From Bolinopsis microptera (taxonomy: Eukaryota; Ctenophora; Tentaculata; Lobata; Bolinopsidae): a stretch of DNA of 64,000 nucleotides. The notes beneath the pieces were generated by a model that saw nothing but the letters and a program-made list of their open reading frames with translations, made no database searches and was not told where the DNA came from. A program made the translations under genes and the position numbers. The stretch is taken from positions 13,806,340 to 13,870,339 of the forward strand of contig NC_087081.1 in the NCBI RefSeq assembly GCF_026151205.1. The letters run 5' to 3'. Each line of letters begins with the position of its first letter. The stretch's first letter is position 1. Shown piece by piece: positions 1-64,000 of the stretch.

Positions 1-1551
1 ACTCTCAACCGTACCCGCATGTGCAGTTTTTACATCTTGAATAGCTGGGTACATTGTTACATTTATATTTGCTAAGACAAACAGGCCGGAACGGTACATT
101 TGAAATTAATTAGTGACAACTGAAAACAATGCAGCTATCAGTAAAATCGTGCTGATAGGGGTAACATGAGCTCTGTCCGACAGCACTTTTTTTGTGTTTG
201 AAGTGATATTTCAAATTTGGGCACATAGAAATTCACCCAAACTGCACAAATTATTTGACTTAAAGCCTATCTTACTAACCAGAGTTTAAAATTATTCTGC
301 CATCCTTACATTATGCGGAAGGAGCCTATAACACTTACCTTATTTTAATAAGCTCCCATGTAGGTACACATTGATCTTACATTGTTAATAAGCTCGAATA
401 ATTTTACCGGGGCGGCTTACCTTTTTCACTAAATCCTTCTAGGAATCTGGGTGGAATGATAAAGCACAAGTGCGTTGCTAAAGACGCTGATAAACCTGAT
501 ATAATGTTGTTACACTGTACAGATATGTGAAAACATTACATTCACCAACTCACGATAAAAACGTGAACGAATTGTACCGTAGAAGCTTGTCATAAACAAA
601 GCCACATGCAAGGAGTAACAACGCTAAAAGATTTACAACAGTTTAAGAATGGCAACTTAGAATTTAAATTATGTACAAAAATTTGAATTCCGATTAACCA
701 GTTGTTTTGATTAAACAGTTCCAAGCAGTCATCATGACAAGAAACCATAAAAATCGTGTCTATGAAATCAGGTATGAGGTAGCAAGAAATAAAGCGAGCT
801 CCTAGGCCATATTCTATCTCAGAATCAGTATCACTATCAAAAAATATTCTACGACAGAATGATCAGGCTTAGATCCCGAAAAACAAATTATTTAACGGCA
901 GTTAATTCCTCTGAACATTAATCACACGTTGTGCATTGATTGTTAAGTCTAATCGGACTATTAAGAAACACAGAACAGGGATCATGTGCTACTTAAAACA
1001 ACGAAATAACTGGGACCAGTACAAATGAGTAAAAATATATTTTATTAATTATCTTAGTTCATTATAGTCTGATTTAGTGACTCTCTGATCAAACCTTCAC
1101 CAGATAGGAAGTAGGAGGCTTCGCTCATAAAAGTAAAAAGTAGACGCATCCGTATGTAATGACAGATATACCAAACATTCAAATCATCACATTCACAACT
1201 AGTTTGAAAAGTTCTCCTCTAACACTGTGCAAACAACAACACTATTTTATGAACAACAATATTTGGATGGGGTAGTCGGCATTAGATAGCTAAATAAAGA
1301 ACTAAAATATGGCGACCGCAGAATGATCGTAGAAATCACATCTAATATGATAGCCACAATATATAGTTTTGAACTAGGCGAAATCGAAAGCGTTGTAAAA
1401 GTGAAACGGCGATGCACTGCAACTTTTTAAATTTGATCTGATGTTATCTTATACGAATACAGTTTTGCATGATACTTTTTTGGATCGTAATTCACATTTT
1501 AGATTGTGACTGGTTTTTGTCTTAGTTTATATAAACAAATGTAATTTTCAG
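1..1551. other. Probable intron of the ZMYND12-like gene; no gene seen
   Basis: AT-rich sequence with no long open frame and no domain I recognise. The exon at 1552 starts mid-protein after a clear acceptor, so this stretch is most simply the intron before it, with earlier exons lying outside the window. No TIR, satellite or LINE remnant was recognised. Confidence 0.5.
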
Positions 1552-2529
1552 ATCTACCACGCAGCTCTGATAAGCGGACCTAAACACGTTAAAACGACGG
1601 GTGGATACTTCCACATGGCCAACGTCTTCTTCAGAAAAGGTCAAACAGAAACGGCTCACAACATCTACTCAGAAGTTGTCAACATTTGGAGTGAAATGTT
1701 AAAAAGTGTGGTAAAGTTGGAAGAACCTCAGCCTGAGTCTACTCTGACGAGTTTTGTAGAGAAATCGGCTGAAGAGGGTGAAATGTTAGGTTAGTCAACA
1801 ACAAGACACAAGTTGCACTTTAATATTTTACTTGTTGTTTACTTTCTCTGTGGAATTATGTTTATTTCGGCCAGTCGCAACTTGAAAGTGTATTAGTTGT
1901 AGCGCGCATAGACATTACAATAATGAAATTTTTCACGGACATCCACTTCTATTATTTTGACATGGAAACGAATGCGCGGCGTCGGCCAAATGCCAGATTT
2001 ATTTTCAGATCTTTCCGCAATATCTATTGAAATCCACGTAACTTATTATTTTTTAGGTGATTTACCATATATAATTTCCCAGATGAGGCTCAAGAAGCTG
2101 AAGCAATACAGATGCTACACGCGATATACGATTTACAGCAAAGCAACTCAAACTATGGGGCAGCAAACATGGTCATGCTTTTACACACGCTCGCCCTTCT
2201 TCATACTCATCTGATGGGATACCCAAAGGTTAGTCATTTTGCGTTGAATTATATTGAATAATTTTTCCTGAATCAAGAGTGCAATATGCAATAGGTAGCC
2301 CCTATGAATGTTCACTCTGTGATATTGCTTGTTCATTCATTATAGTATTACAAACTTTCGATTTATACGGCTGTGAACTTTTGTTATGTATCATAAAAAT
2401 GTTAATTCCGCATATTTTCAGGCTCAAGAGTTTGCTCAAGACGCTCTCACTTGTGCCAAAGAGAATGAGCTGGTCATAGACGTGTCAGAAGTGGAGAACC
2501 TCAACAGTTTCATCTCTGCAAAAGCATAA
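1552..2529 (+). CDS. ZMYND12: ZMYND12-like TPR protein, last three exons (partial at 5' end)
   Basis: Three exons join in frame: 1552-1789 (ends one base into a codon), 2083-2228 and 2422-2529, with stop TAA at 2527-2529. Donors GTTAGT and acceptors TTTTCAG/TCCCAG are clear. The peptide begins IYHAALISGPKHVKTTGGYF and continues HMANVFFRKGQTETAHNIYSEVVNIW, a TPR-type helical hairpin. The later exons add two more helical stretches (QEAEAIQMLHAIYDLQQ and AQEFAQDALTCAKENE). The phrase GPKHVKTTGGYFHMANVF is what I recall of ZMYND12, a TPR/MYND protein linked to axonemal dyneins in ciliated cells. The MYND zinc finger would be encoded upstream, outside the window. The 164 residues seen are therefore only the C-terminal part. 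The in-frame splice phases support a functional host gene. The name rests on recall of the family, not an alignment. Confidence 0.72.
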
Positions 2530-4039
2530 ATATCAAGGAACTGAAGATTTCATTTTATATCCTCGATCAGATTCATTATAATCATGCCATCGAAGCAAAA
2601 GCTCAAAAAAAGTTCAGCCTAAACGAGCGTTCTTTGATTGAGAACGGCTAAAAATTTTTAGATGAGCGAGGTTTTATTTTGGATTTATTGTAAAAATGTT
2701 CCTTTTTTATGGTAATATTGAGTGGTGTCTAGAAGAAGCCTGATAAATATTCCAATACGAGAACTTCGTCAATCAAAGTTCATTGTGATACGATTTTTAG
2801 ACCAACTTGTAAATACATGATGTAAATTGTAAATTATTTTTCATTACGTAGAATTTAGGAAATGATCTGTTTTAATTTGTTCGTGCATCCTCAAGAGTTG
2901 ATGCTCTCCTTATCTAATACTCAAGTTTATTGACCCGTCAAATTCGCTCCAATTAACATTACTAACCTTGTTAATTATTCACCTTACCCATGGGAATCGC
3001 TCAATATCCTATAAAGTTTCTAATTAAGATCCTATAAACCACATAAATGTGAAGTTGAAGTGATTAACGTCTTCATCTCCCTGTAATTTCCTGTTAAAAC
3101 CTTACAACTACAAGAATCAACTTAGCTCTGATTAAATACGCACACTGAGTTTAGCTCATCTGTCACGTAAAGGCGCATTCAGTTTCTTGTCAATCAATCT
3201 GGTATTTTTTATAATTTAAGATTATATAGCAACTTCGGACTAAAATCTTTTTTGTCATTTTGCTACTCTAGTTTAATGTTCTGAACTTTTAAATTTTAAT
3301 TGTTTCCAAACAGTCACCATTGATATTACACACAAACGGCTAATTTTTATCTTCACTTCAAGATATTTACAAAAGATGAAGAAGATGGATAGAAGATATC
3401 AGCCATTCTGCTTATAATATCCCTATCCACTACCCTATCTTTACCCATAGGTCACGGTCTAAACGGAGACGTGATGGGTTTGGCTTTATCTTCTTCAGAT
3501 GAAACGTTCCAGTCGTTAGGCTCGGTGGAGGATGACGTCTCACCATTACGTTCAGATGATGAATTGTCACGTGGTATGAGAGATGTAGAGGAGAAATATA
3601 CATATGATCTTCTCTGGCGATAAGTTTCAATATAAGTATCAGAAAATTTAACCCAGCTTTAACAGATGTTTAAGTAGATGAAGTTAATATTTTTATCTGA
3701 ACCGGACGAAAACGACATATTTATTTTTAATCATTATTAATGTTTAGGATTCTATTAATATATAGGAATGTTGAGATTTGAGAATGAGGAATTTTTAACG
3801 TACGAAGTCAAATTTATTATTAACATGAGCTCCTTAAACCAGCTCAAATCATAGCTACCCCCTACTATAGTGGGTAATATTTCAGCTCTATTAACTTATC
3901 AATCAAGTAATAATTAATCATGAGTTTATATTTATACATGATTCACGTCCGAAAATGTTTTTTCTCTTGTCGCTAATATACATGATGAATGTTTATTGTT
4001 TATTTGTAATCATATCATGTATTCTTATTTAACATATTA
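2530..4039. other. Intergenic sequence after the ZMYND12-like gene
   Basis: AT-rich sequence holding the 3' UTR of the preceding gene. No canonical AATAAA close to the stop was identified. No reading frame here looks coding, and no repeat family was recognised. Confidence 0.5.
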
Positions 4040-4400
4040 TAGGCCCCTTCCAGCCATTGCCACCTGCCACCTAATTTGGCAGGTTTTACATTAAGGCTGA
4101 TAATCAATTTGAAGTCTTAAAATGATTCCTGCAAAATTAACCGAAATCCTGCCTATTTATCGTATTCGCGCAGAGATGTATCTCACGTAATCATTTAATC
4201 GAGTTGTTGATTTATAGAAAAGCCTGCAAAATTAAGACAAAACCTGCCTCACCTTTCACCTACCCTCAGCAGGTTTGCTCTATTTTGGCAGGTTTTCCGT
4301 TAAATATAAAGTCGAATGCTGCATATTTAACGCAAATCCTGCGTAAGTTGAGATAATTCGAATCAACTTGTGGCGTGATTAAACCTATATATTGGCAGGC
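4040..4400. repeat. Cluster of degenerate GCAGGTTT / AAACCTGC motifs
   Basis: The words TTTGGCAGGTTTT, CCTGCAAAATTAA, AATCCTGC, AAACCTGC and AGCAGGTTT recur on both strands about eight times within 360 bases. The spacing is irregular, so this is not a tandem satellite. It resembles the subterminal motif clusters of DNA transposons. No flanking duplication was identified. Confidence 0.4.
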
Positions 4401-4574
4401 TTTTGGATAATTAGAGTGTACAATGTGGAATAGGTACTAATACTAAGATCGTATAACCTTATTACTAGGTAAGTAGGTAGGGAGTAGGACTGAGACTTGG
4501 GTTGTGCAAAGCTACATAAGTACAGAATGCTACATGGCTCTATAGTTTGCACTTTTATACAATCAGTCACTAGT

Positions 4575-4676
4575 CAGTGGCGAAACGACCGCCCGACACC
4601 CCGGCTATACCCCTGCTATGCGGAAGTGGGATGGGGGGGGGTGCAGCTGCGGCCTCTTAGGTACGTTTCGCCACTG
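4575..4676. mobile_element. 102-bp miniature inverted-repeat element, CAGTGGCGAAACG ends
   Basis: The left end CAGTGGCGAAACG is matched exactly by the inverted right end CGTTTCGCCACTG. The middle is GC-rich and holds a run of nine Gs. Termini starting CAGTGGCG are common in hAT-like MITEs, but the 8 bases flanking each side (TCACTAGT and CATATTAT) do not match. Superfamily is therefore undecided. Confidence 0.55.
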
Positions 4677-4841
4677 CATATTATCCACTGTTACCAACAC
4701 GGGGTCTATAATAAGTTTGAGTATAAAAGTATAAAAACCGATTATTGGAAAATAACTGTTTGCTTAACTTCAGTTCTTAGGTTGCCATTTTTAGATACAT
4801 TCCTTGACTATGCCATAGGTCAAAGAAATAATAGGCTTATC

Positions 4842-5141
4842 ATGTTGCAAAATCATTCGGTGACAGCATTTTCCTGTCCCAAACAGTACAGGAAGCGCTA
4901 CTTGGAAACTCCATCGGAAGGTTCACTGCCGTCAGAGGAAGTTGACAGCATTGTTAAAGAGCTTGCCGTTACCTTAGCTGATGGGCCAAAGTACGTTGTT
5001 ATTTCTAGCAAGACAAGCAAAAGCAACACAGACCTCACAAAACTGTTGTCAGCGGTAAATATCACAAAAGCCCAGCCTAGGCGCACCACTAGGACATTAG
5101 GACAAAATACAAGGAAGAAACTGGCTATCGACCCGTCATGA
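4842..5141 (+). CDS. Unrecognised 99-aa frame, possible mobile-element ORF fragment
   Basis: The frame stays open for 99 codons from ATG 4842 and the peptide has a balanced protein-like composition. Notable parts are an acidic/helical centre (LPSEEVDSIVKELAVTLADG), a hydrophobic strand (KYVVISS) and a basic C-terminus (PRRTTRTLGQNTRKK). The frame is open further upstream, but that part crosses the small inverted-repeat element at 4575-4676 and is not convincing. The stop TGA at 5139 overlaps the ATG of the next frame. No domain was recognised. It could be an exon of a spliced gene or the remnant of a transposon protein. Confidence 0.35.
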   Translation: MLQNHSVTAFSCPKQYRKRYLETPSEGSLPSEEVDSIVKELAVTLADGPKYVVISSKTSKSNTDLTKLLSAVNITKAQPRRTTRTLGQNTRKKLAIDPS

Positions 5142-5404
5142 ACACGCAGGTTATCCAAGACCCTAAAGATAGAATTATATTTTTCGAAAATGACTTGTTC
5201 ATGTTTAAAAATGCTGACGGCACAAACAGTGTCCTGATAATCGTGGAAAATATTTCACAGAACGATTTTATTCTCCATAAGGCTGTCGTTGGCAAACTCG
5301 TCCAAGAGTGCCACGACCATGCTGACTGCTTTCAGTTAATAGATTTAGAAGAAAAGTGTGTCAGTGTTGAGGAAGATGCGCTTATATCTTATATTTATAA
5401 CTGA
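5138..5404 (+). CDS. Unrecognised 88-aa frame overlapping the previous one by ATGA
   Basis: ATG at 5138 overlaps the TGA of the upstream frame (ATGA). The 88-residue peptide is acidic and mixed alpha/beta in look: DRIIFFENDLFMFKN, then SVLIIVENISQNDFILHKAV, then ECHDHADCFQLIDLEEKCVS. It ends with TGA at 5402-5404. No catalytic motif or family was recognised. The overlap suggests either one ancestral frame broken by an indel or two pieces of a mobile element. The composition is much less AT-biased than the flanks, which argues for real coding origin. Confidence 0.35.
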   Translation: MNTQVIQDPKDRIIFFENDLFMFKNADGTNSVLIIVENISQNDFILHKAVVGKLVQECHDHADCFQLIDLEEKCVSVEEDALISYIYN

Positions 5405-5512
5405 TCGAACAAGCTTGGTCAGGTAATGGGTTGTCCACGTTATTCTGTTAATAGATGTTACAGGGTATCAGGCTCATTTATGCATGATTTTTACAACCTT
5501 GTCAATGTGTAA

Positions 5513-5554
5513 TGGTATAACACTGGTATAATACTGGTATAATACTGGTACAAT
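5513..5554. repeat. 14-bp tandem repeat, about three units (GGTATAATACT)
   Basis: GGTATAACACT, GGTATAATACT and GGTATAATACT follow each other at 14-base spacing, with a diverged last unit. This is a short simple repeat. Confidence 0.7.
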
Positions 5555-5850
5555 GTTTAAGTTATATTATTAATTAGGTGTTTTTTGCAGTTTGCAGGTA
5601 ACTCTTCGTAGTATTTTAAATTCAGTTCTCAAAATCCTAAAATACGATTGTTTTACTTTTTCTAACTTAAGAGGTGTATTGATTTGAAATGAAATTAAAA
5701 GATTGCCATAGTTGTCGGAACTTTGTGCATCATTACGCCACAGGAGGTTCAATTTTATTGCATGGCCAGTCAATTGGTGGGACAGTACTTTTCAATACAA
5801 ATTTAGATTTAGAAGTACGTATGACACCGTAGAATTGAAAAGTACCTTAT

Positions 5851-5928
5851 CGGACCTTATTTGGACGGACATTACTTGAACGCTGGAGGCCCTAGCGTTC
5901 ATTTTAATGTCCGTTCAAATAAAGTCCG
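5851..5928. repeat. Imperfect palindrome / hairpin with ~34-bp arms
   Basis: The arm at 5851-5884 (CGGACCTTATTTGGACGGAC...) is mirrored by 5894-5928 read on the other strand (CGGACTTTATTTGAACGGAC...), with only a few mismatches and a 9-base loop. The motif TCCGTTCAA/TCCGTCCAA continues just outside, to 5960. It may be a small foldback element. The rest of 5405-6446 shows no gene. Confidence 0.65.
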
Positions 5929-7490
5929 TTCAATTAATGTCCGTCCAAGTTAAAAGTCCGTTGAATTTTTTTCAAAAATTTTTTCATTTCGAACTTTTTG
6001 TCCAGAATATGACAACTTTTTAATTTCAGCCAGTTCCAATAGTTAACATTAGACTAAACTATGTTGTTGAATTGATAAAAACAATGTATTATAAAATTTT
6101 AACAATCTGAATTATAAATATCACATTATTGCATGTCGCATGATCACTATCTTGAAGTTGATATTCGGCTTCTTCTTATACCTCCACATTTTCTCTTAGT
6201 CTCTGAGTCTTACAACTGGTTGTCTGTCCAACTCGTAGTCGTACCGGGCAATGAACGATCCCAACTGCTCTACTAGAGAGATACTTGAATGCCTAAAGTA
6301 CATCTTAAGCTTTATCTCTAGCCCCCCACTGGCCCACTTGGTATAGGCGACCTTCGGTGGCTTATGTCAGCTACGATACCTTCTACCATACGTTACCACC
6401 CATCTCGATAAAGTAGAAGACAAACCGGGTTATCTCCCTAGGTATGTGACCGACTAGGAACCGACCGGATATCCTGCTGAATTCGGATCCGGCCGGATAT
6501 CCGGCTTCAATATCCGGTTCCGGCTCCGGTCCGGTTTCAGAAAATTTGCCGGATTTTTCCCAGATATTTCTTCAAAAAAATGTATTTCTAAAATCTAGAA
6601 ATGCATATTTTTCTTCCCTTTTTAACTCAAATCTTTTGAAAAATCAAAAATGTTTTGATTAAGTGCGGAATTCAAAAAACCGAACAAATATTTTCGGATA
6701 ATAATGAACATGGTAGCATGAAACGTGGAGAAAAGTGATTTCCAGAAAACTTTGAAAAAGTTTTGACTTAGAACATTTTCGGTCCGATACGTACCTCCTA
6801 TATCGATACGTACCTCCTATATCGAGAGCTCCCGCTTCCGACATTGTGTTGCAAAGGGGAGGCCTGCCTTCCGAGATCGCATTACCAGGGGGAAGCCTCG
6901 AGTCCAAAACCTATGTAGTATAGAGGAGAACCGAACCTTACTACGAACAGTAGCTCTAGTAATGCTCTTTATCACAATTTATTATTATGATCCAGTTTTG
7001 GCTCCGAGTTTTGTGAAACACTGGCAACGGTCCACTCTATACCATATACCCAATTATGAGTTTTGGTAAAATATATAATAATATGCTACAACATGCAAGT
7101 TTAATTACTCATAATTAATATGCACGTGTGACGAGCGGGCTACGGACATAACTTTTAATTGCTTATTACTTTATTATTATAGTTATAGAGAGATAATTTA
7201 AAAACAATGCATGTGCAAATCGAGCATGTGTTGCAGACCTCTACGATCTGGAAGGGTCAATCAACAGTTATCACTGTAATCACTGCCTAGTGCCTAACTC
7301 AAGCTGTAGCGCGTGGGCAGCTGTTCTTAACTTTTTAAGATCTTAAACCCTTGGGAAATTCATTCGCCAATAATAAATTATTTGTAGGCCGTGAATGAAT
7401 GGGAAAAGGGAGCGAGCGATGTTAGTCCGCTAATTAACAATAACAGTGATTATACTTATAAATATCTTAAGTAATAATCTCAATAAATCT

Positions 7491-7511
7491 GTGTGTGTGT
7501 GTGTGTGTGTG
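7491..7511. repeat. (GT)n microsatellite
   Basis: About ten GT dinucleotides lie inside the hAT-type element. Confidence 0.9.
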
Positions 7512-7729
7512 AAATCTACAATTAAATTCTACTGAAGGATCACATCACTAATTATACGTCACTAATTGGTGACATGATCTGATCACCGAGGGACCCCTAA
7601 TAATTGGGGGTCCCCTAAGTCGTGCAGCCCAATCGCGCTCAAGGGGTCTGGCAGGATATGCCAATTGCATATATCTATCATTTCTGATAATAACTTGTCT
7701 ACTCTTGCTACTTCTTGTTTACTCTGATT

Positions 7730-8589
7730 TAGTAGAGGCTCTTACGGGCATTGTCTGCTCGATACGTTAGGGACCCCAGATACACCTTACTAGACGTATT
7801 TTTGACCGTAGAATCGATTGAAGTGGTTTCAAGATGATTGGACTGATTGTTCTGGGGTAAAATCGCAAAAAACCGATTTTTGGGCCAAAAATAGGCCAAA
7901 AAACCATGTTTTTTGATATTTTGAGCAAGTTAATTTTGTTGGCATGTCGGCAAAACTTGCATAAAGATAGCTAAAAGACAGCCGCACAAGATTGTATAAA
8001 AATAAAACAAATCCCTCTATTTGTTCTGAGGTAAAAATCCAAAAAAGTGGTAAAAATTTTGACTTTTTTGCTTTAAGTTTGAATAATTTTTTGCAGTTGT
8101 ATTAAATCAACCCAAAAATAGTCACATCGTGTTTGCCTAAATTTTTCCTTTCCGAGAAGTACCCACTTCATATACTTAATCGAAGTTTGAATATTGTCAC
8201 TCCGCAAGCGTTTTTGCCAAATTTTCGACGCGCACTACGCGCAAAAGCATTTAGTTGTTATCAATTGGCACCCGCGCGTTCATCATAAATTTCAAACAGC
8301 TATAACTCAGCGAGATTATGTCCGTTCTAGCTCATATTTTCACACTAAATAGAAAATAATGTGATCTTATTGCTGACAAAATATGGATATAATTACTTTA
8401 TTTGCCTTAGAGTAATAGACTGTCAAAGTTTAAAACGCGCATTGGTATAGCACGTGACTAATAAGGCCAAATTTATACTTCTTAACATATTATCGATCCT
8501 TAGACATCATACTATTGTGTCCAATTAGCGGTTAGGTCTCTAAACTCGTAGCAGAAAACACGTCTTTTTGCCCGTAAGAGCCTCTACTA
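7730..8589. mobile_element. TA-flanked MITE, copy 1 (intact ends)
   Basis: The 20 bases TAGTAGAGGCTCTTACGGGC at 7730-7749 are exactly inverted at 8570-8589. The outermost TA on each side fits a TA target duplication, as in Tc1/mariner-type elements. A second, truncated copy lies at 15640-16435 and matches it along its length apart from scattered small indels, which confirms an interspersed family. No coding capacity is visible. It is nested in the hAT-type element. Confidence 0.85.
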
Positions 8590-9046
8590 ATTACAACTTA
8601 CTGCTTGTTGATTTGATATTTGACCTATGTGAATGTCTACGACTCTACTGCTAGGCCTAAACAGGAAATATCATCGGTGTGGTTGTATTAAATTGCTCTA
8701 AGGAATGCAGAACTTATCGTGTAATTACAAACTATGGCTTACTAGAATAAATATCATAGTTGATAACAACAAAAGCCCAATAATGAGGATTAATTTAAAT
8801 TTTCCGGCAAGTTCCGGCAGCCTTATATTTGCCCTTCCTAACAACCGGTTCCAGTCCGGCAAAATCCGGCTAACCGGATAATAGATTGATATCCGGCAAA
8901 ATCCGGTCCGGCAGCCAAAAGCCCATTCCAGTCGGTTCCTATGACCGACGGTATCTAATATAGTCCTGTAAGTACCTCCGTACCTTATCTGCACAGCGCA
9001 GATAAGCTTACAGACATACATACATGCTACATGAAGAGGTCTCCTC

Positions 9047-9400
9047 CTAGTCGTTGGAGTGGCCTGCATCACACACATCTCTTCTACGGCGTAACATGTT
9101 CCTCCATTCCACTCGCTTTAGAGCCAACTGTTTTACTGCATCTCTGCTGATGTTATCGACACCTGTAAATTCAGCCGCATCCTCGAGTACACAGGCCATC
9201 CAGCCTTTGCGGGGTCGTCCTCTCAGTCTCTTTCCATAGTTTGGTTTCCAATCCAGTAAGAAATTGGGGAACCGCGTCTCTGGCATTCTGACAACATGTC
9301 CGTACCACCTTAGTCTAGCCGCAACGATGAAAGTTTCGATAGACTTAATTCCAGCTTACTGGGCCGCGCTCAGCCTGTCATTCCGCCAAATCTTTATTCG
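9047..9400 (-). pseudogene. 3' end of a LINE reverse-transcriptase ORF (fragment)
   Basis: Read on -, the frame gives a typical LINE C-terminus. RLRWYGHVVRMPETRFP is followed by GKRLRGRPRKGWMACVLEDA and ends LKRVEWRNMLRRRRDVCDAGHSND. The GRPRKxW motif and the final WRNML are what remain after 5' truncation. Upstream (plus 9340-9400) the frame is broken, although WRNDRLSA is still readable. The stop lies at 9047. This is a dead insertion, not a gene. Confidence 0.75.
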
Positions 9401-11039
9401 GGGACCTCAGGCTATCATGTTCATTAACATAGCCTGATGATATATAACCCTCTCAAACGCGCAACGGGCGCGGTTTTGCGAGTGGAATGCTTAACGCGCA
9501 CGCAACGTGCTTTGTAATAATATAATAGCATTTTGGTAGACCTTATAGACGTTCACGAAGGCAGTTTGTGACCGAGTGGCAACAAGAGACATGTTTTGAG
9601 TTCGAAGTGCAGTAGCGTGATACGTTATCATTCATGTTATATTAAGGTTCTCCCCATGTCTTTTGGTCTATTGCAATTCCGAACTTTGACGGATCAAAGG
9701 TATCATGGATGATTTAACTATTATTACTTAATGATCACACGACAACTCGCCTAGCATTCCACCCCAAAAATGCGACCGATGTAACTCCACTATTTATATG
9801 CAATTGTGTTAATGAACACAAAAGCAGGAGGTCCACATGTAAATATAATCAACTTCAAGTGAAAAAAGGTGGTAGACATAATATCTGTTATCACAAAATT
9901 TATGTTAACTTTCATATTCTAATAATTTGATTACATACTTAAAAGAGAACAGTACATGATGGAGTCATCGTAAACTATTGACATGACAAATAGATTTACG
10001 AGAGTGCTACTGTCCAGTGCCGAATTAAAAGAGAACCATCAGAACATTTCACATTAACCTGACAGCATCATTGTTCCGTTAAGAATGCCTGAAAGATTTA
10101 ACATATTTCTCCGGAAGGTCCCATAGTGTCTCATGCTTGACCAATTAAATAATAAATTCTTTGAGGGAATCAAACGCTGCCTTAAATCAATGAAATTAAC
10201 ATAAAGTGGAATGTTAACTCAATGCAGTTGTGAATAATGGTGCGGATGGAATAAATCTGATCAATAATGGAGCGGTCCGTCTGAACCCACACTGATTTTC
10301 CCTAAGAAGACACTTCATTCCAACATCCATGCTTCTAGAAGAACATTTGAAAGAACCTTAGAAGACGTTGCCCTCTAAGAGCTATACTATTATTGGCAGC
10401 TGTATGAGCGTGTCTCCCTTCTTTCCGATACCACTATAAACACCTTGAAGCCCAATCATCAGGGATCACCTCTTCCTCCATCCTTTTATGCAGTAGCTCT
10501 ATTTGGGCCAACAAGCGCACTTCCACATACTTTAGTTAAGGATGTGATTTCATCACGCACTATGTGTCATTGGAATAGGGAGGTTATTGCTTCACTGCCT
10601 TCACGAATCACTATGCCTGAAGATTATAAATAACTCTTGCACCAAGAGATTTTCTATAAGTACATTTATTATATGTTTTGATTCATTGATTAATTAATTG
10701 TTGCTAGGGCCATTGTTATTGGGGTTGTGGTATTTACTGCCACACTACCGTGTGTTTTGGTTACCCCTCTATCTATACATAGTTTGGGTTTCGTTATTCT
10801 GGATAGATGAAAATTAGGGCTATATTCGGTTGTTTTCCTTTATAATGGGTTTATTTAGAAGCATTCAATTCTGTATGAGTATGTATTGTTTGAAAAGTTT
10901 TGATTAAAAATTAGATTGCTTAACTTTTCCCAAAATATTCCACATGTCTTTAAGGCACTTTTTGCTACTTTTGCACTTTTTACCATCTTTCTTGTTTGTC
11001 AAATATCTTAGCTGTGAACATCGTTGAGGTTACAAATTA
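9401..11039. other. Gene-poor stretch with one unassigned open frame
   Basis: 9396-9431 is also present at 57.99 kb (see the finding on the shared segment). The frame at 10445-10633 (62 codons, proline-rich start) matches no family I know. The rest is AT-rich sequence without recognisable elements. Confidence 0.4.
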
Positions 11040-11960
11040 ATCGGAGGGGTTTATCTATCTTTTTTTATAGAGAGGCTGGACTGGGTGGCCACGAGAGTGA
11101 TAGCATGTGGATGCTTTGCCTCCTCTTGGCATGACAGTTCTCGTATGTGATGTAGGATGATGGTAGTGTTGTATGATGTATCGTGTATGTAGTTAAGTGG
11201 CCAGCTGGGCGTGGAAGGAGAACGGTGAGCTAAGACGAAGTGTAAGTAGGCGCTATGTTTCACCAGTCTGGTCCAGCTCGCTTGGCAAAATTAAGCGTTT
11301 TGGGTGGTTTGTGAAGTTGACATAGTGGAGATGTGTTGGTTGTCGATTATGTCATTAACGGAGAGGTCTAGTCCTGGGAATATTGACCTCTTATTGGCCA
11401 AAGCCGGACACTGTCCTGAAAGAGTTGAGATGTTTCTCTAGTCGCCGCACATCGGACAAGCGCAGTGCTTGATTTGCAGATGGTATGGAGGTGTATGTTT
11501 AAGCCACAATGTCCTGTGATGAGGTGCACTGCAGTTCTGGAATTTTGTTTCTGTTGTTTGCTGAGTGTAGTGTTAGATCTTTTGATATGTTGATGTTTTT
11601 GTGACCGAGTGTCAGTTTTGGTGTTTCTGGGTCCTATCAGTTAAACCAGGTTTCCTGATTTAGTCTAGTGACTTTGTCGTAGATCAGGCGTTTGATGTAA
11701 AGATTGGTGGAATTGGGCAGTTCAAAGTGGAATTCACTGGTTCTACCTAATCTTGGCCAGCTCATCTGCATTTTTCATTACCCCACAATCGATATGTGCA
11801 GCTATCCATTGATCTCTAAGTGTTAGGGATTCCGAGTGTATTGAGGATGTCATAACAGTCTCTAGTAGTTCACTCCTCGTTAAGCTCGAGATCTAGCTGT
11901 ATGGATGAGAGACTGTCCAGACCTTATGGTGATGTGTGTGTTGTATAAGTTGTGAGATAT
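11040..11960 (-). pseudogene. Decayed LINE with RNase H-like and zinc-knuckle remnants
   Basis: On -, the RNase H landmark DSLSSIQL is read near plus 11900. WIAAHIDCGVMKNADELA near plus 11780 matches the typical W-x-AH-G-xx-N-x-x-ADELA end of LINE RNase H domains. IYDKVTRL follows, then TGHCGLNIHLH and KHCACPMCGD near plus 11450, a CxxC zinc-knuckle. Several stops and frame changes separate these pieces, so it cannot be expressed as one protein. The domain order fits I/Jockey/R1-like elements that carry RNase H. The clade is not resolved. Confidence 0.65.
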
Positions 11961-12438
11961 TTGAAGCTTGATGATGGCGGTGAGCTGTGTGTTGGTAATC
12001 ACATGACTAGTAAAAATTTTACAATATAAATAATAAAATGTTACAAGCTTTTGATGATGACACAGTAGGGTCGTGAAATGATGACGTTATCGTATGCACG
12101 TTACCCACCTGCACTTACCCACTTGATAAAAATGAAACATTTAATATGTTATCATATTATCATTAATAATGTAACATGTATTTTACAACCTAGTATAAGA
12201 ATAATCACAAATACAAATTTTTTTTTTTGTTTGTTAATCATTTATACAGGGAAATCTTAAATATTTCTGAAAATTTTAGTATATTTAGTCGATTCTCGGT
12301 TCAATTTTGGGTTAAGATCAACTAGTGCAGAATCAAGCAAGTTGAGTAATTTTTTATATGTATTAAATTGAATGTGCTTTAATAAAAGTAAATATCCTTA
12401 AATGGTGCCTATTTTGATATTTTTCATCCCTAGCTTAG

Positions 12439-13812
12439 CAGACGTAGATAAACAACGTGAATAAAACAACGTAATTAAATATACGTAAATAAACCAACGT
12501 AAATAAAATAACGTAAATTAGAACAACATAAATAAAAAAAGTAAATAAATAAACGTCAATAAAACAACGTAATTAAAACAAATGTAAATAAAACAACGTA
12601 AAATAAAACAATATAGGAGTTCCAGCTGCAGAAATCCTTTCTATGTCGCGTAAGATATATTTTCAAGCCAAATGATCTATTAAATGCATAAAATTTTACA
12701 GAAAATTTTTACAGATTTTTTATTTAGGAAACAGTGGTTCAGAAGTTCTTCAGGGTGTTTTTAGTACTCTCCTTTCTTCCCTTCACCGTCAAAAGAGTCG
12801 ATCCAAACTCTTCGTAGTTTTTCTCAGAGCAGCCAGATCCTCCCTACCTAACCTCAGAGCACTCCCTCTCCATACCTTCTGGTACTTACCAATGAAGAAG
12901 GTCTCTTGGCATACATAAAATCGGAAATTGTGGTCTGCAATCATACGTGCTCAAGCCTAAGAGATGGCGATGTGTTGTTGGACAACCTCAAACATGCACA
13001 CAGCCCTAGTTTAACAGTAAAGAGGCAAGTTTTTGTGTGTTCTACAGAAGCTTTCCCTCATATGTAGTTGTATATATGTTATATATGTTATAAATATACT
13101 ATTAAATATATATCGACATTCGCCGAATCATTATTCTTTATGTTTAATGTTCCTTTACCCTTCACGCTCTATATTAGTCGATCAGTTTACCGACCCAGGT
13201 TAATTTCGTTATTTATCAGCCCACCTAAAGATTTTATTTCATTTTGAATATACGAGCGTTTATTTTTATCCTAGTCATCAGGATCCGCGTTGCAAGAACT
13301 TTTTAGTTCATAGATAGCTATTTACCAGGGACGACTTAGGTACGTGGCAGGGTACGATCGATTTATTGGAGGGGAGTAAAATTACTTATAATAAATGTGC
13401 AAAATCTATAAATGAGTTAGACGAATTACTGTATTCCCTGTATTACAGTTCGCTCTGAAGATGCATTATCCTGAACACTTCGCATATCATCCTCGATTAA
13501 CTCACTTTTCGTCTTGCATTCAGGTAACAGGGACTGACTTCAATCGATCCTGGAGGTGAGTAAAACATGGCTCGCAGGACTGACCCGTTTGACATTAAAT
13601 TAGAATCGCAAATTCACTTATAGATCATCTTAAGCTTTGAAAATATGACTTATTACGGACGTTAGACACTGGTTTTATTTTAGTTGTGTTATTAGTTAAT
13701 TTCATTTGTTATTTCATTACATTGATTTATTTAGGCTGTTTTATTTACCGTTGTTTTATTTTAGGTTGTGTTATTCGTTGTTTTATTTACGTTGACCACG
13801 TTTTATTTACGT
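12439..13812. mobile_element. 1.4-kb element bounded by inverted arrays of ACGTAAATAAAAC
   Basis: 12439-12612 is a string of about a dozen degenerate copies of ACGTAAATAAAACA. The complementary word (GTTTTATTTACGT) is repeated at about 13680-13812, so the two arrays face each other. The interior (12620-13680) has no coding frame. Foldback-type transposons have such repetitive inverted ends. The exact ends and any target duplication could not be fixed. Confidence 0.55.
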
Positions 13813-14790
13813 GATAATTTTGTTTTCTATATCATACTTTTTAAAAGTAACATTTGGCATAACACTCAAAATTCCGCATTACTTCCCATTTCACAGATGT
13901 AGCTCGTGTTCCAATGAGGAAAAACAAGCTTGATGACGTCATAGTCCCACGTTGGACCTCAGGCTCATAATCACGTGACATCAGACCCAATCAATTTGGG
14001 TTCTGGCCTGGTCAGCTTCGAAACTGATCTTGAGGTGACGTGCGACACCTCGTTAACCCATCTATGTCTGAAAGGAGATCACCGTGAGACCGGATTCATT
14101 GGCCTATAGTGGTTGGCCATCGTGTGGGTTTTTTTTTGTGGGATTAAGACCACGAGTGCGTTGAAATGTTGAGTCTTTCAGTGAAGGTTACCCAAACTGG
14201 TTACGCTTACTTAACTGATGGTGGAACGCATGATATTGGTGCTGTGATAATTAATCTATTAATGGACGTGGTTAAAAACTTGATGGTTGTTTGCGACCGG
14301 ACGAGTGGGGTGTTATGGCGACTGCAGTTAGGGGACACAGCGTCTAGCTCTGTTGCGAAATATGATTTATCACGGGATTTTCACTAGCCTTTCAGGAAAT
14401 CGTTGCCTCAACTTTTGTTTTTTTTTTTTTTTCGCAGTAGCACCGTGGGCCTTCATAAAGTATTAATGGCAAAGTGTGGCCAATGACTAGCTCGAATCAA
14501 AGTAAACTGAAGACGAGTTTGGATTTAGATTTGCTATGAGATCAAGGAAGCTATAGTCCACATTCTTGATCAAGGTGAAAAGAGAGCAGTGGATAAAATT
14601 AGTGTCAATCATAAATACTTTTACTGATTACGCTTAAAAAAAAAAACATTATTTTTTTGTTTTTTTCCCCTTTCCTAAACTGCCGGATAAGTTCACTACC
14701 TACATTTACAATTTTTACAGTCCACCTCTCCTAGTAGGGATGTCAGAATGGTACTCACTCCTAACCACACATGGAGCTATATCTGAGAGA
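13813..14790. other. Non-coding stretch with homopolymer tracts
   Basis: It contains T-runs near 14130, 14420 and 14640-14660 and a 73-codon frame at 14166-14387 without recognisable domain. Nothing else was identified. Confidence 0.4.
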
Positions 14791-14799
14791 TTAGGCTGG

Positions 14800-15470
14800 A
14801 CTCTTCACCGGGCCTGATGGTAGTTCTGCTATCTCCTCAAATGATGTGCTTCAAGCTTGAGTGTTCCGATCATCACATCTGGTCTGAGTCCATGTTACAG
14901 GATTCGTCCCCCCATGTTTCTACAAGACTGGATATGTCACACCGCTTTCAGAAATGTAGCAGGAGTGATGCTGCTAACTACAGACCGGTTTCTGAGCTCA
15001 CATGTAGTCAAAGTTCTAAGAAAGGAGTGGTTAGGAAACACATGGTTCGCATCTCGAAACAACCATTTGTTATCGACAAAACATGCGCTTCAGATCGACA
15101 GAAGCTATTGACCAAAATGCTCGTTACTTTGACGACATTTTGAAGGATTCCTGACTTCAGGTGGAAATACACAGACTTCATTTACTTCGATTTTGCCAAG
15201 GCTTTTAACAAAGTAGACTTGGACTACTTTTTTGTTTGGTTAAAGAGAGATACGGATTTCACGGCAAACTTCTAAGTTCTTCGGACGTGCCAGGGGGTTC
15301 TAAGTGGTGTCCTCAGGGAAGTGTGTTAGGACCTATTGTTCATTTGTTTATTAACGATCTAGAGCGCCAGCTGTTACATGTCTTTCGGAAGTCAGCTTCT
15401 TTGCTGACGAAACTAGGGTCTCCAAATGTATCGATTGCTTGAGGATGTTGCTGCTTTCAGGTAGATGTCT
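14800..15470 (+). pseudogene. Decayed LINE reverse transcriptase
   Basis: Fragments of the standard RT core can be read in order, but in different frames. DAANYRPVS near 14970 is followed by VRKHMV, then YFDFAKAFNKVDLDYF near 15180-15235 (palm motif A, with N for the usual D). PQGSVLGPIVHLFINDL near 15320-15360 is the B motif. The YADD motif is not clearly preserved. The style (QGSVLGPILF...INDL) is that of CR1/Jockey-type elements. Stops and indels between the blocks show that it is dead. Confidence 0.75.
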
Positions 15471-15639
15471 GTACGTATTCTCGACTAGTCCACGCTTGCA
15501 AAACTCACTCGTTAGATCCACAGTAACAGAAGTTTGAGCTCCATGAATCGTTCCACTACAGAAAGAGCCGTTCTGAACTCCCTTTTTTTCTTTTTTTTAC
15601 GTGGAAACTCTACTTTACAAGGTTTCCAGCGAGAACATA

Positions 15640-16435
15640 TAGTAGAGGCTCTTACGGGCATTGTCTGTCGTACGATAGGGACCCCAGATTACCACCATAC
15701 CTAGACGTATTTTTGACCGTAGAATCGATTGATGAAAGTGGTTTCAGAGTTGGATGATTGTTCTTGGGTAAAAATCGCAAAAAACCGATTTTTGGGCCAA
15801 AAATAGAGCAAAAAAACCATGTTTTTTGATATTTTGCGCAAGTTAATTTTGTTGGCATGTCGCAAAACCTTGCATAAAGTTAGCTAACTAGACAGCCGCA
15901 CACGATTGTATAAACAAATTTAAAACAAATCCTCTATTTGTTCTGAGGTAAAAATCCAAAAAAGTGGTAAAAATTTTGACTTTTTTGCTTTAAAGTTTGA
16001 ATTATTTTTTTGCAGTTGTATAAATCAACCCAAAAATAGTCACATCGTGTTTGCCTAAATTTTTCCTTCGAGACAGTCCCACTTCATATATTATCGAAGT
16101 TGAACTTGTCACTCCGCCCAAGCGTTTTTGCCAAATTTTCGATGCGCATACCGCCGCAAAAGCCCCTTTAGTTGTTATCACTTGGCACCCGCGCGTACAT
16201 CATAAATTTCTAACAGGTATAACTCAGCGCGATATGTCCGTTCTAGCTCATATTTTCTCACTAAATAGAAATATTGTGATCTTATTGCTGACAAAATATG
16301 GATTATAATGACTTTTTTGCCTTAGAGTAATAGACTCTCAAAGTTTTAACGCGCATGGTTATAAGCACGTGAACTAATAGGCCAAATTTATACTTCTTAT
16401 CTATTTATTAGAATCGATCCTTAGACTCATACTAG
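15640..16435. mobile_element. TA-flanked MITE, copy 2 (right end missing)
   Basis: It starts with the same 20-base end as the copy at 7730 and follows it closely (ACCCCAGAT, GACCGTAGAATCGATTGA, CCAAAAATAG and later blocks). It stops matching after GATCCTTAGACTCATACTA near 16435, about 80 bases short of the expected inverted right end. It is therefore 3' truncated or interrupted. Confidence 0.8.
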
Positions 16436-17789
16436 CAACTTGAACCTTTTTATTTTAATTGGATCCAAAAATTTTCAAAGCGGGGTTTTCAAGAAAAAAC
16501 CTACAATGACGGGAAAAAATAAATCGCAAACCCAAACCCCTGAAAAACACAAACTACAAGTTATTTTTGGGAGATACAGCCCAATCACTTCATATATTTG
16601 TAGAATGGGAACAGTTTTTTAAAACTATTTTAATGATTTGGGTTTTAAAATTACACTATCTCTTCTTTATCTTATTCCACAAGGTTGATGTAAAATTGAC
16701 TTCTCACCTGAACTACACGTGAAATTTTTGAAATTTTAAAACTCAGTTTATTCTCTGGTTAAATACTCCTGCCCAAGATAATAACCCTTATTTTAAATTT
16801 TGAGTAGACAAATGACAAATGGACTCCCTCAAATAATTTTAATAGCTTGGAAACACCATGAGTAAGCAGTGTTTTGAGGGGCTGAACAAAAAAAAGTGTA
16901 ACACGGGGTGTTCCCGGGTGTACATTTCGTGCACAAAATTGCGGTGAGAAAAAGCTACTAATTTAAATATTTCCTTTTTCCACACCTTATAGAACAATTT
17001 TCTCAGATGCGATGTAGTGTGAAAAAATATAAAGTCAAGATAACACCCCCGGATTCCAGCTGAGGCTCTAAAATGTTCCAACTTGTGGAATTAGTATAAA
17101 AAAAGCCCAGTAAATTTTTAAAAATTGGAAACCACCTAATTAAAAAATTTAAACGGGAGAGAAAGGGGCTCGGGTGATTCTGATTATAACTAACAACTAT
17201 TACAAAAAGGGGGTGGATTATTAGAAAAGGAGTTGAAAGAAAACACGCTCAGTCGAATTTCCAGTATTTTTCCCCCATCCAGTCGACTGAATACGAAGTT
17301 TTTTATATGTTTCTCACAAATTATTTAAAAGATTCCTCACACTTGAACAGTAAAAAAATTAAGACCCAACCATTGTAAGTTCTAACACTGTTTGTTATAA
17401 AAAGTTATCGCTTGGCACTCTCACCAATGTACACGTACTAAACGTTCCCTTTGGGCACCGGTCCCCTTCCCTTATAACTAGTTAGGATTAAAAATTTAGA
17501 GAAAATTTTTTAACTTTTTCGGGGTGCCTGAGGGGTGATAAGTGTACGTGTGACCCCACGTGGTAAAGAAGCCTGCTGGGGGGCCCGGGGGTAGAATGTA
17601 ATGATAATTAGCTGTTCACATTACGTGTTGTCATATTAAAAGGAGTGGCTAGTAAAATTGGCATGTTATGTAAATCATCATATCCACATTTATACTTTTC
17701 AGGGTTTAAATTTTGTGTTTTATATACAGCTAATTACAATTGGGGAAATTTTCCACAAAAATTTTTTAGTGGGTCGCAAAACAACATAG
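16436..17789. other. AT-rich stretch with many homopolymer runs, no gene
   Basis: Runs of A, T, C and G of 4-7 bases are unusually frequent (AAAAAATT, GGGGGGCCCGGGGG near 17580). No coding frame or repeat family was recognised. It leads directly into the long-armed element at 17790. Confidence 0.4.
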
Positions 17790-17791
17790 TA

Positions 17792-18460
17792 CAGTTAAAT
17801 CCGTCTTTTTGTCGGAAAAAATTTCGCAACAAAGCGTTTTAACGGGATAGGGGGACAGGCCCCGGGAAATCATTCCAGAGGTTCCCAAAACCCTCGACTT
17901 CAAAAAATCCACATTTTCATTTTTACACCTTTTTCCCACTTGGTTTTCCGCAAATAATCACGTTTAAATATCCTAAAGTTCTAGTTTAAAGATTGTTTTT
18001 AGAAAACAAAAGAAGAACAATTTTTTTTTTAACAATTTTTTAAAAAATAAATTTTTTAAATTTAATTAATTAAATAGTTAAAAAATTTCAAATATTTCAA
18101 AAACCATTTTTTAAAAATGTTGACAATTACATTCAAGTAATTAAACTAATTTTTTTTGAAAATTTTAAAAATTTTTCACTTACAATTTTTAAAAACTTGT
18201 AAAATTTTCAAAATTTTGTAAAGAAAAACCCCAAATTTCCCATTTTTTCCCACATCGAATCTCCGCTAATAAAACGCTTTGAATGTCGTAGAATGTTCTA
18301 GATTGAACCAATGTGTTCAAATAAAAAAGAGAAAAACTTTTTACCGACAACCTTTGGTTAGATTATTAATTATTTTAATTTAAATAATTTTTAAATTTTT
18401 AAAAATTTAAAAATACAATTTGTTAAAAATATTTCCGGACGAAAAACGTAAAATTAGGGA
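17792..18460 (+). repeat. Left inverted arm of the long-armed element
   Basis: It pairs with 20395-21075. The best conserved blocks are the outer ~230 bases and the block ending CCTTTGGTTAGAT near 18365. The inner ~100 bases are AT-rich and align only loosely. Confidence 0.75.
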
Positions 18461-19369
18461 TTTACTTGAAAAACAAAATACCCGTCCATAGAAAAACAGT
18501 TAAAAAAACCCAGATAAATGGAAAAAACGGTAAAATACCCAAAAATTTTACGAACTTTATAGCTTATACTATTTTCACATCTTTTTCCCGACTAGTTTTG
18601 GTTTAATTTAAATTTTTAAAACGGGTTTTGTTTGGAAGCGAAGCTTCACTTTATTTTAGTTTATTTTCCTTCGAAAAAAAGTTGAATTGCAAAAAATCAG
18701 GATTAAATCACACTTAATATTAAAAATTTGACAAAAAAAATTTAAACGGAAAACAAGGGCAGACTGTTTCACTCAGAGTACGCTTGTTGATTATTGCAGC
18801 GGACCATGACCAGCCCCAAAGATTCATTTTTAGCCTGGGGTTGACTCCGCCCTGCGCAGAAGGGTTCAGGGTTTTGAATCCCATGTCCCTAGCTAGGGAG
18901 GGGAAGGATCCTTTGGGATCATGCGACCCCAAGGGCCCCGACTAAACCCGAATGATAGGAAAACTTAATTGAGGGTTAAAAGGGGGGGTCCCTGTAAAGT
19001 TCAAAAATTTCCTGGGTACCCATTCAGTGCATACTGAATAGAAAAGGGCTTTTAACTATTATGTGGGCCCAAATAAAGAGGGGTCCGTTTTTCCGTTGAA
19101 AATGAGGCAGGACCATCTTTGGGCCCACAAACACATTTTAAAAAAAAATTTTCCCCTTCTGTAACGTAAGATCGCCCCAAAGATGAACCTTCAAACCGGA
19201 TTACAGAAAAGGTAATTTGTATGAAAACATAGTTGGGCTTTTACTAATTACTAATTCGCCGCCCAAAAATTCACGACTTTCCCGTAGTTTAGTGCCTATT
19301 CCCCACGGAACGTTCGAATCCCGTCCTTAAACTCCGGATGACGGGTGGGGTTGATCCAGTGAAAGCGTG

Positions 19370-20330
19370 GCACGAAATCGTCGAAACCCCAATTACGTAT
19401 CGGCACACGTCACGTGAAAAAGCATTAGGTAATATTGAAACCCAATCATTTCGCTAACGAGATGAACAAATTGCTTGATAACTTCGTCATTTTCAATCCG
19501 TTTCGCACATCGTTTTGATTTGCAGAGAGGCAGTTGAGTGTCTAATCAAGTTGATGTTTCTGTAATTGGTGATGATACTGATTTGCTTGTAATTTTACTG
19601 CACATGGACAAAACACTTTGCATTTGACCACCTACTGTTTCACACCACAAAAGCTACTTCTATGACATTGAGAAATTCGAAGTGCGATTGGTAGGAGGCA
19701 CGTAGTCGTAAACACGATAAGCTGCTGTGCCACACTTTTCACTGGATCAGACACCACCCGTCGGATCCACGGAGTTGGTAAGGATCGGCTCTTCAGAACG
19801 ATCGCATCCATCGATGAAAGTGTAATAGATGCTTTTTATTCGGCAAATTCTACACCAGCTGGCAGCTACCATAAATCATGTAGGAGAACTTTTAATGCTG
19901 CAGCTGATTTCAATCAAAATTGAGATCACTAAATGAAGCTAGACTTTCAGTTTTTGAACAGCAGTCGCAATCTTCAACAGCAGACATCAAGTGCGAACAG
20001 CTCTCGCCAACACTGGGCAGGCTGAACAACATTCTTATCGTGTTACCATCAGCTGCAGGCGTGGGATGAGAATGACCTAGATCCGATAACGTGGGGATGG
20101 AAGATGAACAAATTGTTCAGAACAATGGGACACATTACCAGTGACCACTCTTATGAGTACAGCTCCGAAAAAGCTCATTCAAAAAATCTGTTGCAACTGT
20201 TTTAAAGTCAGGTTGTGGCAATGCTTGTTCATGCAGAAAAGCAGGAATACATTGGTGGATCAACCTGCCTCAAATGTCAGGACAATTGCACCAATGTGCC
20301 AGCTGAGGACTCATAGTTAGACTCTTATCT
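19370..20330 (+). pseudogene. Decayed PIN/FEN-like domain protein with Cys-rich tail
   Basis: Read across frameshifts, several blocks of a multi-copy invertebrate protein family appear in order. GDDTDLLVILLHM lies near 19570, a probable acidic nuclease-like core. GSDTTRRIHGVGKDRLF near 19743 corresponds to an ITGCDTTSRxxGxGK motif. HQLQAWDENDLDPITWGW is near 20055-20090. A Cys-rich tail is near 20200-20250 (CCNCF, then GCGNACSCRKAG after a frame change). I recall this architecture from many predicted invertebrate proteins of unknown function, but not a named family. At least four frame changes or stops separate the blocks. It sits between the inverted arms of the 17.8-21.1 kb element as its only visible coding content. 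Confidence 0.55.
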
Positions 20331-20394
20331 AGTAATATGGTTATATAAAGTACTACTTCGATTTCCCGATTAATTAATGAAAATTTGTTAATTA

Positions 20395-21075
20395 TTCGTG
20401 ATATGTATTTTTTAATATTTGATCAAAAATAATTTTATAATTTTTGAATATTTGTTTAATACTCGAATTAACTAATTAATTAATTATCTAATCCAAAGGT
20501 TGTCGGGCAAAAAGTTGTTTCTCTTTATATTTTGAAACACTTGGTTCAATCTAGAACATTCTTACGACATTCAGAAGTCGTTTATTAGCGAGATTCTCTG
20601 TGGGGAAAAAGTGGTAAATAGTGGTTTTTCTTACAAATTCGAAAATTTTACAAGTCCAAAATATTGTAGTGAAAATTTTCAAAATTTTCATAAAAATTAG
20701 TTTCAATATACGTTGGAATGTAATTGTGAACATTCTTTATGAAATGTATTTTTGAAATATTTGAAAATTTATTAATTATTTAATTAATTAATTAAATAAT
20801 TTATTTTTGAAAAGTTGTTAAAGAAAAAATGTTCTTCTTGTTTTCTAAACACAATGCTTTAAACTAGAATCTTCTAGATATTCAGAACGTGACTTATTTG
20901 CGGAAACCAAAGTGGTAAAAAGGTGGTAAAAGTGGTAACGTGGATTTCCTGAAGTCGAGGATTTTGGGAACTCTCTGGAATAATTCCTGAGACCTGTCCC
21001 CGACCATATTCCCGTTAAAATCGCTTTGTTGCGAATTTTGTCCGACAAAGGCTTAAATTAGGACGGATTTGACTG
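20395..21075 (-). repeat. Right inverted arm of the long-armed element
   Basis: This is the inverted counterpart of 17792-18460, ending ...GACGGATTTGACTG before the TA duplication. Confidence 0.75.
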
Positions 21076-21395
21076 TACTACTAGAGGTCAGGCTACAATT
21101 TACACTCTCTTTCAAAAGGAACTAGAACACCACCACCATGACAGTATCCTACTAGTAGTATCCAATGTCTGATATCCAGTTAATACCGCTCACTCACCAC
21201 AAACTCAGGTGTAAATTAGCAGATCTGATTTTAGATTCTCAGGATGACAATAATAATCAAACCATGTTAACCACTTGATGGGAATTACTGTAATCACAAT
21301 TACAACAACCAACATAATAACCAGTGTGTCCCTGATTAGATTTCAGACGAATACAACCCCCCAGGGCTCAGTGCAGGGACAGACACGTACGTCGT

Positions 21396-21918
21396 ACACG
21401 GAGCTGAGAGAGACAAGGAGCTGAGAGAGACACGGAGCTGAGAGAGACACGGAGCTGACAGAGACACGGAGCTGAGAGAGACACGGAGCTGACAGAGACA
21501 CGGAGCTGAGAGAGACACGGAGCTGACAGAGACACGGAGCTGAGAGAGACACGGAGCTGACAGAGACACGGAGCTGAGAGAGACACGGAGCTGACAGAGA
21601 CACGGAGCTGAGAGAGACACGGAGCTGACAGAGACACGGAGCTGAGAGAGACACGGAGCTGACAGAGACACGGAGCTGAGAGAGACACGGAGCTGACAGA
21701 GACACGGAGCTGAGAGAGACACGGAGCTGAGAGAGACACGGAGCTGAGAGAGACACGGAGCTGACAGAGACACGGAGCTGAGAGAGACACGGAGCTGACA
21801 GAGACACGGAGCTGACAGAGACACGGAGCTGACAGAGACACGGAGCTGAGAGAGACACGGAGCTGAGAGAGACACGGAGCTGACAGAGACACGGAGCTGA
21901 CAGAGACACGGAGCTGAC
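21396..21918. repeat. 17-bp minisatellite, about 31 units
   Basis: The unit ACACGGAGCTGAGAGAG alternates with ACACGGAGCTGACAGAG (one G/C difference), at roughly 31 units in 523 bases. Because 17 is not a multiple of three, each - strand frame reads the same repeating peptide (SLSAPCLSQLRV-type), so three overlapping open frames appear. These are artefacts of the repeat, not genes. Confidence 0.95.
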
Positions 21919-22119
21919 TAAGAGGTCGGGTATTGAAGCAATCGAATTTAACGGCATGTTAATCCTAACCACTTACATCCATTGCAACAAAGGAGTACCT
22001 AACATCATCAAATTTGATATAAAATACCAGGTCTAATGAACATTGTTCCGGTAGACGGAGGGAGAAGTTTCTGGGCCTGGAGATATGAGTAGACCCAGCT
22101 CTGATACAATATATCAGTA

Positions 22120-22262
22120 TTGGACAGGAGCTAGATACGATATATCAGTATTGTACAGGAGCTAGATACGATATATGGGCGATATATCAGTATTGAACAG
22201 GAGCTAGATACGATTTTAGTATTGGACAGGAGCTAGATACGATATATCAGTATATTGGACAG
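22120..22262. repeat. ~31-bp tandem repeat (GAGCTAGATACGATATATCAG)
   Basis: About four to five units of AGGAGCTAGATACGATATAT... follow each other with small internal deletions. They end with a diverged unit at 22262. Confidence 0.85.
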
Positions 22263-22670
22263 GGTGTTAAATTTTCACACTGGTTCTGACAAGCTACCTA
22301 ATTAACTATGATAACAAGACGATAAGCTGTCCAATTAAGCAAACTGCTGTAAAGTGTGTTAATTGGGGTATGGGCAGGGTGCTTGCTAAGATGCTAAGTG
22401 ATGTTTTTTAGTTATCATGCAGGTAGGAGGGGCAGTCTGCTCCCATAATCACACCTAAGAGCCTTAGACAAGTGTTGTGTTTTACAAATTCGTTGGCCCC
22501 AAATTAGAGAATACACATTTAGGTAATACACTACTAAATGTACACTTAATACACACTTACACACTAATGTAACAATATTACTCCTACACACTAATATTAC
22601 TCTTGCATTATAGTACTAATTAGGTAACACGGTGTCCACTTGTCCTGTAAAAGCTGACAATGTCAGAGGA

Positions 22671-22737
22671 GTGACAAATAGGGAGCTGAGTGACAAATAG
22701 GGAGCTGAGTGACAAATAGGGAGCTGAGTGACAAATG
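22671..22737. repeat. 19-bp tandem repeat, 3.5 units
   Basis: GTGACAAATAGGGAGCTGA is repeated at 22671, 22690 and 22709, with a partial unit at 22728. Confidence 0.9.
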
Positions 22738-24044
22738 AGAAAACTGTAGTCTACAGTCACTTACCATTGAAGGTAACAATTTCTCAACAATTTCTCAACT
22801 CTACACCATTTAGAGGGACACTGAGATAGGGACCGTTTTTTCAATATCTCTGAGAGATTTACCCTTTAATTAATATTGTGTAAAAGACAGCAATTTGATC
22901 TACTTTATGTAAGATTAGAAAGCCCGTGGTCGCAGGGAGGAAGCTAATAGTATTATTTGGTAGTCACTTTTTATCGCATCAAAAAATATCCGTCACAACC
23001 GAAGATACAATTACAGCCGATTAAAATGTAGCTCGAACTGAACACAACGTATTTACCACAAAACCGATCAAAATGCCGTTCTAACAATCTTTGCACGTGC
23101 ACATTCACCACCGTTACCATGGTTACTATGCCACTTCCTATTTCTCATATAATTTGCACGTGGGCGGTCGTACAAACGACAATCAAACATAACCTTTCCA
23201 ATTATAATTAAGATTAGACCGCAGCTTTAAAATACGAACTTTCTGCTGTGAGAAGATGTGATGGCCCTGTCAAGTCTTGACGAAACTCAACATACTTCAC
23301 ATAGGTAGGTTGTAAATAGATTTTTCTAGTTATATATAACTGCACCGGGATAGTTTCTAAGGAAAAGGAGTTGCGTCTATAAACGGTAATTCTATCATTA
23401 GTCAGATACAGAAACAGACTATAAATACTCTAAAAGTGTCTGGAAGTCTATTGTTCTGTTAACCAACTCTCTTTTTGTCCAGTGAAATTCCCCAAAGCAG
23501 ACCCCAACCAGGCCTAACATTCTTCTAGAACTCACTTTTACTGACGTTGGTGGATACCGATTTAAGGTAAAGTTTTCCCAATTTCATGGCCCAATTTACT
23601 TGGATACTGTTGCAAAGTTACAAGTGAGCCATATTTTACGTGACACGTGACAGTTTTTGACCAATAAGCTTCCAGTTGTGACCTTTATAATATCCCAGGA
23701 TCACAGATCACTGTCCCGTACAACAAATAAACCTCATCTCCCAATATTATCCAACTCAATTTAGCAAATACTACTATCTTACTACCAGGCGCCACAAGAC
23801 TACTACCATCCTATAAGTATTTGTCGCCAGCCAATAAGACTCTACAGCAGAGGGGACTTCCGACTTTACTTTAGGACGGAAAGTAGGGCACACCCCTCTT
23901 GTGGAACCACAAACTACTTACAACAACGTTTAGAGAATCCAATTAAACCTCTAGCATATCATATCATGTGGGCCATTATTACTTACAACATGACCCCTAA
24001 TCAGTGCACACAGCAGTTTGTGGCTTATATAATTATATATATAC
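22738..24044. other. No gene seen
   Basis: Mixed-composition DNA with several CACGTG words (near 23157 and 23640) and no open frame of interest. Confidence 0.4.
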
Positions 24045-24660
24045 TAGTGTAACCCGGCCTACGGCCGGGATTTCACTGCCGCAGTTAAAAAGGGTAGGAG
24101 TAATTACCCGCTGAGTCAAAACCCGGATTAGGCGAGCAATTCTATTCGGAGTGCCCTCACGTATCCAATAGTATGCTTAAAAGATAGTAATTCTTAATGA
24201 ATAATCAATAGAAATTAACCCTTAACACCATGCACCACACCAGCCTATCATATTTGTGAACATGCATTACATTGTCGTATGAAAGTATGAACTCTCTCTA
24301 CAGTCCAAACAGACCGTTTGAGCACTCCCTCCCCTAATAAGTTTATAGTATTATATGACCATGTAATATATACGCCATGTAATATATACGCTACATATGC
24401 AGAGAGAGAGAGAGCTAGCCCCGTAACTCTTGCCGTTCTTCTCAAGCCATTTTATGTAACATATTTTGTGGTACAAAACCATCAATTAAACCACTTACCA
24501 CCGGCCGATTTTTATAAAATTTGCTTATTGGCTTCGTCAGAGTTTTGTCGGCACTATACCGAAAAAACCAGTCCCGTAACTATTACCGTTTTTTTTGTAT
24601 AACCGTTCGGAAATTACACACAGACACACACACAGACACACACACAGACACACACACATT
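24045..24660. repeat. Probable interspersed repeat ending in (CACACAGA)n
   Basis: It begins TATATACTAGTGTAACC followed by a perfect GC hairpin (CCCGGCCTACGGCCGGG). It contains two copies of a CCCGTAACT-TTACCGTT block (near 24420 and 24573), a GA-run and a terminal CACACAGACACA tract at 24620-24657. Similar short GC-hairpin ends occur in Helitron-like and other non-autonomous elements. I cannot assign it. Confidence 0.35.
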
Positions 24661-26348
24661 CTGGTGTTATTAAGTTGATAATTAGGTAACAGTAGTGCAC
24701 ACAGTAACATTTACCATTTAATTAGTTAATAACTGAGATACACAGACTATAATTACAGTAAATTAAGGTCCCAATGTATATAACTTGATATTTTGTGACA
24801 GTGGAAATGAGATTATTCGAGTGTTTCCAGGTTCAATGAGGCTGAACTGAGACAAGACCATGTCAGTGTCCTGTGTCCAGAAAGATTCCTTGACAAACAG
24901 TTCTTGGTTTCAGCCTCAGAAAGTACACACATTGGGACCTGTATAATTAGTAATACCATATCTTGATATTCAGATATTTTAAATCCTCACAGGATCAGTA
25001 ACATGTATTAATATGTTATGTATTAATATGTGCATATATTCTGAATTTTAAACTTCACCACTAACGAGACTAGAGCGCAGTGACCAGAACAGTGTATTCT
25101 CATACCTCACTACGCCACTAAAGTGTAAGAGCAGCACACAGAGGCCAGCATTTTCTCATCCTACCCCTGATGAGATTAACTCTGTAGTTGTGTGTTTTAA
25201 TACTCCTTCATCAATCTAATTGTCTGGGCTGGCGTTGTGTGTATTAAACGTGTTAGGTGTTGGCACTTGGTCGCCACTGTGTGACATTGCCGTGGGAATT
25301 TTTTAACACACTTATTCTAGAATGGTGTTGTTTCTGATAATAATCTAGATCTGTAAATCAGGTTCAGTCTTAATTTAACCTGGGAACTCTGTCCATGATT
25401 CGCTGTTTTATAACTTAAACCAACTTTAACTGCTCGAAGTATATTATATACAGATACTTTTTTTGGCATAACAACATATATATAACCCTACTCTGAACTT
25501 ATAATTTCCAAAAGATAAAATGGCACTTTATTGCAAAACAGCACATTTCCTTCTCAAATCCAGCCATACAACCCCACTTGTAATCCTCAATTGCTATATT
25601 ATGTTAAAACACTCCAGGTTCCTGCTAAACGAACCTCGAGGGTTCTTCCTCCTCCTCCTCCTCCCCAATCCAGGTATCAGGGTTGGTTTGCACAGCTCTA
25701 AATATAACTCTCTCCTTCTCTTGTACGGTGTTGTATGCTGTTTCACGTGGAGTTGGGGGGTAGGGAGAGTGAGAGCAAGCTCAGCAAGTCCGTATATGGT
25801 ATAATTGTCATTACCAGGGCTGGTTGCAGTCAGGGAGCTGATAGGTGGAGAGAAGTCACGTGACCAAGAATTCACGTGACCAAGCAGTGTAATGCTCTCT
25901 GACTGAGGGGACTTGTTACAGCACTGGTTATTATAGAGAATGAGAAGGACAGTAGTGAGGAATTAGCAGGACAGTGGGGTAATCTACAGCTGTGGTGGTC
26001 TGTGATTGGAGGTCTGTGATTGGAGGGAACTTGACATGTGTCCAAGCAGGGGACTGAGGGGGTGTATCTCCGGGACTTGTTAAAAGTGTGGATCATTAGT
26101 TAGAGCAGGCTGGCTACACTAGTGCGCTGGCTGGCTACACTCACTACAGTAGTGTGGGGTATTACACCAATGTAGTTCTTATAATTTGTATATGGACCGT
26201 GGTACTTGGGTCATGAGATCAAACACCTTTACTCGGCAATGAATCAGGTTTCTATTCTACAAATATGTAACATTCCTTCAATTTAGTGTCACTACGCTTT
26301 ACTAGATCTCAATCCTTTCAGCGAATGAAGGTCTGTCCTAGATTTAAC
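24661..26348. other. No supported gene
   Basis: Two opposing open frames of 93-94 codons overlap at 25520-25875, but neither peptide looks like a protein family. A (CTC)n tract lies at 25648-25664 and CACGTGACC words near 25857 and 25874. Confidence 0.4.
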
Positions 26349-29300
26349 ACTACTACTACTACTACTATGTCGGAGCTAAGTCCGATCTACGCCAGAAAAC
26401 CCCCTCCATATATCCCTGTCCCGCATCAGGGTTCGCAGTTCCTCTTTAGAGTTTGTCCCAACTTCCTTCAGTAACATAGACAAGTAGCTTTGTCTTGGTC
26501 GGCCTTGCTGTGCTCTACCGTGCGTAGGTTCCCATAAGACTAAATCACTGGCAAGTAGCTCAGGATGTCGGATGCAGTGTCCCGCCATTTTTAATCTCCT
26601 GCTTCGTAACTTGTTTGACAGCCTTGGGAGGCTACCATACAAAGTTATATTGCTGACCTTGTCCTTCCATGAGATACCCAGCACCATACGCAACATCTTT
26701 GTGTATGTCCCGTCCAAACTTTTCTCTTGAGCCTTTGTCAGTGTCCAGGTTTCTGATCCGTAGAGCAGTACTGATTCACAAGCCGCTATGAACAATCTAA
26801 TCTTTAGGCTCTTTGACAGTTTGGATTTCCAGATATCCTTCAGTCTATGTAGGGCACCCCACGCTTTACCCTTTCTAACCCTTATCTCCCTATCTGTGCT
26901 CTCAATCCAGGAGCCTAAGTAGATGAAATCATCTACATCTTCTATGGCTTCCCCGGATCGACTTTGTAGGTCGCTAGATCGATCCTCCATATTCAGTGTC
27001 ATGACCTTGGTCTTGCCTTCGTTTATGTGTAGTCCCACGCTTGCTGCCGCCGATTCTACTCTGAGCAGGAACTCGTTAGCCTTGTCCATGTCCTCAGATA
27101 TAAGTGCTATATCATCTGCAAAGTCCACATCGGTGATGATCTTGGGCCCCACTCTTCTGCTTTTTCTACGTTCGAGGGTGAGTCCAAGTCGCTCCGCATC
27201 ATCGCCTATGGCTTGCCTCATACAGTAGTCGATGACTATTGCAAAGAGGTAAGGTGCTAAGGTATCACCCTGTAACACACCTGCAAGTATCTCGAACAAT
27301 TCAGTTTCTCCGTCTGGAGTTAGGACTTTGGCCATTGTCTTCTCGTACATGAGCCGTATAAGCTGCACGATTTTGACTGGAATGCCGTAAGCTTCTAGAA
27401 TCTTTAGCATTTTCCCACGATGTACACTGTCGAAAGCCTTCTTAAAGTCTATAAATGTCAGAACAGCTGGCAGTTTCCGACTCTTGACACCCTCTATAAG
27501 ACGTCTCAGTACCAATATCTGTTGAGTTGTTGACCTTCCTGGTCTGAATCCATTCTGGTTTCTACGCAGAATTGTCTCGATTTCTGGCTTCAACCGGTTT
27601 AGAACCATCTTGTTTAGAGACTTGGCAACTAGGGATGACAAGCTTATTCCCCGATAGTTCATTGGTTCGCTAAGGTCGCCCTTCTTTGGAATTGGTATGA
27701 TGTTGGCAGTTGACCATTGGTCTGGTTTCTCACCTTTCAATAGAGCATTGTTACAGAAGTCTAAGACAATTAGATCAAGGTCGCATCGTTTTAAGACTTC
27801 TGGGGCTATGTTGTCGTCACCCCATGCTTTCCCTTCCTTTATGCTGGACTTTGCTTTCCTGTACTCATCCAACGTAAACGGTTCTGTTCCGATATTCAGA
27901 GGTGGGTGGACTGGATCAATATCCTCTTCCGCGTTCTCTACCGTCGGTGGTGAGCCGAGAAGAGTAGCAAAATAGTCCTTCCATTTCTGAACCCTTTCCG
28001 TTGGTGAGTTTCCCTTGATTTTGCCAGTATATGATGGAGCTTTACCTGTGATCTTGTTGATCATGGTCCAGCTTTTAGCATGTCTGCCCTGCCAACTTGC
28101 TTCCTCCAGTTCCCGGACCTGCCCCTCCAGCAGGTGCTCTTTGGCTGCTTGATAAGCATCGCCTAGCTTCTGTTTGCCCTCTTGAACAGCTATTCGGTTG
28201 TCTTCTGTAGCATCTGAGTGGTATTTTATGCTACATTCCCTCAGCTTCAGCCTGGCAATCTCAACACTTGGAGTCGCTGAGATTTTACATCTTTTCTTTT
28301 TCTCCTTTTCAGGTAGTAAAAGTCGAGAAGTTGTCCTATTCGCATCAATAAAGCATTGGTACCTTTCTGTTGCCGTCTGATCATCCTTTTCAAGTATGGA
28401 AAAGCGGTTTTTAACTTCCACTGTGTACCTCTCTTGTAGAGCGATATCAGTTTTAAGTTTAGACCAGTCCAGAACCGGAGCCCTCTTCTCCGTCTTGCTT
28501 ATCCGTAGACTAAGCTTTACCCTTGCTACGACTACTCTGTGATCCGAGCCAATACTGTGGAAACTACCATATGCTTCGGAGTTCTTGACGGAGTTCCGCC
28601 ATTTCTTCCGGCAAATGATGAAGTCGATTTGAGATTTACTTTGACTCATATCTGAGAGATATGTCCACAGTTTACCTCTTCGCTTCTGAAATCTGGTGTT
28701 TGTGATTTCTAGCTGTCGCTCCAACAGCATATCCTCTAGCAGTCTACCATTTCGGTTTGCTGGACCCTTGTGGAAGGATGTCCAGTTTCCTGATGATGAG
28801 ACATGCGCATTGAGGTCTCCTACAACGAATAGTAAGTTGTGGGCTGGTATCTGGTCGATGGCACCACCAAGGCTGTCGTAGTAGTTTTCTGCTTCGTCGA
28901 CAGTCGCCCCCTCTGTCGGGCTATAAGTCACAATAACAGTTGTGACCGGGTTCCCTGCAAAGTTGGCTACCATCGTCCTCCTGTCATGTGAGTATACACT
29001 AATCAATGAGTTGAATACTGTCTTTTTGTCCAAGACAATACCAACCCCACCAGCAGCCGCCCCATTGCTGGTTCTCCATGCCGAGGTTGTTATGAGGTGA
29101 GAGCTTCCAAGATCTTGATACTCGATTTCAGTGCTATGTACTACCCGATGCTCCTGAATGCCCAAAATATGTACGCCACTATCCCTCATGCATACACCCA
29201 GCTCATCCCTCTTGTATTGTTCTCTTATTGTTCGTACATTAAGAGTTCCTACAAGAATTTCCTTCTGGCCACGTAGTAGTAGGGTACCAGCCTTTGAAAG

Positions 29301-29421
29301 AGTTGGAGCAGGAGATTTGGGTGTGACCCGCCGGTCGAGAGATTAAGGTGTGTGCCCGAGGTAAATACCCCACACACCATGTGTTGAGTCTACGGCGGCG
29401 CCCGGCCAATAGGCAGGTCAC
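26349..29421 (-). mobile_element. Nearly full-length non-LTR retrotransposon (APE-type) with (TAG)n tail
   Basis: On - it runs from an upstream GC-rich leader (near plus 29400), through one long endonuclease-RT frame, to a short 3' end with the microsatellite tail (TAG)n (plus 26349-26367). There is no poly(A). The close spacing between stop and tail means an almost absent 3' UTR, which is usual for RTE-like elements. No target duplication was verified. Confidence 0.85.
26376..29189 (-). CDS. LINE polyprotein: APE-type endonuclease + reverse transcriptase
   Basis: A 937-residue frame starts at ATG 29189. It stays open a further 51 codons upstream to a stop at 29343-29345, and that part reads GTLNVRTIREQYKRDELG, the usual start of an exonuclease-endonuclease-phosphatase domain. 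The real N-terminus therefore probably lies upstream of this ATG. Endonuclease landmarks: IQEHR (E13), GDLNAH (124-129), QIDFIICR (187-194) and SDHRVV (215-220). RT landmarks: NYRGISL (511-517), FIDFKKAFDS (579-588), LQGDTLAP (639-646), FADD (690-693) and GLHINEGKTKVM. The C-terminus has the GRPRQSYL motif and ends DRDIWRGFSGVDRT. All catalytic residues are present, with no internal stop. It nicks target DNA and copies its RNA there. The clade (RTE-like versus others) is my guess. Confidence 0.9.
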   Translation of the reverse strand: MRDSGVHILGIQEHRVVHSTEIEYQDLGSSHLITTSAWRTSNGAAAGGVGIVLDKKTVFNSLISVYSHDRRTMVANFAGNPVTTVIVTYSPTEGATVDEAENYYDSLGGAIDQIPAHNLLFVVGDLNAHVSSSGNWTSFHKGPANRNGRLLEDMLLERQLEITNTRFQKRRGKLWTYLSDMSQSKSQIDFIICRKKWRNSVKNSEAYGSFHSIGSDHRVVVARVKLSLRISKTEKRAPVLDWSKLKTDIALQERYTVEVKNRFSILEKDDQTATERYQCFIDANRTTSRLLLPEKEKKKRCKISATPSVEIARLKLRECSIKYHSDATEDNRIAVQEGKQKLGDAYQAAKEHLLEGQVRELEEASWQGRHAKSWTMINKITGKAPSYTGKIKGNSPTERVQKWKDYFATLLGSPPTVENAEEDIDPVHPPLNIGTEPFTLDEYRKAKSSIKEGKAWGDDNIAPEVLKRCDLDLIVLDFCNNALLKGEKPDQWSTANIIPIPKKGDLSEPMNYRGISLSSLVAKSLNKMVLNRLKPEIETILRRNQNGFRPGRSTTQQILVLRRLIEGVKSRKLPAVLTFIDFKKAFDSVHRGKMLKILEAYGIPVKIVQLIRLMYEKTMAKVLTPDGETELFEILAGVLQGDTLAPYLFAIVIDYCMRQAIGDDAERLGLTLERRKSRRVGPKIITDVDFADDIALISEDMDKANEFLLRVESAAASVGLHINEGKTKVMTLNMEDRSSDLQSRSGEAIEDVDDFIYLGSWIESTDREIRVRKGKAWGALHRLKDIWKSKLSKSLKIRLFIAACESVLLYGSETWTLTKAQEKSLDGTYTKMLRMVLGISWKDKVSNITLYGSLPRLSNKLRSRRLKMAGHCIRHPELLASDLVLWEPTHGRAQQGRPRQSYLSMLLKEVGTNSKEELRTLMRDRDIWRGFSGVDRT

Positions 29422-29845
29422 AAATTGTTTTTCCAGACTTGTATAACCGCATCATAGTACTCAAGCGAACAACCATCCCCCTGTTCGCTAGGGCCGTTAC
29501 TGCAGAAAGCCTCACGTCTAGAACAATTGATCATTTGTCGCTCCTGATCCTAGAGCATCCTTGTCTCGTTACTTGTCTCATGCACTTTTTCTAAAGAGGA
29601 ACTGTATAGTGATATACAGAAAGAAAATCTGTAGTAGATTTTCAAAGGCGACTGATAATATTGCGGACGCCACACCAGCAATATGACAACCATACCATAA
29701 TCCAACATTCCCATGCACCTTTATAGTTTAGAGTGCTTAGCACTATCCCAACTGCCAATATATTGCCAAAACGTTTTTGCCCAACAGAAATGCCAACTAT
29801 AGTTATAGTGTTACACACTGTGCCTCAAATTATTTGATCAAAGCC
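29422..29845. other. No gene seen
   Basis: Sequence between the LINE 5' side and the 94-bp array, without coding frames or recognised repeats. Confidence 0.4.
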
Positions 29846-30221
29846 GAGGATGTGGGATGATAGGCCGGTATATGTAGTGTAGTGCTGACACCTAACTAGG
29901 ACTGAGTGCAGTAGGACGGTAGAATGCAAGTGTGGAAGTGAGGATGTGGGATGATAGGCCGGTATATGTAGTGTAGTGCTGACACCTAACTAGGACTGAG
30001 TGCAGTAGGACGGTAGAATGCAAGTGTGGAAGTGAGGATGTGGGATGATAGGCCGGTATATGTAGTGTAGTGCTGACACCTAACTAGGACTGAGTGCAGT
30101 AGGACGGTAGAATGCAAGTGTGGAAGTGAGGATGTGGGATGATAGGCCGGTATATGTAGTGTAGTGCTGACACCTAACTAGGACTGAGTGCAGTAGGACG
30201 GTAGAATGCAAGTGTGGAAGT
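29846..30221. repeat. 94-bp tandem repeat, four units
   Basis: Units start at 29846, 29940, 30034 and 30128 with GAGGATGTGGGATGATAGG. They look identical by eye to the end of the fourth unit. Such homogeneity implies recent expansion or an assembly-sensitive array. Confidence 0.95.
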
Positions 30222-33200
30222 AGATTTAACAATAAATGAATAGTTACATTAGAGCTACATCATGTAAACTGTAAAGTATCAGTGAGAGGACCAGAGTGGA
30301 TTGCTTCTTGATTGAAGGAGAGTGGCCCACTATTGCTACAAAAGCTTTCAGCTAGGTTGGACTCCACAAGCTAATGCATGATAATTGATGGACGGTTATA
30401 AGTAGTCCCCTATTTGAAACATGTTCGTACTCTATAACGGTTTGAGTTTCATTTGAGAATACCATTCAATGATGATCAACATTAAATAATAAAATATATG
30501 AATTAAGAATTTACATGCGGGGATTAAAAATCATGTGCCATGGTCATGATGGGGAGACTATTAAATATACATGTTTAATGTTTATAAAGGAGTATCACAT
30601 TATTGAGGTCACGTTTAACCTAATCAGGCCAATAAGTACGTTCTCAATACAATTACAATGAGTTTATTATTTCGCGGGAGTTATTGAACGAGATTGTATT
30701 CTGTATATGAATGGTTTTAAAGGTAACACCCGACCTCATCGAACACAAGTCGGTACCTTGTAACAATTTGAAAATTTGTATTAACAATAAATTGTTAGGG
30801 CGTTATTAAAGTCCATGAGGTTTAGAAACAATAAATAAACAGACAATTGATTAACTTGGCTACTGTAGAGTCCTGGGGAGGGTTATTGTAGCCCGGGGGG
30901 AGGGTTATTGTATGATATTTTAACGAGTACAATTCTTTAATTGACCATTTTCAAGATGGTTAGTTAAAGAAATGTACTTGTTGCAAATATAAATATGATA
31001 ATTAATTGAATAATGGTGATTTGGTCGTCTTTAATAGTGAATATAAACGTACATTACATGATAATGGAAAGGTTTAGTTGGCATTAAACATATTGTCTCT
31101 GTTATATTATGTGCACAAAATCCTGCATTAAGGATTCTGGAATTAAATTGAATTGAACTGAGTCGCATAGAACAAAATCGGCTCGATTATATATCACATC
31201 GCGCCAAAACAAGTTAGTTCACATTAGGGAATTGCTGGCTGCTGCGTGAAAATATAAATATCTTTTGAGTAAAGTCAGACTGTAGGAAATATAGTCTCTA
31301 TCCGTGTTACAGTTTTACATTGAGACTGAAATGTCAACTCTCACTCAACAGTCAACACACCTTGCAGCAACACTCGACAAACACAGCTTACCCATCAACC
31401 TGCCAAACATGTGATACTTTCCGTAAGTCACGTGATATTTTCACTAAGTCACGTGATATTTTCTGTAAATTAATAAGCGTGAGAGGATCTGTAAGAAGTT
31501 ATCGCCTAAATAGCATATAATGCGTCAAGTCATCAATCATACATATATTGTATAATGTATAATATACTAGGCCAGTCCACCCCTACAGCTCAAAGGAGGT
31601 GGTTAAGGTGAAAGGCCATCTTGTTTTTCAAAGACCACACCTAAGTTTATAACGTTCCACAACAGTAGGTTATGGTAAACAGATCTTGTTAAATTATCAG
31701 AGTGGTTTTGGTTACAAGCAGTACAATTAACCTCGCCGGGAGGGCCGGGTGGGGGTCTAATAGATATAGTATACGTGTAATAATACACACACATTATATT
31801 AATGAAAGCAACTTGAAAATGAGTGGGGGTTAAATTAATCTGCATGAAGTCATCTTTCAAAAGAGATAATACACTGTCACAGTGTATACTGTATAACACT
31901 GTCACAGTGTATAACACTGTGTTGTAAACTGTCATATTGTATGAGCTCCAGGGGGTAGCTGGGTAATGTTCAGCTGAAAATTATTACACTCAAGAGACTC
32001 AATATAAGCTGGTTGTCACCTGTCTGTCACATGACATGTAAGACTCGTTTATGTTTACCTGCCTGACAGTCAGTTTTGGCGGGAAAATAAAGTTAAGTGT
32101 GACAGAAAGTAGAACCTCTGATGATTGATGAAGTTGAATTGTGAACAAGACCATTAATTAATCACAAGATATCATTTCAAACACCCATTTATAGTTTTAT
32201 AGCTCCACAATCTACATTCTACATATTTGACATGTCTACTATAATATAATAATAAACATGTCTACTATATAATAATAAGTACAGCTGACTTTATCAACAT
32301 GGCTGTTATCTCCGTTATGTACCCGGTGTAACTCTACCAAGACAGCTGATAAAATCACACCACTGGTAGAAGTGACACTATAAAATCACAGTAGCACAGC
32401 AGTACGCGTGCCAAGTAGCACTATAAGTGCTGAAATTAGCACTTCAAGAGCACACTTAGCACTTAAAGTGCTTTGCAAGTACAAACTTATACGGCTAAAT
32501 AACTAAATAACGTGCACAGATATTATACAGATGTTATACTGTGCAGATTTTTAGTTATCTGAGTAGCAAGTACACTTTGTTTTGAAATTAGAATTGCTTG
32601 TCGAACATCAACAAAATTTTAAAGTTTTAATAAACAACTTCTTTTCAGAGTTATATTTCTTTCTAACTCGAGAAACAAACACTAATTGATAATTAATTGC
32701 CTAATTAAGCAGTGATTAGTGTCTCACTACCTGCACTAGATGCGTTACTAAATGGTTTCAGTTACACAGTACATACTATATTTACACAAACAGTGAGTCC
32801 CCTTGAAGCTAGCTCAAATTTCACGTGTAACCTTGTTTACATAAGCTACACACAGTAATTATGCAAGATAGAGATGAGCTGTAATATGTTATAATGTGTG
32901 ATGTTTAGCAAGCAAACTCAATTAGACACATTTAGACTGGGGCCCTCTGTTCTTAAGGTCAGAAATCAGTGTGTCTTTACACTTTCATCATAATCAGTGC
33001 AGTGTGGACTCAGCTTATAAATATTTCTGTTTATATTTGATTAATAAACCTTTAAAAAAGGTGGGACATCTTTTACTCTGCCTACTATAAGATACTCGAC
33101 TCGTTCATAAAATAAAGATTGAAATTTAAAATATGTGCGCACGAATTTTACAACATCTAGAAAATCATGAATGATATCTTGAGTTGTTATTGGTATCCTA

Positions 33201-33837
33201 AGATACCGAAATAAAGCTAGATACTGATAATCAATAACATTTGATTAACAACAACTATATCAAGTTATGAAGCTAGTAACTAGTTACTATACTAAGTTAT
33301 CAAGGATATAATCATATCTTTATCCGGTTCTAACATGTAATATTGTAATGTCTAACACCACTAACAGCACTACTCAGATCAAGTTTTAGCTGCATTCTTA
33401 TTACAGTGATGATATTGACATGCAGGTGCAGTTGTAAACGTCACATTCTTTAGTATACATTGTCTAGGACACTATGATATCACATAATTTATCACGTGTA
33501 GCACATGTTTGTAATATTATGGCAGTCTAATCTTCCTGATACACATGTATGACTGGAGAAATGGGAATTTTAGAGGAATTTCAGTGAATTTTACTGTCTA
33601 CACACACAAAAACGTCAGTTATTTGACAGTCTATGTACTTAAATAGTCTACGTAGATGGTTTGTTTACATTAAAATATGTTGTGTTTACACGCACAACTG
33701 TGTTTTGTTTACACAAGCAAGTCAGGAATGTTTCCATAGTTGATAGTGCATACCCTGCATACACAATGCAACATTCACATAATATTATATCAAGCTGACT
33801 TCAGCATATTTAACAAAGAGATGTTTTAAATTCCTTC
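30222..33837. other. Gene-free AT-rich stretch with small local repeats
   Basis: Local repeats include ACACTGTCACAGTGTATA twice at 31870-31915, AGCACTTAAAGTGCT-type words at 32415-32470, and AAGTCACGTGATATTTTC twice at 31425-31460. No frame looks coding. The stretch ends at the TTA duplication of the Harbinger element. Confidence 0.45.
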
Positions 33838-34274
33838 TTACCCTCTAGTTCCATGGCCAAATAATACAGTAAAATAATTCGGGCAAATTTTATTTGTGAA
33901 AAAAATTTATTCGGGTGAAAGGTTCCATGCCCAAATAATTTGCGTGCGGAAATCGATACGCATATCGGTTGCGTCGGGTGAGATCGAGACTGCGACCACC
34001 CAAGTTTAAATTAGGATCAAAATTACGTAAACATTACGTAAACTAGTGTAACAACCAATGTGCAGAAGCAAAATAGTGTCCTTCATTTCTATTGTGTTTC
34101 CGTCAGTTTCTGTTCGTTTTATATATTTTCTATAAACTTTTTTGTGTAAATTTAAGAAAATAGGGTTGACAATGACATATCTAAATTAAGTTGTTTGAAC
34201 TTAAATTGTCAAGAATGACTCCTTTGCAATTAACATGTTTGACCAACTTAAATTAATATAAAGATATAAGGTCC

Positions 34275-36523
34275 TACTCAGTCCTCCTCCTCAATCCTCA
34301 TCAGTCCTCTTTAGTCATCCTCCTCTTCAGTCCTCCTCAGTCCTCCTCAGTCATCCTCCTCAGTCCTTCTCAGTCCTCCTCCTCACTCCTCATCCTCCTC
34401 CTCAGTCCTCCTCCTCCTCCTCAGTCCTCCTCCTCAGTCCTCATCCTCCTCCTCAATCTTCCTCCTCAGTCCTCCTCAGTCCTCCTCAATCCTCCTCCTC
34501 CTCCTCAGTCCTCCTCAGTCCTCCTCAGTCCTCCTCAATCCTCCTCAGTCCTCCTCAATCCTCCTCCTCAGTCCTCCTCAGTCCTCCTCAATCCTCCTCC
34601 TCCTCCTCAGTCCTCCTCAGTCCTCCTCAGTCCTCCTCAGTCCTCCTCAATCCTCCTCCTCAGTCCTCATCCTCCTCCTCAATCTTCCTCCTCAGTCCTC
34701 CTCAGTCCTCCTCAATCCTCCTCAGTCCTCCTCAGTCCTCCTCAATCCTCCTCAGTCCTCCTCAATCCTCCTCAATCCTCCTCCTCAGTCCTCCTCAGTC
34801 CTCCTAAGTCCTCTTTAGTCACCCTCCTCTTCAGTCCTCCTCAGTCCTCCTCAGTCATCCTCCTCAGTCCTTCTCAGTCCTCCTCCTCACTCCTCATCCT
34901 CCTCCTCAGTCCTCATCCTCCTCCTCAGTCCTCATCCTCCTCCTCAATCTTCCTCCTCAGTCCTCCTCAGTCCTCCTCAATCATCCTCCTCCTCCTCAGT
35001 CCTCCTCAGTCCTCCTCAATCCTCCTCAGTCCTCCTCAATCCTCCTCAATCCTCCTCCTCAGTCCTCCTCAGTCCTCCTCAATCCTCCTCCTCCTCCTCA
35101 GTCCTCCTCAGTCCTCCTCAATCCTTCTCCTCAGTCCTCCTCAGTCCCCTCAATCCTCCTCCTCAGTCCTCCTCAATCCTCCTCCTCCTCCTCAGTCTTC
35201 CTCCTCCTCCTCCTCCTCATGAGTCCTCCTCCTCATCCTCATGAGGCCTCGTCCTCCTCGTCCTCCTCCTCATCCTCATGAGGCCTCATCCTCCTCGTCC
35301 TCCTCCTCATCCTCATGAGGCCTCATCCTCCTCGTCCTCCTCAGTCCTCCTTCTCCTCAGTCCTCCTCAGTCCTCCCCAGTCCTCCTCCTCAGTCCTCAT
35401 CCTCCTCCTCAGTCCTCCTCAATCCTCCTCAGTCCTCCTCAATCCTCCTCAGTCCTCCTCAATCCTCCTCCTCCTCCTCAGTCCTCCTCCTCCTTCTCAG
35501 TCCTCCTCAGTCCTCCTTCTCCTCAGTCCTCCTCAGTCCTCCTCCTCCTCCTCCTCAATCCTCCTCAGTCCAATTCAGTCATCCTCCTCCTCAGTCCTCC
35601 TCAATCTTCCTCAGTCATCCTCCTCAGCCCTCCTCATCAATCCTCCTCAGTCTTCCTCAGTCATCCTCCTCCTCAGTCCTCTTCCTCCTGAGTCCTCCTC
35701 CTCCTCCTGGGTCCCCCTCCTCCTCCTCCTCCTGAATCCTCCTCCTCCCCCTCCTCTTGGGTCGTCCTCCTGAGTCCTCCTCCTCTTCCTGGGTCCCCCT
35801 CCTCCTCCTCCTCCTCCCCTCTTCTTGGGTCGTCCTCCTGAGTCCTCCTCCTTCTCCTCCTCATCCTCCTGAGTCCTCCTCCTCCACAGTCCTCTTCAGT
35901 CCTCCTCAGTCCTCCTCCTCCTCAGTCCTTCTCAGTCCTCCTCAGTCATCCTCCTCAGTTCTCCTCAGTCCTCCTCAGTCCTCCTCCTCCTCAGTCCTTC
36001 TCAGTCCTCCTCATTCATCCTCCTCAGTCCAATTCAGTCATCCTCCTCCTCAGTCCTCCTCAATCCTCCTCAGTCATCCTCCTCAGCACTCCTCATCAAT
36101 CCTCCTCAGTCTTCCTCAGTCATCCTCCTCCTCAGTCCTCTTCCTCCTGGGTCCCCCTCCTCCTCCTCCTCCTCCTGAGTCCTCCTCCTCCCCCTCCTCT
36201 TGGGTCGTCCTCCTGAGTCCTCCTCCTTCTCCTCCTCATCCTCCTGAGTCCTCCTCCTCCACAGTCCTCCTCAGTCCTCCTCCTCCTCAGTCCTTCTCAG
36301 TCCTCCTCAGTCATCCTCCTCAGTTCTCCTCTGTCCTTCTCAGTCCTCCTCAGTCATCCTCCTCAGTTCTTCTCAGTCCTCCTCCTCAGTCCTCCTCAAT
36401 CCTCCTCCTCCTCCTCAGTCCTCCACCTCCCCCTCAGTTCTTCTCCTCATCAGTCCTCTTCCTCCTCCGTCCTTCTCAGCCCTTCTCAGTCCTCCTGCTC
36501 CTCCTCCTCCTCCTCCTCCTCCT
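34275..36523 (+). repeat. 2.2-kb pyrimidine-rich CCTCCTCAGT/CCTCCTCAAT tract
   Basis: Units of TCCTCCTCAGT, TCCTCCTCAAT, (CCT)n and CCTCATCCTC follow each other for over 2.2 kb with almost no purine except in the AGT/AAT spacers. Higher-order copies are visible: a block with CTCTTGGGTCGTCCTCCTGA occurs near 35755, 35820 and 36200. Open frames across it on both strands (for example 35757-36563) are low-complexity artefacts. It lies within the Harbinger element, upstream of its transposase gene. Confidence 0.95.
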
Positions 36524-36981
36524 CATCAGTTTACACAACTTATTGTTACTAAAACGTTTTTAAACGCATTTGAGTCTATAACATATTGACATGTTACTGT
36601 TGCTGACTAAAAATGTGCTCAAGCATTTTTGTATTTAACAGAGTTTTACTCTCCAGTACTATGGAAAAGTTGTTACACGATAAAGTGATTTTCATCCCTT
36701 TTTATGTTATTAAGAAATGTGTTGACTATTCTTTGAACCGAGGATTGAAAGTTTGAGAAAGGACCATGGTCATTAACCGTGCTACCCATTTCTGCAGATA
36801 GCCTGTTACAAATTGTGGAGACAGTTTAAATCAAAAGTTACAATTTTTGTCCGTTTTTGTCCGTCCCTATTTTCTGAAAACGGACAAAATTGCACGGACA
36901 AAAACAACATGATCCCCCACCCCCCAAGGACTGTAGTAAAGGATTTAGTAAGTATACACTATACACTATACACTATACATC

Positions 36982-38410
36982 ATGGACGTGCAGCGGCACA
37001 GGCGAATGAAGATAATTTTGGTTTCGATAGTTGTCTTGATAACAGCTTGTGCTCAAGTTACCCACAACGATGTAACTCGGATGTACCGGCTCCCACCACG
37101 GTACGTATGTATATATATATATATATTTAATTGATATGCATTTATAAACCAAGCAGGTGGAATAAAAGAAAAAATGTTAAATTTTCATTGATGATATCTA
37201 AAGGTACTGAACTCAGAACTGGTTGTGGTTGTTTGAGTTTCATTTTTTTTTCAGACATTGGGTACGACCCTTTCTAAGATCAAGGGATCGCAATGGGGCT
37301 ATGAACAATCAGTTTAAGGTCTTGTTCAGGCAGTCGGAGGCGGAATTCAAGTCGTTTATGAGGCTGACGAAGCGTCAGTTTCATGAAGTACTGGTACTTA
37401 TTGAGGATGACATCGCCAAAGACGGTTCAAATTCAAGAAATGGAATATCTGCAAAGGAGCAGCTGATGGTAACTTTGCGTTATTTAGCTGGGGGAGAAAG
37501 CCATAAGACACTATCGCTTTATTTTATGATTGGCCGACCAACAATTTCAAAATTCATACCGAGAGTTTTGAAGGCCATCATAACACACTTGGGACCTATT
37601 CACGCAAAGGTACCATCATCAGAAAATGAATGGCTTGAAGTGGAACGACGATTTGCAAATCGTTGGGATTATGTAAACACAATCGGAGCTATTGACGGTA
37701 AGCACGTAGTGATGATCAAGATAAGAAGTTCCGGATCCACATATTACAATTATAAACAGTCATTTTCAATAAATTTGATGGCTATAGTCGGGGCTGACTA
37801 TAAATTTATAGCGTATGACATCGGATCTCCAGGGAGAATGGCAGATTCGGGGATTTGGAACCGGTCGCAAATGCGACCATTATTTAATCCTTCTGCGAAT
37901 AGCAACCCACTAAAAATACCTCCCGCACATGTCCTAGTAAGTCCAATGAATAATGTAGATTCTAGACAGAAGCCTGTTAATTATCATTTGATCGGCGACG
38001 ATGGCTTTGGATTGGGTCTACATCTTATGAAGCCTTATGCTGGAAGAAACCTCCTTGTCGAGATGGAAATTTTTAACTATCGTTTGTCCAGAGCGAGGCA
38101 AGTTGTTGAGGTCGCTTTCGGCATTTTGGCCAATCGCTTCCGTGTTATGATTAACCGCGTTTACTGTGCACCAAGTAATGCCAGGTTGATCGTAGAAGCT
38201 GCAGTTATCCTGCATAACTATTTGATCAACCAGAAGCCAATCCCAGAGAAAGAGGCTGATGTAGCTCAACAGATTTGGTCTCAGAAACTGGAAAAGATCA
38301 AACACAGGAACTATCAGGGTACTCTAGATTCTGCGACAAGTATGAGAGACTATTTACGAGAATATTTCTTGTCTGAGTATCCAATAGACAGTCAATACGA
38401 CGTAATATAA
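36982..38410 (+). CDS. PIF/Harbinger DDE transposase (two exons)
   Basis: Exon 1 runs 36982-37100 (ATG 36982) and exon 2 37255-38410 (stop TAA 38408-38410). The donor is GTACGT and the acceptor follows a T-run (TTTTTTTTCAG). The junction restores the family's start of domain RHWVRPFLRSRDRNGAMNNQ. Order of motifs: N-terminal helical region with ISAKEQLMVTLRYLAGGESH, then the DDE_4-type catalytic core. That core has GAIDGKHV (first D), YDIGSPGRMADSGIW (second D), GDDGFGLGLHLMKPY, and RARQVVEVAFGILANRFRVM (catalytic E). The protein is about 424 residues, a normal length for this family. It cuts and joins the element's inverted ends in the nucleus. The partner gene downstream is in the usual arrangement. 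Confidence 0.93.
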
Positions 38411-39087
38411 TTGATATTTATAACAATTCGCATGACTACTTTATCGGCCGTTATTAATACAACACTTTCATTCCATCAAGTTCTACATACTTCACTTATT
38501 TATTATTCTACCAGATACCTGACATTTTTTATTATTCTAATATATGTTGTACTCTCATTTCACGAGTGTACACGTCATTTTAGACTACTAGTTCTTCTTC
38601 CTTTGTGGTTAATGGCCTTCTGTTATTAACCTCATATTAACACACGGCTAGCAAGCTGTTTCCACCTCACTTTCCTTAATTAGGCTTATTTGCCACCTCT
38701 TTTGTTTACTCTACAGATTGACATGTTTAGTTGTACCCTATTTAGATGATATTAGCTTAAGATCTTATCACGTGACCGGCATACGTGTCACGTGAATAGT
38801 AGTATTTAGAGGCAGTGAGAGGGACTGTCGGGTGTCTCTTTCTTGGGTACGGATTGTCTTACTGTATTACTATTGATAAGTTTTATTGTCCTATTATAAC
38901 AATTATATATTTTTGTATTACTATTAATTTTATCGAGTTTATACTTACATTATTTGTAACGGTTCCATGGATTTTACTTGCGACGTTGATAACTGCAGTA
39001 TCAGTTGTACAACTACTAATACCCGGCAGTAGCAATTTACTTTATATGTTGATAACTTAACATAATAATCTTGACGGCATTTTAGTT

Positions 39088-40888
39088 ATGGTACTTGATA
39101 AAGTTCGTGTAGAGCAACTCTGTAAGGCAGTAGAAATGCAACCTATTCTGTGGGATCCATCAAGTGAGATTTCTATATCATTACAAAACTTTCAAATCTA
39201 TAGCTTCATTTTAAATCAACAACAGTTTAAATTAACAGGAATAGCACTTTAATTTAAATGTTTATAGACCATATCAATTTTTCTTGAGTTGTTGTTCACT
39301 TCAGGGGAGGACTATAAATTTAAAGACAGGACGCCAAAAGGTAAAGCTGCCAAAGCGGCGGTTTTAAACCACCTAAAAGAACAGGATGCCCAATTTTGGT
39401 CTTCTTTTGCCGGTAAGTATTGACTGCTTAGTTCTAGATTAGACATATTTGTGTGTATTTAATTGCCCATGTGCATGTGCCAGAACTGCATTGATGATAA
39501 TACATAGGAAGTCTCTGTTTGTGTTAAACTATTTCATTTATTAATTCTTTTTCAGTTGGAACTGTAATGGGTACGTTCAGAGGGTACAAACAGAACTATG
39601 CTAAATGGCTAAGCAAAGTGGAGCAGCAAAGAGTATGTATTCTTACTACTACCACTTACGCTTATATTGATAAACATACTATAGAAATTCTTATAAAATT
39701 GAGACTTATTGTCGAATCTACTCCACCTTTTCTCTCGTAATACTAATATGTAAAAATATTGAAGGAAAAGAACACAATTTTTACTTTATTGAAAAACGAT
39801 AATAATGTCACTTTCGTCATCCTAATGTTTGGTTTTCAGCAAACAAAAAGTGGTCAAGCTCCGGATGACGAACTGCACATCAAGAGCTACTGCCACGCAG
39901 AATTTCTCCGCTTTCTCGACGGAACTGCTGTAGGGTCGTTCGGCACTGAAGACCCAACAACCAATGTCTTGTCGATAAGCGACGATGAGGTTTATAATTT
40001 ATGCTTAATAGTTAGAGCTATACGTATTTGAATTTAAATCAAATAACACATCATAATGAACGACAGTAAGTGACAGATTCAGTCACTTTGCCTTGACCCA
40101 AAAATCAATCAGATATCTGTAGAAGGGGGTGAAGAAGATGAGGCTTTGGTGATGGCTGAAAACGACCTCAACAGAAGTATGGAGCGAGATACTGAAAGGG
40201 TCATTTCAGAACTGACGACAGCGGCCTCACAGTCAGGCTCGGTTTTAGGTACGTAGTTTATTATCAATAAATGTATGCTACCATTTATCTTACAGATAAC
40301 CTATCCATTATCTTAACTCTTCTCTTCTTAAAGTTATCATCCATATATTAAACTGAGACTTGCTTTTATAATATCAATGTATGAATTGTCTAGGATTTTT
40401 TATTTAGTACATATATCTAAGGTAAAAGAAAGGTCATTGCAAGTTGCCTGAAAAATGGAAATAAGTCCAAATATGCCAGAGAAAGAAACCAAATGAGGGA
40501 TCAAACTAATCAGTTTGGTAAGATCTTGTTTACATTTCTTAATTATACATATTATAACCAATAGTTTGTCTGTAATATGGAGTTGTTGCGAGCACAATAG
40601 CTCTATTGGCATAACATTTAGCAACTATATTAACTCACATTATGCTTATAAATTTCAGCTGAGGGCTTCTCCCAATTGAGCTCTGCACTGGTTGCATCTC
40701 TGGCAGCACCCCACCAAGCCCCTACACCTGCCCCTGGTCCGAGCGACCAGTTTTCTGCATTTGGGGATACTATTGTGCAGAGATTGAGAGCGATGGATGA
40801 GACTGACGCTCTCAGTGCAATGGCGCAAATTTCGGCCATTATTTTTGCTCCTATAAGGGCCAAGAACAGTTATTTCAACCTAGGTTAA
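39088..40888 (+). CDS. MADF/Myb-like Harbinger partner protein (seven exons)
   Basis: Exons 39088-39163, 39305-39412, 39556-39632, 39840-39989, 40113-40248, 40422-40517 and 40659-40888 join in one frame of 290 residues. All junctions are GT-AG with matching phases. The N-terminus reads VRVEQLCKAVEMQPILWDPS, then EDYKFKDRTPKGKAAKAAV and FRGYKQNYAKWLSKVEQQ, the three-helix MADF/Myb-SANT pattern with W and YK landmarks. A long acidic linker follows (SISDDE, EGGEEDEALVMAENDLN), then a basic KRK patch. The C-terminus (FSAFGDTIVQRLRAMDETDALSAMAQI) resembles the BESS-like dimerisation tail of such proteins. In Harbinger elements this second protein helps the transposase enter the nucleus and bind the ends. 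That role is inferred from the family. Confidence 0.85.
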
Positions 40889-41453
40889 ATTAATTTATTT
40901 ATTTATTGATATTGATATTATGTAAATTAACTTCTATCATTTTTATTAATCTATTTAAATCATAAATGTTGTTTGTTTCACTTGCTATTCAAAACAAAAT
41001 ATGGCTATATTATTATCCTTAAATAGTTCACAAACTTCAAGCCTAAATATTCTATCCCTTGAAAAAGTAATGACAACCTAAGAACCTAGATATCAGATAA
41101 TAAAACATTGGCTCTTGAAATGGGAACCCGAAAATGACTCAATGCAGCTCCTCAATAAAATGGCTAATCGTGTAATCAATGTGTAGTGTAATAGCGTTGT
41201 GATCATTAGTGTTATGATGATATGCGTTAGGTAATCCCAGAAACATTTAGGACAAGGAAATGCAATTATAGTATTGATTACAACCGCAGCGACTGTATTA
41301 TTTGAGTGAAATAAAAAAAATTCGTGCGCAAGTTCACGAATTTTTTTAGCCCGAATATTTCAGTCGAAGTGAAAAATTTGGGTTAAAAATTCGGGCAAAT
41401 TTTATTCGGGTGAAAAATTCGGGTGAAAATTCGGGCATGGAACTTAGGGGTTA

Positions 41454-43220
41454 CCTTCTTGCTCGTGGTTGAGAACATTATATCATGCTTGGTTGGCTTC
41501 TCAAGTTGTGTAGCTTAGATGGCTGTAGCAATCATAGCAAGTTCGCAATGGCCACGTTTATTTAAGACATTATTAGCAAAACATAGTAACTTTCTTATTC
41601 GAAGTTATTTCTAATTCTATTTTGATAGCGATAATTTGGATCACCTCCACAGTATCTAACTCAAGCTAACAAGCTGAGAAAATAACAGGGCTGCAAAATG
41701 TTCGCTGTAATATGTAAATTGACCTGAGACTATACCAGAATACCACTAGACTACTATCGAAACAGCATGATACATTCTTAACTGCCCATTTTAAGAGTTA
41801 CTTAAGTTTTGATGGCGGAGATTTGGGTCACATTCCACAAATATTCGAGGCTATTATAACTCTGGTAATATCTTTTTCTGCCCTCTACCAACTTTACTAA
41901 ACCATATCAACAGTAAATAAGCAGTTTCCTTCCTTTCGAGTATAGCGGCACGTCGCCAAAACTCATACAAGTGATTGTTTGTTCCCAGTAAACAACGACT
42001 TGGTCCTCATTATTAAAGCAAGCTTCTAGTTTCGGGATAGCCTGTAGCAGGCAACGCCCGATACTAATGCTTCTACAGACCTACACAAGTGCAAGTAAGT
42101 AAATATTTCATTCTAGGCATATGGCACCCATTATAATTACGGTAACCATCCATTATAGTTTTTGCTTTTCGCTGTACTACATTGCACATTTACCCTCACG
42201 ATTTCTCGAGTATTCGGCTGGGTGGTCCTCAACAAAACATAAATTTTATACTCAACAAAACATAAACCATTTATGATGTTCATGTCACCGACAATTTATG
42301 ATAAATTGTCGGTGGCATGAACATCATGAAAAATATTATTATAAATTGAATTTATGATGAATAATATTTTTCTGAATCCAAGTTTCGATAAATATGTAAA
42401 TGCCATGTCACTCAAAAACTTTACTTTAAATTTGGTCACAATAATTAGCTGAGCTAGAAGAGAGCACTGTATATAAATAATTAATTACTAATTACACTAA
42501 TTACACGTGATAACAGCTTGGGCACTACACTCAGAGATTAAGTGTAACAATCCACCCCACACAATTTAACACATGTGTCTAATACCTCCACACGTGTAAC
42601 TTAATGTTTTAATCTTCCTAGAAGCCAAGTAATTAGACTTTGTCTATTATAATCCAATAGATCCACTCTAATCTTAAATGTACCACCGGAACCACAAATT
42701 CTACCAATCAGAGACTAGTAAATACAGCACGTGACAAAACTCCACCAATCCTTGATAATGAGAGGACATCCCGAAACTGTTCGTTTCCTCGGCACATTGA
42801 ACAATCTGACACTAATGTCAGTCCCACCATATATCCTGTATCCAGCCGACGTGATTAAATACTGCACTGTGGTTGATTCACGTGATACCTAGAATGGCTC
42901 TTAATGGTCGGATTAGGATGTGGTGCAGTTTTTCATCACTTAAGATCCATATTTCAGCACCTTGTGTAGACTCTATATATATAACCATGTATCTTTACAA
43001 TTTTAACTGATTCTAGGTATTGAGGTGAACGGCAACTTACACACTTGACTGCGTGAAGTTTTGATAAAACCTGAAGAAAGAAAAGGCCATAACTTAGATG
43101 AAATTCTAGGAGGTGATTCATTAAAAAGATGCTGCAGGAATAAAGCCACGTAAAACTTTAAAAAATTAAAATAGGTTGAATTTATTAAAAATACCACGAG
43201 AAGAGTTTGACTAGATCTAC
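41454..43220. other. No gene seen; contains one strong hairpin
   Basis: AT-rich DNA between the Harbinger element and the next inverted-repeat element. Apart from the hairpin at 42270-42330 no feature was recognised. Confidence 0.4.
42270..42330. repeat. Hairpin with 30-bp arms
   Basis: The arms at 42270-42299 and 42301-42330 are inverted copies with about two mismatches (core ATGTCACCGACAATTTAT). A second AT-rich palindrome (AAAAATATTATT ... AATAATATTTTT) follows at 42331-42372. Together they look like a small foldback element. Confidence 0.8.
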
Positions 43221-45115
43221 TATATGGACACGTTCATTTGAGTTTGAGGATATTGGTAAACAAAAATAATAGCGTTTTTGACGATAGTGGCTTAATTTTG
43301 ACATCTATCAACCTAGCACGTTCAGAATTTCTGAACATTAGCCACGTAACCCATACTCCCATATGCACCGCTCAGAAAGAAAATCTATTGTTGTTAGGCA
43401 CTATAATGTTTCAAATGTCACATTTTGTGTGACTTAGTTAACTGCAGTTGTCTAATTATCATTCCTTGGTCTGAAATATAGTAAATTAGGTCAATCTAAC
43501 AATTATGATACAGCATTGGTTAATGGGCACGGATCGAACGGTTACAAGGCAATATTTAGGTAACTTTGTCACACTCATGATACCATACCTCTATTTTACT
43601 GTGAGGTGTCCTAAAAACCCTTTCAACTCATTATTTGATGGTTGCTCTACCAATCATAGCCCTAAAATATGCTGTTTTGTCACTTTTGAAAAGTTAGCAA
43701 ATACATGCACTTGGTTATTGGGAAATGAGGTTAATTCTGTCACAATATATGAAATTTTAAATTTTGGGCGAATTATTTATATCTGATTTTGGTTTGAAAG
43801 GCGGGAAAATTTTATATGATGACAATGTAGTTGATGCAAGTTAAGATCAGTTGATGTTTACATTGTCACAAAAAATTATACGAAATCGCAAATAGATTAA
43901 AAACAATGAATATAGAATAAAATAGTCTCTTATAATAACTCTTATAATAACTGATGTGACAAAGTAAACATGTCTTGCCCCTATTTCTATACCTCTATTA
44001 GAATATTGTCCAGAACATCAGAGCTTAAGTTTAACAATTTTAGGTTAAATTTGTCAAAGTCACTGAAAATGTGACAAAATTAACTTTTCATGCCCCAACA
44101 ATTTCAAGATAGTGTGTAAAAATTGGCATAGGATGCTTTATTACAGGTATATTAAAGTATTAATCGATCCAAACTACGAAAAATATCTTTTAATCTGATG
44201 ACGATTACATAAGTCCTATAATAACTGATGTGACAAAGTAAACATGTCTTGCCCCTATTTTGAAGAACTATACCTCTATTAGAATACTATGTAACTTCAT
44301 CATCTAAAAAATTTCGATAAACTAGTTATTTTGCCAGCAAGGAGCTAACAGAGTTATAATAATTTTGTGTGACGAAATTACCCTAGTTTTGACCATGTAG
44401 CGGTAGTTTAATTGTGACACTGTTAACATATTACCACCTGATAATGATTTATGTGACTGGTGCTTGGTACTAGCAGTGTTGTTTGATCCATAGTACGTAT
44501 AATATTTAAAGGGGTTTGAGCTGGTATATCATTATTTGTTCAAATTCACACAATATGTTCAGATATCATCAAGATTATGTGACAAAGTAAACTTGGTTGT
44601 GCCTTCTGTGTTTTAATTCCTTACGACTATATGATATAATAACAATTCCCAGCACTTCCAGGCCATCAACTAAACTTACACTACTCAGCATTGCTTATCA
44701 GGGTGCCCTAAACATTCATCTCATATTTTCTTTAATGTGTGACAGAGTAAACCTGAATGCACCATCTAACGAAAAAAGTCGTCAAATATGTAGGTAATGG
44801 TCATATGTACCCATCCAATCAACTGGACACTCAAAAATTTGGTCAAAAACGGCAGCAAGGGGTCCATATTTACTCCGTCACATGTTTATAGTGTGACAAT
44901 GTAACCATTTCCGTGCCGGCCGTATTTAAGCGATATCTTATCACCTGATTAAGATATCGTTATGTGACAAAGTTAGCCTAGAGGATGAGACGATTATCCT
45001 AACCATCAAGGGTTTAAATAATTTCATAGTGTGACAAAGTCAACTACACTGTGCCTTTTGATAGGGTCACTTATATTTACCAATATCCTCAAACTCAAAT
45101 GAACGTGTCCATATA
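43221..45115. mobile_element. 1.9-kb inverted-repeat element with recurrent TGTGACAAAGTAAAC motif
   Basis: The left end TATATGGACACGTTCATTTG continues GAGTTTGAGGATATTGGTAAA. It is mirrored almost perfectly by 45075-45115 on the other strand, giving arms of about 40 bases. No transposase frame exists inside. The interior carries the word TGTGACAAAGTAAAC or close variants near 43953, 44079, 44225, 44367, 44578, 44737, 44897, 44962 and 45030. Two copies (near 43953 and 44225) share a longer block that includes CATGTCTTGCCCC. The target duplication is uncertain (TA-rich flank). It lies just beyond the last visible exon of the ANKLE1-like gene, probably in its intron. Confidence 0.75.
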
Positions 45116-45222
45116 TAACCGGCCCTTATTACTTGAGGTGAAACAAAAATTACTCTAGTATTAAAAAACTTAATTAATCAATTGATTAATCAATTAATTA
45201 TTAATTAAGAATAAATACTAAC

Positions 45223-46247
45223 CCTGATTGTTTCTCGTCTGGTCCATCCTGCTACACGCCTCTTCAGCCTCGCACACAGCAGTAATAATGTGTCTCTGTA
45301 ACTTGTCCAGATATCTTGCAACATGGTACTGGTTCATCTCACGTGATAACATCAGCTGCAATGAAACAATATTAAAATATCTTTATAGTTGTCATTTGTT
45401 ATTTTTATTTGCTTTTGTCATGTGTTATTGTAATTATCATGGCGAGTAGCAAGGAAGATCCGTTTGGAGTCATTTAACTTCATCCCTGAGTTTCATGAAG
45501 GTATGTTTAAGTGTACTAAGACTCACAGCTGTTTTCCCCTCATTGTCACACAGTTCAATGTCTGCATCACTGTTAACCAGCAACTCAACTGCTTGCAAGT
45601 GTCCCCACATTGCTGAAAATTAAACAAATCAGTTTCCTATAATTTAAATACTTAAATATAACAGAAGCGTACAATTACAAGATGATCAAAAAGCTGTGAT
45701 AAGAGCAAACACTCAATAACACTGCAATGATGTACCTGGAGTATTTCCTAAAAAGAAACATCTCACTCACCAGCAATATGAAGAGGAGTTAACCCATCAA
45801 AAGCCCGGTTGTTAGGATGAGCATTTCCATCAAGCAACACAGCAACTATATCCAGAGCTTTGCTTCCTGATAGACCAACACTCAGGTGAAAGGGGGACAG
45901 TCCTCCCTTTCTCTTGAGAAGCAGGTTTGGGTTGGCACCTTCTCTTAGCAGACGTCTGACTTCTCTACAACAGTAAAATGTTACAATTTAAAAAGATTGT
46001 GACAGTCCATATTTACAGATTGAAGTGAAATTGATATACATTGTAAGAGTGAACTAACTTGGAGCTTTTTGTATGATAAAACCAGAAAATGTTTAGAAAA
46101 ACCATCTATACTAAGTCAAGCTTGTACAAAAGGCAGTGACATGTAAAATGAAAGAGGCAAACATTGGGATTACCTCAAATTGCAGTCCTGAACTGCCTTG
46201 AAGAGTTCATACTCAGGTCGTCTAGTATCATCACACTGTAATCTCAT
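45223..46247 (-). CDS. ANKLE1: ANKLE1-like ankyrin-repeat protein, N-terminal exons
   Basis: On -, exon 1 is 46247-46174 (ATG at 46247), exon 2 45964-45771, exon 3 45612-45527 and exon 4 45355-45223. All splice sites are GT-AG and the phases agree. Exon 1 encodes MRLQCDDTRRPEYELFKAV. Exon 2 begins in EVRRLLREGANPNLLLKRKG and holds GLSPFHLSVGLSG, then NNRAFDGLTPLHIA. Exon 3 encodes WGHLQAVELLVNSDADIELC. These are three ankyrin repeats spaced like the start of ANKLE1, an ER/nuclear LEM-domain GIY-YIG endonuclease of animals. Exon 4 (LSREMNQYHVARYLDKLQRH) is a helical extension ending one base into a codon. The LEM and nuclease exons should lie downstream on - (below 45223), but I could not find them. 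The name rests on repeat layout only. A generic ankyrin protein remains possible. Confidence 0.6.
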
Positions 46248-48949
46248 GCTAAGACAAACTTTATTAGTCAGGTTAAAAATGGTGACCATCACTACCATCA
46301 ACTAAATATGGCACCGAAGAATAATACAGTTTAACTCCAATGCTGCAAGACGGCCAAGACCCAGGATCATCGATGACCTCAAAGCCTATGATAGGGAGAT
46401 GTTATCATGGTGTAGTATGTTGATGACAGCTCTGCTCGAGTTGTGGCAGATTCTCTGAACTTCTCAAATCAGGAAATCTGTACAAATATATAGCTATTCT
46501 TTCATTGCGGACTCAGAAAGAACAGACAATTTTTTGTACACCTTGGGGTTAATATCCAAACATCAGGTGAGCATAATCTTGGAAATTTTGTTGTCTCTAA
46601 AGAATAGGGATGAGTGGTAGGGTGAGAATCCCTGCCACGTTTTTGGTCTGTTTCGCCGGGGCTCATGTCTTTCCTTGAGGGAGCATTAGTGTCTACAGAA
46701 AAACTGACAAATCCTAGCGAAGTCCAATCCGAACCACATCTTCCATCAGAGGTGGTGCTGGGTCAGCTGGTTACTGAACGGATTGGCCTGGAGAATGGCA
46801 TAGTCCTGTTACTCTCAAGTTAACCATAGAGGGGGTCAGGCGCTGTTCGCTCACCGCTGGTTCTTGGAGCCAACACCCTCAGCCCCACAGAAGTGGGAGC
46901 ACTGTCAGTGGTGGCTCACCCAGATAACGGACAGTGTCTCTCTTTCTTTCTTCTTGGACTTGCATTGTTGCTGGCGAGTCAGCCAGTAGCAATGCAGCAT
47001 CTCACTCACTCAATCACCTCAGCAGTTCGGTCCCTTTTTTCATTGCATTACTTTCGCTCCAGGATAGCACTGTCCTGTCATCCCCAAGCTAACTATCGAG
47101 GTAGGGGGTCGGATGCCATCCGTCTCACCTGGTTCTTGACCTGTCGCCCTCAGACCTACAGAGGTGGGGTGCACTGTCGGTGGCCTGTCACCCAGGTTGA
47201 CGGTGGTATCTCTCCCTCTGCCTCCCTTTGGACATGCATTGTTGCTGGTGAGTCAGCTGGCAGCAGTGTATCATACTATTGCGTGTTTACTAATCCCCTC
47301 TTAGCTTTCAGGCTAAACTAAAATTATAAACTAACAGAAGCAGGATAGAAGCAAGAAATCATCAGTAGCCCCTCAACTTAACGAAGACTGATATCTACCG
47401 CTCTGGTACAAGCAACTCTGATAAAGTACGACACTGCTGCTTCTCTGGGAAGTCAGCACCAACAGAAATGGGGACACTCTCTGATATGAGTGCTGGAATT
47501 CTCAGCCGTTTTACTCTACAGGCTAAGTTTCTTGTTATAATTCTATTGCTCTGTTCTTTCATTTGTATTCTGTCTCACTCTACTGCATATTGTAGATCGT
47601 CAGCATTCATAGAACCAGGGTCTCAGTTACAGTCCTTCTGTTAGTTGACTAGACACACTTTTTGCATCATCTTTCGGTTTTTGACGGCGTTTAGAAAACT
47701 TCTTGTTTTCTCGATCGTTACTTGCCTCCGTATTGGCTGCTAAACTAAAATTATAAACTAACATTCGGTCCACCCCCTTGTGTGTATACTAACACCCCTA
47801 GATTCCCAGGAACAGGCATAAATATCTACGGAAATCAAAGCCAAACAGACAGACAGCTACTCAGCCACAATGCAGGACAACAGATACTGCTCTGAACCAA
47901 GGATAAGTCTGATGGATACAGTCTCCCTAGACATTCGCACAGATTACAAGAATGCCAACATCAGACATCACGTCTCTTATTAAGACAAAGCTCAACTCTC
48001 TATCCAAGTTCCTGAAATCAGAGTTGTCTAACTGAGATTCGCAGTCAGACATGCAGTATACCCCCCTCGACCAACCCAGCTACTAATCCGTGTCTACAGG
48101 CAAGAAATTGATCTCGTCATTTGTAATATAACATGAAATATTATATACCTATTGAAATTCTCATCCTCCACATCATACAAAAGAGAACGGCCCATGGCCA
48201 TACACCACATATCAAAGAGAAAGGCCTCCGGCCAGACATATCAGACCTAACATGATCTATTTTCCTTAAAAGCCCATGTTTATATAAAGTTTTAGCGTGT
48301 AAAATTGATTCACTTTACTTACTTGTTTATAAATTTTACCTCGAACCATGCTTTCACAGAATTAAAATATTACCACACGACAGGGCGACAGTTTTCCAAA
48401 ACTGGTTACATTCTTCCCTCAAGGCGCAGCTCCTACACCTGGTAAATTCCACTCTAATAGCACAACCTCTCAAACAGACTCACCGAAGTAATCTTCAGCC
48501 ATCAAATGCGAAGGGACTATAGCACCGCTTTCAAACCTGATCATGTTACAAGGCATGACTTTTCTGCCACTACTTCATCATTATAGATTAGTGATTACTT
48601 AGTGTGTAGATGAAACGATATGAGTGTAGCACACACTGGCTTATCAATGAATGATTGATTCATCCTATCAGCGTTATCTTGATTCGAATTTAGATTGCTA
48701 TATTAAATTTTTCCTATATTCTACGTAACGCGCGAACGCCATTTGAGCACAGTATGTGCTAATGATCTCGCTGTCGATCCTTTAATACGTTTTGCGCGCT
48801 GCGCTAGCTACTCTGGTAGCGCGCATGGCGGGTAATTTTATTATCTATTGTTTCAACTTTTTATTCAGTTTTATTCATTTAAACGATGTTAATCATTTGA
48901 AACGACTTTACTAAAATTTGTCAACGAAGAAGAACTCTAAATTGTTACC
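46248..48949. other. No supported gene; contains an internal duplication
   Basis: The 142-codon frame at 46893-47321 lies across a duplicated segment and has no recognisable domain. A 24-base word (GCTAAACTAAAATTATAAAC...) occurs at about 47312 and again at about 47740, bracketing 0.4 kb. CG-rich words (TAGCGCGCATGGCG) are near 48820. The 46248-46300 part may be the 5' leader or upstream intron of the ANKLE1-like gene. Confidence 0.4.
46790..47265. repeat. ~270-bp tandem duplication, diverged
   Basis: 46790-46995 and 47060-47265 share blocks in the same order: CCTGTTACTCTCAAGTTAAC / CCTGTCATCCCCAAGCTAAC, GGGGGTC, CACC-GCTGGTTCTTG / CACC-TGGTTCTTG, GCACTGTC-GTGG, then GCATTGTTGCTGG-GAGTCAGC. 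The copies are clearly diverged, so the duplication is old. Confidence 0.7.
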
Positions 48950-49268
48950 ACAGCAACCATTCAATGTTGCCATAGAAACTACACACTCTTAACATAGCAA
49001 CCACACACGGTTACCGTAGCAACTCCAAATCACTACCTAGCAACTAAACACTGCTACCATAGTAACTACATACTGATACTATAGCAACTACACACTGTTA
49101 CCATAGCAACTACACACTGATACCATAGCAACTACACACTGTTACCATGGCTACTACACACTGTTACCATAGCAACTCACCATAGCAACTACACACTGTT
49201 ACCATAGCAACTACACACTGTTACCATAGCAACTACACACTGTTACCATAGTAACCACACACCGTTAC
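48950..49268. repeat. ~22-bp satellite (TTACCATAGCAACTACACAC)
   Basis: About fourteen units of GTTACCATAGCAACTACACACT occur. Those at 49080-49260 are nearly identical and those at the start more diverged. Confidence 0.92.
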
Positions 49269-49274
49269 CAGGAA

Positions 49275-51445
49275 CGAGAGCGAGGGTCGACAAGGGGCTA
49301 TTGCGATGCAATCTGGACAAGAGGGCATATTTCAAAACTGGTTCCACTTGGAGGAAATTTCAGAAATGCTTTTATCAATCCAATTTTGGAAATTTTAGAA
49401 TGTTTGAACTTTATACTTTGAAAATCTGCAATATTGGAGGCATCAATCTACTCTATCATGCAAAAATAGCTCATTCTATCATCGACACTAAAACAATCCT
49501 CAAAAGTGTGCTCTACTTCATAACGTCTCTAGATTAGGCCTTTGCTTGAACTAAACCCAAATTTTGTGTGTTAGTATATGAGATTTAATTTTTACAGACT
49601 GATATAAAGCCCAATCAAGGAGAATGAGCTAACATGGGGAAAATGTGGTTTAAAATTTTTTGTCACTCCGTAACAAAAAAGTGTCAAAAAGTTATCTATT
49701 CTCTTAACTACACGCCTATTGCATTCCATATTTTCTGAAGTATCTCAGTGACCTTACACTAAGATTTTCCAACATTTTCGATTGATAACATTATAATTTA
49801 AGAGGAGATATGATGAGCCAAACTTTGGTCACTCCGTAACGCTGTGTTACGGAGTGACAAATTCAAGGGACATTGTCACTCCGTAACGAATTTTGTTTAT
49901 TGACATTGGACACATACTGTCCAATCAGGTTGTCATAAATACACCAAAGGAGTTTGCAACCTATGCTGACAGTCTTCTCAAGTCAATCAATGTCGTGTAT
50001 GTTGGAGATCTAGCCTCAGGTATGGAAGAGGAGTGCAGAAGAAAGCAAGACCAGTTCCAGGAACCTTGAAAGTGCACCACATTGTCCGTTCTTTCAAAGA
50101 TAACAGCTGCATCCTTACCTTTAGGGGCACGTCAGTTGATGGATCTTTGATAAAGAAGATAGAGTATGCCGATGAATCATCTGCTCAGACGACTTCAACA
50201 GCAGTTATTGGAGAGGAGGAAACACCATCATCTTCTAACAGCTGTGAAACTTACAACATTGATCAATTCGTGATTGTTAACTGGGAGGGTGAACTTTACC
50301 CAGGAAAAGTTATTGGCAAGCCAGACAGCAGTAACCTTACCGTTAGGTGCCTTGTACCAGCTGGAAAACCTGGATCAATCTGGAAATGGCCTGACAAAGA
50401 GGACGTCCATGATTACGAACTTAGTGACGTGAAAGGAGCTATTGGTATGCCGAAGCTCTTGCCGGGAACATGGAGAAGAATAGAGTTTGAAGTACCTGAA
50501 CTTGCTTATAAGTGGGGTGTAAAGGTTTGAATTTTCGTTAATCTGTGTACATTGTACAGTTTATAACTTTAAACAAATAAGCCCAGATTTTTAAACATTT
50601 CATTATGATATGTCACTCTGTAACAGATTCTTAACCGAGTAATATTTGTAGAAAGTTAAACCAATGAGACTGATTTTTATGCAGTTGTTAATATTTTTCA
50701 AACAGTGATTTAAATGTGCTGTATTTTAAGGGAAATTTACAGAGTTGTAAGCTCCAGGCCCCAGGGTTGATTTTTTATCACATGATCGTATTTTTATTCA
50801 TAATTGTGATCAAGACTAATGAATTGTACCAGATTTGATTTATTTCACATCAATAAATTTGTGTGTCTACCTTGTTTAAGTGTTATCTATCTAATTTTGA
50901 AAAGAATTCTACTATTTAGAGTCAGGAACAGGATGAAAAATGATGAAAAATTCGAGTGGAATGAGAGACTGTTTGATGCGTCACTCCGTAACAGTCACTC
51001 CATAACAATCCCCAAAATTTTCGAAGCTTCAAATTTTTTATTCCTTTGGCAATACACACTTTTTCTTGATTAATTATTGAAGGAAAATGTCTGAAAAGTT
51101 CCTGGAAGCCGTCAAAATGCAACTTTCAAGAATATCTGAGATAAAAATTAGGTCAGAATATGGGTGTACCAAAATCTGAAAATGTATCTAGTCACTCAGT
51201 AACGAAATTTCGACTTTTAATTACTCAAAAACGGATTGATTTCTCACTATTTTCTTTGGCAGATATGTAAATCGTAGGTTTGAAAAGCCTTAGAAACATA
51301 ATTTAACCAATAATGAACCTGTTTTCTTGGACATTTTTCGGAAAAAATGGGTAAAATTGTCACACCGTAACATTCTATAGTTTTGAAATATGCCCAAGAG
51401 TCCAGGCTGGCTCCCTTAGTTCCAACCTCTCGGTACTGGAAACGA
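49275..51445 (+). mobile_element. 2.2-kb inverted-repeat element with recurrent TGTCACTCCGTAAC motif
   Basis: The left end (GAGCGAGGGTCGACAAGGGG ... GGGCATATTTCAAAACTGG) is mirrored by the right end at 51374-51440 (inverted GAGAGGTTGGAACTAAGGG ... GGGCATATTTCAAAACTA), giving imperfect arms of about 65 bases. Inside, TGTCACTCCGTAAC or variants occur near 49665, 49829, 49850 (inverted), 49877, 50610, 50980, 50992, 51190 and 51359. One coding exon is present at 49928-50530. Related words (GCTATTGCGATGCAATC) recur outside at 51667, so nested or adjacent copies are likely. No target duplication was fixed. Confidence 0.6.
49928..50530 (+). pseudogene. Element-borne protein with Tudor/chromo-like module, frameshifted
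   Basis: After an acceptor-like CCAATCAG, the frame VVINTPKEFATYADSLLKSI continues to YVGDLASGMEEE. One base-level frameshift near 50030 is needed to reach KKARPVPGTLKVHHIVRSFK and the long remaining frame, which ends TGA at 50528-50530. The C-terminal part, YNIDQFVIVNWEGELYPGKV then VRCLVPAGKPGSIWKWPDKE, looks like a small beta-barrel (Tudor/chromo-like) with W/Y residues. It ends GTWRRIEFEVPELAYKWGVKV. I recall the PxPGT-x-x-H plus beta-barrel pairing from invertebrate repeat-encoded proteins without a settled name. The cargo sits between the inverted ends and among the TGTCACTCCGTAAC motifs. Confidence 0.5.
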
Positions 51446-52889
51446 TACATTTTCTAATCCTGATAACCCATCTCCAAGTTACAGTCATACAATAAAAGTA
51501 CAATCTCATCGAACTCACATCTCTTGAGTTAAGCGCAAAGCGTCACTATGGGACCTTCGCGATGCGAACCAGACACATAGTCTGGACTGGTACCTCAGAC
51601 GCTAACGTGAAACTTACAGAGTATATAGGATATAACAACTTACTCGGGCGTAAGGAGTCGATACGGAGCTATTGCGATGCAATCCAGGCAAGTGTCTGGA
51701 CTGGCTCCTAAAACTCCAAACGCTCGGGCGAGCGGCATGGTAACTCTGATTCTTTACAAATTATAATCTACCAAACATACAGTACTCAAAACGAACGCAG
51801 ATTTCAATTCTTATATAGCGAAATAGCCGAAGTGCGCGGAGGCCGGGGAGAGGGGCTAGCTCCGGCGCGCGCGCCGGGATAGCACCCCAACACAGCAACG
51901 CGCAGCAGAGTAGTGGGGTCGGCCACACTACCGAATACACGAGAAGCCAACCCGGGATTTATTACCCGCACGGCTATATTATCATGTGCAGTTGAAACCT
52001 GGGGGCTCGCCGACCAGGTTCACCGGGTGGAAACTGAAGGCATATATGACTCCCATATCTGAAAGCAGGTTGGGGGCACTACGGAAAGCTTAGAAGCTCC
52101 CGTCACCTACTAACTAACTACTACTAACTACTACTAGGGATGAGTGCGTAAATGTAGGAAAACTTACAAAAGGTTTGAACATATAGCAACTAAAGCTCAT
52201 CAGTAGGACGGCATATGGTCCATTCTGCATACACAGAGATATGATATTGATGGATGCAGGAGAACTACTTTCAGTTAAGAAGCAAACCTTATTGACCGAC
52301 CTAAACTTCATAATGGATTTGATTTTTAAGCATAATATAACGTTTTTATCCAGGTTAAAAATTCAAGCCCTAGTTATCAAGAAGTTAACAAACACCTTAT
52401 TATCCAAAAACTTTAAACTTTAAAACCCTATGGTATACCTTTTGGTATGCCTCTTTTACTTGAAAACAAATCTTTTTTATAGGAAAACAAATTTTAGGAA
52501 AACAAATTTAAATTTTGGTATTTATTAATAACAATCAAAACATATCATATCATAAAAATAAAGCACGTTGGTTGACTGCCTCAGTAAGGTGAATAATTTA
52601 AGCTTGAAGGTGCCCTGCGCATTTACAGAACCTTATGTGGCGATCACATATTCACGAGGACCTGTGAGCGCCAAAATTAATTTAAAGTTTCTAGAAATCA
52701 TACATCACTACGAGTTACTCATGCTTTTGGATTATAAGAGTGCGGATTGTCAGGTATTTCATTCATTCATACTTAATCGGTTTAAAGCTGTATATTTAGA
52801 ACTCACTATTGTTTAAACTACGAAAGCAGAACGTAGATAATGGACAATATACCGACGACAATAAATATATAATGGTCCTTACAATGGTG
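51446..52889. other. No gene; GC-rich patch and related repeat words
   Basis: 51540-51730 has further GATGCAATCCAGGCAAGTGT / GTCTGGACTGGCTCC words related to the ends of the preceding element. 51830-52100 is GC-rich (GGCGCGCGCGCC) and ends in an (ACT)n-type tract at 52113-52136, which may be the tail of a retroelement. The rest is AT-rich. Confidence 0.4.
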
Positions 52890-53430
52890 CTTAAAGTTAA
52901 AATGCGGTGGAATTATTTATTAGCCTCAGTTTGGCCTCCTACAAGTAGACTCGGCGATTTCTGAACTGTTGAGCTTGAAGAGGATGAATACATTTTTATT
53001 GTTGACACATTAGATAGTCACAATACCGAACATGCTCGAAAATATACACAAAAGTATACTTGTTAGCCTCATTTCACCCTCTCACAAGGTGGTTAGCCTC
53101 ATTTTCACCTCGAAAATTTGAAGCTATAATCCGACGGAATGTCATGTGCAACATAGATATCAAGTAACTAGTGAGTTGTTAACCTGTTTCCGTACATTAA
53201 AGTTAAAATGCGGTCGAATTATTTATTAGCCTCATTTTGGCCTCCTACAAGTAGACTCGGCGATATCTGAAATGTTGAGTTTGAAGAAGATGAATCAATC
53301 TTTATTGTTGACATATTAGATAGTCACAATACCGAAGCAACTCGAAAATATACACAAAAGTATACTTATTAGCCTCATTTCACCCTCTCACAAGGTGGTT
53401 AGCCTCATTTTCACCTCGAATATTTGAAGC
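52890..53430. repeat. Two ~305-bp direct repeats left of the PHD/RT retrotransposon
   Basis: The block AAGTTAAAATGCGGT starts at 52894 and again at 53199. Each unit contains TTATTAGCCTCA-TTTGGCC, CAAGTAGACTCGGCGAT, TTAGATAGTCACAATACCGA and GGTGGTTAGCCTCATTTTCA in the same order. A third copy lies at 57765-58225 beyond the retrotransposon. Confidence 0.85.
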
Positions 53431-54101
53431 TTAAATAGTTAAATACCGATTAAGTATAATCACTATGGATTATACTTGCAACTTGGATATCATGGGCGTA
53501 ACATGAGAAAGTTCTTTTTTGAAAGTGATGAGGCTAATTCGTTAGCCTCAATTGTCCCTCGCAGTTAAATCACTCCTACTGAGTCTAGTGAGTGAGCTAG
53601 GAGGTCGCCGAACATCTCATTTTAAAGCCGTATCGATTTTCAATACGCATACCAAAAATCGAATGCCTAACTAAAACAGAAATGAAATGGCATAAGTTTT
53701 AAATTGTGTGTCAAAAAACGAACTTTTAGGGGTGTTTCTAATGACCAGGGTCAGAATGCTTTTATTTACGGTAAGATTTAATTTTTGCTTCCTGAGAGAT
53801 CAGAGTGTAGCCTCATATCAATCCAACCTCACATAAGTTATGATAAAGTCTCAATCACCTCAAAATCAATAAATGTTTATGCCATGAAACGGACCAAACT
53901 GATCCTAACTCATATTCCACTCATCATAGCATATCGCTTCAGCATGTACAAAGGGCATAACCTCAATCACCTCATGCAGGCTACAATATGAATAACATGA
54001 CTGAAAACTGGCCACGGGCCTAAATATTACATATCAATCAATTACAATTCAATAATATTACCAATATTAAAAACTATCGAAAATATTCAAGAAAGTATTC
54101 T

Positions 54102-56132
54102 CTAGCCAAAGGGCTCAATATTTAAATCTAAATCTTCAATATTGTCTGGTTTATATCGCAACTTGGGCCCTCTGTCCCCCCTTATCGAAATAACCGTTGT
54201 CTTTAATACCTCAAAGCGCAAGCGCTTTCTAAGATATGTAACTGAGTCTGAATAACGCTGACCCGTTGGAGATTCCATCTTTTGTGCAAGCTTTTTAATC
54301 AAGCGTTGCGCTTCGACTCCCATGCCTCCTGTTGTGGAGAAAACTAAAGGTGTAAAGGTAGCTTTTTCCACTTCTAGGACCCTTGCATTATATGCTCTTT
54401 TCTTCTCAGTCTCGTGAGCCAAATACATCATAGGAATTGGTTTAGCGGCGTTGGTTGGAGCAGGAGCGTGAAACACTCTTACATCAAAAAATGCTCTTTC
54501 CAACGCATTCCAAACTGATCTTGCTGATATATCTAGTCGGGCTTGATCTCCAGTTATTGTACCTCGTGGTAACTGCATGCCGCTGACTGGAAGAAGAGGG
54601 GGCTCTGTCTGAACGTCTTTGCATTTGACTGTCCGCATGATATTAGCTATTGTATCTCGAAGTGAGTTATGCCTCAAGGTCACATAACCCCCAAGTTTAC
54701 ACGTGAGGGCATGGTTTGCGGAGTAGGAATCACCACAAGTACAAAGTTTTGGACAATCTTTCAGCTTCAGGTTATATCTTAAAGCTATAGCATCTGAAAA
54801 CTGTTGCTTATTCAGGAGATAACCATAGCTTTTGAGTGGTAAGGTGGTTAGCCAGGAACTTGCACCCTTCTCTGCTGCTAGCTGTAACATAAGTTTAGAT
54901 GTTTGTGGCAGAGACTCCTGAATTGCCTCCTGTCTTCTGGTGTAATACTCATTGCGATCTTTACTGATGGATGTCTTGATTTCATGGCTTTTATCCTTGT
55001 CTTCAAGATAGTTTACCTCTTGGCTTAGTATAGCCGTTTTTAGCAAAACTGTAGCTTTGACTGAATACAGGAACTCTGAGTTGGCCAGTTCTGTTATTAT
55101 AGGGATACCCAGCCCTCCATACCTTGGTGGTAGAGAAAAGATCTCTCTAAGAGTGTCAGTGCAACTAAATGCTCTATCAAGGATTGCTGGAATGAACTCC
55201 TCTCTGATGGTAAGTTCGAGTGGTTGAAGTCTATCTGCTATCTCAGGTGTAGTCCTACACACATAGTTCCATCTTTTCAAAAGTCCATATACAAATGCAG
55301 AGTATGCAACTTGAGGCTCTCTTGATGCAATTCCTGCTAATTGCTTCACGTCACGACACCATTCCTCCACTTTCTGGTCTATAAAGCTGTGATGCCCTTC
55401 TATTGACCCAATAAAACTGCCTAAATACCCTTTCCCAACCGTTGTGATGTTGACATCAGGAAACATCTCTTTTGCAGCTTGTTCAAAATCAGGCTTCACC
55501 ACTATCCATGTCTTGGCAGGTTTTGGCTGGTATCCAAACCCTGGTCCATTGCGACACAAAGTTTTCCACCATTTTTGCAGCCCAACTAACTTTCCTCCTG
55601 CAGCTGAGTCATCAGCATACCAAATCTGTTTGGTGCCTTCTATGTTGTGTGTAGAGTAGATTAAGGGCATAGTTGCACAAGCATAGAAACCCATGGCAGG
55701 TGGATCTCCTTGAGTAGTGCCAGATTCACTTAAGATCATCTCCTCTCCGCCAGATATAAATAACTCCGCAGGGGATCTGTAGATGTTCATCAGATATGTT
55801 GCAGCCTCTGGGCAAACCACATACATGTTATTAAGTGCTGCTTCTCTGTTCAACAAATTGAAAGCATTCTCAGCATCAACAAAGATCATTGCTTCTGTAT
55901 CAGGGGTTTCAAAGAGCTCTCTGGCTGCATGGACTGCAGCCTCCACTCCTCCTTGAAGGCCCGCACAAACCTGAATAGGTGCTGTTGAGGTAGCAAAATC
56001 TTCTTGCAATGTCATCATAACTGATTTGCCAACAATTCTTCTGATAACCTCACCAATCCCTATAGGGCGCACCCCGGGCTTCTTATCCAGAGGCACCAGC
56101 CTACAAGCAGTGAAGGATTTCAGTAAATCAGG
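54102..56132 (-). CDS. RT + CCHC + restriction-like-endonuclease region (3' part of broken ORF)
   Basis: The frame opens at 56132 after TGA 56135-56133 and ends at 54102. No ATG precedes the conserved start LVPLDKKPGVRPIGIGEV, so it is not an independent gene. Numbered from the valine of that block (56096), the RT motifs are FVDAENAFN (72-80), SGTTQGDP (125-132) and YADD (160-163). A knuckle LCTCGDSYSANHALTC follows. The C-terminus has ARLDISARSVWNALERAFFD then VRVFHAPA, resembling a PD-(D/E)xK endonuclease core as in R2/R4-type elements, and ends VISIRGDRG. The nuclease assignment is inferred from acidic residues and position. Confidence 0.75.
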   Translation of the reverse strand, partial: PDLLKSFTACRLVPLDKKPGVRPIGIGEVIRRIVGKSVMMTLQEDFATSTAPIQVCAGLQGGVEAAVHAARELFETPDTEAMIFVDAENAFNLLNREAALNNMYVVCPEAATYLMNIYRSPAELFISGGEEMILSESGTTQGDPPAMGFYACATMPLIYSTHNIEGTKQIWYADDSAAGGKLVGLQKWWKTLCRNGPGFGYQPKPAKTWIVVKPDFEQAAKEMFPDVNITTVGKGYLGSFIGSIEGHHSFIDQKVEEWCRDVKQLAGIASREPQVAYSAFVYGLLKRWNYVCRTTPEIADRLQPLELTIREEFIPAILDRAFSCTDTLREIFSLPPRYGGLGIPIITELANSEFLYSVKATVLLKTAILSQEVNYLEDKDKSHEIKTSISKDRNEYYTRRQEAIQESLPQTSKLMLQLAAEKGASSWLTTLPLKSYGYLLNKQQFSDAIALRYNLKLKDCPKLCTCGDSYSANHALTCKLGGYVTLRHNSLRDTIANIMRTVKCKDVQTEPPLLPVSGMQLPRGTITGDQARLDISARSVWNALERAFFDVRVFHAPAPTNAAKPIPMMYLAHETEKKRAYNARVLEVEKATFTPLVFSTTGGMGVEAQRLIKKLAQKMESPTGQRYSDSVTYLRKRLRFEVLKTTVISIRGDRGPKLRYKPDNIEDLDLNIEPFG

Positions 56133-57469
56133 TCAACATATCTGACACAAAGGACTCTCACCATGTTTGCAATAGCGCTACAAAGAGCATCTGACTTTTT
56201 CCCGAACTGCTTTGAACACAGAATCCGTTTCCACCCGTCAGAATCCAAGCCTGAAGGCCCTCCAGCACCCTGAACTTGCTTGGCTACATGCCTGATCCTG
56301 TCTCCGTCTATGCTATCAAAAATGACCGGTTCCACATGTCTAAATGGGCCATTAAGGCAACTGCCTTCTGGGGCTGGGGTGGCTTTCGGATGTTTCTCCT
56401 TGAGGACTTTAATAACTTCTGCTGTGGGGTTAAGCGCACATGTTGCTCTCTCTCCTATCCAGCGCATTGCCGCAGATACTTTTCCCTCCATCATCAGTCG
56501 AGTGAACACCTTTTCAATCTGTCCCTTCTCGTACTTCCTTCCTCCAATCCTCCTCTGGATTTCTCTACCTTCTCTCAGGAGTTCAGTCAACTTTCCCTCT
56601 TGCCATAGTTCCATTCTTCGTTTCAAGGCTTTGCTGTGGTCTGCAGTCTTTGATTTCTTGGTTGGCTTCTGAAGCAGCAAGGCCGGCATTATCATTAAGA
56701 GTGTCAAACAAATTCTCTCCATAGCACTGCCTGATCCAAAGTTTTTAACAACCTTGGTCATCTCCTCTATGAACACCTTGCCAATCGCCCCTGAGGGGAG
56801 AATAAATAGATTTCTCTTCCATTGAACAATCTCATCGTAAATTTCCTCACACTTAATCTTCACTTCTTCACCTTTCCATGGACCTAACAAAAGGAGGGGG
56901 GAGATCTGTGAACTCTCGTAGTCAGGAAGTGAGCACTGAATAGCCGGAGCCTCAACCATTACTTCTTGCTCATCAACTTCACTCCTTATCTCTTTAATCG
57001 CTGCCGTGAGTAGGTCGTCTTCTCTTTGGGTTCCTGTAACATCAGGGTCTCCTAGTTCCAGAAGGAACTGAGTTAACTGAGTACTATTTTCAGAAGTTGA
57101 TTGTATATCAACACACTCGTTACAGAACCAACCAGTGGAAGTGTTTATAAGCTGTTCATAGATTAGGCTACTCATGTTAATACAAGTACAGTGGAACCAT
57201 CTTTCGCAACTATTGCAGCAAACTGCCGCATCAAGGTCAGTACACAGAGAGGAACAAACAGGGCAGGTGTCATTGGTCTCTCCGGAGATGTCAGTTGAGG
57301 TCTGGCTGTCAGATGTAACTTCTCTTAGATTATCAGGCTGAAGCAGAATGTCTAATGTACTGTCCGAGCTTGATCCACTTCTGATGTCAATTTCTGGTAC
57401 CAGTGTGCCACCAAAAGGAACCAACTGAATACAGTCTACTTCATTGTTAGATTTAGATCTGGTTTTCAT
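56120..57469 (-). CDS. PHD-finger N-terminal part of the same retrotransposon ORF
   Basis: ATG at 57469 gives MKTRSKSNNEVDCIQLVPFG. The frame is open 10 codons further upstream without a better start. A PHD zinc finger (C4HC3) follows: CPVC, CCNSC, WFHCTC and WFCNEC, a histone-tail-reading fold. After an acidic linker come RMELWQEGKLTELLREGREI and AAMRWIGERATCALNPTAEV, then the pre-RT motif GAGGPSGLDSDGWKRILCS. It stops at TGA 56122-56120 after YVDLIY. The RT frame continues directly in another phase. A single-base loss in the CC run at about 56131 explains the break, so both parts are one ancestral protein. Confidence 0.8.
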   Translation of the reverse strand: MKTRSKSNNEVDCIQLVPFGGTLVPEIDIRSGSSSDSTLDILLQPDNLREVTSDSQTSTDISGETNDTCPVCSSLCTDLDAAVCCNSCERWFHCTCINMSSLIYEQLINTSTGWFCNECVDIQSTSENSTQLTQFLLELGDPDVTGTQREDDLLTAAIKEIRSEVDEQEVMVEAPAIQCSLPDYESSQISPLLLLGPWKGEEVKIKCEEIYDEIVQWKRNLFILPSGAIGKVFIEEMTKVVKNFGSGSAMERICLTLLMIMPALLLQKPTKKSKTADHSKALKRRMELWQEGKLTELLREGREIQRRIGGRKYEKGQIEKVFTRLMMEGKVSAAMRWIGERATCALNPTAEVIKVLKEKHPKATPAPEGSCLNGPFRHVEPVIFDSIDGDRIRHVAKQVQGAGGPSGLDSDGWKRILCSKQFGKKSDALCSAIANMVRVLCVRYVDLIY

Positions 57470-57764
57470 AATTTCCAACCCAAAAACGGGGACCACCACT
57501 GTTTTCCGAGTCGATTACCAGCAGGAGCTGTAGCTTACCGCTGACAGTCCCTACTGGATGCGGGTCTCCTTAACAGTAGTGGATCCGAATTTGGGATCTG
57601 ATGGAGTAATCTCGACACCAGAGGGTTTTACAGAATATTTCGTCAATATTTCAGTTTCATATACTAATTTCTCTTATGACTAGTGCAATTATAAGTCGAC
57701 TTTTGAGGAATAACATTAACAAGTTAATTAGTGGGTCATGATCTGTTTAAATTTCCGTACATTG
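57470..57764. other. Leader of the PHD/RT retrotransposon, boundary unclear
   Basis: Non-coding. From about 57700 the sequence begins to resemble the left flank at 53165 (CTAGTGAGTTGTTAACCTGT), so the element boundary probably lies between 57640 and 57710. Confidence 0.4.
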
Positions 57765-58225
57765 CATTAAAATAAAAATGCGGTCGAAACTCAAATTCTT
57801 TATTAGCCTCATTTTGGCCTCTTACAAGTAGATTCGGCAATTTATGAAATGTTGAGCTTGAAGACGATGAATCAATTTTTATTGTTCATTGTTGACACAT
57901 TAGATAGTCACAATATTGAGGACTGTTACTCGTCTAAATTTCTTCGAAATGTTAAACTTGGCCCGAGGCAAGTGCTACGTTACCTGGGGACCTCAGGCTA
58001 TCATGTTCATTAACATATAGAGATTCGGCGGAAAGACAGGCTGAGCGCGGCCATTAACAACGGACCAGTCACAATACCGAACCTGCTCGAAAATATAAAC
58101 AAAAGTATACTAGTTAGTTTCATTTCACCCTCTCAAAAGGTGGTAAGCCTCATTTTCACCTTGAATATTTAAAGTTAAGAGTAGATCTCGATCAAATATA
58201 ATCACTATGCATGGATTATATTTAA
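57765..58225. repeat. Third ~305-bp repeat copy, interrupted by a ~150-bp insertion
   Basis: ATGCGGTCGAA, TTATTAGCCTCATTTTGGCC and TTAGATAGTCACAATA match the left-hand copies. After about 57923 the repeat is interrupted and resumes at AGTCACAATACCGAACCTGC (58072). The word AGTCACAATA is present on both sides, as a target duplication would be. The insert contains a segment also found at 9.4 kb. Confidence 0.75.
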
Positions 58226-59263
58226 TTGACGATGTCAATTCATGGCAGCTCGGCGAGGCATAGTAGCGCATTTTGCAGAACTAGCCACTGTGAGGAGCCT
58301 TATTAAGTGCGCGGCGCGGCACAGTAACGCATCGCGCTACAAAGATTATTTTATATCACGTCTTGACGGATGTTACTCGTCTAAATTTCTTCGAAGTAGC
58401 GCGCGCCGCTTTCTTCTCGAAATGTTGGCCCGATGGCAAGTGCTACGAAGTAGCGCACGCCGGGCCAGATCATTAATACTTTCAACACTACTATATAACA
58501 AATAATTTGAGGATGTACCATGGAAGTCTAGAGTACCCGCAACAAAGAATGCAGCTGTAAACGACTTGGTAATGGGGTGCATGTGAGCTCTTGGGGCCAG
58601 TGGCATCAGAAGACTGGCTATCAGCCTTGGAAATACTTGGAAATAAGATGAGTTTTCTTTAGATTCATGACACATCCGCACTGCATCTCCATCACCATGA
58701 CACAAACATTCTTTCCTCCATTACCCCACCCTTGCCTAGCCCCACCCCTCCCTCCCTCTACCTGTTGTGGGTACTCTGGACTGCATGGACATCCTTGAAT
58801 AGAGGTAATTTTTATAGTAGTGTTGTGGTATTATCTTGAGTACCTTTTATCTATTATCTATATTCTATATCAACAAACTAGTGTAGACGCCCTATCTAGC
58901 CCAACCCTTCCCTTAACCCTCTTCAGCCCCTTTACTCTATACATTGTACTCTTATCCCACGCCCAACCTGCTATAGACATTAAATTATCTCTATCCCTCC
59001 CCTTTGGGACCTTGCAGTCCAACCTGCCCCCGCTCCCCTGCCACAACATCACCACTAAATACCACCATACACTCATTTATTTAGGCTTTGTGCTCTTTGA
59101 AAATTCTCTCTGCTTATTCCTCTTGTTTAATCTATCTTTCCATTTGATATCACTCACTCATTTCAAAACTGTTTTACTCTCATCATCTTATTTTCAGGCT
59201 GTTGGTTGGTTCGATGGTGTCCTGGCCCCAATCTCATCATGTGCTCCCTACCATTCTCTCTTC
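58226..59263. other. Probable 5' leader of the AlkB retrotransposon and CG-rich repeat
   Basis: 58240-58470 has GCGCG-rich words and a second copy of GTTACTCGTCTAAATTTCTT (also at 57926). 58700-59060 is pyrimidine-rich with many CCC runs, consistent with a retrotransposon leader. The frame upstream of ATG 59264 is open from 58820, but its peptide is hydrophobic low-complexity and includes a TTATTTTCAG acceptor-like word. Confidence 0.4.
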
Positions 59264-60139
59264 ATGCAAGACATAACTATTACTGAAGACAACCCTCGGT
59301 CTACTAGATCGAGAAACAACTCCTCTCCTTCTGACAGAAATATCATCGATTTTACGAAACCTATTACCATCACAACCCCTGGACAATACTTGCTCAGTAA
59401 CCCTGACTCTGGTTGTAGTATTAGTCTCTTCCAGGATGTTTTTCCAAGTCAGCTATGTGATCAGTTCGCTTGTGAAATTGAAAACACTGGTGCCCTCAAA
59501 CAGTACACCACAATCCACAAGCAGGCTCAAGTACAGCTCCCACGACTGTCATCTTGGTATGGCCCTGTTGACTACGCATTCTCAGGAATTGTAATGAAAG
59601 CCAACTCTGTGTCAGAATGTCCTCGTCTTATTGCAGCATATCAGCACATGGCGGAAAACATCTTTCAACCCAACAACATCGATTGTTCCTCTGATTGCTT
59701 TTTGATCAACCAGTATAGGACAGGTCGAGATTCTTGTGGCGAACATAGCGATAATGAGCCAGAGGTTGACCTCTCTAAACCTGTTGTTACTCTGTCACTC
59801 GGTCAACAACGCTGTATGCTCATTAGAGAGGCTAAGAACTCTGGAAATGCCATCACAATCAAACTTGACCAAGGCTCAGTTCTCGTTATGCATGGTACTG
59901 ATTTCCAAAAAAAGTACACTCACCAAATACCCAAAGACAATGCAATCACTGCTGCACGCACTTCAGTGAACTATAGGACCTGCAACTCCAGCTTCCTGCG
60001 TACCAGAAACGCTCTATCTACACCTCTTATTGATATGGCCATCACTCCTGTACTCGCGAACCTGTACTCGCGAACTGTACCTGCCCCCAAGACCCCAGGA
60101 GACTCCGCAAGCTCCCAGTCGCTTCAAAACAGACGTTGA
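59264..60139 (+). CDS. AlkB-type Fe(II)/2-oxoglutarate dioxygenase in retrotransposon
   Basis: A 291-residue frame runs from ATG 59264 to TGA 60137-60139. The first ~45 residues are Ser/Arg/Asn-rich. The AlkB core follows: LPRLSSWYGPVDYAFSGIV, DCFLINQYRTGRDSCGEHSD with H161 and D163 as iron ligands, PVVTLSLGQQRCMLIR, GSVLVMHGTDFQKKYTHQIP with H220 as third ligand, and R232/R238 in ARTSVNYR for 2-oxoglutarate. All five key residues of the family are present in the order of ALKBH2/3. Such enzymes remove methyl groups from alkylated bases of DNA or RNA. The frame continues in phase past the TGA into the coiled-coil segment. Since TGA could come from CGA, an original fusion is plausible. Function within the element (protecting its RNA or cDNA) is inference. 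Confidence 0.85.
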   Translation: MQDITITEDNPRSTRSRNNSSPSDRNIIDFTKPITITTPGQYLLSNPDSGCSISLFQDVFPSQLCDQFACEIENTGALKQYTTIHKQAQVQLPRLSSWYGPVDYAFSGIVMKANSVSECPRLIAAYQHMAENIFQPNNIDCSSDCFLINQYRTGRDSCGEHSDNEPEVDLSKPVVTLSLGQQRCMLIREAKNSGNAITIKLDQGSVLVMHGTDFQKKYTHQIPKDNAITAARTSVNYRTCNSSFLRTRNALSTPLIDMAITPVLANLYSRTVPAPKTPGDSASSQSLQNRR

Positions 60140-61099
60140 TCTTCTCTTACACTAACATCACTACAAACCATCATCACTGGAAGCTCCCCAGTCGGATCTC
60201 CTCTGGCCTCAAGCTCTCCCTCCGTGACCAGCAGTAAAACTTCAGTCTCTGATAGTGAGACATTCCCTCTCAGTCTAGAAGCAATGTTAGAAGCCGTTGA
60301 TTCATTAAAAGAAAAAATGGTGAAAAGTGAACTTTCTCGTCATGGTAGCTCAAACTCAGGGTCCCTCATTGACTGTAAGAAACGACTAAAGAAAGCTGTG
60401 AAAGCATGTCACAAACGCCTCAGCTTGCTTCTTCTTGAGCCTCCATCTACCTCAGCTGAGCCTGACTGCGTCACCCACTCCCTCCAAACCATGGAAAACT
60501 CTGTTATTGACCTTCAAGCTAAAATTAGCCTGCAACATACCACCCTGCAAACTCTTGTCTTGTGCTCTGACTACAAATCCAATCAAAAAGGTAGCACCAG
60601 CTCCCCTAATTTGTCTAACGAGCTGAATACTGTGGACAAGAGATTTGAAAAGCTTGAGGAAATCATGAGTAGCATCAACTCAAATCAACAAGACACTGCT
60701 ACCTCCCTTAAAGCCTTTGAAGAAAATATCACTGCTATTAAAAACGAGGTTGAGGTCTCTAAGGCCTGCCTGCAGTCTCTCCAGCTCAATGGCCATAAAA
60801 ATCCCCAAAAGAAAAGGCCCTCGGCCTCGCCTCATCCTGCTCAAAACCAGAACCGTGAAAGCTCAAATAGCACAACTCAGAACCCCCATAGAAAAACCAG
60901 AAAACAGAGAAAAGTGCTCCTCCTTCATGACTCTCAGATGAACGGATTTATAGCCGAGTCTTTCTCTTCTGGGTTCAAGGTTGAAAAAAAGAAAGAATTT
61001 AGCAGCACCTTGGAGGGTAATCATGAACTGAACGATGCAATTACTAACTGTCTCCACAGTGCTGCTGTCAATCAACTCCTCGAGGCGAAACCTGAATAG
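60140..61099 (+). CDS. Coiled-coil / SGNH-like ORF1-type segment
   Basis: This is the same reading phase as the AlkB frame, reopening right after its TGA. No ATG lies near the start, so it is probably the continuation of that protein. After a Ser/Thr-rich linker come heptad-like helices (AMLEAVDSLKEKMVKSELSR, VDKRFEKLEEIMSSINSN, LKAFEENITAIKNEVEVSKA). A basic region PQKKRPSASPHPAQ and RKTRKQRKVLLLHDSQMNGF follow. KVLLLHDS resembles the first strand and serine of SGNH-hydrolase-like domains seen in some LINE ORF1 proteins. The rest of that domain is missing, and the frame ends at 61099 (TAG). Its likely role is RNA-binding/assembly, by analogy with ORF1 proteins. Confidence 0.65.
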   Translation, partial: SSLTLTSLQTIITGSSPVGSPLASSSPSVTSSKTSVSDSETFPLSLEAMLEAVDSLKEKMVKSELSRHGSSNSGSLIDCKKRLKKAVKACHKRLSLLLLEPPSTSAEPDCVTHSLQTMENSVIDLQAKISLQHTTLQTLVLCSDYKSNQKGSTSSPNLSNELNTVDKRFEKLEEIMSSINSNQQDTATSLKAFEENITAIKNEVEVSKACLQSLQLNGHKNPQKKRPSASPHPAQNQNRESSNSTTQNPHRKTRKQRKVLLLHDSQMNGFIAESFSSGFKVEKKKEFSSTLEGNHELNDAITNCLHSAAVNQLLEAKPE

Positions 61100-63950
61100 G
61101 CTAGCAAACCGGCTAGGTAGTAAGCACTGCAACAATATTCTCAGACGTGAATATTACAAGCAGCGCAATAAGCACAGTAATCTTGTTAACAGTAAGAAAT
61201 TATCTTTTCTTAGAAAGTTAAATGAAGCTATTGAAGAGGGTCATATTCTTGACTGGAAAAAATTTAAAAGGCTTAAACAAGAACATGACACTAGCCCCCT
61301 ACTAGACAAATTCGATCTAGCTAGCTTTCATGATTTCTTTGCATCCCTCTATAAGAAACCAGACCAGGAGCCCGATCCCACTCACCACAATAAAGAAATT
61401 TTTAATTAGCACTGTATAGTTTAAGATATTTATAGCTTATTATAACCATTGATACAAAGGCCATAATCTTTCGCAAGCTCTTTAATATCCACCTTGAAGC
61501 CACATTTTATATCCTTGAACCACACAATATAAACCAAAGCATGTTTTAGTGTAGACTTTTTGTCACAACAAGACTGCAACCTATAGTAACAACTATAAAC
61601 AGAACCCCTAATGTCTACTAACAAATTTCTTCTAGTCCTGAAATGAGCCCTGTCTCTAAAAACCTAACTGAACTAGCGTTTCGGTGTGTGCAAAAGCTTT
61701 CAGGCACGCGCATTCCTTGCCCCGTTAGTTACCTGTCCTTCCAAAACCAAACTAGCAGTCAAGGACAAAAAGTCATACACCAAATGGGCATTATATTTTA
61801 TGAATTGTTTTACATCTTTTTATTCTGTAAAATGTGCTAAAATTAAATTTCTTGTTTCATTGAATTTCTTGTTTCATTGACAATCACAATCATTACCCTG
61901 AACCACCAGATCTGGATATCCTAAACAAGCTCATATCTGAACCCGAACTAACTTCTGCAATCAAAAAGCTCAAAAAGGGTAAAAGTTGCTCAAATGACTT
62001 GATCTCAAACGAAATGCTTCAGAGCCTAACTCCGCTTTGTCTCCAAGTCATCCTCAAAATGTTCAACCACTCTCTGGTCTCAGGTTACTATCCATGGCAT
62101 ACCAGTATTATCACTCCTATCTACAAATCAGGCAACCCCTTCAGCCCAGACAATTACAGAGCAATAGCAGTTGGCAGTTGTATGGGTAAGCTGTTCTCTA
62201 GCATTTTACTTGAACGTCTGTTATACTTCAAAAAGCTCTACTGTCCTGATCCAAAAGAACAGCTCGGTTTCTCGAAGGGTGCTCAAACTAATGATCACGT
62301 TTTCACCCTTAAGACAGTCATTGATAAATACACTAAAGTTAAAAAAGCTCGTCTCTATGCATGCTTTGTTGATCTAAGAAAGGCCTTTGACACTGTATGT
62401 AGGGACCTTCTTCTGCACAAAATAACATGCCTTGGAATTACCGGTAACTTCTTTAACTGCTTAAGTGATATGTACAAAAACTCAATTGCTCATATAAAAA
62501 TCTCCAAACTCTTGTCCCCTAAAATTGATATTGGCAAAGGAACGGAGCAAGGACACCCCCTATCACCAGACCTTTTTAATATCTATATTAATAACTTGTC
62601 ATCTCTTCTGAAATCTGTTGGTGATTATCCAGTTCTTGCTGACGTTCTAATATCACATCTGCTCTGGGCTGACGATCTTGTCCTTCTTGCTCTAAGTCCC
62701 AAGGCCTTGCAAGTCAATATCAACATTCTATCTGACTTCTGTAACTCCATGGGCCTTGAAGTAAATATAAAGAAAACTAAGATTGTCATATTCAGCCCTC
62801 CCAAAAAGAAGCAGTCCCATGAAACATTTACATTGGGAGGTCAGCCCATCCAGCACACCGAAAAGTACTGCTATCTTGGCATAATATTCCACAGAAATGG
62901 ATCCTTTACGGCAGCAAATACTGAGCTGAGGGCCAAAGCTCTCCGTGCTCTATATGGCCTTAAAGGCAATATAGTTAAAGATGCCCTCTCTCACCGTGCC
63001 CTTAATATTCTATTTGATTCCTTAATCAAACCAATCCTGCTTTATGGCTGTCAAGTCTTATGCCCCCACTCTAAAACAATGAGATACCTTTCAAAAATAG
63101 ATGACAAAGCCAGCCCCCAGCATACCCTGAAGTACATTGCACAGGACCACTATGAGAAATTCCACCTAAAATTTATCAAGTGGTCTTTGTCCGTCCATTC
63201 AAAAGCATCAAATATAGGTTGCTGGGGCGAAAGTGGGCGCCACCCCCTATTCTTTGAAGCCTGCAAACTTGCAATAGATTACTATAGTCGCCTTGAAAGC
63301 ACCGAAAATGAACTACTTTGTGCTGCATTTCACGAGCAGATCATGCTGGGCCTTCCTTGGTATACCAACATCTCAAAGCTTCTCACCAAATACAACTTCC
63401 CCCACTCATCTTCATCAAAATCTAAGCTCTCCACCCAAATCAGTCATAATATGAGGGAATAATTCGTGAATACCTGGAAATCTGCCAAGGCCTCCTCACC
63501 AAAACTAGAATTCTATAACTTAATTAAACATGATTTTGAACCAGAGGCATACCTACGAATAATCAAAGTACCTGATTTTCGAAAAAGCTTGACAAGGTTT
63601 CGTATCAGCTGCCACAACCTCTACGTTGAAAGGGGCAGATACGAAACCCCTCTTGTACCAAGAGAAGAACGTTGGTGCACTTACTGCTTTTTCAGTAAAG
63701 GGCTCAAACCTATCGAGGACGAAAGCCATGTATTAATTGACTGTTTGCTTTACTCCTCAGTTAGGGAAAAATTCAACTTTTATCCCCAAAACATCACTGA
63801 CCTAGCCGGTCTGCTCTCCAACAAAAATCTAGATCCTACCAAATTTACTGCCACAGCAAGAGCAATCCATTCAATTCTCTCTGTGAACGAACAATATACA
63901 GCCTATTATAAGAGCCCAGATTTCCACTCAAATACTGGCAAGTGCATAAT
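61035..63950 (+). pseudogene. Reverse transcriptase of the AlkB retrotransposon, interrupted
   Basis: Part 1, 61035-61391, holds the pre-RT linker (NILRREYYKQRNKHS, DWKKFKRLKQEHD). The frame resumes in phase after the MITE at 61885 with PEPPDLDILNKLISEPELTS. Core motifs, numbered from 61999: DNYRAIAV (51-58), CFVDLRKAFDT (122-132), GTEQGHPLSPDLFN (181-194), LWADDLVLL (222-230; W replaces the usual Y/F), GLEVNIKKTKIVIF, and YLGIIFHRNGS. TAA at 63460-63462 interrupts, but the same phase continues to about 63950. That tail has RFRISCHNLYVERGRY, WCTYC and ESHVLIDCLLY (CxxC...HxxxxC knuckle). No APE-type endonuclease is visible between the SGNH-like start and the RT. Confidence 0.8.
61386..61890. 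mobile_element. ~0.49-kb MITE inserted in the RT, CACAAT target duplication
   Basis: CACAAT at 61386-61391 and again at 61885-61890 brackets the insert, and removing one copy plus the insert restores the RT frame. The left end AAGAAATTTTTAATTAGCAC is mirrored by the right-end block (inverted AAGAAATTTAATTTTAGCAC). Outside that block the right end has two copies of AATTTCTTGTTTCATTG. No coding capacity was recognised. Confidence 0.7.
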
Positions 63951-63955
63951 CAATG

Positions 63956-64000
63956 AAACAAGAAATTTCAATGAAACAAGAAATTTAATTTTTAGCACAT
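63956..64000. mobile_element. Start of a second copy of the same MITE, cut by the window edge
   Basis: AATGAAACAAGAAATTT occurs twice, followed by AATTTTTAGCACAT. This is the inverted form of 61834-61880. It breaks the C-terminal region of the retrotransposon frame. Confidence 0.65.

What the first reader, a model, noticed from the sequence alone, without database searches (positions are those of the whole stretch)
59264..61099. AlkB demethylase-like enzyme carried by a retrotransposon
The frame upstream of a reverse transcriptase encodes an AlkB-type dioxygenase with the full HxD...H and R...R set (H161, D163, H220, R232, R238). It is followed in the same phase, past one TGA, by coiled-coil and SGNH-like sequence. 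AlkB domains are established in some plant RNA viruses and in cellular ALKBH repair proteins. I do not recall a description in a metazoan non-LTR element. Preserved catalytic residues beside decayed neighbours suggest past selection. It could protect element RNA or cDNA from methylation-based silencing or damage (inference).
Basis: partly seen in the sequence, partly recalled or inferred. Interest (0 to 1): 0.88.

Follow-up and report, generated by a model that had tools for sequence, protein, structure and literature searches.

The report
AlkB demethylase built into LINE retrotransposons
In an animal genome that looks like a comb jelly's, several families of jumping genes carry their own AlkB-type demethylase, kept intact by natural selection, which may clean chemical marks or damage off their RNA before it is copied back into DNA.

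Summary
Window 59264-60136 encodes an AlkB dioxygenase (PF13532, 3e-22) with the full catalytic set. It is the first domain of ORF1 of a 6.75-kb LINE; the window copy is damaged, but open copies in the same 264.65-Mb genome encode AlkB-coil-SGNH esterase (ORF1) and endonuclease-RT (ORF2). All 18 copies whose coil-SGNH match starts at its first residue have AlkB joined or within 57 bp. Three complete ORF2 copies without AlkB are truncated inside ORF1. AlkB-core dN/dS between subfamilies is 0.044-0.065, close to RT (0.024-0.062). About 110 more distant AlkB matches exist (a capped list); of ten examined, not chosen at random, nine are ORF1s of divergent LINEs with AlkB and SGNH, one a host ALKBH3-like gene. 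Two types share about 97% of ORF2 but have diverged ORF1s, both keeping AlkB. Likely role (inferred): an ORF1p-borne enzyme demethylating element RNA before reverse transcription. Nine open-licence literature searches listed no such LINE.

The parts
58473..63950 (+). damaged copy of the AlkB-bearing LINE (family A); 5' end about 58473, 3' end lost to an insertion
   Evidence: blastn against L010/L009
58473..59263 (+). 5' leader of the element (no Met-started ORF assigned)
   Evidence: shared with full-length copies
59264..60136 (+). ORF1 N-terminal part: AlkB-type 2OG-Fe(II) dioxygenase; core about 59432-59992; H161, D163, H220, R232, R238
   Evidence: Pfam PF13532 3.1e-22; ALKBH3 3e-15; residues
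60137..60139 (+). in-frame TGA of this copy; the nine other ORF1 frames read are open here
60140..60915 (+). ORF1 middle: low-complexity linker and coiled-coil-like region
   Evidence: weak coiled-coil Pfam matches; homologous part of ORF1 in other copies
60916..60995 (+). start of the SGNH esterase domain (HDS block), then cut by the internal deletion
   Evidence: alignment with ORF1 of L009-L021; SGNH profile of ten ORF1 types matches PDB 4c1b, 'ORF1-encoded protein', 9.5e-8
60992..61070 (+). junctions of a 1,516-bp and a 62-bp deletion relative to L010
   Evidence: block offsets
61070..61391 (+). ORF2 fragment upstream of RT
   Evidence: 99.7% identical to L010
61392..61879 (.). 488-bp insert with inverted ends (MITE-like), interrupting ORF2
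   Evidence: absent from L010; inverted repeat 61832-61880 with 63950-64000; sequences compared
61880..63950 (+). ORF2 reverse transcriptase and C-terminal region
   Evidence: RVT_1 5.4e-29; 99.86% identical to L010
63951..64000 (.). start of a second, inverted copy of the same insert, continuing past the window

Best explanation
The locus is a damaged copy of a two-ORF LINE whose ORF1 protein is AlkB dioxygenase + coil-like region + SGNH esterase, and whose ORF2 is endonuclease + RT. SHOWN by sequence: the architecture, its conservation in many copies, purifying selection on AlkB, and its recurrence in divergent LINE ORF1s of the same genome. INFERRED: ORF1p coats the element's RNA in the RNP, as known ORF1 proteins do. 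Its AlkB domain then uses Fe(II) and 2-oxoglutarate to remove methyl groups from bases of that RNA (or of the single-stranded cDNA or target) in cis. The most useful effect would be to clear marks or damage that stop or mislead reverse transcriptase, so that more full-length copies are made. Confidence: about 0.97 that AlkB is a true, selected ORF1 domain; about 0.5 for RNA-template demethylation as its main role (the score given below is for the whole statement).
For: AlkB domain and catalytic residues. Five of the 20 fetched family-A loci have both ORF1 (from the AlkB Met) and ORF2 open: L009, L010, L012, L017, L018. 18 of 18 coil-SGNH matches that start at residue 1 have AlkB beside them. 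ORF2s without AlkB: 3 of 3 fetched are truncated inside ORF1. dN/dS of AlkB core 0.044-0.065, against RT 0.024-0.062, EN 0.036-0.046, N-terminal 56 residues 0.093-0.139, SGNH 0.120-0.149, coil 0.205-0.220, linker 0.271-0.394; five pairs per ORF. Retrotransposition marks: shared 5' end, (TTGTATCC)n 3' tail, 6-8-bp flanking repeats in three of seven copies with both ends read, near-identical copies at 99.85-99.87%. Nine of nine further LINE ORF1 types examined have AlkB with an SGNH domain after it, endonuclease follows in all nine and RT is seen in eight. The SGNH profile finds PDB 4c1b, an 'ORF1-encoded protein', at 9.5e-8. For the role: m1A impeded an R2-type RT, and AlkB treatment removed m1A and m3C and raised recovery of most 3' tRNA halves, with modest effect on intact tRNAs (passages of PMC12140624).
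Against: No activity, substrate, expression or RNP data. Nine of ten ORF1 types lack the second Asp of the HxDDE motif of ALKBH2/3 (Asn in seven, family A included; Ser in two), and all ten have RxSxTxR where ALKBH2/3 have RxNLTFR (the window copy itself reads RTSVNYR), so the substrate may not be m1A or m3C. In human L1, m6A helps retrotransposition and the eraser ALKBH5 suppresses it (abstract of PMC7873242). Single-sequence AlphaFold of the window AlkB failed (mean pLDDT 33.6), so the fold rests on sequence homology. One fetched locus (L027) has an AlkB fragment without the element, and L025 an AlkB fragment next to RT without the coil; I read both as decayed copies.
Confidence: 0.5

Rival explanations
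1. Counter-defence: the AlkB domain erases a host methyl mark (m6A on element RNA or 6mA on element DNA) that would otherwise mark the LINE for silencing; the host and the LINEs are in an arms race.
For: Same sequence evidence as the best explanation; the HxDNE/HxDSE active-site variants in nine of ten ORF1 types hint at a substrate other than that of ALKBH2/3; orchid Ty3/gypsy elements carry an AlkB shown in vitro to demethylate m6A RNA (abstract and passages of PMC9289625).
Against: Closest solved relatives are ALKBH3, ALKBH2 and AlkB, not ALKBH5 or FTO. No methylation data for this genome were seen.
Confidence: 0.27
2. The AlkB fold is kept as a nucleic-acid-binding module of ORF1p; catalysis is incidental or lost.
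For: Known ORF1 types carry RNA-binding domains such as RRM and CCHC (sections 7 and 9 of PMC4120745); the Pfam scans of these ORF1s show neither, so something else must bind RNA.
Against: The Fe(II) ligands HxD...H and both Arg of the 2OG site are invariant in all ten ORF1 types, not expected if only binding mattered.
Confidence: 0.18
3. Chance neighbourhood: an ALKBH pseudogene or exon beside an unrelated RT, or a hitch-hiking host fragment of one copy.
For: The window copy is damaged and AlkB is separated from the next frame by a stop.
Against: Same order in many copies, 18 of 18 joined ORF1s, low dN/dS, nine further ORF1 types; the host ALKBH3-like gene is a separate locus, and no RT-like frame is among the frames of 150 aa or more listed in its fetched 5.8 kb (L038).
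Confidence: 0.01
4. Domesticated: the AlkB ORFs are host genes derived from LINEs, and selection acts on the host function.
For: Selection on AlkB is strong.
Against: EN and RT are about equally constrained and the copies move as units with shared ends and tails; dN/dS was measured between element subfamilies, not orthologues.
Confidence: 0.02

Closest known systems
LINE ORF1 type IV (esterase ORF1; CR1 subgroup 7 and L2 subgroup 9 in Metcalfe and Casane 2014; PDB 4c1b, recalled as the zebrafish ZfL2 esterase)
   Same: ORF1 with an SGNH esterase domain ahead of an APE-EN + RT ORF2; the SGNH profile of ten ORF1 types matches 4c1b at 9.5e-8; a microsatellite-like 3' tail (recalled as typical of CR1/L2)
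   Different: An AlkB dioxygenase is fused N-terminal of the esterase; none of the five ORF1 types described in the sections read (PMC4120745) contains AlkB
Orchid (Phalaenopsis) Ty3/gypsy elements with an ALKBH5-like ORF2 (PMC9289625)
   Same: A retrotransposon that encodes an AlkB-family demethylase with the HxD...H site
   Different: LTR retrotransposon of plants, ALKBH5-like, a separate ORF, described as a recent acquisition in one lineage; here non-LTR, ALKBH2/3-like, fused in ORF1, and present in at least ten ORF1 types of one animal genome (abstract and passages seen)
Cellular ALKBH3/ALKBH2 and E. coli AlkB
   Same: Catalytic residues and lid motif (RLSSWYG...YAFS against RLTAWYG...YTYS)
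   Different: HxDDE to HxDNE/HxDSE in nine of ten types and RxNLTFR to RxSxTxR in all ten
AlkB domains of plant RNA viruses (recalled; a reference seen only in the list of PMC9289625)
   Same: A parasite-borne AlkB proposed to protect RNA
   Different: RNA viruses, no reverse transcription; not compared here

Membership tests
Non-LTR retrotransposon (LINE) | Reverse transcriptase | tested here: met
   RVT_1 5.4e-29 in the window, 9.5e-28 in L010 ORF2; PDB R2 and L1 ORF2p chains match
Non-LTR retrotransposon (LINE) | APE-type endonuclease N-terminal of RT in ORF2 | tested here: met
   Exo_endo_phos_2 1.6e-6 in L010, 1.7e-7 in L012; deleted in the window copy
Non-LTR retrotransposon (LINE) | TPRT marks: constant 3' end with tail, frequent 5' truncation, target-site duplication | tested here: met
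   (TTGTATCC)n tails; truncations inside ORF1; flanking repeats of 8, 7 and 6 bp in L009, L012, L016, read by eye; L022 only 4 bp, none clear in L010, L015, L021
Non-LTR retrotransposon (LINE) | No LTRs, no integrase | not tested
   No integrase appeared in the Pfam scans, but no dedicated repeat search of full-length copies was run
LINE ORF1 type IV (esterase) | SGNH esterase domain in ORF1 | tested here: met
   Profile of ten ORF1 types to PDB 4c1b 9.5e-8 and other SGNH hydrolases; GxN and the His column invariant. Single-protein Pfam matches stay below the curated cut-off: PF13472 at 0.001 or better in six of nine further types, none at 0.01 in L032, L035, L036
LINE ORF1 type IV (esterase) | Coiled coil / zipper next to the esterase | tested here: inconclusive
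   Only weak coiled-coil-like Pfam matches
CR1/L2 clade of LINEs | RT phylogeny placing ORF2 in CR1, L2, Daphne or Jockey clades | not testable with these tools
   No reference LINE RT set at hand; the RT tree has only elements of this genome
AlkB family of 2OG-Fe(II) dioxygenases | HxD...H and R......R | tested here: met
   Invariant in ten ORF1 types plus host and human ALKBH3; PF13532 matched by 11 of 11 members of A1
AlkB family of 2OG-Fe(II) dioxygenases | Jelly-roll fold | tested here: inconclusive
   Single-sequence model failed, mean pLDDT 33.6
AlkB family of 2OG-Fe(II) dioxygenases | Demethylase activity | not testable with these tools
   needs an assay
ALKBH3 orthologue | Groups with ALKBH3 to the exclusion of other AlkBs | tested here: inconclusive
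   Family A with ALKBH3 not rejected (p-AU 0.31) and not supported; nine other TE AlkBs form one side of a branch at 98/97
Orchid-type AlkB Ty3/gypsy element | LTR retrotransposon with an ALKBH5-like ORF | tested here: not met
   ORF2 is EN-RT of LINE type; PDB matches of the AlkB are ALKBH3, ALKBH2, AlkB, ALKBH1

The most novel reading that the evidence does not exclude
In this probable ctenophore genome an AlkB-esterase ORF1 is a standing, exchangeable module of a whole radiation of LINEs: deeply different types keep its catalytic site, and elements with nearly the same ORF2 have exchanged ORF1s without losing AlkB. The enzyme is a self-encoded eraser that counters a host nucleic-acid methylation defence, or cleans the RNA template for reverse transcription. 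It would be the first demethylase known to be an integral part of non-LTR retrotransposition.
Probability: 0.4. Interest if true: 0.92.

Novelty: new variant of a known kind. Interest (0 to 1): 0.82.

Why it matters
ORF1 proteins are the least understood half of LINEs. An ORF1 with a demethylase under selection nearly as strong as on the RT says that base modification of the RNA or cDNA limits these elements enough to pay for a dedicated enzyme. That makes an open question testable: do RNA or DNA base modifications act as a barrier, or as a host defence, against non-LTR retrotransposition in early-branching animals? Apparently recent copies with both frames open exist, so expression and enzyme assays are feasible. 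It would also give a new natural AlkB with an unusual active site, already paired with a reverse transcriptase.

Tried and rejected
Chance neighbourhood: rejected. Host-exon origin of this copy: rejected; the host ALKBH3-like gene is L038. Viral or prokaryotic relatives: none found with AlkB or RT in viral contigs, nor with a four-row AlkB alignment in viral and prokaryotic contigs; this says little, as those collections are not animal genomes. Structure: single-sequence AlphaFold failed, so no fold search was run. Single or double capture of AlkB: unresolved. Family A and the other AlkB types also form separate groups in the RT tree, with warnings of long branches; with no outside reference RTs I do not name a LINE clade. 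The AlkB of L037 groups with L030/L033/L034 at only 68/77 while its RT groups with L032/L035 at 99/99; not claimed as an exchange. dS between the distant types is high or not computable, so no dN/dS is claimed there. A genome-wide count of AlkB next to EN in the other types could not be made because the genome search stayed busy.

Literature: ten searches were allowed and used. One search was for the host genome; the nine others bore on AlkB, LINE ORF1s or ctenophore elements, and no listed title or abstract start describes AlkB in a non-LTR element. Some lists were capped (20 of 58, 30 of 83, 12 of 42, 15 of 55, 25 of 90 papers). They cover open-licence PMC only; reviews on AlkB evolution and Repbase Reports may hold mentions that I could not see. 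A ctenophore chromatin paper (PMC12221973) has no occurrence of AlkB, dioxygenase or 6mA in its main text.

Changes made on re-checking: deletion and insertion sizes recomputed from block offsets; literature count nine, not ten; confidence in the whole best statement 0.5 to agree with its own wording, rivals adjusted to match.
Full report
WHAT IS THERE. The window lies at C10:13806340-13870339 of a 264.65-Mb assembly. The frame 59264-60136 is an AlkB-type dioxygenase: PF13532 at 3.1e-22, human ALKBH3 at 3e-15 over residues 40-240, with H161, D163, H220, R232 and R238 in place. After a TGA at 60137 the same phase continues with a linker, a coiled-coil-like stretch and the first block of an SGNH domain. 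An RT lies at 61880-63950.

THE ELEMENT. Twenty loci of 9.9 kb around AlkB matches of the family were fetched, the window copy (L028) included. In L009, L010, L012, L017 and L018 the AlkB Met opens an ORF1 of 730-745 aa whose end overlaps the frame of ORF2 (1191-1192 aa, stop to stop). Pfam finds AlkB in ORF1, and endonuclease and RT in ORF2 (L010, L012). The element is 6.75 kb (L010 1530-8283), with a common 5' end and a (TTGTATCC)n 3' tail. Of seven copies with both ends read, L009, L012 and L016 show flanking repeats of 8, 7 and 6 bp, L022 of 4 bp, and L010, L015 and L021 no clear one (read by eye). L009 and L010 are 99.85% identical, L017 and L018 99.87%, so the family was probably active recently.

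THE WINDOW COPY. Against L010 it has a 1,516-bp and a 62-bp deletion, a net 493-bp insertion at 61392-61879 and a truncation by an inverted second copy of that insert at 63950. It is dead, but young: its four collinear blocks are 97.4-99.9% identical to L010.

IS AlkB A FIXED PART? A search with the coil+SGNH part of ORF1 gave 91 matches (94 of 231 candidates scored). Eighteen family matches start at query residue 1. Beside each lies an AlkB match: 4 bp away in 17, 57 bp away in one. In C8 and C11 the adjoining AlkB piece is only the last quarter; the C11 copy has the rest of AlkB further upstream behind an interruption. An ORF2 search gave 40 matches (39 of 6,197 candidates scored). For twelve copies with the ORF2 start but no AlkB match I requested the upstream DNA and was allowed three. 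All three are truncated within ORF1, at L010 positions 3819, 4132 and 4345. At the nine others one search shows an ORF1 remnant that begins at residue 71-382 of the 450, which fits truncation but was not read directly. Among the 20 fetched loci, L027 has an AlkB fragment with no other part of the element, and L025 an AlkB fragment next to RT without the coil.

SELECTION. Pairwise NG86 dN/dS between subfamilies (five pairs for each ORF): AlkB core 0.065, 0.048, 0.050, 0.044, 0.048; RT 0.062, 0.033, 0.024, 0.036, 0.029; EN 0.045, 0.045, 0.046, 0.044, 0.036; N-terminal 56 residues 0.093-0.139; SGNH 0.120-0.149; coil 0.205-0.220; linker 0.271-0.394; ORF2 middle 0.078-0.154 and C-terminal part 0.075-0.093. 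Caveats: the pairs share branches, and AlkB dS is near 1 in four of the five pairs. The pair L010/L012, with dS 0.29, gives 0.065.

OTHER ORF1 TYPES. One search lists 135 AlkB matches (134 of 562 candidates scored, so a lower bound). By my count about 25 rows belong to this family or a decayed relative, and about 110 have 24-35% identity, about 105 of them in open frames of 400 aa or more. I read ten of these, chosen for variety. Nine (L029-L037) are LINE ORF1s: AlkB at 1.7e-13 to 5.7e-23, then an SGNH domain, then an ORF2. SGNH reaches PF13472 at 0.001 or better, under the curated cut-off, in six of nine; in L032, L035 and L036 it rests on the alignment (GxN and His columns). EN is found by Pfam in eight of eight scanned and by eye in L031. 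RT is found by Pfam in six, by DNA match to L034 in L033, by eye in L031, and not in L036 within the fetched DNA. In these nine, AlkB lies between the N-terminal region and SGNH, whereas family A has AlkB first and the coil between. L031 adds a PHD finger at the N-terminus (4.1e-5, just under cut-off). The tenth, L038, is a host ALKBH3-like gene: PDB ALKBH3 at 2.4e-40. The SGNH profile of ten ORF1 types matches 4c1b, an 'ORF1-encoded protein', at 9.5e-8, fourth among 29 PDB sequences.

ORF1 EXCHANGE. L033 and L034 are about 97% identical over ORF2 but only 54-75% over ORF1 in 200-column windows, with the break just before ORF2. A second copy of each type has the same junction: L042 is 100% identical to L034 across it, L043 96.4% to L033. 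So two mobile types with nearly the same ORF2 use different AlkB-SGNH ORF1s. This matches the modular, reticulate ORF1 evolution described for CR1/L2 (PMC4120745; outline and sections 7 and 9 read).

ORIGIN. The nine other TE AlkBs form one side of a branch (98/97); family A, host ALKBH3 and human ALKBH2/3 are on the other side, their relation unresolved. All ten ORF1 types share RxSxTxR where ALKBH2/3 have RxNLTFR (the window copy itself has RTSVNYR); nine of ten have HxDNE or HxDSE instead of HxDDE. This may point to one origin or to convergence on a new substrate.

HOST. Thirteen large contigs hold 258.07 Mb, 97.5% of the 264.65 Mb (contig lengths). The ctenophore Bolinopsis microptera assembly has 13 chromosome-scale scaffolds with 97.23% of bases (passages of PMC10232365) and is given as 265 Mb in 346 scaffolds (table excerpt of PMC11797021). 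The contig count differs (232 against 346). I infer a lobate ctenophore, probably this species; no sequence marker was tested.

MECHANISM. AlkB enzymes remove methyl groups by oxidation (established). An R2-type, non-LTR RT is impeded by m1A, and AlkB treatment helped cDNA recovery of most 3' tRNA halves, with modest changes for intact tRNAs (passages of PMC12140624). An ORF1p-borne AlkB would act on the RNA held in the RNP, before and during target-primed reverse transcription. Steps shown: sequence, architecture, selection, recurrence. Steps inferred: expression, RNA binding, activity, substrate, benefit. The altered pocket leaves m6A or another base open. Orchid Ty3/gypsy elements offer a precedent for element-borne RNA demethylation (PMC9289625, abstract and passages), while in human L1 the eraser ALKBH5 is inhibitory (abstract of PMC7873242).

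VERDICT. I file it as a new variant of LINE (an esterase-type ORF1 with a fused AlkB), with a function that is plausible but unproven.

Noticed in passing
window 61392-61879 and 63951 onwards (also L028 6991 to about 7500): Two inverted copies of a roughly 480-530-bp element with ends like AAGAAATTTAATTTTTAGCAC, carrying duplicated 17-18-bp ends; one lies inside the RT ORF, the other cuts off its 3' end. Looks like a MITE.
   Followed up: partly
window 54102-57514 (-): Two overlapping frames: a PHD finger protein (PF00628 7.2e-6) followed by a very divergent RT (RVT_1 0.0034) of another retroelement; its RT has no blastp match at 1e-3 to the AlkB LINEs compared.
   Followed up: partly
window 26379-29342 (-): 988-aa open endonuclease-RT frame (RVT_1 3.3e-33, Exo_endo_phos 1e-8) of a different LINE; no AlkB match near it in the window.
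   Followed up: partly
window 37211-38407 (+): 399-aa DDE_Tnp_4 transposase frame (1.4e-23), Harbinger-like by recall.
   Followed up: no
window 34272-36525: 2.2-kb strongly C-rich, strand-skewed array (TCCTCCTCAG-like units; GC skew about -0.7).
   Followed up: no
window 48943-49270: Tandem array of a 22-bp unit TGTTACCATAGCAACTACACAC.
   Followed up: no
L033 and L034, junctions at L033:2321 and L034:2126 (in the orientation of the element): ORF1 exchange between LINE subfamilies: about 97% identical ORF2 with ORF1s only 54-75% identical at DNA level, each junction seen in a second copy.
   Followed up: yes
G000 matches at 27-30% identity (for example C4:13070285, C11:19748635): SGNH-like sequences in very long open frames (up to 2,331 aa) of unknown nature; whether they are LINE ORF1s without AlkB was not checked.
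   Followed up: no
L038 (C2:9635500-9641300): Host ALKBH3-like gene with its AlkB domain in a single 489-aa open frame and a long Gly/Arg-rich N-terminal part.
   Followed up: partly
C32:30836-33124: A decayed, 36-43% identical relative of the family-A ORF1 (AlkB and coil-SGNH both matched, many stops): apparently an old lineage of the same element.
   Followed up: no
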